From Natrialba swarupiae (GTDB lineage: Archaea; Halobacteriota; Halobacteria; Halobacteriales; Natrialbaceae), in assembly GCF_008245225.1 (NCBI RefSeq), contig NZ_VTAW01000007.1:62001-126000 (forward strand): a DNA stretch of 64,000 bases, given 5' to 3'. The notes under the pieces were generated by a model that saw only the letters and a list, made by a program, of their open reading frames with translations, was not told the DNA's origin and did not search any database. Position 1 is the first letter of the stretch. Every line of letters starts with the position of its first letter. Positions 1 through 64,000 of the stretch are shown piece after piece. A program made the position numbers and the translations under genes.

Positions 1-333
1 GTCGGGAAGCCGGAACAGGCGAGGACGTTCGTTCCCCGGTTGCGGATACGGCGTGACGGTCCCGACCTCGGCGAATCCGAAGCCGAGATCGGACAGACAG
101 TGCATCACCTCGCCGTTCTTGTCGAAGCCAGCGGCCACCCCCACCGGCGACTCGAAGGGCAACCCGAACCGTTCGATCTCGAGCATCGGGTGGCGATAGC
201 GGTAGTTGTACCGGATTGCTCGTCTGAGCGTTCCCGACGACTGTGCCGACGCCATCGCTCGCTTGCCGAGATTGTGCGCCGTCTCGGCCGGCAACGCGAA
301 CAGGAGCGGGCGGGCAGATTCGTAGAGCGTCAT
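1..333 (-). CDS. pyrD: Dihydroorotate dehydrogenase (quinone), N-terminal part, cut by window edge
   Basis: Translating the minus strand from the ATG at 333 gives 111 residues without a stop before the window edge. The segment contains [14 protein letters not shown] followed by [21 protein letters not shown], the FMN-binding start of class 2 dihydroorotate dehydrogenases, which oxidise dihydroorotate to orotate in pyrimidine synthesis using membrane quinone. The amphipathic N-terminus ([20 protein letters not shown]) matches the membrane-binding helix of class 2 enzymes. The gene is divergent from the flavin monooxygenase-like gene at 509. It is the only clear biosynthetic housekeeping gene here and probably marks the edge of the accessory region. 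The C-terminal two thirds lie outside the window. Confidence 0.93.
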
Positions 334-471
334 TGTCCCTCCCTTCGCAGCCACGAACAAAACTCGTTCGACTTTGACGGACCGGACAGCGCGTGTGACC
401 ATCAACCACGCCTGCGAGCACGGGCACTGAAAACGTTATATAGCCGACAGATATGTCAACGAATAATGGAA

Positions 472-479
472 ACTATTAA
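472..479 (+). promoter_or_regulatory. TATA-like box before the 509 gene
   Basis: The sequence actattaa is centred about 33 bases before the ATG at 509, inside the AT-rich end of the divergent pyrD/509 spacer. A second AT-rich box, ttatatag, lies at about 437-444. Assigned by position and composition only. Confidence 0.35.
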
Positions 480-508
480 TCCGCTGTTCTCCGAACCTTC
501 GACTGACC

Positions 509-1504
509 ATGGCAGAGTTTGGTATTAACATCAACAATCGCGAACCACTTCTGGTCGAGAGCTATACGGTCGAACGTATGCTCGACCTGGGCGAAGCGGC
601 AGGTGAAAACGGCTTCGACTCGGTCTGGGTCGGCGACAGCCTCCTCGACAGACCGCGTCTCGAGCCGATCAGTCTTCTCGGGAATCTCGCGGCACGCACG
701 GACGACGTCAAACTCGGGACCGGGTGTATGATCACCCCCCTGCGTCACCCAGTGCAGTTCCTGCAGGCCTGGAACAGCCTCGAGATGATCTCCGACGGGC
801 GGATGGAGCTCGGTGCCTGTATGGGTCCACCGACGCCCGGCTGTAAGGAACAGTACGAGGTCCTCGACCTCGATTACCGCAAGCGCGCGAAGATGCTCGA
901 AGAGCAACTCGAGATCTTCAAGCAGTTCTGGCGTGAAGGCGAGTTGAACTACGACGGCGATATCTATCAGTTCGACGACGTCGACTTCCGACGCGGGCCG
1001 GAGATCCGGGATCTGGCCCCCGTCCAGGAAGAGCCACCGATCCTCGTCGTGAGCAATCCGGCACACCACGACTCGGGCTCCGACGACGTCATCAACCGCG
1101 CAGCCAAACGAATCGTCGAACTCGGCGACGGATGGATGGCGGCTGGCCTCTCCGACGCACCGGAGGAGTACGCACGACAGTGGCAGAGCATCGTCGATTA
1201 CGCCGAAGCGAACGGTCACGACCCCGACGACGTCCACACGACGTTCCAGGTGACGATGACCATCGACGACGACACTGACGCTGCCGACGAGAAGATGGAC
1301 GAGTACATCCAGACGTACTACCCACAGCTCTACAAGGGCAAGGACCCAGCCGAATGGGGACCAAGCGGTGACGCCAACGACCTCATCGAGTGGATCGAGG
1401 AGTTCCACGAGAGCGGCTGTGAGGAGTTCATCATCCGATTCGGTGGCGAAGACCAGTTCGAGCAGATGGAGAAGTTCGCCGACGAAGTCCTTCCCGCGTT
1501 CTAA
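509..1504 (+). CDS. Luciferase-like (LLM class) flavin-dependent oxidoreductase
   Basis: A 331-residue protein with the bacterial-luciferase TIM-barrel pattern. The N-terminal strand carries FGININ, then GFDSVWVGDSLL (about 35-46), then VKLGTGCMITPLRHPVQFLQAWNSLEMISDGRMELG (about 67-102). Family members bind F420 or FMN and oxidise small organic substrates; haloarchaeal ones commonly use F420. No substrate can be read from the sequence. It stands alone, followed by a convergent CaiB-type gene at 1628-2755, and is the first of three LLM-class genes in the window (others at 37266 and 49637). Confidence 0.85.
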   Translation: MAEFGININNREPLLVESYTVERMLDLGEAAGENGFDSVWVGDSLLDRPRLEPISLLGNLAARTDDVKLGTGCMITPLRHPVQFLQAWNSLEMISDGRMELGACMGPPTPGCKEQYEVLDLDYRKRAKMLEEQLEIFKQFWREGELNYDGDIYQFDDVDFRRGPEIRDLAPVQEEPPILVVSNPAHHDSGSDDVINRAAKRIVELGDGWMAAGLSDAPEEYARQWQSIVDYAEANGHDPDDVHTTFQVTMTIDDDTDAADEKMDEYIQTYYPQLYKGKDPAEWGPSGDANDLIEWIEEFHESGCEEFIIRFGGEDQFEQMEKFADEVLPAF

Positions 1505-1627
1505 GACGCGGACACGACGACTCAGTCGCCGCGGTTTTCTTCCTAAGAGTGTGCGCCTCGCGAGCGGTGGTGTTGAACGTCGCGATCACCGTCGCCCCCT
1601 GGTGCGTTCGAACGGTCGGACGCGGAA

Positions 1628-2755
1628 TCAGTCGGCGTCGACGAGCGCGTCGATTTCGGCCTCGCTGTAGCCCGCCGCCGCGAGGACTTCCCGCGTGTGT
1701 TCGCCGAGAGCCGGCGGCCCGTCTGTTGCCGGCTCGACCGGCGGCTCCGTCTGCGCCGGAAATCCGATCCGGCCGTCGACCACCAGTTCGCGTTCGCGTG
1801 CGTGATCGCTTTCGAGCGCCTCCTCGAGCGTGTTCACGGCAGCGATGGGGGTTTCTTCGTCGGCGGCCTCGAGCCACGCCGACTGACTCCGCGCCGCGAA
1901 GATGTCGACGACCTCCTCTCGGAGTGCGTCCCGTACCGCCGGGTCGGGCGAACAATGTTTCTCGCGGAGGTCCGGGCGATCGATGAGGTCGCAGAACCGG
2001 TCCCAGAACTGCGGTTCGACCGCTGCCAGCGTCACGTACCGACCGTCTGCAGTTTCGTAGACGTCGTAGCACGGATACAGCCCGGTAAACGGTTCGGGTG
2101 GGCGCGGGTCGGTACCCGCGAGCGCTGACGGTGCGTACGACTGGCTGAACGACAGGAGGACGTCGAGCATACTGACGTCGATGTAGGATCCGTCGCCAGT
2201 TCGTTCCCGAGAGAGCAACGCGGTGACGATCGAAAACGCGGCGAACAGCCCGCCACCGATATCCGAGACGCTGAACGGTGGCGGCGTCGGTCGCTGTTCT
2301 GTCGACCGGCGCGAGAGGTCGACCAGTCCGCTCAGTCCGGCAAACGTCAGGTCGTGGCCCGGTCGGTCGCTGTACGGCCCGGACTGTCCGAACCCGGAGA
2401 GCGAACAGTAGACGAGGTTCGGTGCGATCGATCGAAGCGTCTCCTCGTCAGCACCGAGACGCGACGCCACGCCGGGGCGATACCCCTCGATGACGACGTC
2501 GACGTCCGTGACGATGCTGTGTAACGCCTCCTGTCCCTCATCGGTTTTCAAATCCAGCGTGACACTTCGTTTCCCTCGAGAAAGCCCATCGAAGACGCCG
2601 TCGTCGGGCTCGACGAGCGGAACGGAGCGCAGCGGATCGCCATCCGGTGGTTCGACTTTCAGGACCGTCGCACCGAGGTCGGCGAGCAACTGCGTCGTGT
2701 AGGCACCGGGCAACAGCTGTGTGAGATCGAGGACGGTATACTCGTCGAGATGCAT
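1628..2755 (-). CDS. CaiB/BaiF (family III) CoA-transferase
   Basis: A 375-residue protein matching family III CoA-transferases, which move CoA between carboxylic acids. It begins LDLTQLLPGAYTTQLLADLGATVLKVEPPDGDP and carries RPGHDLTFAGLSGL (about 131-144). Asp165 in FSVSDIGGGLFAAF is in the position of the catalytic Asp that forms the anhydride intermediate. The RTGDGSYIDVSMLD stretch that follows is also typical. The ATG at 2755 is divergent from the acyl-CoA ligase at 3053, with a 297-base spacer that probably holds both promoters. With the ligase and the thioesterase it forms a CoA-activation set. The substrate is unknown; an aryl or alkenyl acid is my inference from the dioxygenase genes downstream. 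Confidence 0.9.
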   Translation of the reverse strand: MHLDEYTVLDLTQLLPGAYTTQLLADLGATVLKVEPPDGDPLRSVPLVEPDDGVFDGLSRGKRSVTLDLKTDEGQEALHSIVTDVDVVIEGYRPGVASRLGADEETLRSIAPNLVYCSLSGFGQSGPYSDRPGHDLTFAGLSGLVDLSRRSTEQRPTPPPFSVSDIGGGLFAAFSIVTALLSRERTGDGSYIDVSMLDVLLSFSQSYAPSALAGTDPRPPEPFTGLYPCYDVYETADGRYVTLAAVEPQFWDRFCDLIDRPDLREKHCSPDPAVRDALREEVVDIFAARSQSAWLEAADEETPIAAVNTLEEALESDHARERELVVDGRIGFPAQTEPPVEPATDGPPALGEHTREVLAAAGYSEAEIDALVDAD

Positions 2756-3016
2756 GTCACTCGTACTCGTCTACGTCGTGTTAGAGGTAACGCTACCGGC
2801 GTTGGAACCCGGACTGATACGGACCGATAGCAGCCACGGAACGTCACTGTACACCCGACCGGGATCGTCTGCTCGAGGACCGGAGAGTGGCCCGTTCGCC
2901 GGGCGCTGCCCACAAGCGGTGTGTTACTCGTTCAGATGTTACGATACTGCCGTGAGCGGACATACTTGACAGTTTGTGTATAAATACGTCCGATTAAAGA
3001 GTACAAAGCTGTGACC

Positions 3017-3026
3017 AATATATTTA
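3017..3026 (+). promoter_or_regulatory. TATA-like box before the acyl-CoA ligase
   Basis: The string aatatattta is centred about 31 bases before the ATG at 3053, in an otherwise GC-rich context. The spacing suggests a very short 5' leader. Confidence 0.5.
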
Positions 3027-3052
3027 TTCTCTTGCTATAGTATACCAGTCGT

Positions 3053-4588
3053 ATGGATATCGGAAGCATGGTCGGTCAAGCAGCCGACCGTTTCGGTGAC
3101 CGCCTCGCAGTTGCCTGTCAGTCGGACGGTGAAACGCGAACGCGTACCTTCGACGAGCTAAACGCCGAGAGTAACCAGATCGCAAACGGGTTGCTCGATA
3201 TCGGCATCGGGACGGGTGACGTGGTCAGTATCTACGCGCAAAACTCGATCGAGTTCGTCGAGACGTTCTTTGCGGCACAAAAACTCGGTGCGATCGTCAT
3301 GCCGATCAACATCAGGTTGGACGCATCCGACGTGGAGTACGTTCTCGAGGACGCCTCCCCATCGTGTCTTCTCGCCGATTCGTCGCTTCTCGAGGAGCGC
3401 AAACAGGCAGAAGAGATACTCGCAGCCTACGACGCCCCGCTCTATACGTTCGGTGAATCCGAATACGTCTCCCACGAGGAACTGGTACACGGATCGACAC
3501 AGAAGCCCGGACTCCCGGTCGACGGCGAAACGATCGACGGCTACTTCTACACGTCTGGCAGCACGGGGAATCCGAAGGGAGTGATTCACACGCACTCGGA
3601 CCGCGTGATGGTCAACATGAACGTGATCAGTGAGCTTGGCCTTCGCCACAGCGACGTCAACGTCTTGCCCCTCCCGCTGTATCACAGCGGCCCACTGTAC
3701 TCCGGATTCGTCCCGTTCCTCCAGTTTGGAATCCCGACGATCATCTTCGAGCAGTTCGATCCCGAAGCAACCCTCGAGGCGATCGACGAGTGGGACGCAA
3801 CGGTACTCGGCGGCGTTCCAGCCCAGTACGACCGCCTTACGAAAGTCGACGACATCGACGACTACGATCTCGACTCGTTGCGGTTCTGGTGGTACTCCGG
3901 GGCACCGATGACCGAAGGGGTACTCGAGCGCTGTCGAACGCACCTCTGTGATCGTCACTCGGTCATCTACGGTGCGACGGAGGTCGGTCCGCCGGTTTCG
4001 ATCCTTCCCCCGGAGAAAAGCCACGAGTATCCGGAGTCCTGTGGGACCGGACTCAGCCATCAGCGGATTCGGATCGTCGAACCGGACGGAGAGCCGGATC
4101 CGGACGCGACGGTCCCACCGGGGACGACGGGAGAACTCATCTGCAAGGGCGAGTCGGTGATGAACGAGTATCTGAACCTGGCGGAGAAAACGGAGAACTC
4201 GCTCGTCGACGACTGGTACTTCACCGGCGACCTCGCGATGCGAAACGAAGACGGCTACATCTGGGTCAAAGGCCGGAAAGACGGCATGATCATAAGCGGC
4301 GGCGAGAACATCTATCCGTCAGAGATCGAAAACGTCGTCCTCGAACACGAACGGGTCGACGACGTCGCAGTTCTCGGCGTCGAGCACGACGAGTGGGGTC
4401 AGACGCCCAAGGCGTACATCGTTCCGGTAAACGGCGATTCGATCGATCGGGAGACGATCATCGACTACTGTCGGAACAGTTCGCTCGCGGATTACAAGCG
4501 ACCACGGGAAGTCGCGGTCGTTCCGGAGATCCCACGGAACTCGAGCGGTGGCAGCGTTCTGAAAGACGAACTTCGCTCACTCGAGTAA
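3053..4588 (+). CDS. AMP-forming acyl-CoA synthetase/ligase with altered A10 motif
   Basis: A 511-residue ANL-superfamily ligase that should activate a carboxylic acid with ATP and CoA. Visible motifs are FYTSGSTGNPKGVIHTH (ATP P-loop, about 164-180), YGATEVG, and the hinge region YFTGDLAMRNEDGYIWVKGRKDGMIISGGENIYPSEIE. The C-terminal A10 motif, normally P-x4-G-K, reads PRNSSGGSVLKDELR. The catalytic Lys position is Gly500 and one extra residue follows, with Lys504 four residues later. In characterised relatives this Lys is needed for adenylation, so either Lys504 substitutes or adenylation is impaired. It is divergent from the CaiB-type gene and convergent with the thioesterase. The substrate cannot be assigned. 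Confidence 0.88.
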   Translation: MDIGSMVGQAADRFGDRLAVACQSDGETRTRTFDELNAESNQIANGLLDIGIGTGDVVSIYAQNSIEFVETFFAAQKLGAIVMPINIRLDASDVEYVLEDASPSCLLADSSLLEERKQAEEILAAYDAPLYTFGESEYVSHEELVHGSTQKPGLPVDGETIDGYFYTSGSTGNPKGVIHTHSDRVMVNMNVISELGLRHSDVNVLPLPLYHSGPLYSGFVPFLQFGIPTIIFEQFDPEATLEAIDEWDATVLGGVPAQYDRLTKVDDIDDYDLDSLRFWWYSGAPMTEGVLERCRTHLCDRHSVIYGATEVGPPVSILPPEKSHEYPESCGTGLSHQRIRIVEPDGEPDPDATVPPGTTGELICKGESVMNEYLNLAEKTENSLVDDWYFTGDLAMRNEDGYIWVKGRKDGMIISGGENIYPSEIENVVLEHERVDDVAVLGVEHDEWGQTPKAYIVPVNGDSIDRETIIDYCRNSSLADYKRPREVAVVPEIPRNSSGGSVLKDELRSLE

Positions 4589-4722
4589 CCCGGACCCTGC
4601 AGGGAGACGACGACCGCGAAACGCTTTGCAAGCGGCGTGTTTCGTACGGGTTGGGGTCCCCACGTACTGATGCACCCGCCCGGGGGTCGCAGGTGGACCG
4701 AAACTGACGGAGAATAAATCTA

Positions 4723-5121
4723 TCACTCGATGCGATAGCCTCGGACCCGAAACATCGCGATCTGCGTTCCGTCTTCCTTCTCGACGACCACCCGCGTCCC
4801 GTTCAGTTGGGAGCTCTCGTGGATGATCCGGGCCGTCGCGATCAACGTGTCGCCCGGTTCGGCGGCCGAGAGAAAGGACGTGTTCGTCTCGATGCCGACG
4901 ACCGTCTGTCCGTCTGCCTGCGTTGCGGCCGCTGCAGCAGCATCCGCGAGTGCGAAGATCACCGCCCCGTGGAGTTTCCCGTTGAAATTCACTACGTCTT
5001 CGGTGACGGTGAGCGTCGTCTCGGCGTACCCAGGTTCGATGGTGGCGAAGTCGATACCGAGCGTCCCGCAGAACGGATCCGCCCGGATGTGCTCTCGAGC
5101 GGCGTCTACGTCGTCTGTCAT
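4723..5121 (-). CDS. PaaI-type hotdog-fold thioesterase
   Basis: A 132-residue protein from the ATG at 5121. An upstream extension is open to about 5310, but it is basic and unlike haloarchaeal protein. The hotdog signature NFNGKLHGAVIFALADAAAAAA is present (roughly 44-65), followed by VVGIETNTSFLSAAEPGDTLIATARI. The Asn/His/Gly and Asp positions match the phenylacetyl-CoA/hydroxybenzoyl-CoA thioesterase group. It would hydrolyse acyl- or aryl-CoA esters, perhaps releasing CoA from dead-end thioesters made by the neighbouring ligase. It ends convergently with the ligase gene. Confidence 0.85.
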   Translation of the reverse strand: MTDDVDAAREHIRADPFCGTLGIDFATIEPGYAETTLTVTEDVVNFNGKLHGAVIFALADAAAAAATQADGQTVVGIETNTSFLSAAEPGDTLIATARIIHESSQLNGTRVVVEKEDGTQIAMFRVRGYRIE

Positions 5122-5418
5122 CCCCTGCGTGTTCTCTGAGCGACCAGTTGAATGTTTGGTCGGACCATACGACCCCGGACTCGAGAGTGACCACTGTTTA
5201 TGACTCGAGGACGGTCCGATTCGGTGATGGTTGAACGATGGTAGCCGAGCGGAGTAAACCGACACTGTGTTGGGTCGATACCGTGATATTCGGGCGTACT
5301 GATCGAACACGATCCGTGGGGCCGTATTCGTCGGATACCCCCCATATAACGGCTGAGAGTACGGGAACGTTCGGGCAAAGGTAAATAACTAAGAGCATGG
5401 AGTCACATATGTGAATCT

Positions 5419-6843
5419 ATGGCAACAGAGGAAGACTCCTGTCCACACGGCGACGTGGATAGATCAGCAGCCATGACGGACGATGTGACGACATCGTCCC
5501 GGGTTGAACGAATTCTCGACACTCATCGCGAGGCACTCCAAGACGGTCAGCTGCCGATGACCGTATACAACGACGAGGAGATCTTCGAGACCGAACTACA
5601 CCGTATCTTCGGGCAGTGCTGGATGTTTATCGGTCACGAAACCGAAGTCCCCGAGCCCGGCGACTACGCCAAACGCTACATCGGCAAGGACCCGTTCATT
5701 TTCATCCGCGGCGAGGACGGTCAGATCCGGGTTCTGTTCGACAGCTGTACCCACCACGGCAGTCAACTCTGCAAGGCCGAACAGGGTAACAGCTCCCACT
5801 TCCGGTGTCCGTACCACGGCTGGACGTTCAAAAACACCGGCGACCTCGCCGGGATCCCCCTCCGCGACCAGGCCTTCGAGGGGCTCGATCCCGACGAGTG
5901 GGGACTCCACGAAGCGCCCCGCGTCGAAAACTACAAGGGCCTCGTCTTCGCGTCCATCGCCGACGAGGGCCCCTCCCTCGAGGAGTATCTGGGCGACTTC
6001 AAGTGGTATCTCGACGTCCACCTCGACATCGCGAAAGGCGGGATGGAAGTCATCGGCGAACCCCACCGCTGGCGAGCAGACAGCGACTGGAAGTCGGGAT
6101 CCGACAACTTCTCGGCCGACAGCTACCACACCGGCGTCGCTCACCGGTCGGTGTTCGAAGTCGGCTTCGGTGACGAAGATATCTCGGGAACCGCCGGTCA
6201 GGAGACCCAGCGCCACGTCACCCACGCCGATTCGGGTTCGACGAGTCTCCGGCTGCTCGATCCCGAAGAGGAGATCTTCTTCGGCTACCCCGAGGAGTAT
6301 ATCACCGACGAGAACCTAAGCGACGAACAGTACGAGGTCGCCGCCGCCTGCGGAGCGGCGACGGGGACGATCTTCCCGAACCTCTCGTTTATCCACCTCG
6401 CTGCGACCAACGATCCGGACAAACCCCTCGACGGCTTCTTCAGCCTTCGTCAGTGGCAGCCGGTCGCCCCCGGCGAGATGGAAGCCTGGAGCTGGGTGCT
6501 CGTGCCGGCCGAAGCCTCCGAGGAGTACAAACAGCGGGCATACGACGTTGCCCTCGGGACGTTTAGCCCGTCGGGTAACTTCGAACAGGACGACTTCGCC
6601 GTCTGGGACGGTATCGCCGAGGCCGCCGGCACGGTGTTCGCCGACAAGCAAGACGTCCAGATGAACTACCAGATGGGGATGCCCGGCATCGGTAAAGCCG
6701 AAATCGACGAGGACTGGGACGGTCCCGGCACCGCCTGGGACGACAACCTCGAGGAGGGGACCTGTCGGACGTTCCACGGTAACTGGCAGAAAGCAATGAA
6801 CGGCGAAGAAGTCGGGATGCGCTACCCGCGAGACCACATCTAA
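5419..6843 (+). CDS. Aromatic-ring-hydroxylating dioxygenase, alpha (Rieske) subunit
   Basis: A 474-residue catalytic subunit. The Rieske [2Fe-2S] ligands are Cys110 and His112 (CTHHG) with Cys130 and His133 (CPYHGW). The mononuclear iron site is in DNFSADSYHTGVAHRS, with His237, His242 and the bridging Asp234, and the carboxylate ligand comes from FEQDD (Asp391/392). These enzymes insert both oxygen atoms of O2 into an aromatic ring to give a cis-dihydrodiol. The beta subunit follows after 9 bases. An alternative start is Met19 at 5473. The ring substrate cannot be read from sequence. No reductase, and no ferredoxin, is encoded next to it. Confidence 0.93.
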   Translation: MATEEDSCPHGDVDRSAAMTDDVTTSSRVERILDTHREALQDGQLPMTVYNDEEIFETELHRIFGQCWMFIGHETEVPEPGDYAKRYIGKDPFIFIRGEDGQIRVLFDSCTHHGSQLCKAEQGNSSHFRCPYHGWTFKNTGDLAGIPLRDQAFEGLDPDEWGLHEAPRVENYKGLVFASIADEGPSLEEYLGDFKWYLDVHLDIAKGGMEVIGEPHRWRADSDWKSGSDNFSADSYHTGVAHRSVFEVGFGDEDISGTAGQETQRHVTHADSGSTSLRLLDPEEEIFFGYPEEYITDENLSDEQYEVAAACGAATGTIFPNLSFIHLAATNDPDKPLDGFFSLRQWQPVAPGEMEAWSWVLVPAEASEEYKQRAYDVALGTFSPSGNFEQDDFAVWDGIAEAAGTVFADKQDVQMNYQMGMPGIGKAEIDEDWDGPGTAWDDNLEEGTCRTFHGNWQKAMNGEEVGMRYPRDHI

Positions 6844-6852
6844 GCAAGATCC

Positions 6853-7377
6853 ATGACCAACCAGATGACACACCAATCGGAACTCGAACGACACTACGAG
6901 TGCGTGTCGTTTTACAACCGCGAGGCCGAGTTGCTCGACGAGAAAGAACTCGAGCACTGGCTGGAGCTGTTGACCGAAGACATCAGATACGACATGCCGC
7001 TGCGAGTCACACGTGACCGTGGCTCGGACCGCTCGGAGTTCAGCGAGGAGGGCTTTAACTACCGAGAGGATCGGAGCACGCTCGAAGCACGGGTCGAGCG
7101 GTTTCAATCGGAGTTCGCGTGGTCGGAAGATCCGCCGACGCGAACCCGTCACTTCGTAACGAACGTTCGGGTAGCGGACGTCGACGGTGACGAGCTCTCG
7201 GTGAAGAACAACCTGCTGTTGTTCATGGCCCAGGGTGAAGAGGCCGACGGAACGACGGTGTCGGCCGAACGTCACGACGTGTTGCGACGTGTCGACGGCG
7301 AGCTCAAACTTGCCGAACGGGATATCCGCCTCGACCACACCGTCCTTCCGATGAAAAACATCTCGGTGTTCTTCTAA
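6853..7377 (+). CDS. Aromatic-ring-hydroxylating dioxygenase, beta subunit
   Basis: A 174-residue protein of the SnoaL-like cone fold typical of dioxygenase beta subunits. It begins YECVSFYNREAELLDEKELEHWLELLTEDIRYDMPLRVTR, has the family region TRTRHFVTNVRV near 96-107, and ends RDIRLDHTVLPMKNISVFF, the standard C-terminus. It has no cofactor and packs beneath the alpha subunits in an alpha3beta3 enzyme. It is nine bases from the alpha gene and two bases from the next gene, so all three are surely co-transcribed. Confidence 0.93.
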   Translation: MTNQMTHQSELERHYECVSFYNREAELLDEKELEHWLELLTEDIRYDMPLRVTRDRGSDRSEFSEEGFNYREDRSTLEARVERFQSEFAWSEDPPTRTRHFVTNVRVADVDGDELSVKNNLLLFMAQGEEADGTTVSAERHDVLRRVDGELKLAERDIRLDHTVLPMKNISVFF

Positions 7378-7379
7378 TC

Positions 7380-7844
7380 ATGTCCCGAACACGTACTACA
7401 GGAAACCCACTGTACGTGACCGCACACGACAACAGAGGCGTCGCCATTCAGAAGGTCCACACGCCACGCGGGGAACGGCTCAGGTTCGAAGCGCCTCGTC
7501 TGGGCGAAACGAACCATCTGGACGCGGTCGCCCTCGAAAGCGTGACGTGGCAGGACGCCGACGAGATGGCCGATCGCGCCCGCTCGGTCGACGCCGACGA
7601 GTCGATCGGGAGCGACACCGACTGGAACGACGGTACGTCCGAGCTAATGGTCGCAAACGAGTACGGGCAGGTCGTCCTCGAAAAGGAGGGCGATAGCGGT
7701 GTACACCTCACCGCACCCAAACTCGGCTACGACATAACGCTCGGTGTCGACGAACTCGAGTGGCTCACGGTACAGGACCACGAGACGTTCACCGAGTTCC
7801 TCGAACAGCCGTTCGGACCCGGTGACGAACACGACCACCACTAA
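7380..7844 (+). CDS. Unknown protein with two tandem repeats, in dioxygenase operon
   Basis: A 154-residue acidic protein I do not recognise. It contains an internal duplication. Repeat 1 (about 12-67) and repeat 2 (about 90-141) share the pattern V-x-A-[HN]-[DE]-x-G-x-[VA]-x-[LIQ]-[QE]-K, then F/T-x-A-P-[RK]-L-G, then L-[ED]-x-[VL]-x-W-x-x-[VQ]-[QD]-D. A Asp/Ser-rich linker joins them and the tail is His-rich (HDHH). There is no Cys, so it is not an iron-sulfur ferredoxin, and no membrane segment. It starts two bases after the beta subunit, where many dioxygenase operons encode an electron carrier. A structural accessory or assembly role is a guess. Confidence 0.75.
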   Translation: MSRTRTTGNPLYVTAHDNRGVAIQKVHTPRGERLRFEAPRLGETNHLDAVALESVTWQDADEMADRARSVDADESIGSDTDWNDGTSELMVANEYGQVVLEKEGDSGVHLTAPKLGYDITLGVDELEWLTVQDHETFTEFLEQPFGPGDEHDHH

Positions 7845-8097
7845 CGGGGTCTGTCGTACCGACATCCCGATACAATCGCAGATCGGTCGCGGGCACGCCG
7901 GGAGGAGTGGACGACAGACCGCCTGACCCGAGTTCGCTTGGGTCGCGTTCGCTCTCTACGAGCGATCTACGTGCCGCCACGCTGTGTGGAGGCCACCCAA
8001 CGGTTACGGCTATCACGGCCGATCGCTCTGATCGAACGGAAACCAACCAGTTTACGAACATCGAAGCACCTACGAACCTACAGAGGAAAGAGAAACT

Positions 8098-8988
8098 ATG
8101 TCAGGAGTTAAGAAAATAGAACACGCTGTACTGGAAGTAACTGATCTGGACGAAGCGGTCGAGTTCTACACCGACGTCGTCGGCCTCGTCGAACTCGAGC
8201 GCGCGGACGATGTCGTCTATCTCGGCTGTGGTCTGGACGAAAACTACGACCTCGGCCTGGTCGAGGGCCAGACCGGCGTCGAACACTTCGCACTGCGCGT
8301 CACGGCCGAGGAGATCGAGGAATACGAGAGTCGCCTCGACGATGCGGGCGTCGAGACCGAACGAGTCAGCGACGAACCGGGTCAGACCGACGGGCTCCGG
8401 TTTTCACTTCCCAGCGACGTCGAGATGGAGCTCGTGACCGTCGCCGACTCCTCGTATCATCATCCGGTCAAACCGGAGGGCGACCGTAACGCCGTCACCC
8501 CACGTGACCTCGACCACATCAACCTCATGACCCACGACGCCGACGCCGACCTGGAGTTCCTCGAGGAGCACCTCGATTTCGCCGTCTCGGACAAGATCGT
8601 CGGCGAGTCCGGGTTTACGATCCAGGCGTGGCTGCGCCACGGCCGATTCCACCACGACGTGGGCCTGTCGAACGGTAACGACGTCGTCCGGACGCTCCAT
8701 CACCTCGCGTTCCAGATGGACTCCTTCGATCACATGAAGAAATTCTGTGACCGCCTGGCGAGCAAGGGCCACCGACTCGAACTCGGCCCGAGCCGCCACA
8801 ACGCCGGTGGCAACCTCTTCGCGTACTTCTGGGCTCCCGGCGGAAACCGGATCGAGCTCACCGCGGAGATGGCGACGGTCGATCCCGACGCCGAGACCGG
8901 CATCCGCGAAATCGACCGCGAGACGAACACGGTCTCGACGTGGGGTGGGGTGGTCCCCACCAAAGAGTTCCTCGAGGAGGGATCGTAG
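8098..8988 (+). CDS. Type I extradiol (catechol 2,3-) dioxygenase, VOC family
   Basis: A 296-residue, two-domain vicinal-oxygen-chelate protein. The iron ligands of extradiol dioxygenases are visible in the C-terminal domain: His140 in LDHINLM, His201/202 in TLHHLAFQ and Glu253 in NRIELT, with spacing like that of XylE/BphC enzymes. It would cleave the catechol formed after the ring-hydroxylating dioxygenase and diol dehydrogenase steps, next to the hydroxyls. Start ATG at 8098. A 253-base spacer separates it from the upstream operon, so it may have its own promoter. Its stop is immediately followed by the diol dehydrogenase ATG at 8989. Confidence 0.9.
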   Translation: MSGVKKIEHAVLEVTDLDEAVEFYTDVVGLVELERADDVVYLGCGLDENYDLGLVEGQTGVEHFALRVTAEEIEEYESRLDDAGVETERVSDEPGQTDGLRFSLPSDVEMELVTVADSSYHHPVKPEGDRNAVTPRDLDHINLMTHDADADLEFLEEHLDFAVSDKIVGESGFTIQAWLRHGRFHHDVGLSNGNDVVRTLHHLAFQMDSFDHMKKFCDRLASKGHRLELGPSRHNAGGNLFAYFWAPGGNRIELTAEMATVDPDAETGIREIDRETNTVSTWGGVVPTKEFLEEGS

Positions 8989-9786
8989 ATGGGCTGGCTC
9001 GACGGAAAAACCGCGCTCATCACTGGCGGTGGTTCCGGCATCGGTCGGGCCGTCGTGGACCGCTACGTCGAAGAGGGCGCGACAGTCGGAGTACTCGAAC
9101 TCGACGGCGACCGAGTCACCGCGTTGAACGAGGAGTACGGCGACACAGTCCACGCCGTCCAGGGCGACGTCTCCGAGTGGGAAGACAACGAGCGTGCCGT
9201 CGCGGAGACGGTCTCGGAGTTCGGCAAGTTAGATATCTTCGTCGGCAACGCCGGCATCTTCGATAAGGTCGTCCAGTTGGCCGACCTCGAGCCGGACGAA
9301 CTGGAGACGGCGTTCGAGGAGGTGTTCCGGGTAAACGTACTCGGCTACATGCTCGGCGCGAAAGCGGCACTTCCGGAATTGCTGAAGACGGAGGGCTGTA
9401 TGGTGTTTACGGCGTCGTACTCGAGTTTCTATCCGGCGACGGGCGGCATGGTCTACACGCCCTCGAAACACGCGATCGCGGGGATTATTCGGGAGCTGGC
9501 GTACGAGCTCGCTCCGAAGATTCGCGTCAACGGGGTCGCACCGGGGTACAGTCCGACGAACCTCTCGGGCGTCGAGGCCCTCGGGCAGGGAGAGAGCGCA
9601 GCAGATCCCGACGAGATCGACGAGCGGTATCCACTGCGTATCCCTGAAGCCGAGGAGTACGCCGGCTACTACGTACTGCTCGGGTCGGAAGAAAACAGCC
9701 GCGCGTCGACGGGAGCGATTATCGAGGCCGACAGCGGCCTCTCGATCCGCGGTGCGGACGAACCGGCGGGCGGAACCGATCTATAG
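8989..9786 (+). CDS. cis-Dihydrodiol dehydrogenase (SDR family, BphB/HcaB-like)
   Basis: A 265-residue short-chain dehydrogenase. The NAD-binding TGGGSGIG is at 12-19, NAG at 87-89, and the catalytic Ser143, Tyr156 and Lys160 lie in TASYSSFYP and YTPSKHA, almost the same numbering as biphenyl dihydrodiol dehydrogenase. The C-terminal YYVLLGSEENSRASTGAIIEADSGLSIRG also fits that subfamily. It would oxidise the cis-dihydrodiol to a catechol using NAD. The stop codon of the extradiol gene abuts this start, so the two are co-transcribed. It ends convergently with the FAD oxidoreductase at 9826. Confidence 0.9.
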   Translation: MGWLDGKTALITGGGSGIGRAVVDRYVEEGATVGVLELDGDRVTALNEEYGDTVHAVQGDVSEWEDNERAVAETVSEFGKLDIFVGNAGIFDKVVQLADLEPDELETAFEEVFRVNVLGYMLGAKAALPELLKTEGCMVFTASYSSFYPATGGMVYTPSKHAIAGIIRELAYELAPKIRVNGVAPGYSPTNLSGVEALGQGESAADPDEIDERYPLRIPEAEEYAGYYVLLGSEENSRASTGAIIEADSGLSIRGADEPAGGTDL

Positions 9787-9825
9787 CGACGGGCGATCCA
9801 CTCGCCTCGGTTTTCGAAAGGACGG

Positions 9826-11253
9826 TTACTCGACTCGGTCGTCAACAGCGGATTCTACTGCGCGTCGACCCATCACGAGCGCGTTCGCGAGTCCGCCCAT
9901 GTAGTGACGGTTGTTTACGTTCCCGATGTCCACGCCAGCCGCATACAGACCTGTGATCGGTTCGCTTTCGACCGATTCGTCGTGGCCCTCGTCGACGAAA
10001 AGCGTCGACGGACTCCTGCGTTCGTCGAGGACGCGACCGCCCTCGTCGACGTGGAGTCCGCCCATCGTAAACGTAATGCCGGGCTGGACGGCCACGGCGT
10101 AAAACGGCGGCGTGTCGACGGGACGCTGGTAATCCGTTCGCGGCGGATCGAGTCGGTCGCCACACCCCGTCCGAACTGCCTCGTTGTACTCGTCGAGCGT
10201 TTCGACCGCGTTCGTACCGTCGACGCCTGCAGCGTACAGTTTCTCCTCGAACGCCTCGAGGGAGTCGGCGCGGATCACCTCGGCTCCTCGATCGGCCGAT
10301 CGCTCGACGATCGTCCCGATGTGACCCATGCTAAACACCTCGTCGTCGTAGAGGTCGCTATCGAAGACGTAGTACGCGCGGCCGTCGGCCTCGTGTGCCG
10401 TATCCTGTGCCAGCGTGTGCTCGAGGTCTGACTCCGACTCGTCGGTAAATCGCTCGCCGCGTTCGTCGATCGCGACGGCGAAGGGTCCGTAGTACTGGGT
10501 CAACTCGAGATACCGGTCCGGTGTGACGTTCGCCGGTGGCGCGGCGAGGTTGTGACCGTAAAATGTCTCCATTCCGCCGGTCGTCTTCGCACCGACGTCT
10601 CGTGCGGCCGTCAGCCCGTCGCCTGTGCTCCACGGATTCGCTCGGAGCCAGAGGTTTTCGATCGCCGGCGTCACGTACTCCTGAAGAAGCCGTTCGTTCC
10701 CCTGGAACCCGCCAGTAGCGAGGACGACGGCGTCGGCCTCGATCTCGAGATCTTCACCGTCAGCGGTCGTCGCGTCGACACCGACTACCGTGTTCCCGTC
10801 GGTTCGAAGCGACCGCATCGGCGTTTCGACGAGAACCTCGCCGCCGCCGTCTTCGATCCGCGTTCGCAGGCGGTCCGTGAACGCTTCCGGCTCGATCTTT
10901 CCGCAGTTAGCGCCGGGAGTCGGTGCGACGACCGTCTCGCCAGTCGGTAACTCGACCGGCGGTTCGCGAACGGTCACACCCAGAGACTCGAGCCAGTCGA
11001 AGGCTGGATCGAGCCCCTCGACGATGGTTCGTTGGAGTTCGGGATCGCCACGAGGAACGTTCTCTCGTGCGTCGTCGATCGTCTCGTACGACCAGATCAG
11101 ACCGGCAGAGAGATACATCGATCCACCTGGACGCGTTCCCTTCTCGAGGACGCATACGTCGGCACCGAGTTCTGTCGCACGAACACCGGCGACGAGCCCG
11201 GCCATGCCGGCCCCGACGATAACGACGTCACGCTGTCGTATCTCAGTTGTCAT
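9826..11253 (-). CDS. FAD-dependent oxidoreductase, fumarate reductase flavoprotein type
   Basis: A 475-residue flavoprotein with the FAD-binding dinucleotide fold VVIVGAGMAGLVAGVRATELGADVCVLEKGTRPGGSM at the N-terminus. Further on are TGGFQGNERLL and a C-terminal FAD region, ITGLYAAGVDIGNVNNRHYMGGLANALVMGRRA. These match the fumarate reductase/3-ketosteroid dehydrogenase superfamily, which adds or removes hydrogen across a C=C bond. There is no signal peptide and no cytochrome domain, so it should be cytoplasmic. It is convergent with the dihydrodiol dehydrogenase and divergent from the Liv binding protein. It may reduce or dehydrogenate an unsaturated intermediate of the adjacent pathway; this is inference. 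Confidence 0.82.
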   Translation of the reverse strand: MTTEIRQRDVVIVGAGMAGLVAGVRATELGADVCVLEKGTRPGGSMYLSAGLIWSYETIDDARENVPRGDPELQRTIVEGLDPAFDWLESLGVTVREPPVELPTGETVVAPTPGANCGKIEPEAFTDRLRTRIEDGGGEVLVETPMRSLRTDGNTVVGVDATTADGEDLEIEADAVVLATGGFQGNERLLQEYVTPAIENLWLRANPWSTGDGLTAARDVGAKTTGGMETFYGHNLAAPPANVTPDRYLELTQYYGPFAVAIDERGERFTDESESDLEHTLAQDTAHEADGRAYYVFDSDLYDDEVFSMGHIGTIVERSADRGAEVIRADSLEAFEEKLYAAGVDGTNAVETLDEYNEAVRTGCGDRLDPPRTDYQRPVDTPPFYAVAVQPGITFTMGGLHVDEGGRVLDERRSPSTLFVDEGHDESVESEPITGLYAAGVDIGNVNNRHYMGGLANALVMGRRAVESAVDDRVE

Positions 11254-11693
11254 CGAGCGGATGTTCGGGGGCCTCGGATTTACGTTTTTTCAGTGAGCTC
11301 ACGTTGTGGCCAGCCCAGTACTTCGACGGTCGAGACCAACGGATCGCAGCCGTGGCCATAGCGTGTTGTTGGTGTGCCCTTTACGGAGCCCGTGAGTGGA
11401 CTCATACTGCTCGCTGTACCGACGTACAGTAGACCGTATCGGGTCTTCAGACTGGGTGCCGAGACCATCATAAATATTGTTCAGACAGCACCCAACAAAC
11501 GGAAAAATATTCCGCTATTATCCAGACAGGGAGTTTTGATATCTTCAGGGGAACGGATGTAATAACAGACTTAGTGTGTTATATCCCTACTGGGACTTAC
11601 TCGAGATTTGCCAGGAACCACCGAATATAACCGAATCAAACATCCCATGTATTATCCCCCGGATTTATATTGGTGGGAAACTACCGAACGCGT
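11254..11693. other. 440-base divergent intergenic region
   Basis: No convincing gene in any frame. It separates the FAD oxidoreductase (minus) from the Liv binding protein (plus). The right half (about 11470-11670) is AT-rich and contains the likely promoter of the Liv operon. Confidence 0.6.
11664..11670 (+). promoter_or_regulatory. TATA box of the Liv operon
   Basis: The box tttatat is centred 27 bases before the ATG at 11694, the spacing expected for a leaderless archaeal transcript. This supports 11694 over an upstream in-frame TTG at 11670, which overlaps the box. Confidence 0.65.
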
Positions 11694-12986
11694 ATGCGTC
11701 CAAATGACTCACATGGGGAACGGGCTGAGATAGACGGCCGTAACGTCAGCAGGCGGCGTCTCCTGCAAGCTACCGGGGTTGCTGGTGTCGCCGGATTCGC
11801 AGGATGTGTCTCGGAAACTGAAGACAACGGTAACGGTGGCGGAAACGGGAATGGTGGCGACGACGGTGAGATCGGAACGGTCACGTTCGGAGTGCTCTCT
11901 CCGGTCAGTGGCGGGTTCAGTCCACAGGGCGGACCACAGCGACAGGGTGCCGAAACGGCAGTCGAGTACATCAACGAATCCGACGAGTTCGATTTCGAAA
12001 TCGAAGCGGTGTACGAAGACACCGAAACCGAACCGTCGGTCGGTCGAAGACGTGCCCAGCGCGTGGTCGAAGAAGACGAAGCCGAGTATATCGTCGGTGC
12101 AGTCAACTCGGCTGTCGCCCTCGCGATTTCGGAGTACGCCGCCAGCCAAGAGGTTATTTACACGTCAGGCGGTGCTGCGATGGAACTCACCGAAGAGGAG
12201 TGCAACGCGTACACGTTCAGAAACGAGACGAACACCGCCCAACAGGCGAGTGGTCTCTCCGAGTGGATTCTCGAGGAAGGGTACGAGAACGTCTGGATCC
12301 ATACCGCGGACTACGCGTACGGTAACTCGGCAGTCGAAGAGATCGAAGCGAGTCTCGAGGGAGAGGACGTCGAGATTATCGGCGCAACGGTTCCATCACT
12401 GGGGACCGACGATTTCGGCCCGTACATCAGTCAGATCTCGAATTCCGACGCGGACGTCCTCGCAATTCCACTGACCGGAGGCGACCTGATCGACTTCATC
12501 GGGCAGGCGGACAGCGCCGGCCTCAAAGACGACGTCGACATCATCGGCACGGCGAACTTCGCCAGGGTCGTTCGGAACGCCCTCGGACCCGCCGTCGCCG
12601 ACACGTACAGCGCGGCGCTGTACGATGCCGACCTCGAAGTCGGGGACAACGAGCAGTTCGTCTCCCACTACGAGGAGATGCACGACGAACTGCCCGACGC
12701 GTTCTCTCGAGTCGGATACGAAGCGGTCCGAATGACTGCCCGCGGTATTCAGGAAGCCGGGACGTCGAACCCCAGCGAGGTCAAAGACGTTCTCCCCGAT
12801 GTGGAGATGGAGACGATCCTCGGAACGACTCACTTCCGAGACTGCGATCACCAGTCGGCAAACCCCGTGTGGCCGTCGGAAATCGTTCTTCCGGACGAGG
12901 ACGCCGAGATGACCGAACTCAACATCCTGAGCGAAATTCCGCCTGAAGAGACCACGCCGGACTGTTCCGGCAACTGTGAGATGTAA
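11694..12986 (+). CDS. Liv-type ABC transporter substrate-binding lipoprotein
   Basis: A 430-residue periplasmic-binding fold protein of the leucine/amide-binding (LivK/UrtA) type. The N-terminus carries a Tat motif (SRRRLLQ, 19-25) and a lipobox with lipidated Cys38 (GFAGC), then a Gly/Asn linker, so it should be exported folded and anchored to the outer face of the membrane. The mature protein begins VTFGVLSPVSGGFSPQGGPQRQGAETAVEYIN, the usual family start. It heads the operon 11694-16647 with permease and two ATPases. Relatives bind branched-chain amino acids, amides, urea or aromatic acids; location beside aromatic catabolism suggests an aromatic acid, but this is not proven. Confidence 0.9.
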   Translation: MRPNDSHGERAEIDGRNVSRRRLLQATGVAGVAGFAGCVSETEDNGNGGGNGNGGDDGEIGTVTFGVLSPVSGGFSPQGGPQRQGAETAVEYINESDEFDFEIEAVYEDTETEPSVGRRRAQRVVEEDEAEYIVGAVNSAVALAISEYAASQEVIYTSGGAAMELTEEECNAYTFRNETNTAQQASGLSEWILEEGYENVWIHTADYAYGNSAVEEIEASLEGEDVEIIGATVPSLGTDDFGPYISQISNSDADVLAIPLTGGDLIDFIGQADSAGLKDDVDIIGTANFARVVRNALGPAVADTYSAALYDADLEVGDNEQFVSHYEEMHDELPDAFSRVGYEAVRMTARGIQEAGTSNPSEVKDVLPDVEMETILGTTHFRDCDHQSANPVWPSEIVLPDEDAEMTELNILSEIPPEETTPDCSGNCEM

Positions 12987-13080
12987 TGTTCGTCGATCGC
13001 TCACGTCAGCCAACACCCCCCGAGCGGACGGCCGCATAGATCACGAACCAATACCATCAATGACCACAGAAGGATAATAC

Positions 13081-15072
13081 ATGATATCAGTCTCGTTGTT
13101 ATTTGAAATGATGTTGAACGGTATCGTTATCGGAATGATCTACGTGTTAGCTGCTGCTGGGCTGTCCATCATCTTTGGCGTGATGGACGTCCTCAATCTC
13201 AGCCACGGGGAAGTCTTCGCACTCGGTGCGTATCTGGCCTTCTCGATTATCGTCGCGCTCGGAACGGGGACGGGGTTTTGGATCGCGTTACTCCTCGCCC
13301 CGATCGTGGTCGGCCTGATCGGGATGCTCATAGAGCGATTCGCGCTCCGTCCGCTGTATGGTCGTGGCCACCTCGATCAAGCGCTGGTGACTTTCGGGTT
13401 TCTCCTGATCATCTACGACGCGCGGCGACTGATCTGGGGAACGGATAGTAAGTTCGTGCCACCACCGCCGTCGCTGTCTGGAACCGTCGAGATACTCGGG
13501 TTCAGCTATTCGATGTACAACCTCTTCGTCATCGCGTTCGGTGCCGTCCTCGTCGCTGCGACCTGGGCACTGCTGAACTACACGAAGTTCGGGCTGATTA
13601 TCCGGGCCGGATCGCAGGACAGAAAGATGGTCGGTGATCTGGGAATCGACATCAACCGATACTACACCCTGCTGTTCGGGTTCGGGATGGCACTCGCCGG
13701 TATCGGTGGCGTCACACTCGGTGCATACCAGAGCGTCGACCTCGATATGGGTCACTCCATCATCATTCCGGCGTTCGTCATCGTGGTTATCGGCGGTCTC
13801 GGAAGCTTCAAAGGCGCCGTCATCGGTGCGTTGCTCGTCGGTATCTTACAGAGCTTCATGTCGACGTACCTCCCGTTTCTCTCCGGCGTCGAAATCTTCC
13901 TGATCATGATCGCCGTCTTGCTCCTCAAACCACAGGGGCTGTTCGGAAACCCACACTGGGAAGTTCCAAGCGGTGACACTGACTTCCTCTCTGGCATTCG
14001 CGGTGGCGTGTTAGAGCCCCAGACTAGACGGTATCTAGGGATCGGCGCAGTCGCAGTGTTAGCACTCGTTCCGTTCGGGGCTGACACTCTTTACTCGGCG
14101 TACTACGTTTCCCTCATGCAAGAGCTGATGATCTGGGCGTTGCTCGCGCTGAGCTTAGATCTCGTGATGGGATATACGGGTCTCATCTCGCTTGGACACG
14201 CCCTATTCTACGGGCTCGGGGCGTACACCTCGATGCTCATCTTCATCCACGTGACGCCCTCGATATTCGTCGCACTCGCAGCGACGATACTCCTCTGTAC
14301 GCTCGTCGCAATCGTCGTCGGCCACCTCTCGATCAAAGTCACTGGACCGTACTTCATCCTGATCACGCTCGGATTCGCCGAGCTGTTCTACGAAGGCGTC
14401 TACAAGTTCGACTTCACCGGCGGTTCCAACGGCCTATTCGGTGCCGAACGCGAGTTCGGTCTCGCAGGGGTGGGCGTCAACTTCGACAACATTCAGGTCG
14501 GCGTCGAGCCATTGCTTCTCACCGGTAACGACCTCTACTTCTACTTCGTCCTGATACTGGTCGTCGTCTCGTATCTCCTGGCGCGAACGCTGATGAACGC
14601 ACCGTTCGGAAGCGTCCTGCGTTCGGTCAAAGAGAGCGAAAAACGGACCGAGTTCATGGGATACGACGTTCGCGGATACAAACTCCGCGCCTTCACGATC
14701 AGCGGTGCGCTGGCCGGACTCGCAGGCGGCCTGTACGCAGTCGTTCAGGGATACGCCGCACCCGCGTTGTTCCACTGGCTCGTCTCCGGGGAGTTGATCC
14801 TGATGGTCGTCCTCGGTGGAACCGGAACGCTGTACGGTCCGATGATCGGAGCCGGCGTGTTCGTTGGTTTCTCCGACTGGCTTTCGGGATACATCGAGTC
14901 CTGGCGGCTCCTGCTCGGTGCGTTGTTCATCCTCTTCGTCATCTTCATCCCGCGCGGACTGGTATCCATCCCGGCGAGCCTCCAGGCATACTGGGGCCGG
15001 TACCAGAGCGATTCGCCCGGCACAGGGGACAGCACTGCACAGACCGACGTTTCAACGAAAGGTGAAGACTGA
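13081..15072 (+). CDS. Fused LivH-LivM branched-chain-type ABC permease
   Basis: A single 663-residue frame covers both permease subunits that are usually separate. Residues 1-290 are LivH-like (LSIIFGVMDVLNLSHGEVFALGAYL, ending LLLKPQGLFGNP). A short linker lies near 290-315. Residues from about 317 are LivM-like (LALSLDLVMGYTGLISLGHALFYGLGAYTS, then the GSNGLFG region). Many membrane helices are evident in both halves. It would form the whole transmembrane pore of the importer. The ATPase gene starts within its stop codon (TGATG at 15070-15074). The ABC partners are the two ATPases downstream and the binding protein upstream. Confidence 0.9.
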   Translation: MISVSLLFEMMLNGIVIGMIYVLAAAGLSIIFGVMDVLNLSHGEVFALGAYLAFSIIVALGTGTGFWIALLLAPIVVGLIGMLIERFALRPLYGRGHLDQALVTFGFLLIIYDARRLIWGTDSKFVPPPPSLSGTVEILGFSYSMYNLFVIAFGAVLVAATWALLNYTKFGLIIRAGSQDRKMVGDLGIDINRYYTLLFGFGMALAGIGGVTLGAYQSVDLDMGHSIIIPAFVIVVIGGLGSFKGAVIGALLVGILQSFMSTYLPFLSGVEIFLIMIAVLLLKPQGLFGNPHWEVPSGDTDFLSGIRGGVLEPQTRRYLGIGAVAVLALVPFGADTLYSAYYVSLMQELMIWALLALSLDLVMGYTGLISLGHALFYGLGAYTSMLIFIHVTPSIFVALAATILLCTLVAIVVGHLSIKVTGPYFILITLGFAELFYEGVYKFDFTGGSNGLFGAEREFGLAGVGVNFDNIQVGVEPLLLTGNDLYFYFVLILVVVSYLLARTLMNAPFGSVLRSVKESEKRTEFMGYDVRGYKLRAFTISGALAGLAGGLYAVVQGYAAPALFHWLVSGELILMVVLGGTGTLYGPMIGAGVFVGFSDWLSGYIESWRLLLGALFILFVIFIPRGLVSIPASLQAYWGRYQSDSPGTGDSTAQTDVSTKGED

Positions 15073-15896
15073 TGGCAGCGACAGATCAATCAGAGACCGA
15101 TCGATCCGCGGCGAGTACCGACACCACAGCACGATCAGCGATCCTCCGAACCGAGGGACTCGCGAAGTTGTACGGTGAACTGGTCGCCGTCGACTACGTC
15201 GACCTCTCCGTCAGTGAGGGGGATTTCCACAGCATCATCGGCCCGAACGGGGCCGGAAAGACGACCCTCCTGGACCTGATCACCGGCGGTCGCGAACCGA
15301 CTGCAGGATCGATATACTTCGAGGACGAGGATATCACCGACCTCGAGTCCGACGAGCTCGTCCACGAAGGAATCGCCCGATCGTTCCAGATCACGAGCGT
15401 CCTCGATGGCCTCACGGTCTTCGAAAACGTCCGACTCGCTACCCAGGCCATCCAGTATGGCTCGCTCTCGAAGGTCGATACTCTCATCCGAAAAGCAGGA
15501 TCGCACGGATCGATCGACGAACAGACGAGGGAGATTCTCGAACAGATCGGCCTCGAGGACCAGGCTCAGATCCCCGCACAGAACTTATCCTACGGAGACC
15601 GTCGCAAACTCGAGATCGGAATCGTCCTCGCAACCGATCCAAAACTCGTGTTGCTCGACGAGCCCACCGCCGGGATGAGTATCGACAAAAAACACGAGAC
15701 GATCGAGCTCATCGAGGACGTTCTGGCGGACGCAACCGTGATCCTCGTCGAACACGACGTCGAACTCGTGATGCAGCTTTCGGATCAGATAACCGTTCTC
15801 CATCAGGGACAGATCCTCGCAGACGGAACGCCGGACGAAATCGCGGACAATCAAGAGGTTCAAGATGCCTACCTCGGAGGGCACACCGATGAGTGA
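15072..15896 (+). CDS. Liv-type ABC transporter ATP-binding protein (LivG-like)
   Basis: A 274-residue ATPase with Walker A GPNGAGKTT near residue 57, the signature region LSYGDRRKLEIGI near 172 and Walker B LVLLDEPTAGM. The diverged signature with LSYGDRR is typical of LivG. It overlaps the permease stop by one base. A Gln/Ser/Thr-rich N-terminal tail of about 25 residues precedes the conserved core. It powers uptake by the fused permease at 13081. Confidence 0.9.
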   Translation: MAATDQSETDRSAASTDTTARSAILRTEGLAKLYGELVAVDYVDLSVSEGDFHSIIGPNGAGKTTLLDLITGGREPTAGSIYFEDEDITDLESDELVHEGIARSFQITSVLDGLTVFENVRLATQAIQYGSLSKVDTLIRKAGSHGSIDEQTREILEQIGLEDQAQIPAQNLSYGDRRKLEIGIVLATDPKLVLLDEPTAGMSIDKKHETIELIEDVLADATVILVEHDVELVMQLSDQITVLHQGQILADGTPDEIADNQEVQDAYLGGHTDE

Positions 15897-16647
15897 ATCC
15901 AGTCACGACCGACGGGAGTCAGACCGGACAGACGGCGAGGTGTTGCTGTCGGTCGAAGACCTCGTCGCCGGATACGGTCTCGGACAGGTCCTTCGGGGGA
16001 TCGACTTCGAGGTCGGTCGGGGCGAAGTCGTCTCGCTAATCGGACGCAACGGCGCTGGAAAGACGACGACACTCGAGAGTATTCTCGGGAACGTCCCCGA
16101 GATCGCCGGCACCATCCAGTTCGACGGAACCGATGTCACGGAGCTCAGCAACGACGAAACCATCAGCCAGGGGATCGCGTACGTCCCCGAAGAACGTCGC
16201 GTATTCCCGGGACTCACAGTCCGAGAGAACCTCGAGGTCGCACAGGTCGCCGCCGGGAACGACCGGGCTCGAGATATCGACACCATCATCGGGATGTTCG
16301 AAAACCTCCAGGAGAACGAACAGAGCCTCGGCAGCGAGATGAGCGGCGGTGAGCAACAGATGCTCGCGATAGCCCGTGCGCTCGTCAGCGGTGCAGAGCT
16401 CCTGATGCTCGACGAACCGACCGAAGGCCTCGCACCGTACATCGTTCGATCAGTCGAGGAGACGATAAAGGAATTAAACGAGAGCGGAATCACGATCTTG
16501 CTCGTCGAACAGAACGTACAGGTCGCGATGGAGGTCTCGGACACCCACTACGTAATCAACCAGGGGGAAGTCGTCTACGAGGGCTCCTCCGCCGACCTCG
16601 AAGAGAATCAACAGATTCTCGATCAGTATCTCGGTATCAGTTCCTGA
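15889..16647 (+). CDS. Liv-type ABC transporter ATP-binding protein (LivF-like)
   Basis: A 252-residue ATPase with Walker A GRNGAGKTT, signature MSGGEQQMLAIARAL and Walker B LLMLDEPTEGLAP, all typical of LivF. I chose the ATG at 15889: it overlaps the LivG stop as ATGAGTGA and is preceded by the purine-rich ggaggg at about 15876-15882, a good ribosome-binding site for translational coupling. An upstream in-frame ATG at 15865 adds only eight residues. Last gene of the Liv operon. Confidence 0.9.
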   Translation: MSESSHDRRESDRTDGEVLLSVEDLVAGYGLGQVLRGIDFEVGRGEVVSLIGRNGAGKTTTLESILGNVPEIAGTIQFDGTDVTELSNDETISQGIAYVPEERRVFPGLTVRENLEVAQVAAGNDRARDIDTIIGMFENLQENEQSLGSEMSGGEQQMLAIARALVSGAELLMLDEPTEGLAPYIVRSVEETIKELNESGITILLVEQNVQVAMEVSDTHYVINQGEVVYEGSSADLEENQQILDQYLGISS

Positions 16648-16740
16648 TACCGACACCCGGTTTCGTCGTTCGACCGATCCGTTCGACCAGACGATTCTCG
16701 TCGAGCCGATCGGTCAGTAGCCCATCCTGCCGCAACCGCC

Positions 16741-16750
16741 CGTTTTTTTG
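16741..16750 (+). terminator. Possible T-rich terminator of the Liv operon
   Basis: A run of seven Ts follows a GC-rich stretch about 95 bases after the LivF stop and just before the next gene. Archaeal terminators are often simple T-runs. Confidence 0.4.
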
Positions 16751-16772
16751 GCTCGAGGTCCTAACGGTAGCC

Positions 16773-17171
16773 ATGGACGTTTCAGACATCGACCACGTCA
16801 ACATCCGGATTCCGACCGGGAGCGTCGACGAAGCGGTCGCGTTCTATCGAGACGGATTGGGATTCGAGCCGGAGAACCTCGATCGGTACAGAGACGGCGA
16901 GCGAACCATCTTCTCGTTCCGGCTGAACGAGCGGTGCATTCTGCACGTTCGACCCGTGGAATCGTTTTCCCCACCCGACGGAAAAGGGTTCGACCACTTC
17001 GCGATCGTCGTCGAGGAATCGATCGAGGAGGTCAGAGAACGACTCGAGGAGGCCGACATCGAAATCGAGCGCGACGGGAATCCCCTCGGTGCGACTGGGC
17101 GAGCGCCAGCCGTCTACGTCCGTGATCCGTTCGACTATCTCATCGAGATCAAAACGGCCCAGCAGTCCTGA
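16773..17171 (+). CDS. VOC family (glyoxalase/bleomycin-resistance/dioxygenase) protein
   Basis: A 132-residue single-unit VOC protein. It begins DIDHVNIRIP, with the first metal-ligand His, has GFDHFAIVVEE in the middle and ends RDPFDYLIEIKT with the terminal Glu ligand. The paired beta-alpha-beta-beta-beta modules of the fold are both present. Family members include glyoxalases, epimerases and dioxygenases; the exact reaction cannot be told. It lies 125 bases after the Liv operon on the same strand and may act on the imported substrate. Confidence 0.82.
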   Translation: MDVSDIDHVNIRIPTGSVDEAVAFYRDGLGFEPENLDRYRDGERTIFSFRLNERCILHVRPVESFSPPDGKGFDHFAIVVEESIEEVRERLEEADIEIERDGNPLGATGRAPAVYVRDPFDYLIEIKTAQQS

Positions 17172-17259
17172 CACGACGGCACAACTGTTATAATACGACA
17201 GAAAAGGTTGACAACAGGTCAACCAGAAAGTACCTCCACGGCGACATTTCGGCTCGCAA

Positions 17260-18633
17260 TCAATCCGAAGACGAGGCACGCTCCGCGATCATCGCCTCCG
17301 CTTTGTCCGCCCAGCCGCCCCACAGGAAGCCAACAGAGACGACGAGTGCCCACCAGACGTAGGTAAGCGCCATTCCTGCGTAGACGCCGTACAGGCCGTA
17401 GCCGAGAACGATGCTCGTGATGTAGGAAAACCCAAGCATGAACCCGAACGACCCGGTGAGGCGGGCGTAAAACGGCGTTCTGGTATCGCCGGCCCCGCGT
17501 AACGCGCCGGCGATCGGGAAAAAGATCCCGACGAAAAACAGCATCACACCGAACACCCGCGTGAAGTCTGTTGCGTACTCGATAGTCGTCGGATCGTTCG
17601 AGAACAGCGTCGCGAGGTATTCGGCGAAGCCGATCAATCCGAGCCCAGCCGCACCGAGAGTTAACACGCCAAACGCCGCGATCGAAAGTCCCGAAAACCG
17701 GGCTCGCTCTGGATCGCCTTCACCGAGTTGTTGGCCGACGATGATACTCGACGCGACGCTGTACGACCGGTACAGCGGCCCGGTCGTCTGGTGGTAGATT
17801 CGCCGCGCGATGTGGTAGGCGGCGTTCACCTCCGTCCCGAAGGTCAAAAGCAACGCGTTGAACGGATAGCTCACGATCGACGTCGTCATTCCTTCCGCGA
17901 TATTTGGGACGGAAACCGCGACGAGCTGAGTTGCAATCGTCGAATCCGTCGACCACGCGTAGCCGACAGTCGTCCGGTCGCTCGCGATTGCGAGAACCAT
18001 CAACAACGCCTCGCCCGTCCGACTGATCGCCGTCGCCAGTGCGACGCCGACGACACCGAACTGGGGAACGACCCAGAAACCGAGGCCGAGCACGACCGAA
18101 AGCAGAATGTTCGACGCGTTCGACACGCCGTTTATGTACATCGGCGTAACTGTGTCGCCAGTCCCCTGGAGCGCACGCGATCCCGTCAGTGCAACGATTC
18201 GCATCGGCGACGCCGCGAAGACGATCATCAGGTAGAGACCCCCAATCTGGACGACGTCGGGGGCAGACCCGAGGATAGCGATGGCGAGATCGCCGAACAG
18301 ATACCCCAGAAGCACAAGCGGCAGTCCGGTCGCGAACCCGAGTGCAACCGCCTGCGTGACGGCTTTGTCACGCGTCAGTTCCGCCCCGCGTCCCGTATCC
18401 TGACTCGAGAGGGCGATCGCACCAGCCCCCAACCCCGACCCGATCCGCATCGGGATCTGCGCGTACAGGTCAGCGATACCGACTGCTGCGACCGCTGCTG
18501 GAGAAAAGAGTCCAGTTATGATAATGTCGACAGTCCGCATCAGCGTCGAAAGCGTCTCCTGGATCGCGACGGGCCACGAAAGCGAGAACGTTTCACGCCA
18601 CACAGCGAAGAGACGACGACGCAACGAAGACAT
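17260..18633 (-). CDS. MATE family efflux transporter
   Basis: A 457-residue, 12-helix membrane protein from the ATG at 18633 (an upstream GTG would add eight residues). Motifs include WPVAIQETLSTLMRTVDIIITGLF near the start, then ALTGSRALQGTGDTVTPMYING and, in the second half, GALRGAGDTRTPFYARL. This repeated pattern marks the two six-helix halves of MATE transporters. It would export drugs or metabolites in exchange for Na+ or H+. It is convergent with the VOC gene. It could export toxic aromatic intermediates, but MATE genes are widespread and nothing in the sequence shows this. Confidence 0.88.
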   Translation of the reverse strand: MSSLRRRLFAVWRETFSLSWPVAIQETLSTLMRTVDIIITGLFSPAAVAAVGIADLYAQIPMRIGSGLGAGAIALSSQDTGRGAELTRDKAVTQAVALGFATGLPLVLLGYLFGDLAIAILGSAPDVVQIGGLYLMIVFAASPMRIVALTGSRALQGTGDTVTPMYINGVSNASNILLSVVLGLGFWVVPQFGVVGVALATAISRTGEALLMVLAIASDRTTVGYAWSTDSTIATQLVAVSVPNIAEGMTTSIVSYPFNALLLTFGTEVNAAYHIARRIYHQTTGPLYRSYSVASSIIVGQQLGEGDPERARFSGLSIAAFGVLTLGAAGLGLIGFAEYLATLFSNDPTTIEYATDFTRVFGVMLFFVGIFFPIAGALRGAGDTRTPFYARLTGSFGFMLGFSYITSIVLGYGLYGVYAGMALTYVWWALVVSVGFLWGGWADKAEAMIAERASSSD

Positions 18634-18762
18634 GTAACCCAGGTAAGCCGACCCCACAAATCAGGCTGTCGATACGGACACCTCCATGAAATTCGATATC
18701 ACGAGACGGGCTCACAGACACCCACAGGACCTTGTCAGCACCGGAAGCTTACGTGAGGTAAC

Positions 18763-20634
18763 TCATCGGTCCATTTCGTCGGCAAAGTCGCCGATACGCG
18801 TCTGTATCTGTTGGGCCGTCTCCGCTTGCGTCTCGGCGACCCGCCTCGTCGTTTCGACGGCCTCGAGTGCCGCCTCGGAGTGTTCCGCGTACGACTCCGC
18901 CATCGTCACCATCGCATCGACGCTGTCGGCCTGTTTGTCGTTAGCCGCTGCGATCGCCTCGACCTCGTCGGCAGCCTCCTCGACGGCAGACGCGATTTCC
19001 TCGAACGACTCGAACGCCGCCTCGACGTTCTCGCTCGCTTCGGTGACTCGGTCGGTCGTTTTGCCGGCCTCACTGGCGGTTTCGTCGGCCTGTTGTTTGA
19101 CCTCCTCGATCTGAGCTCTGACCTGCTTCGTATGATTTTTCGTCTCGGTGGCCAGCGACTGGACTTCGTCCGCGACGACCGCGAACCCGTCGCCAGCGTC
19201 ACCGGCGTGTGCCGCTTCGATGTTCGCGTTCAGCGCCAGAATATTGGTCTGGTCGGCGATGTCGTTGATGACGTCGACGATGTCGTCGATTTCAGCGGTC
19301 CGGTCGGACAACTGCTCTGCCGTCTCCAGTAACTCGTCGACGCTCTGTACGACGGCATCCATTCCATCTTTCGCGTCCGAACTCGTCTCGAGACCTGATC
19401 GAGCGAGCCGCTGTGACTCTCTGGCAGCCGCTGCGACCTCCTCTGCACTGGCCGCGACATCGTCCATAGTCGCGCTGTACTCCTGGAGTTCCTCTTTCAT
19501 CTCGTTTGCCATCTCGACTTGCTCGGTGACACGCTCCTCGAGGTCGTCCATGGTCTCTGTCAATTCATCCGACGTCGTCACCTGATCGCGAGCGAGCGAG
19601 TTGACCTCGTTGGTCACTCGTTCGCGAGTCTCCGACAGCTCTCGTTCCTTCTCTCGGAGTTCAGTAACATCCCGGAACACGCCCACAGCGCCCTGCAAGT
19701 CCCCGTTTTCGTCGTACATTGGAACGCTTGCCGAATTAACGTCGAGCGTTTCACCCCGATGGTTTTCGATCTGCGTTTCGAGATCCCGTACCGGCTCGCC
19801 GGTCTCGAGAACGGATTCGATGACCGTTTCTTTCGTTCCGTGGGTCTCGTTCGTCCGAAAGATTTCCCACATCTCCATCCGTTCTGCCTCCTGTTTCGAA
19901 ATTCCCAGTAAGTCCTCTATTGCATCGTTGAACACCAGCACCTCGCTTTCCTCGTCGATCACGATCACCGGGTTGATCATTTCGTTGAGTGCATCGACCC
20001 AGATGCTCTTGGCCTCACTCTCGAAGTACGTGTCCATCGCAACCTGGAGGTCGAGGTTCGTGATCCGAAGTACGGAGAGAATGTTCTCTCGAAGCTCCAT
20101 CGACCGATCTGTCACCGCCGCTGTGTCGGGATCGTCTACCTCGAGATCCTCGAGGAATCGGTCGAACAACTCCGTGATGAGCACCTCGTGGTAGAGCATG
20201 TACGTGCCGATGTAGTGTTTCTGTGGCATCTCGAGCATGCTGTGAAGTTTGCCGACCACTGCTCGCTGGCGAAAATAGTCACCCCCGTAGCCCGGATCGG
20301 CACCAGTATCGTACGCGTTCGCACCCAGACTCCGAAGATACTGAGCTTGCGTCTCTTTCAGTTGTTCGAGCGAACGGTCGGACCGCCCGAGGACGTCCGT
20401 CGTCTCGTCGTACGACGTGAGGTGCTCGTAGAACGTCCTGGTAAACTCGTCTGCGATCGTCTCGAACAACTCAGTCAATTCCGTCAAATTCGCTTCATCG
20501 TCCCCGTCGAATCCGACGAATTCTTTTCGCCACGCCCACTCCTCGTCGTCGAGCCCGATCGCCTCCACGAGTTCGTCTTCCTCGAGTTCTGATCGAAGTC
20601 CGATAGACGATCGTCGAGTTTCCTGTTCGGACAT
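18763..20634 (-). CDS. HemAT-type globin-coupled aerotaxis transducer with a PAS domain
   Basis: A 623-residue soluble chemotaxis transducer from the ATG at 20634. Residues about 20-200 are a globin-coupled sensor: AVVGKLHSMLEMPQKHYIGTYMLYHE carries the proximal haem ligand, here His131. Residues about 215-330 are a PAS domain (MINPVIVIDEESEVLVFNDAIEDLLGI to GAVGVFRDVTELREKE). The C-terminal 290 residues are a coiled-coil MCP signalling domain with the hairpin tip DGFAVVADEVQSLATETKNH. No membrane helices are seen. Classical HemAT proteins sense O2 and go directly from globin to the MCP module; the inserted PAS domain is unusual. No che genes are nearby. Confidence 0.88.
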   Translation of the reverse strand: MSEQETRRSSIGLRSELEEDELVEAIGLDDEEWAWRKEFVGFDGDDEANLTELTELFETIADEFTRTFYEHLTSYDETTDVLGRSDRSLEQLKETQAQYLRSLGANAYDTGADPGYGGDYFRQRAVVGKLHSMLEMPQKHYIGTYMLYHEVLITELFDRFLEDLEVDDPDTAAVTDRSMELRENILSVLRITNLDLQVAMDTYFESEAKSIWVDALNEMINPVIVIDEESEVLVFNDAIEDLLGISKQEAERMEMWEIFRTNETHGTKETVIESVLETGEPVRDLETQIENHRGETLDVNSASVPMYDENGDLQGAVGVFRDVTELREKERELSETRERVTNEVNSLARDQVTTSDELTETMDDLEERVTEQVEMANEMKEELQEYSATMDDVAASAEEVAAAARESQRLARSGLETSSDAKDGMDAVVQSVDELLETAEQLSDRTAEIDDIVDVINDIADQTNILALNANIEAAHAGDAGDGFAVVADEVQSLATETKNHTKQVRAQIEEVKQQADETASEAGKTTDRVTEASENVEAAFESFEEIASAVEEAADEVEAIAAANDKQADSVDAMVTMAESYAEHSEAALEAVETTRRVAETQAETAQQIQTRIGDFADEMDR

Positions 20635-20992
20635 ATGTACGTCGTATTCAAACTCAACCGTCTTAGTTCCATGGCAACATTTAACATCCATAGATATTAT
20701 TGAATTAAGGTTAGAGAGTAGAATTAAACGCCACCCAACAGTGGAGAGTGCAGACAAAACAGAGTATAGAATGCTCTGTTGAACGCAAGAAGGCGACAGT
20801 ATTGAATTTATGATATTCGTCTTAATGCCGCTAGATGGCCTGAGAGTCCTGTTTTGAAATTCGGACGATGGAGATAGAGCAAGGATCGTTGAGCCTGCAA
20901 CCATCAGCATTATGTTACTTTGCGAGAATCCGTAGGTGGATGACGGCGATGCCTCTGGCAGATATGTCCAGAGAAGGAGCTGGCGGCGAGCT
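20635..20992. other. AT-rich intergenic region and left flank of IS5 element
   Basis: No gene seen. The stretch is AT-rich near the HemAT start (promoter side) and includes the probable left end of the adjacent insertion sequence near 20920. Confidence 0.5.
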
Positions 20993-21845
20993 CTAACTCG
21001 CTGCCTGCGACAGGTTATGTACGATGCACTTTCGGGTCAGCTCCCGGAACTGGCCGTGCCAGCTCCGGAAGCGTAACTTCTCACCGTCATCCTTCAGCAA
21101 CGAGAAAGCTGTCTCACTCATTGTCCGTTGGTGGTAGACGTCATCGTCAAGTCGGGCGTTGTGGGCCTTCTTCAGGCCATTGTGCTCCTTGTGCTTGATT
21201 ACTGGTCGTGTCGCGCCAGCGCGACACTCCTCTCGAAGGTCAGACCACGAATAGTTCGCATCCGCAAGGAATGCTTGCAGGTCTTCGGCGTTGCGCCGAT
21301 AGACCTGCAACCCGACATGTCCATCCCACTTGCGCTTGGTTGTGTAATGGACATCTCTGATCGCTAGTGAGTCCGTATCGACCAAAATCGTGGTCTTCAG
21401 CTTGTGGAACGAGAATCCCGCACGGTTGCGGTAGTGGTAGCTGGTCTGATCACGCTGGAAGCCACTCGCGTCAATGGCGGCGACACCACTCCAGCCAGCC
21501 TGCTCCGCGCTGCGGCGGAGCAGGCTGCGAAGCTCACGCATCTCGAATTTCTGTTCCCACCGACAGAGTGTGGTATGATCGGGAGCGCTGTCAAGATTGA
21601 GCTCTTCGCAGACGGCTTTAGAGTCGTTAAACCACGCTTCAGTCTCGCGGAGGTTTTTGTCGAGTTCCGCATGCAGGAGGATCAACGCGATCTGAGCCCA
21701 CTCGGCGAACCCGCTGGCGCCGTCGGGCGCAGCGGGTTCGTCCGGGTCGTCTACGTGCTGCTTGGCAAGATTCTTACACTGCCGTACGGTCGGTCGCTTT
21801 GACTTCATATCGCAAGACGGCGTCCAATTCCCTACAAGTCTCACG
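20920..21845 (-). mobile_element. IS5-family insertion sequence, ends tentative
   Basis: The transposase at 20993-21808 lies between imperfect inverted ends: gcgagaatccgtagg at 20922-20936 and, read inward on the minus strand from 21844, gtgagacttgtaggg. The match needs one gap, so the exact ends and any target duplication are uncertain. The size (about 0.93 kb) fits a haloarchaeal IS5 element. It borders the low-GC TRAP operon. Confidence 0.55.
20993..21808 (-). CDS. IS5 family transposase
   Basis: A 271-residue transposase from the ATG at 21808 (MKSKRPTVRQ). The N-terminal helical domain is followed by a DDE catalytic core: Asp113 in AAIDASGF, Asp183 in ADANYSW and Glu232 in RTMSETAFSLLK, with the YHYRNRAGFSFHKLK region of the haloarchaeal IS5 group between. 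All three catalytic residues are present and the frame is intact, so it may still be active. It moves DNA by cut-and-paste. Its position between HemAT and the TRAP operon suggests a role in, or a scar from, acquisition of that operon. Confidence 0.9.
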   Translation of the reverse strand: MKSKRPTVRQCKNLAKQHVDDPDEPAAPDGASGFAEWAQIALILLHAELDKNLRETEAWFNDSKAVCEELNLDSAPDHTTLCRWEQKFEMRELRSLLRRSAEQAGWSGVAAIDASGFQRDQTSYHYRNRAGFSFHKLKTTILVDTDSLAIRDVHYTTKRKWDGHVGLQVYRRNAEDLQAFLADANYSWSDLREECRAGATRPVIKHKEHNGLKKAHNARLDDDVYHQRTMSETAFSLLKDDGEKLRFRSWHGQFRELTRKCIVHNLSQAAS

Positions 21846-22089
21846 AAGAACAGTGGAGTGAACGCCTGAGAGGAGGATTAGATGACCTCGCAACGGAGCA
21901 GTATAGAAGCAATTCAGTTTACCCGGATACGACACTGAACCGCTATCACATCGATCTCATAGCAGTCATACGATTGGATGCACACAGACATTCAGTAGAT
22001 ACGATGAATCAACCGCACCCTTATATGGATAAGTTGATGAACTTGAAAGTGCCAGAAGCTTTTTATTATACTATGAGAGAATGTAATGC

Positions 22090-23103
22090 ATGCGGAAAGG
22101 TAACAATACCTATACTAGACGTCGCGCACTTCAAAAAGCAAGTGGAATAGCTGGAATTTCTACCATTGGTGCCCTAGCAGGATGTCTAGGAGATAGTGAT
22201 GGAACTGTTGAAGGTATTATTGGAACGAGTTTCGCACCTGGACACGTTCTTAATGAGCGGTTCATCGAGTGGTCCGAGAGTATATACGACGAGACAGATG
22301 GTGACGTTGATTTAGTTATTGAAGAGCAGTTGGATGGGGAGATGGAGCTGCTAGAACAAACCGAAATTCAGGCAATCGATGGAATGCTCATCGGTTCAAT
22401 GTGGATTGTTCAACACGCACCACAAGCATTTTGGGTAGAATGTCCATTTCTCTTCGAAGACTGGGATCAACAAGAAGAAGCATTTTTTTCAGATACAATT
22501 GAAGGGGTTCAAGAAGAGTACAGGGAAGAATATAGCTCATTAGTGTTGAGTGGGCCAATTTATCGTGGACAACGGCTAATGACTGCAAATAATCCCATCG
22601 AAACGCCAAGCGACTTAGCGGGATTAGATATGCGATTACCTGAAGTCGAGGAATGGGTTCGTATTTTTTCTGAGTTTGATGTGAACCCTACTACCGTTGC
22701 TTTTAACGAAATATATAGTGCCCTTGAACAAGGCATTGTGACTGCACAAGAAAACCCCGTTCACGATATATCAGCCCTACAACTACACGAAGTTCAAGAT
22801 TATCTTATGACTTCAGCACACGTTGCTCAATCGGCATGGTTTGTCGTAAATACTGAGTTCTGGAACGAGATCTCCGAGACCGACCAAGAGGTTGTAGCAG
22901 ATGAGACAGCACAGGCAGTGTCCGATCTAAATGAACAAATTCAGGCAGAAGAAGAACAAATAATTGATGAATTAGAGGACGAGGGGATGACTCTCGTAGA
23001 ACCAGAGTATGATGAGATGAGACAAATAGCCCTTGACGAAATTAATGAGATGTTCAATGACGGGACATATGACGGAGATTTCGATGAAATCACAAGCATA
23101 TAA
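22090..23103 (+). CDS. dctP: TRAP transporter substrate-binding lipoprotein (DctP)
   Basis: A 337-residue extracytoplasmic binding protein. The signal has a Tat motif (TRRRALQ) and lipobox LAGC, then GTSFAPGHVLNERFIEWSESIYDET, the usual DctP opening. It also carries the region DLAGLDMRLPEVEEWVRIFSEFDVNPTTVAFNEIYSALEQGIV with the conserved Arg that clamps the substrate carboxylate. It delivers an organic acid to the DctQM membrane subunits that follow. Codon use is strikingly AT-rich compared with genes on either side, consistent with horizontal transfer. The ligand is unknown. Confidence 0.9.
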   Translation: MRKGNNTYTRRRALQKASGIAGISTIGALAGCLGDSDGTVEGIIGTSFAPGHVLNERFIEWSESIYDETDGDVDLVIEEQLDGEMELLEQTEIQAIDGMLIGSMWIVQHAPQAFWVECPFLFEDWDQQEEAFFSDTIEGVQEEYREEYSSLVLSGPIYRGQRLMTANNPIETPSDLAGLDMRLPEVEEWVRIFSEFDVNPTTVAFNEIYSALEQGIVTAQENPVHDISALQLHEVQDYLMTSAHVAQSAWFVVNTEFWNEISETDQEVVADETAQAVSDLNEQIQAEEEQIIDELEDEGMTLVEPEYDEMRQIALDEINEMFNDGTYDGDFDEITSI

Positions 23104-23155
23104 TTAACTACTTATTCATATTATTTAATAAAAATAACCTACATAAAGTTAAGAT

Positions 23156-23701
23156 ATGAGAAATAGAGCATATAAAGTGAAAAGAGGCATTGATTTATCA
23201 ATACAGTCAGTCAGTATGGTTTTGTTCGGACTGATGTGCGCATCAGTTGGACTCCAAGTCTTCAATAGGTTGATACTGACTGAAATTGGAATGAACTTTA
23301 TTTGGACCGCAAGCCTTGGACAATTCCTTATGATAATTACAACATTTATTGGTGCAGGGTTAGCCAGTCGAGATCGGGAACATGTTCGTATCAATTACGT
23401 TCTAAAAAGATTGCCAAAGTCAATAACAAAATTGCTCGCTATAGTTTCTCGAGTTCTCATCCTTATTTTCTTATTCGTTCTGATCGTAGGAGGTGTCCAA
23501 TCTTTCACGTACAATATCGGATCACAGTTCCACATTTTACCACAATATCCACCGTTTACACGAGAGTGGCTAGCCCTCTCAGGTATAGTTGGCGCAGGCA
23601 TGATGAGCCTCTATGTTCTCCGGGACCTATATATAATCATGATTAAAAAGGAGCTTGACACGGTAGTCTTCGTGAATATTGCATCAGAGGGAGATCAATA
23701 A
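23156..23701 (+). CDS. dctQ: TRAP transporter small permease subunit (DctQ)
   Basis: A 181-residue, four-helix membrane protein. The motifs ASLGQFLMIITTFIGAGLASRDREHVRINYVLKRLP match the DctQ family, in which the R-x-x-x-H-V/I segment is conserved. It pairs with the large subunit, whose ATG begins one base after this stop codon. Same AT-rich codon use as dctP. Confidence 0.9.
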   Translation: MRNRAYKVKRGIDLSIQSVSMVLFGLMCASVGLQVFNRLILTEIGMNFIWTASLGQFLMIITTFIGAGLASRDREHVRINYVLKRLPKSITKLLAIVSRVLILIFLFVLIVGGVQSFTYNIGSQFHILPQYPPFTREWLALSGIVGAGMMSLYVLRDLYIIMIKKELDTVVFVNIASEGDQ

Positions 23702-23702
23702 T

Positions 23703-25004
23703 ATGTCGCCGGACCTCCTTCTAGCACTCTTATTCATCGGTATCTTACTAGCTCTCTATATTATTGGTGTACCAGTAGCGTTCGCTATGGGGCTTACCTG
23801 TCTTCTATTGATGTTCTCTCCTCTAATCTCGTTCGAGCCTCAATTAATTATGCACCAGATGGTAACTAGCTTAGACAATTTCATCATACTTGCCGTCCCA
23901 TTATTCCTCATGACTGGTTTGTACATGAATATGTTCGGTATGACTACCTCCATATTTGATTTCTCAGAAGCTCTGGTTGGGTCGATTCGTGGAGGGATTG
24001 CACACGTTAATGTTGTAGCGAGCGTAATTTTTTCCGGTATGTCTGGAGCAGCACAAGCAGATGCTGCTGGGCTTGGTGTGATTGAATTCAATGCAATGAA
24101 GGAGAGAGGTTATGACGAGGGGTACAGCGTTGCAGTAACTGGATCTTCTTCGATTATTGGTCCAATTATCCCACCAAGTATACCAGTAATATTTTATGGG
24201 ATTATGGCAGAAGAGTCAATTGGTGCTTTATTTATTGCTGGAGTTGTGCCAGGACTTATACTAGCATCAGTTTTGTTATTAATGTGTACATATTATGCAC
24301 ACAAGAAGGGGTTCGAAAGAGGCGAATCGTGGTCGATCAATCGGATTCTGGAGACATTTAAGCGAGCAGCACCCGCCTTGGGGGCTCCAATTCTGATTAT
24401 CGGTGGTATTATGCTGGGACTATTCACTGCAACCGAAGCAGGGGCTGTGGCCCTGTTCTATACGCTACTTATTGGCTTCGTATTTTACGACTCGCCGTCT
24501 CTCAAAGAATTTCTTCAGGTGAGTTACGAGGGGTTTGTAACAACTGCGGCCCTTCTTTTCATCATAACCGCCGCATTTCTATACAGTTTCATGGTTCGAC
24601 GAGCACAGATACCACACGTTCTTTCAGATTTTGTAACCGGGATAACCACTAATCCATTACCAACACTTCTGCTCCTAGTTGCGATTTTATTAATCATAGG
24701 GCTGATGATGGAAACAATTGCAGCCATTACAATCCTCGTACCTGTTTTACTCCCCATTATTCATTCTGCTGGTATCGACCCGATTCATTTTGGTATTATA
24801 ATGATACTTACATTGATGATCGGGTTGCTCACTCCACCATTTGGGATTATTCTGTTTATTCTACAAAAGGTTACAGGAGTCCCACTATCCGAAATTATGC
24901 GTAGTATTCTACCATTTTATTTCCCATTAGTGGGAGTGCTTATTCTCTTAATACTCTTTCCAGAAATCACATTGTCCCTACCTCGATTATCGGGCTTAGT
25001 TTGA
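23703..25004 (+). CDS. dctM: TRAP transporter large permease subunit (DctM)
   Basis: A 433-residue, 12-helix permease from the ATG at 23703, one base past the dctQ stop. Signature regions are AVPLFLMTGLYMNMFGMTTSIFDFSEALVGSIRGGIAHVNVVASVIFSGMSGAAQADAAGLG and SSSIIGPIIPPSIPVIFYGIMAEESIGALFIAG. It uses the Na+ gradient to drive uptake of the organic acid bound by DctP. A plausible AT-rich operon end follows. Confidence 0.92.
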   Translation: MSPDLLLALLFIGILLALYIIGVPVAFAMGLTCLLLMFSPLISFEPQLIMHQMVTSLDNFIILAVPLFLMTGLYMNMFGMTTSIFDFSEALVGSIRGGIAHVNVVASVIFSGMSGAAQADAAGLGVIEFNAMKERGYDEGYSVAVTGSSSIIGPIIPPSIPVIFYGIMAEESIGALFIAGVVPGLILASVLLLMCTYYAHKKGFERGESWSINRILETFKRAAPALGAPILIIGGIMLGLFTATEAGAVALFYTLLIGFVFYDSPSLKEFLQVSYEGFVTTAALLFIITAAFLYSFMVRRAQIPHVLSDFVTGITTNPLPTLLLLVAILLIIGLMMETIAAITILVPVLLPIIHSAGIDPIHFGIIMILTLMIGLLTPPFGIILFILQKVTGVPLSEIMRSILPFYFPLVGVLILLILFPEITLSLPRLSGLV

Positions 25005-25041
25005 ATATCTTTCATATTTGGGGCCCTCTAGTGAATCACTA

Positions 25042-25257
25042 GACGGCGGCGACTTACCGTGTAGAATCCTGTCGCTCGAAGCGTCATGATGGAACAATCG
25101 TGAGTGCCTCCTCGAGGAATCCGACGGAAACAAATCGATTAACCGATATCAGGACGACTTCGAGACACTTCATCCCGACGCTGTACAGCGGTTCACTAAA
25201 GCCATATTTAGTGGCTATCAACCTCTCAAATTCTGTTGGAGATTCCAATCAGGCTGA
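25042..25257 (+). pseudogene. Possible remnant reading frame, interrupted by a stop
   Basis: One frame reads GGDLPCRILSLEAS, a TGA at 25087, then WNNRECLLEESDGNKSINRYQ and DDFETLHPDAVQRFTKA before ending at 25257. The composition resembles haloarchaeal protein much more than the other frames. I do not recognise the family. It occupies most of the 385-base gap between dctM and the next gene. Confidence 0.3.
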
Positions 25258-25389
25258 TGAGTTACTAAGTGGATTAGTGTACATTCAAATAAGATATAGT
25301 TGAAAAAATATCGCATAAACTCTTCTATAGTACCCGTCTGTGTCGTCCAAAAGACAAGTATAAGTAATTGGAGGCGAGCGAGTCACCCA

Positions 25390-26025
25390 ATGTACGTTCC
25401 GGACGTCGTTCCCGAGGAGGACCGACAGACGATGGTCGACAAGGCAGAGTTCGGTGGCGAGATAGGTCTCGGCGAAGACATCGCCGTTCTCGTCGTCGAC
25501 ATGACCCGCGAGTTCGTCGAGGACGACTATCCCAACGGCTACGCAGAGACCGGACAGCCCGCAGCGAGTGCAATCGCTCGACTGATGGAGGAAGCGAGCG
25601 AGCGTGGGGTCCGCGGATACTACTCGCGGTCTCTCAAGGGAGAGCACCGCGTCGAGGCAGGCCAGTGGGGCGAAGCGAACCAGACCGAGGAGATGACCGA
25701 GCTCACCACCGAACTCTCACCCACCGAAGACGACGTCGTCTTCGAGAAGTACAAGCCGAGTGTCTTCTTCGGGACGCAACTCGAGAGTATGCTCAACTAC
25801 TCGAACGTCGACACCGTGATCGTGACCGGCATGACAACCTCCGGATGCGTTCGCGCGACGGTCGTCGACGCGTTCTCGCTCAACTATCGAGTGATCGTTC
25901 CCGAGGAGTGTGTGGCCGACCGGTCACAGGTCTCTCACGAGGTCTCGCTGTTCGATATGGACATGAAGTACGCCGACGTGGTCAGCCTCGATGACCTGAT
26001 CGAGGCTCTGAACGAGGCGTCGTAA
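25390..26025 (+). CDS. Isochorismatase-fold cysteine hydrolase, paralog 1
   Basis: A 211-residue hydrolase from the ATG at 25390. The cysteine-hydrolase triad is visible: Asp37 (VLVVDMTREF), Lys120/122 (EKYKPSVFF) and the nucleophile Cys153 (TTSGCVRATVVDAF). This pattern is typical of N-carbamoylsarcosine amidase and related amidases that split amide or ureido bonds. It is close to the protein at 42363 (same MYxPxxVPE start and VEDDYPNGYAETG). It stands between the TRAP operon and the peptide-type ABC operon; its GC content matches the bulk genome rather than the TRAP genes. Substrate unknown. Confidence 0.88.
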   Translation: MYVPDVVPEEDRQTMVDKAEFGGEIGLGEDIAVLVVDMTREFVEDDYPNGYAETGQPAASAIARLMEEASERGVRGYYSRSLKGEHRVEAGQWGEANQTEEMTELTTELSPTEDDVVFEKYKPSVFFGTQLESMLNYSNVDTVIVTGMTTSGCVRATVVDAFSLNYRVIVPEECVADRSQVSHEVSLFDMDMKYADVVSLDDLIEALNEAS

Positions 26026-26100
26026 AGCATACTCCCGGGAAAGCGTAACCGCGTCGATTCGAAGAAGAGTTCAGGGAAAACGGACGATGGTAGTAGGTCG

Positions 26101-27090
26101 TTAGTCGTCGAGACTAACACGTGGGTCAATGACGCTGTAGAAGATGTCAATAACGAAATTAGCCACGATAACGAATGCCGCGATAACGAAAAATACGAAT
26201 TGAACTGTCGCGAAGTCACGCGCGAGAACCGCCTGAACCAGTGCATACCCCATCCCTGGCCAATTGAACACGGTTTCGATGAGTACGAGCCCACCGATAG
26301 CACGTGCCATCGAGATCGGGTACAGCGTTATTACTGGTAGGCTGGAGTGTTTTGCAATTGATTTTAGACGTGCGCTCTTCGGAAGGCCAGTAACTCGTTT
26401 GTAGAATATGAAGTCCTGACCAAGTACCTCAACGACGCTCGTCCGCATGATGAGCGATGGGAGGAAGAGATAGCGCAAAACGACTGTCGTGAACGGGAGT
26501 ACAAAGTGCATCGCGAACGACTGGGTAAAGTAGATTCGCCACCACGGATCGTCGCTGTACTGATTCGCAACAGCCGGGTCGATCATCGAGGAGGTCGGGA
26601 ACCATCCCAAAAAGCCGGCGAAGACAATAATCATCAAAATTGCCAGGAAGAACTCCGGAATGGCGCCAATCGTGAGTAATGGAACGGGGACGAACTTTTC
26701 CAATTTTCCGCCGCGTTTGGTTCCAGTTACCGTCCCAATGACCGCGCCCAGGATATATGCAAGCGTAATTGCAGGAGCCGCAAGGATGAACGTGTTGAAG
26801 ATATTCATCTTTACGAAGTCCCAGACGGGTTCGTTCGTCTGTACTGAATATCCTGGTTCTAGCAGGATGAAATTGTAGATATATTGGAAGTACTGGACGT
26901 AGAGCGGATCGTTCAAACCCCACGACTCTTCAAATTCGGCAACCGTATCCGGGTCCGCACCCTGATACAGGAGTATATCGGAAATATCACCCGGCATCAA
27001 GCGGAAGAGGAAGAAGAGAAACGTCAGTACGAGCCACAGCAGGAAAACGGTCTGCGTAATTCGCTTTAAGAAGAATCGAACTTTGCTCAC
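26101..27090 (-). CDS. Peptide/nickel-type ABC permease (DppB-like)
   Basis: A 329-residue permease with about six helices. It has the DppB opening (LKRITQTVFLLWLVLTFLFFLFRLMPGD) and a C-terminal loop ETVFNWPGMGYALVQAVLARDFATVQ typical of the family. Last gene of the minus-strand operon 30139-26101 (permease C, ATPase D, ATPase F, permease B); its start overlaps the upstream ATPase stop by four bases. The system would import small peptides or other organic solutes captured by the binding protein at 30923. Confidence 0.9.
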   Translation of the reverse strand: MSKVRFFLKRITQTVFLLWLVLTFLFFLFRLMPGDISDILLYQGADPDTVAEFEESWGLNDPLYVQYFQYIYNFILLEPGYSVQTNEPVWDFVKMNIFNTFILAAPAITLAYILGAVIGTVTGTKRGGKLEKFVPVPLLTIGAIPEFFLAILMIIVFAGFLGWFPTSSMIDPAVANQYSDDPWWRIYFTQSFAMHFVLPFTTVVLRYLFLPSLIMRTSVVEVLGQDFIFYKRVTGLPKSARLKSIAKHSSLPVITLYPISMARAIGGLVLIETVFNWPGMGYALVQAVLARDFATVQFVFFVIAAFVIVANFVIDIFYSVIDPRVSLDD

Positions 27091-28163
27091 AGTTCGTCAC
27101 CCCCTTCGCCAGCAGAGATGGACTGGCCGTTCGCTACGTCGCCACTCGATGAAACCGCATTCAGGTCGCCTTGGTCGTCGTGCTCGGAGTGGAGGTGACA
27201 GGCAACGTGATGATCTGTCGATAGAGCATACGATTCCGGTGTCTTGTCACACAGTTCCATTCGGTCCGGACACCGATCCCTGAATCGACATCCGTTCCCT
27301 ATATTGATCGGGTCACCGGGTGTTCCAGGGAGCTCGGTGCGTTCGCGTTCAGCCTCCGAATCGGGAATCGGAATTGCAGAGAGGAGTGCTCTCGTATACG
27401 GGTGTTTGGGCTCGTTCAAGACAACCTCCGTTGCTCCCGATTCGACGACTCTCCCCAGATACATGACCTGCAACTGATGACAAACGTACGAGACCGTCGA
27501 AAGGTCGTGGGAGATGTATACCATCGAAACCCCAAAGTCGTCGATCAGATCAGAGAGCAACTGAAGAATCGCCGCCTGCGTCGAAACGTCCAGCATCGAC
27601 ACAGGTTCGTCAGCGAGGATGAGTTCCGGTTCAACGATCAGTGCACGAGCAATCGATACTCGTTGCTTCTGTCCACCACTCAACTGCTTCGGTAGCCTAT
27701 CGAGGTAGTTATCTACGGGAGAGAGTTCAACCTGTTCAAGTACGTCTCGTATTCGTCTGTCCCTCTCGTCGATATCGTGGATTTTTAACTGCTCCTCGAG
27801 TGTTTCACGAACCGATAGTTTTGGATCGAGCGCGTTAAACGGATCCTGGAAAATCATCTGGACCTCACGTCGGAACTGTTTCCAGTCGCCTTTGTCGAAC
27901 GTAGAAACGTCCGTCCCTTTAAATAAGATCTCACCACTCGTCGGTTCGTGTAGCCCAATGAGGGTTTCGATCAGTGTCGTTTTCCCGCATCCACTCTCAC
28001 CGATGACTCCCAGACTCTCATTTTCGTCCAGACGGAAAGAGACGCCGTCAACCGCCTGAACCGGGTCAGAATCTTTTCGAAGGATCCAGTCGACGATCCC
28101 AGCCTGCTGATCGTAGTACTTTTCTAGGTTTTTCACCTGCAATAGAGGCATGTCACTCGTCAT
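27087..28163 (-). CDS. Peptide-type ABC transporter ATP-binding protein (DppF/OppF-like)
   Basis: A 358-residue ATPase with Walker A GESGCGKTT, signature LSGGQKQRVSIARAL and Walker B LILADEPVSMLDVSTQ. The C-terminal CRFRDRCPDRMELCD is the Cys-rich oligopeptide-ATPase domain that in relatives can bind an iron-sulfur cluster. It overlaps the upstream ATPase by 11 bases and the downstream permease by four. It also has an extended acidic tail of about 40 residues. Confidence 0.9.
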   Translation of the reverse strand: MTSDMPLLQVKNLEKYYDQQAGIVDWILRKDSDPVQAVDGVSFRLDENESLGVIGESGCGKTTLIETLIGLHEPTSGEILFKGTDVSTFDKGDWKQFRREVQMIFQDPFNALDPKLSVRETLEEQLKIHDIDERDRRIRDVLEQVELSPVDNYLDRLPKQLSGGQKQRVSIARALIVEPELILADEPVSMLDVSTQAAILQLLSDLIDDFGVSMVYISHDLSTVSYVCHQLQVMYLGRVVESGATEVVLNEPKHPYTRALLSAIPIPDSEAERERTELPGTPGDPINIGNGCRFRDRCPDRMELCDKTPESYALSTDHHVACHLHSEHDDQGDLNAVSSSGDVANGQSISAGEGGDEL

Positions 28164-29208
28164 TTGCTAAACTCCCGCTTTTTTGATTGGGTGCTTTCCG
28201 GTCGTCGGTTCCCTGTTCGTTCTCTTCGCGAACGTCGTCCTTTCTGAAACAGGAGACGAAGTGATCGGAACGATCAGCCTCAGCCCTCTCGAGAGGTGGA
28301 GGCGCTTCTCGACACTCCTCTGTTGCCCATGGACAGCGATCGACGAACGTACAATAATCGGTTTCACCGATCTGTCGGGGCGGTTTCCCCTCGATCACGC
28401 TCAAATCTCGGTTCGGTTCACGGATGTCAGGAAATGCCTCCTGTAACAGCGTAGAATACGGGTGGTGGGGCTCGTTGTCTATCCGCGTAACTGGACCAAC
28501 TTCTGCAATCTGTCCACCATGCATAACAGCCATCCGATCACAGGATTCGAATACGACAGCGATATCGTGAGTGATCAACATGATACTCGTCCCAACTCGG
28601 TCGACAATATCGTCGATGTGCTTGAAGATCTGGTCCTGCATAATCACATCGAGTGCTGTCGTCGGTTCGTCAGCGATAATGAGAGAGGGCTCGAGAAACA
28701 GTGCAAGCGCGATAATTGCTCGCTGTTTCATTCCACCCGAGAATTGATGAGGATAATCGTGGATTCGTTCCGGATCGATCCCCACGATTTCGAACATCTC
28801 CTCGAATTTCGTTAGTGCCTCTTCCTCGTTCAGGTCGGAATGAAGGCCGGCGAGTTGTACAGCCTGTGTACTAATTCTTTCAAGCGGGTCGAGACTGTTC
28901 ATCGACCCCTGGGGGATGTAGGCTATCTCTTTCCATCGAATGCGCTGATTCAGTTCCTGTTCAGACAGATCCTGGATTTCTTCCCCCTTGTAACGGATCA
29001 CTCCGTTCGTCACTTGACCGTTCGAATCGAGTGCGTTGAGTATCGACAGTAACAACGTGCTCTTTCCACAGCCGGATTCGCCAACGACACCGAAGTACTC
29101 TCCTTCGGATACTGCAAAGGATGCGTCTGAAACAGCTGTTAGCATTCCTTCCTTCGTCTTGTACTGTACGGTGAGGTTTTCGACTTCGAGTAGTGGGTCA
29201 TCAGACAT
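28153..29208 (-). CDS. Peptide-type ABC transporter ATP-binding protein (DppD/OppD-like)
   Basis: A 351-residue ATPase with Walker A GESGCGKST, FSGGMKQRAIIALAL signature and Walker B LIIADEPTTALDVIMQ. The C-terminal Cys motif is CTFVDRCPWATEEC. It starts one base after the upstream permease stop. Together with the DppF-like protein it forms the heterodimeric motor of the importer. Confidence 0.9.
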   Translation of the reverse strand: MSDDPLLEVENLTVQYKTKEGMLTAVSDASFAVSEGEYFGVVGESGCGKSTLLLSILNALDSNGQVTNGVIRYKGEEIQDLSEQELNQRIRWKEIAYIPQGSMNSLDPLERISTQAVQLAGLHSDLNEEEALTKFEEMFEIVGIDPERIHDYPHQFSGGMKQRAIIALALFLEPSLIIADEPTTALDVIMQDQIFKHIDDIVDRVGTSIMLITHDIAVVFESCDRMAVMHGGQIAEVGPVTRIDNEPHHPYSTLLQEAFPDIREPNRDLSVIEGKPPRQIGETDYCTFVDRCPWATEECREAPPPLERAEADRSDHFVSCFRKDDVREENEQGTDDRKAPNQKSGSLANDE

Positions 29209-29209
29209 G

Positions 29210-30139
29210 TTATCCTGCCTCAGCGATCATGGACTCCTCATTCTGTGTGATTTGTGACTCTAATCGACGGCCAAGCATGAACAGCGAAAGGACTGTTATA
29301 GAGATCAAAAAGCCAGGCGGTAGCGACCACCACAGTGCCGACGACATCATGCCCGACTCGTAGGCGTTACGGACCATAATCCCCCACGACGGGACGAACG
29401 GGTCCGTTACACCAAGAAAAGCAAGTCCAGCTTGGATGACGATCGCGTATCCGGTACCCAGGGCAAGAAATAGAATTCCCATGGGCGCAACGTTCGGAAG
29501 GACGTGTTTGAAAATTATATACGGGGTGCTCGCGCCAGACGTTTTTGCCGCGAGGATAAACGGACGCTCCTTGATTTGGAGCACCTGTGATCGGATAACG
29601 CGAGCGAGTCCTCTCCACAGAACCGCACCAATGATCACTATCGAAACGTAAAACCCGCTACCGAATATCGCGACGACAACCAGTGCAAACGGGATAAGCG
29701 GAATACTGTACGTCAAGTCGGTAAAACGCATAAGAATGTTTCCGACCCGACCACCAACGTATCCAGAGACAACTCCGATAGTCATCCCGATCGAGAATAT
29801 CATAAATCCACTGACCATTCCAGTGACAACCGTCGGTCTCGCACCATACACGATACGCGAGAGTACGTCATACCCAGAGTCGGTCGTGCCCAGCGGGTGC
29901 GCTAAGGTAGGTGCAGCGGAAAACAGTATTTCGCCGTCAGGGCCGTATATTCGTTCGTTGTATCCGTAAGGGACGATCAGTGGTCCAATGACAGCGAGAA
30001 GTAGTACGAACGATATAAAACCCAAATAGATCATCGTTAGTTTATCAGATATCAGAATTCGTACACCTCCAATCAAACTTCGGAAGAAGCGTCTATCTCT
30101 CATAGAACTCATTCGGTTTGTGATGTTATTTCCGACCAT
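29210..30139 (-). CDS. Peptide/nickel-type ABC permease (DppC-like)
   Basis: A 309-residue permease, first gene of the operon. The periplasmic loop contains HPLGTTDSGYDVLSRIVYGARPTVVTGMVSG, the hallmark of DppC-type subunits, and the cytoplasmic coupling loop is near ASTPYIIFKHVLPNVAPMGI. Met13 at 30103 is an alternative start. It is divergent from the binding-protein gene at 30923 across a 783-base spacer. Confidence 0.9.
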   Translation of the reverse strand: MVGNNITNRMSSMRDRRFFRSLIGGVRILISDKLTMIYLGFISFVLLLAVIGPLIVPYGYNERIYGPDGEILFSAAPTLAHPLGTTDSGYDVLSRIVYGARPTVVTGMVSGFMIFSIGMTIGVVSGYVGGRVGNILMRFTDLTYSIPLIPFALVVVAIFGSGFYVSIVIIGAVLWRGLARVIRSQVLQIKERPFILAAKTSGASTPYIIFKHVLPNVAPMGILFLALGTGYAIVIQAGLAFLGVTDPFVPSWGIMVRNAYESGMMSSALWWSLPPGFLISITVLSLFMLGRRLESQITQNEESMIAEAG

Positions 30140-30673
30140 CAGTTATCACCCCCTTGTGTGAAAGTTCGATTTTTTCCACGAAGGCACCAGTTCCATCCGA
30201 GGATACTGCCAGTTGAACCAAGATCGGTTCTGGCTACATTGGTTCGATACGGAATCGTAGTTATTCTGCATGCTTTCCGGCAAGGAATTGCGTACCACAC
30301 CGGGCAGTGTATTTTTCATCATATACTTAATCGATAGTTTCTATCAGTAGCTATTAAGTCGTGTAACCAACAAATTCTCGTCTGTGTCGTTTATTGGCAC
30401 ATGGCAGACCAATGAGTAGCACTGGTAATATAACTTGCCCCGTTATACAAGTACAATGAAACGAATAGATACCGACCAACAGTTATCACCTATATAATAT
30501 GGAGTGAGTATACCGGTTCGGTGCCTGGACGAGTCGAGATTCCACTATAGTACCAACTGCAACGTTTTAGACACTGATCACACAGCTCACGAGACGTTCC
30601 CCACGGTCGCCGTCCGCGGTTCTCGCGTCACTCGAACCGCGCTTCTGTCCGGCGATCAGGTGTGTAATGACGT

Positions 30674-30689
30674 TCAGTGGCTACTATAG
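30674..30689 (+). repeat. 16-base inverted repeat, left copy
   Basis: tcagtggctactatag. The exact reverse complement lies at 36024-36039, so the two copies flank 5.3 kb containing four genes. Could be a mobile-element end or a shared regulatory site. Confidence 0.6.
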
Positions 30690-30890
30690 AGAACTGATAG
30701 GCAGCAGTTCGGATGAACGAACCCCGAAGTCGTCAGGGTAAGCACCGACAGCTTAGGGATCCTCGGTCTGTCGGTAAGAGTTCGGTCTCACTTGATATCA
30801 AGAGGTCTTCGGGAGTCTCGAACGACATGGCCTCGAGCAGTGTACCAGAGGAAACGCTATAGTTGGGATCTAGACTAGTATCGGGGATAC

Positions 30891-30896
30891 ATTTAA
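30891..30896 (+). promoter_or_regulatory. TATA-like box before the permuted binding protein
   Basis: atttaa is centred about 29 bases before the ATG at 30923, fitting a leaderless start there rather than at the upstream ATG at 30863. Confidence 0.5.
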
Positions 30897-30922
30897 CAAA
30901 GGGAAAGATAGTCATTGGTAGT

Positions 30923-32695
30923 ATGGTTGTGAGCAAATCACAAGACGAGGAATCGTCTATCGACCGGCGAAAGTTACTTTCCGCACTTGGCGCGACCGCA
31001 GTCACGGGAATAGCCGGCTGTACTGGAGACAGCGAAGATGAAGACCTGGGTGAGCGAGTGCCAACCATCGTTTTCGAATGGTGGAGCGGTCTTGGTGGCT
31101 TCAGCCAGATACAGGAGAATGCTGCACCCGTCATCCAGGAGAATATCGAAGAGCTCGGCGTAGACGTCGAACTAGAGGGGACCGAGGGAGTAACTGCCTG
31201 GGTAAACATTATTAACGATGAACGGAACGCAAACCTGGCATTCGTTCATACAGGAAACAATCCAAACCGGCTCGATCCCCACGAAACCACACGCCGGTTC
31301 GCCGCCGACTATGCAGGACCCGAAGCAGGAGCCAATCCAGGTAACTATACCAACTGTGAGTATACCGATGTGGCCGTCGAGCAAGAAACAGTCGAAACCG
31401 TAGAAGGGCGAGAAGAACTCATCAACCAAGCACAGTCCATTGTGAGTGAAGATGCAATGGTCTATCCGATGTATGCTACTCCTTCGTTTGGGGCAATTCG
31501 GACCGACGAAGTAGATCCAGATGGTATTGGGGCCGGCGGTGTCGACTTCACGATGCCTCACGCCTACATCCGGTCAACTCCGAGAACGGGAGATCAAATA
31601 TCGGGCAATATGCACGCAGACGGAGCACAGTCACTGAACTATCTCGCGATGCCGAATGCGGAAACACTCGCGTTCTGGAGTCAGATACCGCACTCGCCAC
31701 TCGTTGGATATAACGAAGATTACGAGATAGAGAACGTTCTGGCAGAAGACTACGAGGTGACAAACGGTGGCCAAACATTTACAGTCGAACTTCGTGATGG
31801 AACGTTCCATAACGGTGACCCAATCACTGCAGAGGACGTACAGTTTACCTACGAGACACTCGACGAGAACACGGATGTATTCCCCCACGCCAGTAGTATT
31901 CCGTTCGAGTCAATCGAGATAATCGACGAGACGACAGTGGAGTTCAATACCACTGAACCGTTCCTTCCGTTGACTACGAGCGAATGGCCCCGATGGGGTA
32001 TCATTCATAAAGATAGTTGGCAAGACGCCGGGGTTGAAGAGACACCGACGTCACTCGACTTCGACGAGTTTATCGGATCAGGGCCGTTCCAGATCGAAGA
32101 TTTCCGACCGAACGAGAGCATTTACTTCTCACCTCACACGGACCACCCAGTCTACAGTCCCGATCACGATCTCATACTGAGCGTATACGCCGACGCCCAA
32201 TCGGCACAGCAAGCGTTCGAGAACAACGAGATACAGATCATCAGTCAAATCGGCCCGGGGGCTGCTGACCAGATTGAAGAATCCATGGGCGATGAAGCCG
32301 ACATCATCGTCACTGAAGGGCATATGACGCAGTCCGTATACCCACAGTATTCGTTCGGACCAACTAAATTCCACGCGTTCCGGGATGCAGTCGGAAAGTG
32401 TTTCGATAGGGAACTCATCGCTGAAGTCGCGCTACGTGGTCGAGGAGAACCGGATACACATGCCTCGTACCTCGGTCAACCCCATCCGTGGCGAGCGCCA
32501 GACGACATGCTATACGAATACACCGACGACATATCCGGAGATATCGATGCAGCTCGAGAAGCGCTGTCAGAAGCGGGATGGGAATGGGACAGCAACGGAA
32601 ACCTTCGATATCCCAACGATGCTGATCTTTCACCTCGATGGCCCGAGGGTGAGGCACCTGACCCGGAAGACTTTCCCTGCCTAGACGATCTCTAG
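30923..32695 (+). CDS. Peptide-type ABC solute-binding lipoprotein with circularly permuted SBP_bac_5 domain
   Basis: A 590-residue exported lipoprotein: Tat motif DRRKLLS (14-20) and lipobox Cys33 (IAGC). The family 5 domain is in unusual order. Residues about 46-195 read like the usual C-terminal half (AAPVIQENIEELGVDVELEG, LDPHETTRRF, NYTNCEYTDVAVEQE, REELINQAQSIVSEDAMVYPMY). Residues about 235-590 read like the usual N-terminal half (TLAFWSQIPHSPLVGYNED, then LRDGTFHNGDPITAEDVQFTYE at 290-311, GSGPF at 385-389 and the helix FRDAVGKCFDRELIAEV). The protein stops where a normal one would continue into the second half. Length suits one complete domain, so it is a permutation, not a duplication. 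It should supply the divergent DppBCDF-like operon. Confidence 0.82.
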   Translation: MVVSKSQDEESSIDRRKLLSALGATAVTGIAGCTGDSEDEDLGERVPTIVFEWWSGLGGFSQIQENAAPVIQENIEELGVDVELEGTEGVTAWVNIINDERNANLAFVHTGNNPNRLDPHETTRRFAADYAGPEAGANPGNYTNCEYTDVAVEQETVETVEGREELINQAQSIVSEDAMVYPMYATPSFGAIRTDEVDPDGIGAGGVDFTMPHAYIRSTPRTGDQISGNMHADGAQSLNYLAMPNAETLAFWSQIPHSPLVGYNEDYEIENVLAEDYEVTNGGQTFTVELRDGTFHNGDPITAEDVQFTYETLDENTDVFPHASSIPFESIEIIDETTVEFNTTEPFLPLTTSEWPRWGIIHKDSWQDAGVEETPTSLDFDEFIGSGPFQIEDFRPNESIYFSPHTDHPVYSPDHDLILSVYADAQSAQQAFENNEIQIISQIGPGAADQIEESMGDEADIIVTEGHMTQSVYPQYSFGPTKFHAFRDAVGKCFDRELIAEVALRGRGEPDTHASYLGQPHPWRAPDDMLYEYTDDISGDIDAAREALSEAGWEWDSNGNLRYPNDADLSPRWPEGEAPDPEDFPCLDDL

Positions 32696-32872
32696 TCGAA
32701 AAGTGAATCAGAGTACTTGAGACATTCGACTAGATTATCGGGAAGGGGCCACCACACTACAAAGTGGATCGTGGAAACAGGACATGTGTTACCAAGCAGT
32801 GATCGGGTAAACTGGAATATCCAGTATGGAGACATCGCCGGTAGATCATTCACAAAACCAGACTTTGCTGAT

Positions 32873-33565
32873 CTATCGTGAGTCACTCATCAGCTTTTCC
32901 ATCTCTTTCTCCACACTACTTTTGTACTGATTGCCGATCAACCGGGAATGGATATTGTTCCCAGCGGCAAATAGAGTGGTCGGGGCACCAACGACATCAT
33001 AGTTATCTCGAAGGAACTCCACCCAGTTCGGGCCATACACGCCAACCAACAGGATATCGTCCGGTGAACTGGAGAAAATATCATCGAAAGTGGACGCAAC
33101 GGAATCACAGGGCTTGCAGTCTCGACGCCAAATATAGACGACAGTTTGCTCGTAGCACTGCAGTACTAGGGGAAGACGGTTTCCACGAATTGGGAGAAAC
33201 TCCGGCGTTAGACCATCGTTAGGTGGAGGGGGTTGACGAAACTGGTCCAAGATCGTTGTGAGCCTGATGACATCAGATGGTGGCTCAATCTGTTCAGCAA
33301 TCGCACAAAATTCCGCGAGGACACCCCGATCAATATCACGGACATTAGTAAGGAACGGCAATTCCCTACCGGTGAGGTTCTCCACCTGGTCTACACTACA
33401 CTCGTCTAGCTTGCGGATCTTCTCCTCATACTCGGAAATAGTGTTCTCGAACGCATTCGAAAGCTGAAACGTGTCACCGGTACTGCGTGCAAGTACATCT
33501 GCTTTAGCTGCACGCTTTAGCACGACATTGTGCTGCACAACAGTGATATACAGACAGGACTCCAT
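32873..33565 (-). CDS. Thioredoxin-fold protein with an unknown N-terminal domain
   Basis: A 230-residue protein. Residues about 120-230 look like a thioredoxin fold: VVYIWRRDCKPCDSV carries Cys150-x-x-Cys153, and VVGAPTTLF carries the cis-Pro (Pro195) that follows in thioredoxins. The first 120 residues are helical (ENTISEYEEKIRKLDECSVDQVENL) with three extra Cys and match nothing I know. No signal peptide is seen, so it is probably cytoplasmic. It is convergent with the binding protein. Function beyond thiol-disulfide chemistry cannot be assigned. Confidence 0.7.
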   Translation of the reverse strand: MESCLYITVVQHNVVLKRAAKADVLARSTGDTFQLSNAFENTISEYEEKIRKLDECSVDQVENLTGRELPFLTNVRDIDRGVLAEFCAIAEQIEPPSDVIRLTTILDQFRQPPPPNDGLTPEFLPIRGNRLPLVLQCYEQTVVYIWRRDCKPCDSVASTFDDIFSSSPDDILLVGVYGPNWVEFLRDNYDVVGAPTTLFAAGNNIHSRLIGNQYKSSVEKEMEKLMSDSR

Positions 33566-33772
33566 AATAATATCCGAAAATATCGTTACAGGTCTCCCGA
33601 AATATTATTTCTCAGAATGAGGAGTTTGCACTTGCAGTGGAGAGTGCAACCGGTAGCGTCAGAAACGGCCGACGTCGACGTGCACAGTCGGGCAGACCTA
33701 CAATACATAGAAACCAAGGGTGAATAATATAATCTCATATAGAAGTATATAACGAGCGTATGGTGAGCGAAA

Positions 33773-34807
33773 ATGTTTTTAACTAATCAAAGAAAGTGGA
33801 TAAGTGTGTCAACAATCAACATCTCACAGGCACAGATACCGGAAGGTGAATCAGAGTGGGTCGAAATCGACGTCGGTGTCGACTCCGACCTCTCGACTGT
33901 CACGTTACATCTCTACGTCATCAACGGTGAGCGAGAGGGACCGACACTCTGGCTGCAGGGTGGGATTCACGGAAACGAACAGGGTGGGTCCCTGGCCGTA
34001 AGAGACCTCGCCCTCGAGCTCGATCCCAGCGAGATTTCGGGAGCGGTAATCGCTCTTCCGGTGTCGAATCCATCCGGGTTCGCGAACAAACGTCGCGGGT
34101 CACAAATCAATCACGTCGGTCCGAGGGACGTCAACAGCCTCTTTCCAGGAGATCCAGACGGGACGTTTCCCGAACGGCTCGCAGACGAAATTTTCTCGCT
34201 GATTCGGTCACATGCGGATGCCGTTATCAATGCCCACAGTGCAGATGGAGAGACGATAATGCACACCGAGTTTGCGTACGTTCCAATGAGCGATACCACG
34301 ACTGACGAACGGACGAGTAAACTCGGATCTGCCTCCGGAATTACACATCTCGTCGAGTTGGATACCACGGAAATGAGCGGCTGGATGACCGCCGAACTCG
34401 TCGAACGTGGCATTCCGTCGATCATCGTCGAGTCCGGGTCCGGGACTCACGTATACGAGTGGGCATACGAAACCTACCGGCGGAGCATACAAAATGTCGC
34501 CCGGCATCTGGACATTCTCGACGGCAAACCGGAGGAAACCGACTCGTCCCAGACGGTGTACTCCGATCTCGTGTTTCTAAACGCAGGTGAAGGCGGGTTC
34601 GTCGAAACGTTCGTTCGCGGCGGAGACGAAGTCGAATCCGGAGAGTCACTCGCCGAAATTACGGATCTCAAAGGTCGGCAACGTGAACTGATCACGTCAC
34701 CGTGTGATGGAACGGTGTTTGCGATTCGGTCGTTTCCCACCGCCAGACCCGGTGACCTCGTCATCGAGATGGCCCCCGCACCGACTCCAACCGACGACGC
34801 AGAGTGA
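33773..34807 (+). CDS. Succinylglutamate desuccinylase/aspartoacylase (AstE/AspA) family zinc hydrolase
   Basis: A 344-residue zinc carboxypeptidase-fold deacylase. The zinc ligands are His66 and Glu69 in GGIHGNEQGG and His155 in NAHSADGE. RDVNSLFPG is the family variant of DLNRxFPG, and IVESGSG holds the likely catalytic Glu. The C-terminal 80 residues form a barrel-sandwich-like cap typical of the family. It would hydrolyse an N-acyl amino acid or related amide. The TATA-like tatataa at about 33747 supports the ATG at 33773. Substrate unknown; it may process what the neighbouring importer brings in. Confidence 0.87.
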   Translation: MFLTNQRKWISVSTINISQAQIPEGESEWVEIDVGVDSDLSTVTLHLYVINGEREGPTLWLQGGIHGNEQGGSLAVRDLALELDPSEISGAVIALPVSNPSGFANKRRGSQINHVGPRDVNSLFPGDPDGTFPERLADEIFSLIRSHADAVINAHSADGETIMHTEFAYVPMSDTTTDERTSKLGSASGITHLVELDTTEMSGWMTAELVERGIPSIIVESGSGTHVYEWAYETYRRSIQNVARHLDILDGKPEETDSSQTVYSDLVFLNAGEGGFVETFVRGGDEVESGESLAEITDLKGRQRELITSPCDGTVFAIRSFPTARPGDLVIEMAPAPTPTDDAE

Positions 34808-34981
34808 CTCGTAACGGGACACCGGAAACGAACGCTGTTATCCTGCGTCGAGATCCGTTATCGAGACGCCACGACGGCGTAAAAACGCACCAGCATCTGT
34901 TTTCGCTCGAGGATGAGTGATTCTCGGTCGCGTCGTGAGCCTAACAAAACGATTATCACTCCACTAACTCTCGGTGGGAGT

Positions 34982-35287
34982 ATGATCGACGTTGGGACGG
35001 AAGAACTACTCGAGGAGACCCCCCAGATCGTGACGGTCGAGGGGAACCGATACGTACTCCACGAACGTGAAAACGGAGACGTTGCGCTGTACAGTGCCAT
35101 CTGTCCCCATCAGCGCGGGCGAATCACGGCTCGAGAGGAGATACTCTTGTGCCCAAACCACCGGTGGAAGTTCGACCCCGAGACCGGCGAGTGTCTGACC
35201 GTAGACGACGAACGACTTCCGGCAGTCCCCGTCAGCCGAGAGGACGGGTCGCTCGTGGTTGAGACGTTACCCAGCAAAATTGCGTAA
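34982..35287 (+). CDS. Rieske-type [2Fe-2S] ferredoxin
   Basis: A 101-residue small Rieske protein with ligands in CPHQRG and CPNHRW, the Cys-x-His / Cys-x-x-His pattern of dioxygenase-type ferredoxins and nitrite-reductase small subunits. I chose the ATG at 34982, preceded by ggtggg; an upstream ATG at 34913 would add 23 residues that do not look conserved. No reductase is adjacent. It lies 27 kb from the ring-hydroxylating dioxygenase, for which it could in principle be the electron donor, but the context links it more directly to the hydrolase at 33773. Confidence 0.82.
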   Translation: MIDVGTEELLEETPQIVTVEGNRYVLHERENGDVALYSAICPHQRGRITAREEILLCPNHRWKFDPETGECLTVDDERLPAVPVSREDGSLVVETLPSKIA

Positions 35288-35409
35288 TCTCCCGGTGAGT
35301 TTTTAGTACTCCGCCACGCGTCGACTACAGGGTCAAATTCGGTGGTGTGGGCCGTTCGACCCTCCTGTTTAGGCTTACCAAAGCAGTAAATCGCGTGACG
35401 CGGACCGCA

Positions 35410-35480
35410 ATGAGTCGATCCCGGTCGATCGAAGACCGCCGGGTGATCGACCGGCAATCAGGTATCACAGACCGTACGAG
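35410..35480 (+). repeat. Dispersed intergenic element, copy A
   Basis: The first 50 bases, from atgagtcg to gcaatc, match 43113-43162 at about 38 of 50 positions. The following 20 bases end in a cagaccgta motif that also occurs at 37134-37163. Both copies are in intergenic sequence on the same strand. Confidence 0.45.
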
Positions 35481-36023
35481 ACAATCGACAGTAATCGATT
35501 TTCTTGTTGCACGCTCGCTCGTGAATCGGGTGTCAGTGCCATCGGTGATGGCCACTCGAGTGCACGCAGTGAGCAGATCGTTACAACGGGTACGAAAGTC
35601 CGGGAGGGCATCCGGTCGTAGTACGAATCCACAAGTAATTCGACGTGTCCTGCAAGGATTGTTGATTAGCTATGTGGACAGACAATCAATAGGAACAGGT
35701 GAATCGTTTTACGTAATTCAAACCACTCCCCAGTTACCGACAGTATCTATAATACCCTTAGTCAATTATTCCATATCTTCTTGATAAGAAATAAAAGCTA
35801 GCGGTTTGATAATCCATGGTGACACACCGCACAGTATTCCGTAACACATTCCGACGGAGAACAGATCAGGGCCAAAGCCGCCCAGATTTGACACCCACTC
35901 GGGGCCGGAAAACGGGAGGGTTCGACGGGTAACGGGTATCGGGACCCGTGCGGAGAGTATCCGCTCGTGGAATTGATGTTACAGGCATATACTCGGTGGT
36001 GAAGCTATACGGGTGCTACTCTA

Positions 36024-36039
36024 CTATAGTAGCCACTGA
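36024..36039 (-). repeat. 16-base inverted repeat, right copy
   Basis: Exact reverse complement of 30674-30689. See that entry. Confidence 0.6.
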
Positions 36040-36265
36040 TGCGGACGACGATGGGTCTATACCGACCAATCACACGATGGAGAGCGACCGACCGGCAACC
36101 AGATATGGGTTAGTCGACGCAGGGTGAGTCCGTACACGGGACCGAGCGACGTGAGCGAGTCGGAGACCACGAAACATCCGGTTAGCGACGGTCATCGCTA
36201 ACTCATTGCTGATCGTACCAGTTGGGACGATAGGATACAGCAAGGTGGCGAAACGCAGAACAGCC

Positions 36266-36297
36266 ACTCATACGGTTTACTGTCCCAGTGGACCAGC
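36266..36297 (+). repeat. Dispersed tacggt element, inverted orientation
   Basis: Contains ctcatacggtttactg, resembling the reverse complement of the segment at 37134-37163 (ctcatacggtctgcgatg) and of the 3' part of copy A. Similarity is short and imperfect. Confidence 0.35.
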
Positions 36298-36365
36298 GCA
36301 ACCGCCACTTGATTCGCGGACGTATAAAAAGTATCTGACAGGAAACGGTATCAGAGTGGGAGTGA

Positions 36366-36372
36366 TTATATA
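36366..36372 (+). promoter_or_regulatory. TATA box before the DUF1989 gene
   Basis: ttatata is centred 31 bases before the ATG at 36400. Confidence 0.55.
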
Positions 36373-36399
36373 ACAGGAACACCGATACGATACGGTAAG

Positions 36400-37026
36400 A
36401 TGGGGTTCACACACTCGCACTCGGAAGTAGTTCCGGCGTCGACTGCTCGAGCGTATCAGGTGGCCGCACATCAGCGGTTTCGGATCGTAGCACACGAGGG
36501 CGCACAGGTTTGTGACGCAGCCTTCGTTGGTGCCGACAACCACTCCGTCACTTATAGCTCGGACCTATCCGTGCTGTTCAACCAGCTCGAGGGGACAGGC
36601 GATATCCACAGCCTCGAGACGCTGTATTCTCGCCCACCGGACACGGAGCCAATGGTACGTGTGACTGAAGATACGATCGGTCACCATTTCCCGTGGGCCG
36701 GGGGGATGTGCTGTTCGTACTTATACGAGATACGTGACGACGAACCATCTCACGAGAACTGCGCGGACAACCTGCTTACGGCCCTCAACGAGCGTGGTCT
36801 TTCGCTAGAGAAGGTACCGGAAGTGTTCAACATCGGAATGCACGTTACCGTCGAGGACGATCAAATCCAGTACCTACCTCCGGAGTTTGGCCGGGGAGAT
36901 TACATCGAACTCGAACCCCAGATCGATCTGATCGTCGGGATTTCCTCGTGTCCAAACGATACGACAATCATGAACGAATCCGAGCCGAAATCACTGGAGA
37001 TCCAGTTCGAGGACCCGCCGCGGTAA
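36400..37026 (+). CDS. DUF1989 (urea carboxylase-associated) family protein
   Basis: A 208-residue protein of the family often found beside urea carboxylase/allophanate genes. Recognisable parts are VVPASTARAYQVAAHQRFRIVAHEGAQVCD near the start, PWAGGMCCSYLYEI, ALNERGLSLEKVPEVFNIGMHVTVEDD, and the C-terminal GDYIELEPQIDLIVGISSCPNDTT. The conserved Cys and His residues suggest a metal site, but the activity is not established. No urea carboxylase is seen here; the neighbours are a Rieske ferredoxin and a luciferase-like enzyme. It may act on an amino-acid or ureide-like compound. Confidence 0.85.
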   Translation: MGFTHSHSEVVPASTARAYQVAAHQRFRIVAHEGAQVCDAAFVGADNHSVTYSSDLSVLFNQLEGTGDIHSLETLYSRPPDTEPMVRVTEDTIGHHFPWAGGMCCSYLYEIRDDEPSHENCADNLLTALNERGLSLEKVPEVFNIGMHVTVEDDQIQYLPPEFGRGDYIELEPQIDLIVGISSCPNDTTIMNESEPKSLEIQFEDPPR

Positions 37027-37133
37027 GTCGTACGTCCGACAAGCGTAGGACCTCTCCGAAACCAAGCATTCAGTGTCCCACGTCAGTAGTGAGAAAGCCA
37101 GCATGAGATTCGGACGCTATCTCACGAACTCGA

Positions 37134-37163
37134 GCGACAATCAGTCATCGCAGACCGTATGAG
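37134..37163 (+). repeat. Dispersed tacggt element, copy near 37140
   Basis: gacaatcag...cagaccgtatgag, similar to the 3' end of copy A at 35450-35480. Intergenic, before the 37266 gene. Confidence 0.35.
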
Positions 37164-37236
37164 TGCTGTCGATCGATTGCATAGGCCTGCTGTAACCGAA
37201 GAGAGATCGTTGGTGGGTATCCATTGCGACACAAAC

Positions 37237-37245
37237 CTTAATATT
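37237..37245 (+). promoter_or_regulatory. TATA-like box before the 37266 gene
   Basis: cttaatatt is centred about 25 bases before the ATG at 37266, consistent with a leaderless start. Confidence 0.5.
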
Positions 37246-37265
37246 CTCGTAGACCATTCTGAATC

Positions 37266-38144
37266 ATGAAAATAGGGTACGCAATCGACGCCTTCCAGTC
37301 GCTCGACAGTGACTCGGCCAGTGCAGGCGATGACGTCGTCTCAGGTGCACAGGCCGCATACGATAGTGATTTCGATTACGTGGAGTGTCCCGATCACCAC
37401 ATCAGTGACGACCGCCACTTCTTCCAACATCTTCCGACCGCATCCCGGCTATCCGCGACGTTCGACCACGTCGCGGTCATGTGTCTCCTTCCACTATACG
37501 ACCCGGTGTATCTCGCCGAACGACTCGGTACGCTCGATTGCTTCGTCGACCAGCTCGACCTGTGGTGTGCAGTTGGGGGGCACGAACCGGCCTTCGATGC
37601 GTTCGACGTGTCGTTCGAGAACCGTGCCGAACTGTTCGATGAACATCTCTCCGTCATCGAATCGCTGACAGCTGACGACGAGCCCGTCTTTTTTGACGGA
37701 GAGCACGTCAGCCTCGACGGCGTACTCATCAACCCACGGCCGGATCTCCGGGTCTGTATCGGCGGAATCGCAAAACCGGCGGTCAGACGTGCCGGACGGC
37801 GCGGCGATGCCTGGGTCGTCTCCGTCCAAGAAACCGACGACGACCTCGAGCGAAAGCTCGAGTGGTTCAACGACGCCGGCGGGGGCGACGTCGTGCTTCG
37901 TCGCGATGCCCTGATCCGCGACGATGCCACCGCGGCGGCGGCCGACGTCGAGTCGCTCATCCAGAACGGCTACCGCGGCTGGGACGATCCAGCCGGTCGG
38001 ATTCTGTCCGGCGATCCAGCAACTGTCGCTGACCGACTCGAGCAGTACGAATCGCTCGGGGTAGACGAAGTCGTCATCAGCCCAGTCGACGACGCGGGCG
38101 AGACTGTCGACCGGTTTCGCGACGTCCGGAAATATCTGGGCTGA
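37266..38144 (+). CDS. Luciferase-like (LLM class) flavin-dependent oxidoreductase
   Basis: A 292-residue member, shorter than the other two in the window. Family features include FDYVECPDHHISDDRHFFQHLPTASRLSATFDHVAVMC, where the DHH replaces the more usual E-H, and INPRPDLRVCIGGIAKPAVRRAGRRGDAWVV near 160-190, the flavin/F420 phosphate region. The ending DEVVISPVDDAGETVDRFRDV is standard. It lies 239 bases after the DUF1989 gene. Pyrimidine monooxygenase RutA belongs to this superfamily, but nothing here proves that activity. Confidence 0.83.
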   Translation: MKIGYAIDAFQSLDSDSASAGDDVVSGAQAAYDSDFDYVECPDHHISDDRHFFQHLPTASRLSATFDHVAVMCLLPLYDPVYLAERLGTLDCFVDQLDLWCAVGGHEPAFDAFDVSFENRAELFDEHLSVIESLTADDEPVFFDGEHVSLDGVLINPRPDLRVCIGGIAKPAVRRAGRRGDAWVVSVQETDDDLERKLEWFNDAGGGDVVLRRDALIRDDATAAAADVESLIQNGYRGWDDPAGRILSGDPATVADRLEQYESLGVDEVVISPVDDAGETVDRFRDVRKYLG

Positions 38145-38689
38145 TTGTACTCGTCGGGAACAGTTTCCGCAGTTGATCCGGGAGACGTCAGATCCGTCTC
38201 TCCGTCTGTGAGGTGTTGCCGGTTGAGCGTCGCTGGGCGCTCGAGCCGATCGTGTGACCCGATCTTGCCGCCGACTCCATCGATTTTGGGGTGAGCGCGC
38301 CGAAATCAGTGAGGCGGAGTCGCCCACACGGGCGGAAACGACGTCCAGTAACTCGGCGATTGCCTCGGCTACTCGCCATCGCTTAGAGTCACAACTGCAA
38401 ACGGGACACTGATCGCCGATCCGTCCGCCGAGCAGGCGTAGAAGACGTGCAGTGGCGACTGTAGCCGATTGATCGAAGAGACACACGATCACAGACAGCG
38501 TCACACGAGACGCTTGTCACCGCTACTCACCCGGGGTGGGTATCCGTGGCCAACGACGAATTACGAACGGCTACAGAAATATCGGACCGGCACACCGTGA
38601 TTTGACTTATACGGGTTCCTGTCGGTCAGTTCCGGTGCACCCGCGAACCCTGGGGCAGTTGTGTCGGGACAGTGGGACAGAAATCCGTA
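38145..38689. other. 545-base convergent intergenic region
   Basis: Lies between the 3' ends of the 37266 gene and the ABC ATPase. The minus strand can encode a short CPVCSCD-containing frame that I do not accept as a gene. Nothing else is evident. Confidence 0.5.
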
Positions 38690-39484
38690 TTAGTCGACTG
38701 TCATCGACTGCTCGAATCCAATCTGAGCCTCGGATTTCAGGGCTTCCCACAGATCGTCGGTGATTTCGTTGAATCTATCCGACGTCATGATCGACTCGTC
38801 TCGTGGTCGTTCGATGTCGACTTCGACTAGTTCTTTGATCTCGCCAGGGCGTGCGCTCATCACGAACACTCTGTCGGAGAGAAATGCAGCCTCAGTAATC
38901 GAGTGTGTAATGAACATCGTCGTTTGATTGGTTTCCTGACATATTCGGAGTAGTTCGCCACCGAGAATGAGTCGGGTTTGCTCGTCCAGCGCACCGAAGG
39001 GTTCGTCCATCAACATCAGATCCGGATTGAGCGCCAGCGTTCGAGCAATTGCAACGCGCTGTCTCATTCCGCCGGAAAGTTCCGATGGATAATTGTCTTC
39101 GAACCCCGAGAGACCAACTAACTCGAGAATATCGTGTGCACGGTCACGTCGCTCCTGTTTGCCCACACCCCTCATTTCCAGACCGAATTCGACGTTCTCG
39201 AGCGTAGAACGCCACGGGAACGTCGAATCCTCCTGAAAAACGACCCCGATGTCTTCTCGCGGTCCTGTAATTGACTCACCGTCTAACGTGATTTCACCTT
39301 CGGTCGGTTCGATCAGCCCAGCCACCATTTTCATCAGCGTGCTTTTACCGCACCCTGTCGGACCGATGACGGAGAAGAACTCCCCTTCATCGAGTTCACA
39401 GCTGACGTCACGAACGGCTTCGACACTGTTCGGTTTGTTCGCGTTGTACGTCTTGGAAACGTTGTTTATTTCTAATTTTGCCAT
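38690..39484 (-). CDS. Nitrate/sulfonate/taurine-type ABC ATP-binding protein (SsuB/TauB-like)
   Basis: A 264-residue ATPase with Walker A GPTGCGKST, signature LSGGMRQRVAIARTL and Walker B LMLMDEPFGALDEQTR, all typical of the SsuB/TauB/ThiZ group. It is the last gene of the minus-strand operon 42217-38690, two bases after the permease stop. Substrates of the group include sulfonates, nitrate and pyrimidine precursors. Confidence 0.9.
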   Translation of the reverse strand: MAKLEINNVSKTYNANKPNSVEAVRDVSCELDEGEFFSVIGPTGCGKSTLMKMVAGLIEPTEGEITLDGESITGPREDIGVVFQEDSTFPWRSTLENVEFGLEMRGVGKQERRDRAHDILELVGLSGFEDNYPSELSGGMRQRVAIARTLALNPDLMLMDEPFGALDEQTRLILGGELLRICQETNQTTMFITHSITEAAFLSDRVFVMSARPGEIKELVEVDIERPRDESIMTSDRFNEITDDLWEALKSEAQIGFEQSMTVD

Positions 39485-39486
39485 TG

Positions 39487-40299
39487 TTAGATCCCCATCT
39501 GTTCGTCGGAGGTCATATTCCAGCGTTCCTCAAGCAGTTGTTGAGCGCCGTAGAAGATAATGTTGATTACAAAGGCGATCACGGCTAACACGGTAACGAC
39601 GATTAGAATCTCTTCGCTGTTAAACGTTCCCATAGCATGCTGTAAGACCAGGCCAAGGCCGGATCTGGCAGCGAATAGTTCGACGAGAATAACCGCCAGG
39701 AAAGCACTATTGAACGTAAGTCGAAGAGCGACGACTAACTGGACGAGAATGTACGGGAGCACGATGTGGCGGAACATCTGATACCGCGAGACCTGAAGCG
39801 ACTTTCCAACGTTGATGTAGACGTCGTCGATCGAGCGTACCGCCCCCATTGTAATGATCAGCATCGGGAAAAACGACGAAAACGTTGCAAACCCAACTTT
39901 CGTATTCAACCCGACACCGAAAATAAAGAGGAATATCGGGTACATCGTAATCTTTGGGACGGAGTAAAACGAGAGGAAAAACGGTTCAACGATGTCGTAG
40001 GCGGGTTTGTTAAACCCGAGGATCAACCCAGTGACACCGCCAATGACGGTCGCGATGAGAAATGAAATAACGACAGCCTGCATCGTCACGTTCGTGTTCG
40101 GGATAACCCATCCTGATTGGATTCCCTCATAGAGGGCTGAGAAGGTGTGGACTGGCCCTGGAAGAACACGTGGCCCAATCCACCGACTCAACAGCTCCCA
40201 GAGACCGACGATAACGAAGGGAACGAGCAGCCGGTAGAGCGCGATCGATGACGGTGTCCGATCCAATATGTCTTGAGTGCGTGTTGTTTTGGTACTCAT
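39487..40299 (-). CDS. SsuC-type ABC transporter permease 1
   Basis: A 270-residue permease with about six helices. The coupling region GKSLQVSRYQMFRHIVLPYILVQLVVALRL is the EAA-like loop of the SsuC/TauC family. Start ATG at 40299 follows the upstream permease stop after one base. The two permease genes (this and 40301-41077) are paralogs and probably form a heterodimer. Confidence 0.9.
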   Translation of the reverse strand: MSTKTTRTQDILDRTPSSIALYRLLVPFVIVGLWELLSRWIGPRVLPGPVHTFSALYEGIQSGWVIPNTNVTMQAVVISFLIATVIGGVTGLILGFNKPAYDIVEPFFLSFYSVPKITMYPIFLFIFGVGLNTKVGFATFSSFFPMLIITMGAVRSIDDVYINVGKSLQVSRYQMFRHIVLPYILVQLVVALRLTFNSAFLAVILVELFAARSGLGLVLQHAMGTFNSEEILIVVTVLAVIAFVINIIFYGAQQLLEERWNMTSDEQMGI

Positions 40300-40300
40300 T

Positions 40301-41077
40301 TCACGTCCTCCGGTGAAGTCTGTCTTCGATTCGGATCAGTCCGAGATTCACAACGACTGCTAGCGTTATCACTATCAGTAATACGGCGTACATATCTGCA
40401 GTCTGAAACTGCTGATAGTACCAAGAGATCTGGTATCCGAGTCCCGAATTCGAGAGAATGAACTCGCTTGCGATAACGCCGATAAATGCGTACACGAATC
40501 CAAGCTTTAAGCCAGTGAAGATATAGGGGACCGCTGCGGGGAAAATCACGTGACGAAACTGTTCTCGACGCGAAAGACCCATCGAGCGTCCGACGTCGAT
40601 GAGGACGTCCGGAACCTTTGCCAAGCCGTTCGCAGTGCTAATAATGATGATCGTGACGCTCATCGCGAAGGCGATGAGAACGATAGGGAACACGTTCAGC
40701 CCGAAAACGATGATGAACATCGGGTAAAAGACGAATATTGGCATGGCGTACAGTACAATCAAGTACGGGTCCAACACCTGCTTGACCTTGTCGTGTCGCC
40801 ACAGGAACCAGCCTATGACCAACGCGACCAGTGTCGCCGACACAAACGAGACGAACACGAGACCGATCGTCGTAATGATATCGTCCGTGAGTTCTCCCGA
40901 TACGAGAAGACCGTACGCTGTTTCCACCATTGTGGAGAGTGGAACGTACGTTAGTTGGTCGAACCATTCAGCACGACCAACTAGTTCGAGCGTCGCCAAT
41001 ATCGCAACCAACAACGTTGCTCTACCGAGCCGTATCTGTTTACTATAGGGTAACGATGAAAGTCCTGTTAAACTCAT
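40301..41077 (-). CDS. SsuC-type ABC transporter permease 2
   Basis: A 258-residue permease, paralog of the gene at 39487. The coupling loop reads GRSMGLSRREQFRHVIFPAAVPYIFTGLKLGF. About 50 bases after the binding-protein gene. Two distinct permeases in one SsuABC-type operon is a common arrangement in pyrimidine/riboflavin-precursor-like systems but also occurs elsewhere. Confidence 0.9.
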   Translation of the reverse strand: MSLTGLSSLPYSKQIRLGRATLLVAILATLELVGRAEWFDQLTYVPLSTMVETAYGLLVSGELTDDIITTIGLVFVSFVSATLVALVIGWFLWRHDKVKQVLDPYLIVLYAMPIFVFYPMFIIVFGLNVFPIVLIAFAMSVTIIIISTANGLAKVPDVLIDVGRSMGLSRREQFRHVIFPAAVPYIFTGLKLGFVYAFIGVIASEFILSNSGLGYQISWYYQQFQTADMYAVLLIVITLAVVVNLGLIRIEDRLHRRT

Positions 41078-41128
41078 ATGTATGTGGTCGGATAGGTGTT
41101 CAAGTTCTGTTGTGTACAGCAGAACTCG

Positions 41129-42217
41129 TTAGAGCCAGTCACTCTGATACTCTTCGGGCAAGTACTCGTCCCGGAAGAGTTCCTCACGCTCTAATTCCTC
41201 GTCTTCCTCTAAGGTTCCGTCGAACTGAAGGACACGCTCTAAATTATCCGCGAACTCTTCGGACATCCCAATTTGGAAGAACGCCTCCGGTTGCGTGTCC
41301 TCTAAACCAGCGATGGCGAGTTCTTCGTCGAAGTCGGCTTCAGCAGCCCACAAACGCCCTGCTTCATCGACGTTGTCGTGAATCCATTCGGACGAGTCGA
41401 TCCAGCCCTGGAGGAACCCTCGAGCCAGTTCTGGCTCCTGGTCGAGGATGATGTTACCCATCGAAAGGATGTCCTCGGTGTACTCCTCGACGTAGTCTCT
41501 GGTGTGCCATACACGACGTGTTTCTTCATTCCTGAGCATCTCCGTTGACGTCGGGTTCGTGTTGAGACCCACGTCGGCGATCCCTTCTCTCACCGCGGAC
41601 ATCACTTCGCCCAGCCCACCGGTATACAGGAACTCGATATCATCCAGCGAGATACCATCCGCTGCTTCTATCGATAACACTGCATTGGCTTCACCGGACG
41701 ACGCAGGGTCAGTTACAGCAATCGTTTCCACGTCCTGGATCTCTTCGATGTCCGAGTCGACGCGTGTCTGGTAATCGATGTCCGGAACGGCTGTTGCCAT
41801 ACCGACAATGTGAAGCGGTGCTCCCTGGTTGAACGCTTGCGCCGTTGCGTTCGGAGGTGACATACCGACCTCGATGTCCCCCGTCGTGATCGTCCGAACT
41901 CCACCACCACCCCCATCAGTTGAGACGATATCGTCTACGCTAACCCCGTTGTCCTCGAAAAACCCCTCCTCCATACCAACGGTGAGTGGGAGACCGTGCG
42001 GAATAACAGGATAATGAGAGAACCCCACAGAGAGACTGTCGGTCCCTCCGTTACCCCCATTTCCGTTCGCCGACGTACCATTACCGTCGTCGTCGTCCGA
42101 ATCCGGAGTCGGCGTATCTTCCTCACCCAGACAGCCTGTGACACCGATCGATAATGCCACTCCTGCGGTACCTGATGCTTTCATGAACGAGCGTCTGTTG
42201 GAACTGTGTTTAACCAT
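41129..42217 (-). CDS. NMT1/SsuA-type ABC substrate-binding lipoprotein
   Basis: A 362-residue binding protein from the ATG at 42217. Tat motif NRRSFMK and lipobox VTGC precede an acidic Asp/Gly/Asn linker. The mature start is LSVGFSHYPVIPHGLPLTVGMEEGFFEDNGVSVDDI, with DGGGGGVRTITTGDIEVGMSPPNATAQAFNQG, the usual NMT1/THI5-like core. An AT-rich box (catatag) lies about 25 bases upstream. It heads the importer operon and is divergent from the isochorismatase-fold gene at 42363 across 145 bases, so the two are likely co-regulated. Confidence 0.88.
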   Translation of the reverse strand: MVKHSSNRRSFMKASGTAGVALSIGVTGCLGEEDTPTPDSDDDDGNGTSANGNGGNGGTDSLSVGFSHYPVIPHGLPLTVGMEEGFFEDNGVSVDDIVSTDGGGGGVRTITTGDIEVGMSPPNATAQAFNQGAPLHIVGMATAVPDIDYQTRVDSDIEEIQDVETIAVTDPASSGEANAVLSIEAADGISLDDIEFLYTGGLGEVMSAVREGIADVGLNTNPTSTEMLRNEETRRVWHTRDYVEEYTEDILSMGNIILDQEPELARGFLQGWIDSSEWIHDNVDEAGRLWAAEADFDEELAIAGLEDTQPEAFFQIGMSEEFADNLERVLQFDGTLEEDEELEREELFRDEYLPEEYQSDWL

Positions 42218-42329
42218 GTGAGTTTTCAACACACTATATGTGTACATCTACAACGCAACTCCACCGTATTAAATCCAACCCATCCGGAAAATTTCAGCAG
42301 CCAGGTCAGAGAGAGTAGTGGTGGGAAAA

Positions 42330-42336
42330 GTTATAT
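42330..42336 (+). promoter_or_regulatory. TATA box before isochorismatase-fold paralog 2
   Basis: gttatat is centred 30 bases before the ATG at 42363, within the short divergent promoter region shared with the SsuA-type binding protein. Confidence 0.5.
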
Positions 42337-42362
42337 GCGAACCACCTGGTATCGTACACTGG

Positions 42363-43022
42363 ATGTACATTCCAGAACTCGTTCCAGAGGACGACAAGGA
42401 AGTTCTGCTCGAGAAGGCTGGGTATGCCGGATCAGTCGGTTTCGGTGAGACACCAGCAGTCCTCATCGTTGACATGACTAACGCGTTTGTCGAAGACGAC
42501 TATCCAAACGGATACGCCGAGACCGGCAAACCTGCAGTGGAAGCCATTTCACGATTGATGGACGACGCACGAAAGCACGGAATCAGAGGATACTATGCGA
42601 AAGCAAAGACGGAAGGAAGCCCAGTCGAACTCGGTAGATGGACGGAGTCGACGGGCCTGGGCGAAGACGACCAGGGCCACGAACCGACCGATGGCAATCC
42701 TGACGAGTTGGCCGACGGTATCGAGCCAGGCCCACAGGACGTCGTTATCGACGAGAAATACAAACCGAGCATGTTCTTCGGAACGCAACTCGAGAGTATG
42801 CTGAGTTACGACGGTGTGGACACACTGATCGTGACAGGAATGACGACATCGGGATGTGTCCGCGCAACAGTCGTCGATGCGTTCTCGTACAACTACCGGA
42901 TCATCGTACCGGAAGAGTGCGTTGCCGACCGCTCACAGATTTCACACGAAACGACGCTATTCGATATCGACATGAAATACGGTGACGTTCGGCCACTCGA
43001 CGACGTCCTCGAACAGTTATGA
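42363..43022 (+). CDS. Isochorismatase-fold cysteine hydrolase, paralog 2
   Basis: A 219-residue hydrolase from the ATG at 42363 with the complete cysteine triad: Asp37 (VLIVDMTNAF), Lys132/134 (EKYKPSMFF) and Cys165 (TTSGCVRATVVDAF). Very similar to the 25390 protein, with a 10-residue extra acidic loop near 100-125. It faces the SsuABC-type operon, which strongly suggests it acts on the imported compound. N-carbamoylsarcosine-amidase-type chemistry (release of CO2 and NH3 from a ureido group) or ureidoacrylate amidase (RutB-type) are both possible. Confidence 0.88.
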   Translation: MYIPELVPEDDKEVLLEKAGYAGSVGFGETPAVLIVDMTNAFVEDDYPNGYAETGKPAVEAISRLMDDARKHGIRGYYAKAKTEGSPVELGRWTESTGLGEDDQGHEPTDGNPDELADGIEPGPQDVVIDEKYKPSMFFGTQLESMLSYDGVDTLIVTGMTTSGCVRATVVDAFSYNYRIIVPEECVADRSQISHETTLFDIDMKYGDVRPLDDVLEQL

Positions 43023-43112
43023 GGGTTCTGTCGGCAGCGAGTTACACTGCTGTCATCGGTCCCAGGGCCAGGTAACCGAGGGACGCACCTCTCGTCACAG
43101 ATACGGGCTGTC

Positions 43113-43190
43113 ATGAGTCGGTACGGGCCGACCATAGAGCAGCGGGCGATCGACCAGCAATCCGTATCAGTCGTGGCAGATCGTATGCGC
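43113..43190 (+). repeat. Dispersed intergenic element, copy B
   Basis: Related to copy A at 35410-35480 (about 76 percent over the first 50 bases). Lies in the 296-base spacer before azlC. No coding function recognised. Confidence 0.45.
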
Positions 43191-43318
43191 CAAGTGAAGC
43201 TGACGAAGACCGAAAGAGCGCAATCGTATCCACGCCGAAACGATGTCTGAAGACACGGTCAGCCGGTAACCAATGAAAAGACACAACAATCATTGCAGTT
43301 CGCACGTACGGTAGTGGT

Positions 43319-44047
43319 ATGGAATACGAGGACTTCGTTACTGGCGTTCGTGACATTACACCCGCTATTCCGCCGAACATTCCCTTCGGTATGCTCTTCG
43401 GCGCGACGGCAGTCGAGGTTGGCATCGCACCACTCGAGGCGGTTGGGATGTCGTTGTTCATGTTTGCTGGTGCTGGCCAGCTTGCCGCAGTCGACCTTCT
43501 CAGAACGGATACTGCCCTCCCAATCGTGCTGATAACGGTAATGGTGATAAACGTTCGATACATGATCTACAGCGCATCAATAGCCCCGCTCGTACGGGAC
43601 TTATCCAGGCGATGGCGAGCAGTCATGGGATATGCCCTCTTCGATATAAACTTCGCAATACTCACGAGCAAATTTCAGATCGACGGGGAAACAAAGGAGT
43701 CGTCATCCAGGGTGTCGAATATACACCGGGGATGGTACTACCTGGGGCTTACGGTACCAGCGGTCGGTTCGTTCGTTATCGCCACGTATATCGGGGCACT
43801 CGCCGGCGGCGCCATCGGCGATGGATTGAATTTAGAGTTCGCGATACCGCTGATCTTTATCGCGTTGCTGGCACCCTCTATCGAAAATTTTGGGACGTTG
43901 ATGACGGTGATCGCCGCGACAGTCGTTTCCGTCACAACAGTGGGACTGCCCTTCAACACCGGTCTGCTCGTAGCCATCATCTGTGGCGTTCTCGCCGGCG
44001 TTTCTGTCGATAATTACGATCGAATCCGAACCCGGGTGAGTCCCTGA
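43319..44047 (+). CDS. azlC: AzlC family amino-acid export protein
   Basis: A 242-residue, multi-helix protein with the AzlC pattern: DITPAIPPNIPFGMLFGATAVEVGIAPLEAVGMSLFMFAGAGQLAAVDLL and the NVRYMIYSASIAPL region. AzlC pairs with the small AzlD subunit to export branched-chain amino acids or analogues. AzlD starts on the last base of this gene, so the pair is translationally coupled. Confidence 0.9.
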   Translation: MEYEDFVTGVRDITPAIPPNIPFGMLFGATAVEVGIAPLEAVGMSLFMFAGAGQLAAVDLLRTDTALPIVLITVMVINVRYMIYSASIAPLVRDLSRRWRAVMGYALFDINFAILTSKFQIDGETKESSSRVSNIHRGWYYLGLTVPAVGSFVIATYIGALAGGAIGDGLNLEFAIPLIFIALLAPSIENFGTLMTVIAATVVSVTTVGLPFNTGLLVAIICGVLAGVSVDNYDRIRTRVSP

Positions 44048-44379
44048 TGGAAAACCTCTCTTCACCGATGATGTGGACAGTGATCGCACTGTTGAGCATC
44101 GCCACCTACCTTCTGAGAGCATCGTTCGTTCTGGGAATCGAACTGATAGGTGAGTTACCGCCTTCCGTCAGAAGCGTCCTCCCCTTCGTTCCATTAGCGG
44201 TGCTTGCGGCACTCGCTGCACCGGATCTCGCATTCGCCGACGGTTCGCTCTCGATCAGTCTCCACAACGAATACCTCGTCGCTGGACTCGTGGCGTTCGG
44301 AATCGCTCGAAAGACCGAGAGCCTCATACTGACGGTAGTAGCCGGGATGGGTCTTCTCTGGCTACTACAACTGCTGTGA
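44047..44379 (+). CDS. azlD: AzlD family small export subunit
   Basis: A 110-residue membrane protein with the AzlD features ATYLLRASFVLGIELIGELPPSVRSVLPFVPLAVLAALAAPDLAF and three to four helices. Start ATG overlaps the azlC stop by one base. It ends convergently with the M20 peptidase. Confidence 0.9.
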   Translation: MENLSSPMMWTVIALLSIATYLLRASFVLGIELIGELPPSVRSVLPFVPLAVLAALAAPDLAFADGSLSISLHNEYLVAGLVAFGIARKTESLILTVVAGMGLLWLLQLL

Positions 44380-44394
44380 ACTCCCGACGGACCC

Positions 44395-45693
44395 TCACGT
44401 CTCACAACAGAGGTCGACCATGGCCCGCGCGTACAACTTCGCCCCCGCTACGAGATCGTCGAGATGCATACACGGGTGCGTCGTCCCCTCGAATTCACGC
44501 GTGGTACGCGGTGGCCCACACGTGACCGCAGGCACGCCCACTTCGTTGAAGACGTTGATGTCACGCCACATACTCGTTATCATTGGTTGTGGGTCGGGTG
44601 GAGTTTCGTCGAACAGATCGTAGTGAGCGTCCGAGAGGGTCGTAGTGAGTGGTGAAACCGCCTCGTCGTCGGCGATATATCCACGGCGGAAGAGATACGG
44701 CTCGACCGTTGCGTCGATTCCTTCGCTCATCAGGACACGATCGATTTCATCTCTGACGAGTTCCGGACCGGCTTCGGGAGGGAGCCGGACATCGAGATAC
44801 AGAGTTGCCGTCCCTGGTGCGACAATCGGCGCGTTCGGGTTCCCGGACTCGATCGCGCCGACACCTGCTGAGGGGCGCATCGTTCCGTGATCGTACTCTT
44901 TTGTCTCCGAGTTCGAATACTCACTCCCCCACTGCTCGAGGACGCGCACAGCCTTGGACGCCGCCGGTAAGGCCCCGGGGTGTTCGTCCATGACAGTGTC
45001 TGGCTCGTAGGCAGCCAGGCGAGGCTGATAGGTCGGCGATCCGGTTATCGTGATCTCGAACCAGACGACACCACACTCCATCCGTGCGATCGCATAATCC
45101 GTCGTCTCTGCAACGATCGCGTAATCACCGGTGATACCGCCGTCGACCAACCGACGCGTCCCAATTCCGCTTCCAACCGTACGGGGATCCCAGGACTCGT
45201 CGGTCGTCGTTCCTCCGATCTCACCGGCACTTGCAGTAAGATAGATGTCTCCAGCAGGGCTCACGTTCGACGCCTCGACTGCCAGTGCAGCCCACAGAAA
45301 CGCTGTCATCGGTCCCTTGTCGTTGATGACGCCGACTCCGAACAGATCGTCCTCGTCCCGCCAGGCAGACGTATGGCTTCGGAGACGGTCGGGAAGGACC
45401 CGGTCGTCTTCCTCGGCGTTTCCGTATGCAGTATCGAGGTGACCGTTGAAAACCACTCGAGAGGCCGATTCGTTCTGAGATCCCGGGAGTTTCCCGACGA
45501 CGTTTACTCTGTCACCGACGACAGGTTGCAAACGCGTCTCGATTCCGTTGGACTGTAGCCACGAGGAGAGGTATTCGGCCGCTTCTCGTTCGTATCCTCT
45601 GGGGCTGGAGACGGTAGCGAACTCGAGAAGAAACGTAGCGAGGTCCTCGCGGTGGTCTTCGATCCAGTCGTCGATCTGCTGTTGTGGCTCCAT
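44395..45693 (-). CDS. M20 family metallopeptidase (ArgE/DapE-like deacylase)
   Basis: A 432-residue zinc amidohydrolase from the ATG at 45693. Metal-site motifs are VVFNGHLDTAYG (His and Asp), GVINDKGPM with the following catalytic region, and GEIGGTTTDE near the second site. The dimerisation domain is in the middle. It would remove an acyl or carbamoyl group from an amino acid. An in-frame GTG at 45786 would add 31 residues formed by a 36-base tandem repeat, so I favour the ATG. It is divergent from the molybdenum hydroxylase operon. Confidence 0.85.
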   Translation of the reverse strand: MEPQQQIDDWIEDHREDLATFLLEFATVSSPRGYEREAAEYLSSWLQSNGIETRLQPVVGDRVNVVGKLPGSQNESASRVVFNGHLDTAYGNAEEDDRVLPDRLRSHTSAWRDEDDLFGVGVINDKGPMTAFLWAALAVEASNVSPAGDIYLTASAGEIGGTTTDESWDPRTVGSGIGTRRLVDGGITGDYAIVAETTDYAIARMECGVVWFEITITGSPTYQPRLAAYEPDTVMDEHPGALPAASKAVRVLEQWGSEYSNSETKEYDHGTMRPSAGVGAIESGNPNAPIVAPGTATLYLDVRLPPEAGPELVRDEIDRVLMSEGIDATVEPYLFRRGYIADDEAVSPLTTTLSDAHYDLFDETPPDPQPMITSMWRDINVFNEVGVPAVTCGPPRTTREFEGTTHPCMHLDDLVAGAKLYARAMVDLCCET

Positions 45694-45713
45694 CGTTCCC
45701 TGAAGGTTTTCCG

Positions 45714-45785
45714 TGACCGGTATTGGTTGTTGGGATTGTCGAACTTTTGTGACTGGTACTGGGTGTTGGGATTGTCGAACACTCA
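45714..45785. repeat. Tandem 36-base direct repeat in divergent promoter
   Basis: Two adjacent 36-base units, matching at about 30 of 36 positions, each beginning (minus strand) gttcgacaatcccaaca. They lie 20 bases before the M20 ATG and about 50 bases before the molybdenum hydroxylase start, a typical place for operator sites. A shared regulator of both genes is plausible. Confidence 0.7.
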
Positions 45786-45804
45786 CGTTCCAACTGAACC
45801 AACG

Positions 45805-45811
45805 TTTAATA
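45805..45811 (+). promoter_or_regulatory. TATA box of the molybdenum hydroxylase operon
   Basis: tttaata is centred 26 bases before the ATG at 45834. Confidence 0.6.
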
Positions 45812-45833
45812 CGGTCGAGTCAGAGGTACTCGT

Positions 45834-48164
45834 ATGACTCGCGAAGCACCTGGTACTGATTCGTCTAGATCGATCCAGGCCAGCAGGGAGACAGCGGAGC
45901 AGCCTCCGTCGAAACGAGGTGTCGGGACAGCAACGAAGCGAACCGATATCGCATCGAAAGTCCGGGGAACGGCAATCTACGGATCAGACGTCTCTCGGCC
46001 ATCGACGCTCCATGCGGCCGTCTTGCGCGCAGAAACGCCGCATGGAACGCTCAGAACCGTCGACACGACCGCGGCGACAGACTGTGACGGCGTCGTTGCG
46101 GCGTGTTCCCGATCGGAGCTTCGCGGATTTTTCGACGACAGGATTCGCCACGTCGGCGACGTCATCGCTGCGGTCGCTGCGACTGATCGAGAGACGGCAT
46201 ACCGTGCTCTCGAGGAGATCGAGTACGACGTGATCGAGCACGAGCCAGTTTTCGACGCGGCGACCGCCGTGCAGGCCGGTGCACCGATCGTACACGAAAA
46301 CCAGCCAGACCTCAAGCAACACCGTCAACATCCGATCGAGGTCACCAACGAGGAGTACGTCAACAACATCGACGATTACCATGCGTACCAACACGGAGAC
46401 GTCGACGAGGCTCTCAATACCGCTGACCACGTGATCGAACGGAGCTACACGACTCCGCGTGTCAGTCACTGTAACTTAGATACCCACTGCTGTATCGCAT
46501 CGTGGACCGACGACCAACTCCACGTCGAAACGACTCTGGGAAATATCACGCAAGCCCAGGAAGAACTCGGAGACTTCCTCGAGATCGACCACGATAGCGT
46601 CGAGATCACCGTTCCGCCGACACCGTCTTCTAGCTTCGGCGGCAGATCGCTTCCAAAGTTCACCTTCGAACCGGTTGCAGCGTCGCTTTCCGAACGTACT
46701 GGTCGGCCCGTCCGTCTCGAGTTCCCACGTGATGTGGAGTTTTTGGCCGGCGAAACACGTCACAAAACGGAGTGGGAGCTAACCATGGGCGTTACTGACG
46801 ACGGTGAGATCACGGCGCTCCAAACGAGTGTTATCGCGGACACCGGAGGGTATCCGAACGGGGTCGGCCACATCGTTCTTTCGAACGGTCGTGATAGACC
46901 GCTCGATATGTATCGAATCCCCAACTACGAGTACGAAGGGGTCTCAGTCTTCACGAACAACGTGCCAGCGGGAGAATATCGCGGAATCGGTGTGACACAG
47001 GGGACGTTCGCACTCGAGTCCCACATCGACGAGGTAGCACGAACCGTCGGAATGGATCCACTCACGTTCCGATCCCGCAACCTATTGGAAGAAGGTGAAG
47101 ACCGCTCGAACGGTCGTGGGCCGATCGATACCAGTGGTGTGACGGAGTGTCTCGAGCGAGGGCAACGGACGTTCGAACGGATAACCGACGATCGATCATC
47201 GTCCAGCAACGAACTCGTTGGCCGAGGCGTCGCGCTCGGGACTCACACGACCGGATCCGGCGCTGGCGACGGGAGAGACGTTTCGGAGGCGGAACTGACG
47301 ATGCGGACCGATGGGACGGTCACCGCGAAGACGGCGGGAGTCGAACTCGGCCAGGGGTCGGATACCGTCATGTCTCAAATCGTCGCACACGAAGTCGGTG
47401 TTCCGCCCGAAGCCGTACGAGTCGAACGATTCCCTGCGTCGGCAGCGCTCGATGATTCGCTGGGTGCAGTTGCATCCCGTTCGACGTACCTCATCGGTGG
47501 GGCAGTCAGAGATGCCGGTACCCAGCTCAGTTCGACACTGGTCGACCGGATCTCGACGGCGCTCGACTGTTCACCGGCTGATGTCCGAATCGACGATGGA
47601 ACCGTACACACCGATCGATCGACAGTTTCGATCAGTGATCTCTTAGAAGAGGAGATTACAGTCGTGGGCCGAGCCACGGCCGACGACGCACCGGCCTCCT
47701 ACGGTGCACACTTCGCCGAGGTGGTGGTCGACCCCGGGACGGGTCACGTCGACGTACGCACGTTCGTCGCCGCACAGGACGTTGGGTTTGCGATCAACCC
47801 CAAAATGGTAGAGGGACAACTCGAAGGTGCCGTTCTCCACGGCGTCGAGTTTGCGATATGTTCCGAACTTCGTGCCGATAACGGCATCCCGGAGAATTCG
47901 TCGTTGGCCGACTACTCCGTCGCATCTCCAGTCGAGATGCCGAACCAACTCGAGTGTGAGATTATCGAATCGGCGGAACGCAGCGGTCCGTACGGGGCAA
48001 AAGGGCTCGGGACACCGTCGCTACCACCGGTTGCACCCGCAATCGGAAACGCGATTCGTGATGCAATCGGAAACAGAATCACGAATCCGCCAGCGACCGC
48101 AGAACGCGTGTTTTTCGCGATGGCAGGGCGAGATTTCGACGAGGAGGTGCCAGTCGATGAGTGA
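45834..48164 (+). CDS. Molybdenum hydroxylase, molybdopterin-binding large subunit (xanthine dehydrogenase/CoxL family)
   Basis: A 776-residue large subunit with KRTDIASKVRGTAIYGSD near the start, FGGRSLPKF (about 264-272), PAGEYRGIGVTQGTFALESHIDEVAR and a late GAKGLGTPSLPP. These follow the molybdopterin-binding plan. The motif that normally contains the catalytic Glu (G-x-G-E) reads G-L-G-T, with Thr727 in its place (codon at 48012). Enzymes of this family hydroxylate N-heterocycles, purines, aldehydes or CO. Loss of the Glu is unusual. The FAD and [2Fe-2S] subunit genes follow with overlaps, so the enzyme is otherwise complete. Confidence 0.88.
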   Translation: MTREAPGTDSSRSIQASRETAEQPPSKRGVGTATKRTDIASKVRGTAIYGSDVSRPSTLHAAVLRAETPHGTLRTVDTTAATDCDGVVAACSRSELRGFFDDRIRHVGDVIAAVAATDRETAYRALEEIEYDVIEHEPVFDAATAVQAGAPIVHENQPDLKQHRQHPIEVTNEEYVNNIDDYHAYQHGDVDEALNTADHVIERSYTTPRVSHCNLDTHCCIASWTDDQLHVETTLGNITQAQEELGDFLEIDHDSVEITVPPTPSSSFGGRSLPKFTFEPVAASLSERTGRPVRLEFPRDVEFLAGETRHKTEWELTMGVTDDGEITALQTSVIADTGGYPNGVGHIVLSNGRDRPLDMYRIPNYEYEGVSVFTNNVPAGEYRGIGVTQGTFALESHIDEVARTVGMDPLTFRSRNLLEEGEDRSNGRGPIDTSGVTECLERGQRTFERITDDRSSSSNELVGRGVALGTHTTGSGAGDGRDVSEAELTMRTDGTVTAKTAGVELGQGSDTVMSQIVAHEVGVPPEAVRVERFPASAALDDSLGAVASRSTYLIGGAVRDAGTQLSSTLVDRISTALDCSPADVRIDDGTVHTDRSTVSISDLLEEEITVVGRATADDAPASYGAHFAEVVVDPGTGHVDVRTFVAAQDVGFAINPKMVEGQLEGAVLHGVEFAICSELRADNGIPENSSLADYSVASPVEMPNQLECEIIESAERSGPYGAKGLGTPSLPPVAPAIGNAIRDAIGNRITNPPATAERVFFAMAGRDFDEEVPVDE

Positions 48165-49080
48165 TCAGTCCTACAGGTTTCCAGACAGCATCGAAGAGGT
48201 AAAGCGAATACTCGATCGTCACAACGATGAAGTGACGATCGTCAGCGGTGGCCAAACGCTTCTCCCCCTGGTGAGAGACGGCACCGTCGAACTCGATCAC
48301 GCTGTCGATATTTCGCGGATTCCGGCGTTGACGCGCATCGAACGGACGGCGGAGAAAACGGTGATCGGGAGTGCTGTCACGTACCGTGATATTCTCGCGA
48401 GTGAGAAGAGTGATCGCCACCCGATGCTCCTCGAGGCCATCGACGGGATCGGTGATCGTCAGGTTCGCTCGCTGGGAACTATCGGTGGCGCACTCGCATC
48501 AGGTGAGCCTGCACTCGATATTATCCCGGTGCTCTACTGTCTCGACGCCACGGTCGTGATCGGGTCCAGCGACGGGACACGACGAGTAGACGTCGACGCT
48601 CTGTACCGAAATGCGACGAAAGAAACCGAATTACGCGGCCCACGGGAAGACTATATTGGCTTGGCACCGGTCGAGATCGACGCCAGCGAGATCATCGAAG
48701 CGATCGAAATTCCAGCGATCGACGACGACGGCCATCACGGAGAAGACTACCGAAAACAGACGAACGTTGCGGGCGGATGGACGATCAGTGGCGTGGGAAC
48801 GTCAGTTTCACTCTCCGCAACTCGCGACCGGATCGACTCAGCACGGGTCGGCCTTGCTGCGGTCGGTCAGACTGGCGCGTCTGCCCCAACGGTAGAGACA
48901 GCACTCGAAGGAACACCGACAACCATGCAAGAAATTACCAAATCTGTCGAACAGCTTGGAGCGGACATCGAGCCGACGACGACGCTCGTCACGAGCCAGT
49001 ACCGGTTACAGGTTGCAAAGACGCTCGCATCTCGCAGCATTGCCGAAGCAGTAACTCGAGCGGGAGGTGAACTCGAATGA
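48157..49080 (+). CDS. Molybdenum hydroxylase, FAD-binding medium subunit
   Basis: A 307-residue subunit from the ATG at 48157, which overlaps the large-subunit stop by eight bases (ATGAGTGA), after gaggagg. The FAD motif VSGGQTLLPL and RSLGTIGGALASGEPALDIIP are clear. It passes electrons from the iron-sulfur clusters to NAD or another acceptor. Confidence 0.9.
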   Translation: MSDQSYRFPDSIEEVKRILDRHNDEVTIVSGGQTLLPLVRDGTVELDHAVDISRIPALTRIERTAEKTVIGSAVTYRDILASEKSDRHPMLLEAIDGIGDRQVRSLGTIGGALASGEPALDIIPVLYCLDATVVIGSSDGTRRVDVDALYRNATKETELRGPREDYIGLAPVEIDASEIIEAIEIPAIDDDGHHGEDYRKQTNVAGGWTISGVGTSVSLSATRDRIDSARVGLAAVGQTGASAPTVETALEGTPTTMQEITKSVEQLGADIEPTTTLVTSQYRLQVAKTLASRSIAEAVTRAGGELE

Positions 49081-49574
49081 CGGTCACAGTTACGTTCGAA
49101 CTCGACGGAGAGAGCGTGACCGTCGAGACGAGACCCGATCAACCGCTTCGCGAGTTGCTCCGCGAGTCACTCGACGCCAAGCAGGTCAAATCCGGCTGTG
49201 AGAGCGGACGGTGTGGGGTTTGTACGGTCTTACTCGACGATACCGTTGTCAAGTCGTGTCTCACACCGGCACCCAAAGTCGATGGCCGCCGTGTCCGGAC
49301 GATCGCAGATATCGGCACGGACGAGGACCTGCACCCGGTCCAGACGAAGTTCGTCGACAACTTCGCCGCACAGTGTGGGTACTGTACCCCCGGGTTCGTA
49401 CTAGCGACGGTAGATTTCCTCGAGAACACCGACGAGTTCGATCGCGAAGACGCAAAGAAGGCGATCAAGGGCAACGTCTGTCGGTGTACCGGATACGAGA
49501 AGATCCTCGACGCGATCGAGACACTCGACGAGGAAACTGACGCCGATCGTGATTCTCCCCTCGGCACAGAGTAA
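49077..49574 (+). CDS. Molybdenum hydroxylase, [2Fe-2S] small subunit
   Basis: A 165-residue subunit carrying both clusters. The plant-type cluster is in CESGRCGVCTVLLDDTVVKSC and the second in CGYCTPGF and CRCTGYEKIL. Start overlaps the medium-subunit stop (ATGA). Together the three genes form a complete alpha-beta-gamma enzyme. It ends 63 bases before the third luciferase-like gene. Confidence 0.93.
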   Translation: MTVTVTFELDGESVTVETRPDQPLRELLRESLDAKQVKSGCESGRCGVCTVLLDDTVVKSCLTPAPKVDGRRVRTIADIGTDEDLHPVQTKFVDNFAAQCGYCTPGFVLATVDFLENTDEFDREDAKKAIKGNVCRCTGYEKILDAIETLDEETDADRDSPLGTE

Positions 49575-49604
49575 TCGTACACTGGGGAACCACAGCGTCA
49601 CAAT

Positions 49605-49611
49605 CTATATC
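49605..49611 (+). promoter_or_regulatory. TATA-like box before the 49637 gene
   Basis: ctatatc is centred 29 bases before the ATG at 49637, so the gene may be transcribed separately from the hydroxylase operon. Confidence 0.5.
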
Positions 49612-49636
49612 TTGGTGGAGTCTAAGACCCATAGCA

Positions 49637-50605
49637 ATGGCAAACCAACCATCCTTTGGGATAGTGCTCCCTCACTTCGGCCCACACTGTAACCGTGATT
49701 TTATCGTCGACACGGCAAAGCAGGCGGAAACTCTTGGGTTCGATTCAGTGTGGGCACGAGACCACCTGTACGTTCCACCGGAGAACAAAGAACACGGCGG
49801 CATCGTCGAACAACGTTTCGCCGAGGCGATGCAGGTGCTGTCACATCTCGCTGCGGTGACGGACGATCTAACCCTGGCCACAGGGAGTCTGAATCCCCAC
49901 CGACACCCGCTGAAGCTTAGTCAGTGCATTGGTTCCCTCGAGTATCTCTCGACAGGCGACGTCCTCTGTGCAATCGGTGCCGGGACGTTCAAAGGGGAGT
50001 TCGATGCCGTCGATCTGCCGTTCGACGAACGGGGCCGCCTCGTCGAGGAGAATCTCGAAATCCTGCGACGAACGTTCCGCGAAGAGAACGTCGATTACGA
50101 GGGCGATCACTTCGCGTTCGAAAACGTAACGATCGATCCTCGGCCCGGCGATTCAGTACCACTCTGGTACGGAGGTCTCTCACCGTTCGCGGTTCGACGT
50201 GCTGTGGAGTACGCTGACGGCTGGTATCCCGGTCGAATGACCCTCGAGAAGTTAGATCAACGCCTCGAACAGCTTCACTCACTCGAAGCCGAACACGATC
50301 GCTCGCTGGATCTCGGCTATCTGTCGATATACAGCGTTGCACCGGAGACCGACGAAGCCATCTCACATCTGAATACTGAGGAACTCGTCCACGATGTGAA
50401 CACGATTTTGCGAACGGACCACAGCTCACTCGACGATATCGAAGGGAGCTATATCGCGGGTGATCCGGAGACGTGTATCGAACAGATCCAGGCCCTGGTC
50501 GATCGTGGCTTCGATCACATCGTTTTGGATATGCGAAACTCGTTCGACGAACTCGAGTCGATGATGGAGTTGACCGCCGACGAGGTACTCCCAGCGTTCA
50601 GATAA
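49637..50605 (+). CDS. Luciferase-like (LLM class) flavin-dependent oxidoreductase
   Basis: A 322-residue member: FGIVLPHFGPHCNRDFIVDTAKQAETLGFDSVWARDHLYVPP, then LTLATGSLNPHRHPLKLSQCIGSLEYLSTGDVLCAIGAG, then VPLWYGGLSPFAVRRAVEYADGWYPG. All are typical of the superfamily, and the haloarchaeal representatives often use F420. It may take the hydroxylated product of the molybdenum enzyme through ring opening, but only proximity suggests so. Confidence 0.87.
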   Translation: MANQPSFGIVLPHFGPHCNRDFIVDTAKQAETLGFDSVWARDHLYVPPENKEHGGIVEQRFAEAMQVLSHLAAVTDDLTLATGSLNPHRHPLKLSQCIGSLEYLSTGDVLCAIGAGTFKGEFDAVDLPFDERGRLVEENLEILRRTFREENVDYEGDHFAFENVTIDPRPGDSVPLWYGGLSPFAVRRAVEYADGWYPGRMTLEKLDQRLEQLHSLEAEHDRSLDLGYLSIYSVAPETDEAISHLNTEELVHDVNTILRTDHSSLDDIEGSYIAGDPETCIEQIQALVDRGFDHIVLDMRNSFDELESMMELTADEVLPAFR

Positions 50606-50773
50606 CCCTCGAGAAATCCAACAGCGGTTACCCCTTCGAACGACCAGCGTGGGTCCAGAGAGCGACCACATAGAGCGGTAACGCGGTCTCGCTCGGACAC
50701 AGAACGATGGATCTCGACTGTACACAGATATATGACGGGGGTGTGTCTACTGAGAGTATACAGAAAAGTCATC

Positions 50774-51682
50774 ATGGTTGATCTAAGCCATCTATTCGCG
50801 ATTACGCTAACGCTTGGGGCAGCAGTCGCTAATGCGTCACAGAACGTCTTCGTTAGAAAGGGGACCGACGAAGGGAAAGCCTTCGATGCGGTGATGATCG
50901 TGATGCTCATCAACTCCGCCGTTCTCATCCCCGGGGTGGTACTGTTGTACTATCCGGAGTATCACCTCACTCGGTTTTCGTGGATATCGTTTATCGGCGC
51001 GGGACTTTTCGGGACACTGCTCGGGCGGATGCTCACGTACACGAGTATCGATACAATTGGGGCGAGTCGAACCGCACCAATCGTCGCATCACAAGCACTG
51101 TTTGCCACCGTTTTCGGCATACTCGTCCTCGGTGAGTCACTGACACCGATTCACGGGCTCGGGATCGTTCTAATCGTCAGTGGGGTAAGTCTCATCACGT
51201 GGGAGACCAGCCACAACAGCCTGAACAACATCCCCCGACGGGAACTGTTGATAGGGCTGGTAATTCCATTCGGAGCCGCAATTGCCTACGGAGCGGAACC
51301 GATCTTCGCTTCAACGGGTTTCAACGAGGGAACACCAGCACCGGTTGGCCTCGCGATCAAAACCGCCTCAGCCACGCTCGGGTTCACGCTCTACCTTCGA
51401 TGGAAGGGAACATTGCCGGCGATGTCGGGACTCTACACGAAAAACAGCCGTTGGTTCGTTCTCGCGGGAATCTCGAACACCCTCTTTCTCGTCGGCTACT
51501 ATGTGGCACTCGAGATTGCACCAGTGAACGTCGTCGTTCCAGTGTTAATAACGAATACGTTGTTCACCGTGTTCCTCTCGGCTGCGTTCCTGCCAAAACG
51601 GTTAGAGAACGTCACGTGGAAGATCGTTGCCGCAGCGACGATCGTCGTCGTCGGCGTCGTAACAGTGACCCTCCAGGGATAA
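50774..51682 (+). CDS. EamA/DMT family transporter
   Basis: A 302-residue, ten-helix protein with two EamA halves (ANASQNVFVRKGTDEGKAFDAVMIV; later AYGAEPIFASTGFNEGTP). Members usually export metabolites. I chose the ATG at 50774; an upstream ATG at 50732 lies in the AT-rich promoter-like segment agatatatga. Same strand as the LLM gene and the MmgE/PrpD gene. Confidence 0.85.
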   Translation: MVDLSHLFAITLTLGAAVANASQNVFVRKGTDEGKAFDAVMIVMLINSAVLIPGVVLLYYPEYHLTRFSWISFIGAGLFGTLLGRMLTYTSIDTIGASRTAPIVASQALFATVFGILVLGESLTPIHGLGIVLIVSGVSLITWETSHNSLNNIPRRELLIGLVIPFGAAIAYGAEPIFASTGFNEGTPAPVGLAIKTASATLGFTLYLRWKGTLPAMSGLYTKNSRWFVLAGISNTLFLVGYYVALEIAPVNVVVPVLITNTLFTVFLSAAFLPKRLENVTWKIVAAATIVVVGVVTVTLQG

Positions 51683-51758
51683 CCCACGGATATCGGTCCG
51701 AAGAAAAGCCCTCGGTTCTGGTAGCGCGAAAGGGGTAGTCGTCACCGAAACCAGAGAG

Positions 51759-51766
51759 TATTTTTA
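51759..51766 (+). promoter_or_regulatory. TATA box before the MmgE/PrpD gene
   Basis: tattttta is centred 26 bases before the ATG at 51788, fitting a leaderless start. Confidence 0.55.
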
Positions 51767-51787
51767 GTGGCCGCAACTCTGTGTGGT

Positions 51788-53158
51788 ATGGACGAGACTG
51801 AAGCGTTAGCCACTTTTATTAGTGACTGCGCAATCGACGATCTCCCGGAAGAGGTCCGCGAACGCGCCAGAACGACGATCAGGGACACGCTTGGGGTCGC
51901 GCTGTATGCTTCGACGGAACCGTTTGGAGATCAAATCACCGAGTACATATCCGATACGGCACCGGGTGAGGAAGCGACCATCCTCGGGGGTGAAACGGCG
52001 AGTGCCTCCGGCGCTGCCTTCGCAAATGGGGCGTTTGCCCACGCACAGGATTACGACGATACGTTCGAGTCCGTGATTATCCATCCCAGTGCTTCGACGT
52101 TGCCGGCGACACTGGCGGCAGCTGAGAAGGTAAATGCAACGGGAGAAGAGGTACTGACGGGGTACGCTGTCGGCGTTGAAACGACGTTCCGAATCGGACA
52201 CGCAGTCTATCCGTCCCACTACACGCACGGATTTCACAGCACCGGGACCGTTGGCTCGTTCGGTGCGACTGCTGGTGTAGCGTCGGTTCTCGGGTTGTCC
52301 GACGTGGAGATACGAAGGGCGTTTGGAATCGTTGCATCGTGTTCCTCGTCACTCCTGGCAAACGCTGGAACGATGACGAAGGCATTACATGCCGGACACG
52401 CCGCCCGAACTGGACTGGACGCAGCGTTGCTCGCACGGAACGGGATTACGTCGAACGAATCGATTCTGTCCGGGGAACGTGGATACGGTGAAGTAATGAC
52501 ACCAGGAAACAGCTACGACTCGTCTTCGATTACCGACGACCTCGGAGAGACGTGGGCAATCATGGACCTTGGAATCAAACCGTATCCGTGTGGCCGGATC
52601 ACCCATACTGCGATCGAAGCCATGCGTGAACTCGTCGAAACTGAGTCGCTGACACCGGAGGATATCGAGTGTATTCACGTTACACTCGAGAAAGCAGCGG
52701 AAGATCTCATGACCTACGATCGTCCATCGACACCGGAGGAAGGGAGAGCGTCGATCGAGATGGGACTCGTGGCAACGCTTCGCGATGGCGACGTACGGCC
52801 AGAGCAGTTTTCATATGACTTTTTACAGGAATCGGAAACACAGGAGCTATTCGACCGTATCGAGCGTGATTTCGAACCAAACCTGTTCGGTGACGGATTC
52901 GCGAATTACGGTGCACAGCTACGTGTCCAAACGATTTCGGGCGAGGAGTATCAGATCGAACGGAGTCACGCACCAGGAAGTCCCAGTAACCCACTGAGTG
53001 AAGAACGTCTTCGGACGAAATTCTACGAGTGCGCCTCTCCATCAGTCCCAGAGCCATTAGTCGATGACCTCTACGATGTTGCCGGGGCGATCGACGAGCC
53101 AGGGAACGTCGGACGGTTCCTCGAGATAGCCAGTGGCGTCCCGAGCACTACCAGCTAG
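51788..53158 (+). CDS. MmgE/PrpD family protein
   Basis: A 456-residue member of the family that includes 2-methylcitrate dehydratase, aconitate decarboxylase and iminodisuccinate epimerase. Recognisable segments are RERARTTIRDTLGVALYAS, FANGAFAHAQDYDDTFESVIIHPSASTLPATLAAAE, FHSTGTVGSFGATAGVASVLGLS and ALHAGHAARTGLDAALLARNGITS. These cover the helical domain and the active-site His/Asp/Lys surroundings. It handles a polycarboxylate, but sequence does not separate the family activities. IclR regulator gene follows. Confidence 0.88.
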   Translation: MDETEALATFISDCAIDDLPEEVRERARTTIRDTLGVALYASTEPFGDQITEYISDTAPGEEATILGGETASASGAAFANGAFAHAQDYDDTFESVIIHPSASTLPATLAAAEKVNATGEEVLTGYAVGVETTFRIGHAVYPSHYTHGFHSTGTVGSFGATAGVASVLGLSDVEIRRAFGIVASCSSSLLANAGTMTKALHAGHAARTGLDAALLARNGITSNESILSGERGYGEVMTPGNSYDSSSITDDLGETWAIMDLGIKPYPCGRITHTAIEAMRELVETESLTPEDIECIHVTLEKAAEDLMTYDRPSTPEEGRASIEMGLVATLRDGDVRPEQFSYDFLQESETQELFDRIERDFEPNLFGDGFANYGAQLRVQTISGEEYQIERSHAPGSPSNPLSEERLRTKFYECASPSVPEPLVDDLYDVAGAIDEPGNVGRFLEIASGVPSTTS

Positions 53159-53336
53159 TGGGTGTTCTCTACACTCAGTCGAGTGGGCAGCCGAGCGTTC
53201 TCACGAGTATGACGATAGTAGACCGCTACTTACAGTATTACGTCCAATACTGGGTATAATCGCGACAACACGTGGTGGCAACCGATAACACACCCTGGAG
53301 GAAGAACGGACCGACAGTCGTTCTACGTGAGGAAAC

Positions 53337-53344
53337 TTTATATA
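53337..53344 (+). promoter_or_regulatory. TATA box before the IclR gene
   Basis: tttatata is centred 33 bases before the ATG at 53373. Confidence 0.6.
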
Positions 53345-53372
53345 CGCAACCCACAAACCCATAGAGTGAACC

Positions 53373-54134
53373 ATGATAACGAACGACAAAGAAACTAAAA
53401 CGATCAAATCAGACGTAACGGTGTTAGATATTATCGAATACCTCAGAGAGGTCGACAGCGCGAGAATCACAGAGATCTCTGCGGAAGTCGGTATCTCGAA
53501 GAGTTCCGTCCACGCCCACCTCGCAACGCTCGAACAACGCGGATATGCGGCCAAAGAAGGGGACCAGTATAAGTTAGGGATGTGCTTTCTGAATTTAGGG
53601 GCATCCACGAGGAATAAAGTTCCACACTTCGATTCGGTTCGTGAACGCGTCGAACGATTAGCCAACCAGACGGATGAACGGACACAGTTCGTAATCGAGG
53701 AACACGGTCAAGCATACGTGATATTTCGCTCGTTCGGCCAGTACGCCGTCAGGGCCCGGCCGAGAATCGGACAGCCAACCCACTTACACACGAGTGCGTC
53801 CGGTAAAGCGATCCTCTCTGGGCTTCCTCGAGAGCGTGTTCGCGAAATAATCGACTACTGGGGATTGCCACAGAAGACGGAAAATACGATCACCGATAGA
53901 GAAACACTGTTCGAAGAACTCGACGAAGTACGCGATCAGGGATACGCAGTAAACACGGGAGAATCCCAAGGAAGGTTCCTCTCGGTCGGTGCTCCGATCC
54001 GTACCGACGAGTCAATTCTGGGTGCGATCACGATCTCCGGTCCAGAAAAGCGGATGCACGACCGCTTAGACGACGAGATAATCGATTTACTCCTCGGCGT
54101 TACCAACGAACTCGAGTTGAACCTAACTAATTGA
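53373..54134 (+). CDS. IclR family transcriptional regulator
   Basis: A 253-residue regulator. The N-terminal winged helix is evident (VTVLDIIEYLREVDSARITEISAEVGISKSSVHAHLATLEQRGYAAKE, about 10-57), and the C-terminal ligand-binding domain contains QPTHLHTSASGKAILSGLPRERV and GAPIRTDESILGAITISGP. IclR regulators respond to small organic acids and usually control adjacent catabolic genes; MmgE/PrpD, the hydroxyacid dehydrogenase and the TTT genes are candidate targets. It is the only transcription factor in the window. Confidence 0.92.
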   Translation: MITNDKETKTIKSDVTVLDIIEYLREVDSARITEISAEVGISKSSVHAHLATLEQRGYAAKEGDQYKLGMCFLNLGASTRNKVPHFDSVRERVERLANQTDERTQFVIEEHGQAYVIFRSFGQYAVRARPRIGQPTHLHTSASGKAILSGLPRERVREIIDYWGLPQKTENTITDRETLFEELDEVRDQGYAVNTGESQGRFLSVGAPIRTDESILGAITISGPEKRMHDRLDDEIIDLLLGVTNELELNLTN

Positions 54135-54175
54135 ACGGAGCGCACCGAATTCTAAACAGTCCATCTGGTTGAGAG

Positions 54176-54283
54176 GTGACGATCGCCAACAAGCCGTTCT
54201 ACTACATCGAACAACAGGGGCGTCGAGATCGGTTATACTGACTCGAAAAGAGTGATGAGTTAGCACGCATACACGAAAACTAG
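54176..54283 (+). pseudogene. Possible C-terminal remnant of a decayed gene
   Basis: One in-frame stop at 54239 splits an otherwise protein-like, charged sequence that ends DELARIHEN. Family not recognised. Confidence 0.25.
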
Positions 54284-54807
54284 GCCCAGATACTCATTAT
54301 TTCCTCCGCTTAAACCACAAAAAGTCAGAAAAGTCGAGCTCCACTGAACGAATTGTCGATCCCCGAGTGGGATTACACAGGTACAGTTGTAATAGATTTC
54401 GAGCTGTGCCGGCTGACCGTGAGTGTGTTCTACCATATCAAACAGCGTGTGGGTAGATACAGCATACCACTCGAGAAGCCAGGTACACTGCCCATCTCCG
54501 GAGAAATCGGACGGCGTATTAACTCGATTGATAACACCAGTATCCGTATGTTGATGAAATACTAGATGATATCGCTCGAGAACTGTGTCCCACCGTGGGT
54601 TCCGTTTGCATAATACGGTTGATTTCAGCCCCCCAAGTTTGTTTGATGCTGTGAACGGCGTAGTTCACCGAATATCCACCCCTGTGTCAGGGGTACGAGC
54701 ACTATGGACGTCTGTGAACGGATACCAGAAGCGATGTTCGCTCACATCTCATCGAATACGACTGACAGCGACCAGCCGATCTTGTGAAGAGTCACCGATT
54801 GACAACA

Positions 54808-54815
54808 ATTATTAG
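54808..54815 (+). promoter_or_regulatory. TATA-like box before the 54838 gene
   Basis: aattatta is centred 27 bases before the ATG at 54838, supporting that start over 54829 or 54784. Confidence 0.5.
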
Positions 54816-54837
54816 TAGGACTATCGATATGGCAGTC

Positions 54838-55656
54838 ATGGCCGATATCGAGACGGTTGCAGTGATCGGAGTTGGAACGATGGGCGAAGCGATGGTCGGA
54901 CACATCGACGAAGGGGGGTACGACGTCTATGCATACGACGTCGATTGTGAAAAGGCCAAAGAAGCCGTCGAATCCCGGGCGACCGTGACCGACACTCTTG
55001 AAAGAGCCGTTCGCCCTGCAGAGATGATCATCATCGCTGTTGGAACGTACGAGCAAGCAAAGTCGGTCGTCTATGATACGGGTGGGATCCTCGAGAGTGC
55101 GACTGCGGGAGATGTCGTAGCGATCAGTAGCACCCTCTCCCCCGGACAGTGTATTTCCCTCAGCGAGGACCTCAGAGACGAGGAGATCGAGCCCATCGGT
55201 GCACCGACGTGTCGGGGAGAAAAAGCGGCTCGACGCGGAGATCTACTCGTATTCGTCGGTAGCGACCGATCAGTGTACGACAAGGCACGTCTCGTCCTCG
55301 AGCAGTTTAGCTCGCCAGAAAACGTCGTCCACCTCGGGCCAGTCGGTTCCGGACAGGCTGCGAAAGCAGCGAACAATGCACTACTTTGGTCATCAGTCGT
55401 TGCAAATCAGGAAGTGCTTCTCCTCGCCGAGGCGTACGAGCTCGATCTCGACCTCGTGAGAGAGTTACTCCAGAAATCGACGGGCAGCAACTGGGCGCTC
55501 GGAGGGTGGGATTGGATGCACACGAAGTGGGCGCACAAAGACATGGATATTATTTCGGACATGGCGAAACGACAGGATGTTCGAATACCTTCGCTGGCGC
55601 TTACGGAGCAGTTAGTTCAGGAGATAGATCAAGACGAGCTGGATCGAACGCGTTGA
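54838..55656 (+). CDS. 3-Hydroxyisobutyrate dehydrogenase family NAD(P)-dependent oxidoreductase
   Basis: A 272-residue beta-hydroxyacid dehydrogenase from the ATG at 54838. The Rossmann motif is VAVIGVGTMGEAMVGHI. The substrate signature appears as APTCRGEKAARRGDLLVFVGSD, and the catalytic Lys is in GSGQAAKAANNALLW. Family members oxidise 3-hydroxyisobutyrate, tartronate semialdehyde, 2-hydroxymethylglutarate and related acids. It sits between the IclR gene and the third isochorismatase-fold gene, with which it is convergent. Confidence 0.88.
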   Translation: MADIETVAVIGVGTMGEAMVGHIDEGGYDVYAYDVDCEKAKEAVESRATVTDTLERAVRPAEMIIIAVGTYEQAKSVVYDTGGILESATAGDVVAISSTLSPGQCISLSEDLRDEEIEPIGAPTCRGEKAARRGDLLVFVGSDRSVYDKARLVLEQFSSPENVVHLGPVGSGQAAKAANNALLWSSVVANQEVLLLAEAYELDLDLVRELLQKSTGSNWALGGWDWMHTKWAHKDMDIISDMAKRQDVRIPSLALTEQLVQEIDQDELDRTR

Positions 55657-55925
55657 TACGCGGTAGCCTGGAAAGAGGAAGGCGACTCGAGTGAAATGGA
55701 TCTCGCTATCGAACAGACGCGCCGATCCCGCTAGTGGCGTCCCAAGCCTGCACTGATAGGTGAAACCGTGTGTGGGTGACTGGTTTCACCCATCAGTCGA
55801 CGTTTGGAACGGTACCAGCGATAAGATGTGCAGTGACTCGACGGCACCCCGCCAGCCTCAACGGATACTCTCTACCACCGAGGTGAGCACGTCTGAGAAG
55901 CAGACCACCTTCGATCAGGGTCGTA

Positions 55926-56606
55926 TTACTGGTATTCCGAAATTCGATTTACGGTATCACTAACTGATTCGACGTCACCAAATTTCATATCGATATTAAA
56001 TAGCGTAACTTCGTGTGAGATCTCAGATCGATCCCCAACACATTCCGCTGGAACAATCGGTCTGATATTGTGGCAGTTCGCGTCGACGACAGACGAACGA
56101 ACACCGCCACTCGTACTCAACCCGACGATGACGAGGGTATCGATGCCCTCGAGACGAAGGACGTTTGCGAGGTGGGTGTCGAAGAACGCGCTTAGCTTTG
56201 GCTTCTCGAGGACGACGTCGCCGTCTTCAGGCGTCAGTTCCGGATGGATCGTACTCGCCGCGTCGATATCGACGTTATCGAACGCACCGTCTTTCTTCTC
56301 ATCGATGATCCCACGGTGATTCCGAAGTGTGGTTTCATCGTCGGCAAGCCTCGTATAGAAAACCGGCAGATCCGCCTCACGGGCGGCCGACAGCAAGCGC
56401 TTTGTTTCTGAAATAGTGCTACCCGACGATTCAGACCGCCCGAGGTGGTCACTACTCGCAAATATCTCTAACATGTCGACGACGAGAACCGCTGGACGTT
56501 CTCCCCACCCCATCCGCGCACCGTACCCACCCTGGTCCATGTAGTCGAGATCGTCTTTCGGAATGATATCCGGAATGTAGGCATCGTCGAATCGTTCTGC
56601 AACCAT
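55926..56606 (-). CDS. Isochorismatase-fold protein, paralog 3, without the nucleophilic Cys
   Basis: A 226-residue protein from the ATG at 56606, homologous to the 25390 and 42363 hydrolases (AYIPDIIPKDDLDYMDQGGYGA; AECVGDRSEISHEVTLFNIDMKFGD). The Asp (Asp44, VLVVDMLEIF) and Lys positions (LEKPKLSAFF) are kept, but the TSGC motif reads STSGGVRSS: Gly168 replaces Cys (codon ggt at 56105-56103). True isochorismatases such as EntB and PhzD are likewise thought to lack this Cys, so it may be a different hydrolase rather than inactive. It is divergent from the LhgO-like gene. Confidence 0.85.
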   Translation of the reverse strand: MVAERFDDAYIPDIIPKDDLDYMDQGGYGARMGWGERPAVLVVDMLEIFASSDHLGRSESSGSTISETKRLLSAAREADLPVFYTRLADDETTLRNHRGIIDEKKDGAFDNVDIDAASTIHPELTPEDGDVVLEKPKLSAFFDTHLANVLRLEGIDTLVIVGLSTSGGVRSSVVDANCHNIRPIVPAECVGDRSEISHEVTLFNIDMKFGDVESVSDTVNRISEYQ

Positions 56607-56751
56607 AGTCACTCCAACGAGGGAGAGAATAAAAAGTGTAGTGGTATTATCGGTCAGATTAGTTAGAGAAGGGGGTCCAGGGAAGCGTTCGCTGGAACGG
56701 TTACCGCCGTATTTCCACCCGAACAACAGGAACGGGAGCTACCGGAGAGAC

Positions 56752-56759
56752 AATTATTA
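56752..56759 (+). promoter_or_regulatory. TATA-like box before the LhgO-like gene
   Basis: aattatta is centred about 30 bases before the ATG at 56785. Confidence 0.5.
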
Positions 56760-56784
56760 TCTCCACCCAGTGGAATGCGTGAGT

Positions 56785-57981
56785 ATGCACGATGTCGCGA
56801 TCATCGGTGCCGGATTAGTTGGATGTTCAACTGCGTATGCGCTTCTCGAGCACGATCCAGGCCTTGACGTCGTCATCCTCGAGAAGGAATATCATCTCGG
56901 TCAACACCAGTCAGGGCGAAACTCGGGCGTTCTTCAACCAGGGTACGGAGCGGGATTGAGTGAGCGTGAGTCAACAGTTCGAACGGAAGGTGTCGAACGG
57001 GCTTCGGCGTTCTGTCGCCAACACGACATCCAACTCCAGGAATCAGGAGCAACGATCGTTGCCACGACCGACCAAGAGGCGGAGAGGCTGGGTAAGATCG
57101 AAGAGAGTGCCTCGTCGGCCGGTATCAGTGTCGAGCGACTGGACACCACCGGCATTCAAGAGTACGAACCGCATGCGGCTGGAACGGCCGGGCTATTCGT
57201 TCCGAACGAAAGGGTCGTCGATAGCCAGCAGTACCTCCACGAACTCGCTAAACAGTGTAAAAATATTGGTGGGATACTTCAGAAGGGAACAGAAGTCGAG
57301 CAGATAGACGATACTGGTTCCGCAGTCCGTCTTCAGACATCCGTCGGGACCATTTCGGCCCAAACAGTTCTGAACTCGGCGGGCCTTCACGCCTGCCGGC
57401 TGGCACACGAGTTCGGCCTCGCCCAGGACGTGAGCGTTGTACCATTTCGGTGTCAGTATTACGAACTAACCCCATCGAGCTCCGAACTATGTCGATCACT
57501 GCTCTATCCAACCCCAAACCCGAGTTCACCCTCTCCCGGCGTCAAATTCGTCCGTCGACCGGACGGAACGGTCATCCTCGGTCCGACTGTGAGCCCGGCG
57601 CTTGGCTACGAGTCGTACGAGTCGACCTTCGATTCCCCACAAATACGCCAAATCGCTTCCAATGCGGGGTTCTGGAAGTTCCTCGCCAGCGCCGGAACGC
57701 TCCGTATGGCGAAACAGGAACTATCCAAAACGTACCGACCAACGACGTTTCTCGAGGAGGCCCGGAAATTGATTCCAACGCTCGACGAGGAAGATCTCGT
57801 CAAGTCGTTCGTCGCAGTCGCACTCAGGTTACTCACCCGCGATGGTGAAATGGCCTCGTCAGAGCTAGACGTTCGTACGACCAAGCGAACCGTTCACGTA
57901 CTCAACCCGATGTCGGCTGGCGTCACGGTCTCGCTTCCATTAGGAGACTATCTGGCCGACCACATTCTCGAAAGGTTGTGA
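56785..57981 (+). CDS. L-2-hydroxyglutarate oxidase-like FAD protein (LhgO family)
   Basis: A 398-residue flavoprotein from the ATG at 56785. FAD motif is VAIIGAGLVGCSTAYALLEHDPGLDVVILEKE, followed by HQSGRNSGVLQPGYG, the LhgO-type region. The C-terminal half has RPDGTVILGPTVSPALGYESYE and ends NPMSAGVTVSLPLGDYLADHIL. Relatives oxidise L-2-hydroxyglutarate or similar hydroxyacids, or amino acids via a DAO fold. The last signature usually carries an SPG-like turn; here it is altered (NPMSAG), so the exact substrate may differ. It ends close to the convergent TctC gene. Confidence 0.85.
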   Translation: MHDVAIIGAGLVGCSTAYALLEHDPGLDVVILEKEYHLGQHQSGRNSGVLQPGYGAGLSERESTVRTEGVERASAFCRQHDIQLQESGATIVATTDQEAERLGKIEESASSAGISVERLDTTGIQEYEPHAAGTAGLFVPNERVVDSQQYLHELAKQCKNIGGILQKGTEVEQIDDTGSAVRLQTSVGTISAQTVLNSAGLHACRLAHEFGLAQDVSVVPFRCQYYELTPSSSELCRSLLYPTPNPSSPSPGVKFVRRPDGTVILGPTVSPALGYESYESTFDSPQIRQIASNAGFWKFLASAGTLRMAKQELSKTYRPTTFLEEARKLIPTLDEEDLVKSFVAVALRLLTRDGEMASSELDVRTTKRTVHVLNPMSAGVTVSLPLGDYLADHILERL

Positions 57982-58043
57982 CGGGCACCGAATGTTGTCT
58001 CCGGGGAGCGGTAGCTTCCCGTCCGACCTGAGCGGTAACTCGT

Positions 58044-59132
58044 TCAGTCGACGGCGTCCGCCATGACTTCCTCGTACTCCAGCCACCCTTCGTAGAACTC
58101 ACCGACGAAGTCCTGGAACTCGTCGCCGTGGACCGGTTCGATCGGCAGGTTTTGTTCTTCGGCATCGGCCTGTACCGCGTCATCCTGGAGCGTGTCGTAC
58201 AGTGAATCCCGGAGAATCTCGGTCACGTCGTCAGGTGTATCCGGTGGAGCGTACAGCCCATATGGCGTTGTGAACTGGTCTCCGAGCGTTTCCGCCGCAT
58301 CGGAAGGCATACCAAACTCCGCCGCTGTCGTCCACTCGTCGGACTCACCCATAATGAAGTAGAAGCCAATATCGTCTTCGTCCTCGATAATGTCTTCAGT
58401 CGTTGAGTGGGTCGCTGCGCCGACATGCTGATCACCACGGATCAACGGCGCAGTCATCTCTCCGGTCCCGCTGTAGTGGACGAAGTCGAGATCGTCCGCC
58501 GAATAGTCACCAGTGAGGTCCCCCGCAACGATGCCAATGATATGGCCAGTCGCTCCAGCCCCCTGCGTCGCAAACAGGAGTTCACCATTCGTCATTCCCT
58601 CGACCAGCGCATCCCACGAATCGTACTCATCCGTGGCATCCGCATTACCAAACCACGATCGTGGCGTTGCACCGATCTGGCCGAGGTGAGTGAACTCGGT
58701 GAGTTCGTACATCGGGTCATAGAGAATCTGACCGGTCGTATGTGCCTCGAGGTGGCCGAGACAGAGCGTATAGCCGTCGGGTTCTGCCTGGTATACCTCG
58801 TCCGCACCGACTCGCGCCGCGGCACCGGCGACGTTCGAGACAGTCACGTTGACGTCGTTGGGCAAGTGATCGGCGAGGTGACCCGCAACCAGTCGTGCAT
58901 ACAGGTCGATCGAACCGCCAGGATCTGCCGGTGCAACGATTTCGATATCCCGTTCCGGGAACTCGGATCCCGAACCCCCGTTGCCGTCATCAGTGCCGTT
59001 TCCGTTGCCAGCACCGTTTCCGTTACCATTGCCGTTTTCATCACCCATACATCCTGCGAGACCAACAACACCTGCTCCACCAAGGTACCGAAGCATCTTG
59101 CGACGCCCGGCGGATGGTTTACTGTTAACCAT
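58044..59132 (-). CDS. tctC: Tripartite tricarboxylate transporter binding lipoprotein (TctC/Bug)
   Basis: A 362-residue Bug-type binding protein. The Tat motif GRRKMLRY and lipobox LAGC are followed by an unusually long Gly/Asn linker. The mature domain begins RDIEIVAPADPGGSIDLYARLVAGHLADHLP, with the two Asp/Gly loops that hold dicarboxylate ligands. It lies 193 bases after tctA on the same strand. It should feed an organic acid to the TctAB membrane complex. Confidence 0.9.
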   Translation of the reverse strand: MVNSKPSAGRRKMLRYLGGAGVVGLAGCMGDENGNGNGNGAGNGNGTDDGNGGSGSEFPERDIEIVAPADPGGSIDLYARLVAGHLADHLPNDVNVTVSNVAGAAARVGADEVYQAEPDGYTLCLGHLEAHTTGQILYDPMYELTEFTHLGQIGATPRSWFGNADATDEYDSWDALVEGMTNGELLFATQGAGATGHIIGIVAGDLTGDYSADDLDFVHYSGTGEMTAPLIRGDQHVGAATHSTTEDIIEDEDDIGFYFIMGESDEWTTAAEFGMPSDAAETLGDQFTTPYGLYAPPDTPDDVTEILRDSLYDTLQDDAVQADAEEQNLPIEPVHGDEFQDFVGEFYEGWLEYEEVMADAVD

Positions 59133-59325
59133 TCTCAGCCCAACAGAGACAGTATCAGTATATATAACTACTCCATTATTCCGAATTGTATTGGTAAAGA
59201 TAAAAACGACACAGCCAGGTACGGTGTCTACCCACTGTCAATAGGTGCGCGTCGTCTACCGACTGAAACCGAGAGTTAGAATTCAGTTGGAGGGGACACT
59301 CGAGAAGTATCGTGTTTTGTCGGGA

Positions 59326-60822
59326 TCAAGTTGGTACTCGATACTGTTTCACACTCGTGTAAATCAGCGGAAGCAGGGTGAACGCGACGGCCAGGACGAT
59401 CAGGCCAAGCGATATCGGTCGCTCGAGGAAGATCATATGGCTTCCTCGTGAGGTCATCAGCGATTGATGGTACGCGTTTTCCGCGATCGGGCCGAGGATC
59501 ATCGCGATGATAAACGCGATTCGAGAGATGTTAGCGCGGATAAACACGTAGCCGATTACGCCGAACAAGAGGGCGATAAGCATATCCGTCGGGTTGTTGT
59601 TGATAGCGTACGCTCCCGGGATCGAGAGACACAGAATCCCCATGACGATTGTCCCGGTATCCAGCTGTGTAAGACGGGTCAGCGGCTTGAGTAGCGCGAG
59701 CCCTAATACACTGGAAATGATATTTGCAATGATCAGTGCGAAGAATATCGCATACGCAATATCGATATGGTCGATGAGGAATCGTGGTCCAGGCTGGAGC
59801 CCGTGAAGAATAAACGCACCGAGGAGAATTGCCGCGCTTGCACTCCCAGGAATACCGAGTGCAAGCGTCGGGACGAGATCACCGGCGTCTTTTGCGTCGT
59901 TTGCAGCCTCTGTCGAAATGACACCCTCTATCCACCCAGTTCCGAACTTCTCGGGGTGGCTGCTGATGTTTTTCCCCTGAATGTAGGAAATGAATCCCGC
60001 GATGACACCGCCAACGGCGGGAATCGCACCGACGAGCAACCCGATCATTGCACTCTGTACGAACAGAATTTTGTTCCGGAAGACGGCAAGTCCACCGGCA
60101 AGTCGCCCTTCGCCGAACTGGATATCTGCGTCGTCGGTTGCGATCTGGTCCTGGCCCATCAGTTTGATGGCCTCTGCGATAGCGAACAGACCGATGATAA
60201 CCGGGATAATATTGAACCCGTCGTAGAGATACTGGATATCGAACGTGAATCGAGCAGACCCGGTGACTGGATTGAATCCGTGAAATGCGATTAACAGTCC
60301 AAAGCACGCACCAACCAGCCCCGACAGAATTGCACCTTTGACGGCGACCGAAATGGCGACTAGCCCGACGATCGTCAAAATGAAGAACTCGGGCGGGCCG
60401 AACATAACCATCAGTGGACGAATAAACGGCAACAAGAGGACGAGAATAATGACCCCGAGCACAGCCCCAAGCGCACTCGCAACGGCACTCGCACCGATCG
60501 CGACGTTCCCCTCCCCCTTCTGTGCCATCGGATGGCCATCGAGTAAGGTTGCCGTGTTAACCGGCGAGCCAGGAATGTTTAACAGAATTGCAGTAATGGA
60601 TCCCGAGAACGTGACACCTCCCTTGGCTGCGGCGAGAAAGGCCAACGCAGCAATCGGGTCGAGACCGTACGTGAGTGGTATGAGAAGCGTAAGTGCAACG
60701 ACCCCACCGAGTCCAGGAATCACACCGATCACCATTCCAATCAGCGTCCCAAGAACGATGTACAACATCACAGTGGGATCTAACAACATCTCGAGTGCAG
60801 CCAACAAGAAATCAACCGGCAT
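59326..60822 (-). CDS. tctA: Tripartite tricarboxylate transporter large permease (TctA)
   Basis: A 498-residue, 12-helix permease. The PGLGG loop (MVIGVIPGLGGVVALTLLIPLTYG) and the repeated region ITAILLNIPGSPVNTATLLDGHPMAQKGEG are the family hallmarks. Uptake is driven by an ion gradient. The gene is upstream of tctC but tctB is not between them; a TctB-like gene starts at 63772 on the other strand. Confidence 0.92.
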   Translation of the reverse strand: MPVDFLLAALEMLLDPTVMLYIVLGTLIGMVIGVIPGLGGVVALTLLIPLTYGLDPIAALAFLAAAKGGVTFSGSITAILLNIPGSPVNTATLLDGHPMAQKGEGNVAIGASAVASALGAVLGVIILVLLLPFIRPLMVMFGPPEFFILTIVGLVAISVAVKGAILSGLVGACFGLLIAFHGFNPVTGSARFTFDIQYLYDGFNIIPVIIGLFAIAEAIKLMGQDQIATDDADIQFGEGRLAGGLAVFRNKILFVQSAMIGLLVGAIPAVGGVIAGFISYIQGKNISSHPEKFGTGWIEGVISTEAANDAKDAGDLVPTLALGIPGSASAAILLGAFILHGLQPGPRFLIDHIDIAYAIFFALIIANIISSVLGLALLKPLTRLTQLDTGTIVMGILCLSIPGAYAINNNPTDMLIALLFGVIGYVFIRANISRIAFIIAMILGPIAENAYHQSLMTSRGSHMIFLERPISLGLIVLAVAFTLLPLIYTSVKQYRVPT

Positions 60823-60882
60823 TACGTATCATCCTCTGTGTTAGGTATACTCATTCTTCTCCCCCCTTTTTTACTTTCGGTT

Positions 60883-62547
60883 TCAAATCTGTGCGATATC
60901 GTCGGTACTCGGCCATACGGTCGGATCGACCAGTACATCCAGTAATGCAGGTCCATCGTGGTCTAACACCTCCCCGAGAGCGGGGCGAAGCTCCGACGGA
61001 TCGGAGACCGTCGCCCCGTACATGCCGAACTGGTCGGCGACACCAGCGAACGACGGGTTCTCGACGTCCGTTCCGAGATACCGTTCGTCGAACAGGCGAG
61101 CCTGACGCAGTTTTTGCGTTCCGTGTGAGAAGTTATTGTAGACGACGATCTTTACGTCAATGTCGTATCGGACCGCGGTTTCGAGATCCTGCATCACCAT
61201 GCTGAATCCACCATCACCCTCGACGCAGATAACCTGGCGATCGGGGGCACCGAGTTTTGCTCCCAACGCAAACGGAAATCCGTATCCCATTCCGCCGAAG
61301 CTGATTGCGTGCAGATGGGAGTGGGGATCGGCCGCAGGTTGACGGGCGTTGAAACTTGCGTGGACACCGCCACCTTGCGTAACGATTGCGTCGTCGTCTT
61401 TCTCCTCGAGTATCGTCGCAAAGAGACGCTGTGGGCCGATCGATTCTGCGTCTGTCTCGTAGGCGAAAAACGCCGCTCGTTCCGTTCTAACCCGGTCTCT
61501 GTATTCGCTAATCACTTCCTCCTCCCAGGAGAGGTCGATGTTACCGGCACGATCGGTGATCGATTCGAGAAACGCCCGCGCGTCGGCAGTGACCGGACAC
61601 TCGACTGGATACTGGCTCGCCAACTCGGCTGAATCGATGTCGACCTGGACGAGTGTCGTCTCCGGATCCGGACGCGTCCAGTTTGACGTTGTCAAGCCGG
61701 AGAATCTCGCACCGATTCCGAGGACGAGATCCGCTTGTCCGAGCGCTTCGTTAGCACCGTCCGATCCACGGCGCCCGACCACACCCAGAGACCAAGAACT
61801 CGTCTCGTCGAGGATTCCGCGGCCAGAGTTCGAGGTTACGACTGGGATACCCGTGTTCTCGACGAACGTTTTGAGGGCGTCACCCGAACCGCTTCGAACG
61901 CATCCACCACCGGCAAGAACGAGCGGCTTTGTGGCATCCTCGAGCAAGTGGAGTGTGCACTCGACGTCCGCCGAATGTGGTTCCGGGCGAGAGAACGGAA
62001 CTGAAAGCTCGTTGTGATCGTAAAACGACCGCTGGGCATCGGAGTATGTCGATTTTTCACGCGAGACATCCTTGGGCAGGTCGATAAACACCGGCCCGGG
62101 CGTTTCAGAGACGGATTTAACGAGACCGGTTCGAACGATCCGGGCTGCGTCGTCGCCACGTCGAACCTGACCCGTCCACTTGGTGATCGGGTCGAGTACG
62201 TTCTCGACATCCCATTCGTGCCAGATATCGCGACCCAGTCGTTCCAGGTCTTCGTTTCCAGCGATAGCAACGATCGGCGATGCGTCCCGATACGCTGCTC
62301 CAAGTCCGACAACTTGGTTAGCCGCTCCAGGTCCGACGTGTACGAGCGTTACCCCTGGGCGGCCGGTGACTCTCGCATATCCATCGGCCATCGACGTCGC
62401 TACCTGTTCGTGCCGAGTCGAGACGAACTCGACGTTAGACTCGTGGAACTTATCAATCACGTTCATGATGACCGAACCCGGGAGTCCGAACACGTACTCA
62501 ATTCCAGCGTCGTCGAGCGATTGGACGATCGCCTCAGCAGCGTCCAT
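60883..62547 (-). CDS. Thiamine diphosphate-dependent enzyme (acetolactate synthase/benzoylformate decarboxylase-like)
   Basis: A 554-residue ThDP enzyme. The catalytic Glu47 is in RHEQVATSMADGYARVTGRPGV, and the ThDP/Mg motif is GDGGFSMVMQDLETAVRYDIDVKIVVYNN. The middle domain lies near 195-325. The family cleaves or joins 2-keto acids; sequence alone does not identify the substrate. It is divergent from the ornithine-cyclodeaminase gene and convergent-adjacent to the transporter genes, suggesting that the imported acid is processed by 2-keto-acid chemistry. Confidence 0.88.
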   Translation of the reverse strand: MDAAEAIVQSLDDAGIEYVFGLPGSVIMNVIDKFHESNVEFVSTRHEQVATSMADGYARVTGRPGVTLVHVGPGAANQVVGLGAAYRDASPIVAIAGNEDLERLGRDIWHEWDVENVLDPITKWTGQVRRGDDAARIVRTGLVKSVSETPGPVFIDLPKDVSREKSTYSDAQRSFYDHNELSVPFSRPEPHSADVECTLHLLEDATKPLVLAGGGCVRSGSGDALKTFVENTGIPVVTSNSGRGILDETSSWSLGVVGRRGSDGANEALGQADLVLGIGARFSGLTTSNWTRPDPETTLVQVDIDSAELASQYPVECPVTADARAFLESITDRAGNIDLSWEEEVISEYRDRVRTERAAFFAYETDAESIGPQRLFATILEEKDDDAIVTQGGGVHASFNARQPAADPHSHLHAISFGGMGYGFPFALGAKLGAPDRQVICVEGDGGFSMVMQDLETAVRYDIDVKIVVYNNFSHGTQKLRQARLFDERYLGTDVENPSFAGVADQFGMYGATVSDPSELRPALGEVLDHDGPALLDVLVDPTVWPSTDDIAQI

Positions 62548-62676
62548 GAAACCATATGGTTATCGAAGAACTATAACAATTTCTAGGGCACCAGTGTCAT
62601 TATCGACGGGTTCCGCGTATCGAGAAAGCAGACAGATAGCTTTTTACTTTGTTGATCGAAATCGTTCGAACGATCC

Positions 62677-63639
62677 ATGGCACCGACAATCATTAGTGAG
62701 GAGAGGGCAAGCGAATTGTTGTCAATGAGCACAGCAATCGATCGGACCGAAACAGCGTTCCGCCAGTACGCAACCGGGACACTCGTCTCCCAACCGCGTT
62801 CGAGTTTCGATACTGATTCCGGTTCGCTCGTGTTCACGCCGGGAGAAAACACGGACGACAGCGTCATCGGGACACGTATCTCCGGCAAGTTCACCATCGG
62901 CGGTTCCGAGCAAGCGGACTACGACGTGGAAACCCCGGTCAAAAGCGACCTAGTCGTCGTATTCGACACCGAGAACGGGGAGCTGAAAGGAGCTGTTGCG
63001 GGGAGTCGAACGCCGGACGTCAGGACTGGAGCGCTTGGGGGAGTTGCAATCAAACACCTCGCTCGCCCCGATTCGAAAACGCTTGGAATCATTGGGACTG
63101 GCCGGCAGGCACGAACACAACTCGAGGCCGCCGTCGCCGTCACAGCGTTCGACGAGATCCGTGCGTTCAGCCGCACGGAAGAAAATCGTGAGCGCTTTGC
63201 ACGGGAAATGGGCTCCGAACTGGAAATCGATATCGAAGCCGTCGACAGTGCGGAAGCTGCTGTCACAGGTGCCGACGTTCTCGTCTGTGCGACGACCAGC
63301 CCCTCGCCCGTCTTCGATCCCGACCTGCTCGAGGAAGGAACGCACGTCCATACGATCGGGCCTGCCTGGAAGGATGCTCACGAGCTGGACATGGACGTCG
63401 TGGAAATGGCCGACGTTATCGTAACCGACTCGAAAGAACAAGTGCGCGAGTACGCCGATCGGTACTTCCTCGCCGGAACCAAACACGAAGAGCAGATGGT
63501 CGAACTGGCAGACGTCGTTCTCGAGAACCACCCTGGACGGACGAGTTCAGACGCGATCACGCTCTTTTCTCCGATGGGATTACCGGGTACAGAGGTTATT
63601 CTTGCGAACGAGATCCTCAACGCGTCGACAACGGTGTAA
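62677..63639 (+). CDS. Ornithine cyclodeaminase/mu-crystallin family dehydrogenase
   Basis: A 320-residue NAD(P)-dependent protein with the nucleotide-binding motif LGIIGTGRQARTQLEAAVAV, preceded by RTGALGGVAIKHLARPDSKT and followed by ADVLVCATTSPSPVFDPDLLEEGTHVHTIGPAWKDAHELD. Family members include ornithine cyclodeaminase, alanine dehydrogenase and ketimine reductases. Likely converts an amino acid to a keto or imino acid here. It is divergent from the ThDP enzyme with a 129-base promoter region. Confidence 0.88.
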   Translation: MAPTIISEERASELLSMSTAIDRTETAFRQYATGTLVSQPRSSFDTDSGSLVFTPGENTDDSVIGTRISGKFTIGGSEQADYDVETPVKSDLVVVFDTENGELKGAVAGSRTPDVRTGALGGVAIKHLARPDSKTLGIIGTGRQARTQLEAAVAVTAFDEIRAFSRTEENRERFAREMGSELEIDIEAVDSAEAAVTGADVLVCATTSPSPVFDPDLLEEGTHVHTIGPAWKDAHELDMDVVEMADVIVTDSKEQVREYADRYFLAGTKHEEQMVELADVVLENHPGRTSSDAITLFSPMGLPGTEVILANEILNASTTV

Positions 63640-63771
63640 TGTATGCCCGCGTAAATCCAGAACTATCGTCGAAATACTCCCGCAGAACGTAAAATGGTGC
63701 TACGGCGGGAACCATCGACAGATACCGCGACAACCACAATCGTTATAACGGAGATGCAGTGTATAGCACAC

Positions 63772-64000
63772 ATGAACATCGTCACAGAGGAGCTACGATT
63801 TAAAGTCCCCGTGTTTCTACTACTCCTTTGTTACTTTCTCGTCATTTTTTATTTGTCATTAGAGTTACCGTCGGAGCCACGGCTGGTTCCAATGCTGATC
63901 GTCGTCCCCGCGATAGTTCTAACGGTAGTTCGAATCGTCACACTGCTATTCCCTGATCTATTTGGTAAATACGCGGAGACCTTCGACATGTCGAAATTCG
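63772..64000 (+). CDS. tctB: TctB-like small permease of tripartite tricarboxylate transporter, partial
   Basis: The first 76 residues of a membrane protein cut by the window edge. FLLLLCYFLVIFYLSLELPSEPRLVPMLIVVPAIVLTVVRIVTLLF resembles the start of haloarchaeal TctB subunits (helix, short turn, helix). It would be the missing small subunit for the tctA/tctC genes 3-5 kb to the left. The assignment is tentative because the protein is incomplete. Confidence 0.6.
   Translation, partial: MNIVTEELRFKVPVFLLLLCYFLVIFYLSLELPSEPRLVPMLIVVPAIVLTVVRIVTLLFPDLFGKYAETFDMSKF

Follow-up and report, generated by a model that had tools for sequence, protein, structure and literature searches.

Known circular permutants among solute-binding proteins

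TpMglB-2 (Tp0684) of Treponema pallidum, classed as 'Type Ic / cluster Bc', is a natural circular permutant and a membrane-tethered solute-binding protein (SBP) found in many species. Its authors reported that sequence searches failed to match one end of the protein, and tethering was suggested as the driver of the permutation (PMC4990184). Glycine betaine-binding proteins are likewise circular permutants of molybdate-binding proteins/CysB (CPSARST, PMC2395249).

The protein described here is the 590-aa product of a gene in a stretch of 64,000 nucleotides from Natrialba swarupiae (the window). Its nearest normal relatives are the family 5 or cluster C proteins (OppA, DppA, NikA, AppA; PF00496), with which it shares the sequences of both domain pieces, the permease and ATPase partners, an export signal, lipoprotein anchoring and the predicted fold. 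It differs from them in the order of the pieces, in the placement of its termini (domain III instead of domain I), and in a haloarchaeal tail with a cysteine pair. With TpMglB-2 it has in common a circularly permuted SBP chain, but the Treponema protein has a cluster B sugar-binding fold with permuted strand order; PF00496 was the sole Pfam match of the whole 590-aa protein and the list of fold matches was filled by family 5 structures. The glycine betaine/molybdate pair is also a permutation inside the periplasmic binding protein superfamily, found through structures and involving remote families, whereas here both orders coexist in one sequence family and in one genome.

The initial annotation knew of no such permutation in family 5, and our search of the open-access literature, with subscription papers and preprints outside its scope, found none either. 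A permuted family 5 structure already deposited in the PDB was also considered and rejected, no permuted chain being seen among the listed matches of three permuted queries (the 590-aa SBP, P0001, together with L042 and L050). The best PDB stretches of these queries paired the later part of the query with the beginning of the chain, or its earlier part with the chain end. The cluster C permutation would be an old rearrangement, apparently undescribed for family 5, and by analogy with the cluster B case the permuted subclass of cluster C could be named 'cluster Cc'.

A family 5 binding protein with its two pieces in swapped order

The features of the gene are as follows.

30923..32695, + strand: coding sequence of the 590-aa solute-binding lipoprotein, a circularly permuted member of family 5 (SBP_bac_5, cluster C) (ATG at 30923, stop codon at 32693-32695; PF00496 159.1 bits, cut-off 32.4)
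30923..31021, + strand: Tat-type signal peptide (RRKLL) and lipobox GIAGC, the lipidated Cys being residue 33 (from the sequence; RR and lipobox in 61 of 66 haloarchaeal homologues)
31058..31570, + strand: relocated C-terminal piece, aa ~46-216, limits approximate (HMM 389-513; PF00496 300-361; 5isu 350-466)
31571..31588, + strand: joint, about TPRTGD, aa ~217-222, where the former C-terminus meets the former N-terminus (gap between the two HMM matches; approximate)
31589..32620, + strand: first-half piece, aa ~223-566, with domain I, domain II and the start of domain III (HMM 43-375; model aa 220-568 on NikZ 1-330)
32621..32692, + strand: clade-specific (haloarchaeal) C-terminal tail, aa 567-590 (...DPEDFPCLDDL) (two homologue alignments)

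The chain order of this protein is swapped. The initial annotation had placed the second half of the SBP_bac_5 domain before the first, and PF00496 positions 300-361 do precede positions 1-287. In the Pfam scan the best match joined aa 268-562 to profile positions 1-287 of 368, and the N-terminal piece scanned by itself gave positions 300-361. An HMM built from 16 normal-order proteins matched aa 62-195 with its positions 389-513 (i-Evalue 4e-15) and aa 223-566 with positions 43-375 (1e-56). As a control, about 55 normal-order proteins from many phyla each gave one collinear match to the same HMM; a collinear alignment in the normal family 5 order was sought for the 590-aa SBP and none was found. 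The PDB sequence 5isu also aligned in two pieces in reverse order (chain 59-343 with aa 270-560, chain 350-466 with aa 61-184), and the matches of NCBIfam models of normal members were confined to aa 257-569.

The blocks AAPVIQENIEELGVDVELEG, SEDAMVYPMY, LRDGTFHNGDPITAEDVQFTYE, GSGPF and FRDAVGKC were found in the translated ORF at the positions first reported. The order of the pieces stood; their limits, originally put at aa ~65-185 and ~235-590, were refined to aa ~46-216 and ~223-566, with some 24 extra residues after the second piece. The relocated piece corresponds approximately to the end of domain III plus the last domain I segment of a normal OppA/NikA-type protein. Nothing is duplicated or missing, as had been claimed: each piece occurs once (HMM 43-375 and 389-513), no second C-terminal piece follows at the end, and the domain is complete by the HMM matches and an AF2 model (pTM 0.79). 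A duplication with a hidden second copy was ruled out, since neither piece occurs twice in the search with the HMM from normal-order proteins. Judged by sequence, the protein is a permuted variant of SBP_bac_5/cluster C and not a standard member, because its pieces come in swapped order instead of the canonical one with both termini in domain I.

Permuted paralogues and orthologues in haloarchaea

Both orders are present in the N. swarupiae genome. Its 14 ORFs with a PF00496 match comprise seven whose alignment to the profile starts at positions 1-6 and ends at 354-365, five that are permuted, one with an in-frame stop and one unclassified. The permuted ORFs are the gene studied here and four further loci (L002, L006, L007 and C34), and in all five the PF00496 model ends at 255-287 of its 368 positions. 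At G000:C58:11162-11716 the same genome has a family 5 SBP reading frame interrupted by a TAG, which may be a pseudogene.

Orthologues in the same order, which the initial annotation had suggested looking for in other haloarchaea, were found in many Halobacteriales. Matches at E<=1e-20 occurred in 108 of 392 sampled genomes of this order, nearly all of them spanning both pieces in the permuted arrangement, and annotated plasmids from named haloarchaea, among them Halostagnicola larsenii, Halalkalicoccus and Halobaculum, encode permuted SBPs as well. The annotated records of permuted proteins name them only as 'ABC transporter substrate-binding protein'. The genome of N. swarupiae is a draft in 99 contigs, and an assembly error or a recent fusion that brought two partial SBP genes together is a general possibility in such a case. 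This explanation is refuted because the orthologues share the same order, with an identical cut, in dozens of other genomes, on the named plasmids and in bacteria, besides the five loci of N. swarupiae itself, and we give it practically no credence.

Occurrence outside the haloarchaea

The initial annotation had described the permutation for this one gene. The order that it described holds, and the scope is wider, being specific neither to the gene nor to haloarchaea. In a scan of species genomes, permuted full-length homologues were also found in Bacillota (Anoxynatronum, Brevibacillus), Actinomycetota (Micromonosporaceae), Pseudomonadota (Pararhodobacter, Acuticoccus, Paracoccus, Nitratireductor, Rhodophyticola, Rhizobiales, Burkholderiaceae), Spirochaetota (Spirochaetaceae), Thermodesulfobacteriota (Desulfobacterales) and Thermoproteota (a Desulfurococcaceae archaeon). 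The HMM from normal-order proteins recovered the swapped order in each of the non-haloarchaeal groups scanned. Close relatives of the Nitratireductor protein are encoded on plasmids of Neorhizobium galegae, Ketogulonicigenium vulgare, Roseomonas and Microvirga.

Prevalence within phyla was estimated by profile searches in which few candidates were scored per genome, so the counts are lower bounds. Permuted proteins were present in at least 16 of 247 genomes of the window's own phylum, all within its own order. With the centre genome itself counted, they were present in at least 6 of 199 genomes of the Anoxynatronum phylum, at least 1 of 249 of the Pararhodobacter phylum and at least 1 of 151 of the phylum of the Desulfurococcaceae archaeon. 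Outside Halobacteriales the permuted proteins look to be of low prevalence, the counts being minimum values. Family 5 is a large family of binding proteins, and its models cover the permuted proteins only over part of their length. In Sporosarcina quadrami, the contig stretch that encodes a divergent permuted family 5 lipoprotein of 605 aa (L113) also encodes one in the normal order.

Cut point and origin of the permutation

The cut is common to the permuted proteins. In 37 of them the first-half piece ended at HMM positions 367-369 and the relocated piece started at 378-391 (interquartile ranges), with the GW.WD..G.L.YP block on one side of the cut and the strand GERVPTL.F on the other. Such a natural permutation site may also be of use in biosensor design.

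For the phylogeny, sequences were un-permuted before alignment (74 rows). In the free tree the permuted rows were split, needing four label changes, and L113 of Sporosarcina and the haloarchaeal L007 grouped with the normal proteins. These placements would fit several independent permutations in different lineages at the same domain III loop, a site that could be structurally favoured. Holding all permuted rows together as one clade, however, gave a likelihood 6.75 lnL units above that of the free search (AU p 0.57), a comparison with which long branches and halophile composition interfere and in which the AU test is no proof of one origin. This gain and the common cut point both speak against repeated permutation, which we regard as unlikely though deserving attention. 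From the same two lines of evidence, a single old permutation event, with divergence and lateral transfer among archaea and bacteria coming later, is favoured, not proven.

Predicted structure and anchoring

An AF2 model of the permuted chain, built with 17 sequences, had a mean pLDDT of 78.8 and a pTM of 0.79. With an order-dependent aligner, aa 220-568 of the model superimposed on residues 1-330 of NikZ (4oet; Z 22.9, rmsd 2.4, 326 residues). The relocated piece folded alone gave a model of low confidence (pLDDT 67.2, pTM 0.46); the best Foldseek matches of this weak model were family 5 proteins, and most of its VIA-align matches to family 5 fell in the C-terminal third (OppA 356-481 and NikA 337-466, for example, with Z about 4). 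The chain most likely still adopts the two-lobed cluster C fold, in which the relocated piece would occupy its usual position.

In OppA, domain I comprises residues 1-44, 169-270 and 487-517, domain II residues 45-168 and domain III residues 271-486. These limits place the cut in domain III. The old N- and C-termini would have been joined and the new termini opened within domain III (lobe II), at a site that corresponds roughly to OppA residues 355-361. Normal termini lie in domain I and the cut in domain III, so the topology would put the lipid anchor on the lobe opposite to the normal one. The initial annotation had already pointed out that the anchor would attach at a different point of the fold, which follows from the topology; any functional consequence would be a further step. 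The permuted and normal paralogues of one genome offer a direct test of whether the anchor-bearing lobe matters for delivery to the permease.

Permuted members from Gram-negative bacteria have ordinary cleavable signals and no lipobox (signal peptides were read by eye) and look like soluble periplasmic proteins. The permuted form therefore does not seem to need a lipid anchor, which bears on the suggestion that tethering drove the permutation in TpMglB-2.

A cysteine pair and a thioredoxin-like neighbour

Two codons of the SBP gene and one neighbouring gene enter the argument here.

31355..31357, + strand: codon of Cys145 in the NCEYT motif, one half of the proposed disulfide (all-or-none with Cys586, 66 homologues)
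32678..32680, + strand: codon of Cys586 in the DFPCL motif, the other half of the proposed disulfide (all-or-none with Cys145, 66 homologues)
32873..33565, - strand: thioredoxin-like protein of 230 aa with CKPC at aa 150-153 (about 33107-33118) and no hydrophobic signal (PF00085 22.3 bits, just below the cut-off of 23.5)

C145, in the N-terminal segment, and C586, in the C-terminal tail, both belong to the split domain III. Within the haloarchaeal clade both residues were present in 58 of 66 proteins, neither in 8 and a single one in none; in several members their equivalents are the only cysteines of the mature protein. This pattern suggests that they probably form a disulfide in the clade. 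As the two residues lie at opposite chain ends of the split domain, the bond would tie these ends together.

A thioredoxin-like protein of 220-230 aa is encoded near the permuted SBP in most loci of the haloarchaeal clade. Among 384 genomes, a strong match to it (E<=1e-14) was found in 29 of the 33 with the SBP clade and in 1 of the 351 without it (Fisher p 4e-38, relatedness ignored). Furthermore, it has a CxxC motif in 46 of 47 loci where the SBP carries the Cys pair, and SxxC in all 8 loci where the pair is missing. The loss of the pair is one event on the tree, so that the link between the thioredoxin-like protein and the pair is suggestive and not statistically independent. The exception is the second system of locus L164, in which an SBP with the pair is accompanied by an SxxC protein.

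L164 (G381) itself holds two permuted SBP systems about 9 kb apart (3480-6379 and 13950-16635), each with its own thioredoxin-like gene, one CEPC and the other SSSC, and with the Cys pair in both SBPs. A second independent loss of the pair at this locus was considered and ruled out, since the alignment shows it present.

The thioredoxin-like protein has no hydrophobic N-terminus and is therefore predicted to be cytoplasmic. The Tat pathway exports folded proteins, which makes it plausible that a cytoplasmic oxidoreductase makes or guards a disulfide before export. The neighbour may in this way make or maintain the C145-C586 bond before the folded SBP leaves through Tat, and the system is a candidate example of a disulfide that is formed ahead of Tat export with the help of a dedicated partner.

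The main rival is that the pair and the thioredoxin-like protein serve the substrate (for instance a metal, or a compound with a thiol or disulfide) rather than the folding of the SBP, since a protein predicted to be cytoplasmic could well reduce an imported disulfide compound. Against it, the first Cys of the thioredoxin-like protein was lost in the clade whose SBPs lack the pair (again one tree event), and this pair-less clade still retains the CxxC-less protein near the transporter (L139, L154-L160). We regard the substrate role as possible, if rather doubtful. Equally tentative is the full picture of an ancient, cross-domain class of permuted cluster C SBPs, anchored through the other lobe, whose haloarchaeal members would have domain III closed by a disulfide from a dedicated cytoplasmic thioredoxin-like protein before Tat export.

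Transporter neighbourhood and putative role

The permuted SBP gene and a complete DppC-D-F-B set (26101-30139) are divergently oriented, and all four transporter genes are conserved neighbours.

29210..30139, - strand: DppC-type permease (PF00528, PF12911)
28153..29208, - strand: DppD-type ATPase (PF00005, PF08352)
27087..28163, - strand: DppF-type ATPase (PF00005, PF08352)
26101..27090, - strand: DppB-type permease (PF00528, PF19300)

This cognate transporter of the DppBCDF/OppBCDF type is conserved in orthologues. In the first neighbourhood set, DppB/C/D/F genes adjoin 18 of the 20 haloarchaeal orthologues; in bacteria they lie downstream of most orthologues. Given this conserved adjacency, the 590-aa protein is very probably the circularly permuted binding subunit of a DppBCDF-type ABC importer (oligopeptide/dipeptide/nickel family); the two-lobed protein would close on its ligand and hand it to the permeases. 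A sensor or scaffold no longer taking part in transport, in which the permutation was tolerated after loss of function, could be imagined from the divergent orientation of the SBP gene in some loci, as here, where it is not in the same operon as the transporter genes. Such a role is very improbable, given that the DppB/C/D/F genes adjoin the SBP in nearly all loci of archaea and bacteria and that the family 5 blocks are conserved in the permuted proteins (homologue alignments).

Genes for an AstE/AspA-type deacylase, a Rieske ferredoxin, a DUF1989 protein and an isochorismatase-type protein surround the transporter (33773-37026 and 25300-26022) and perhaps make up a cluster for the breakdown of an N-acyl or ureido compound. 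These neighbours suggest an amino-acid-derived compound as the putative substrate class, which is a guess. Three more importers, recognised from N-terminal sequence only, lie nearby: a branched-chain amino-acid-type ABC system (13081-16647), a TRAP-type system (22090-25004) and an SsuABC/NitT-type ABC system (38690-42247).
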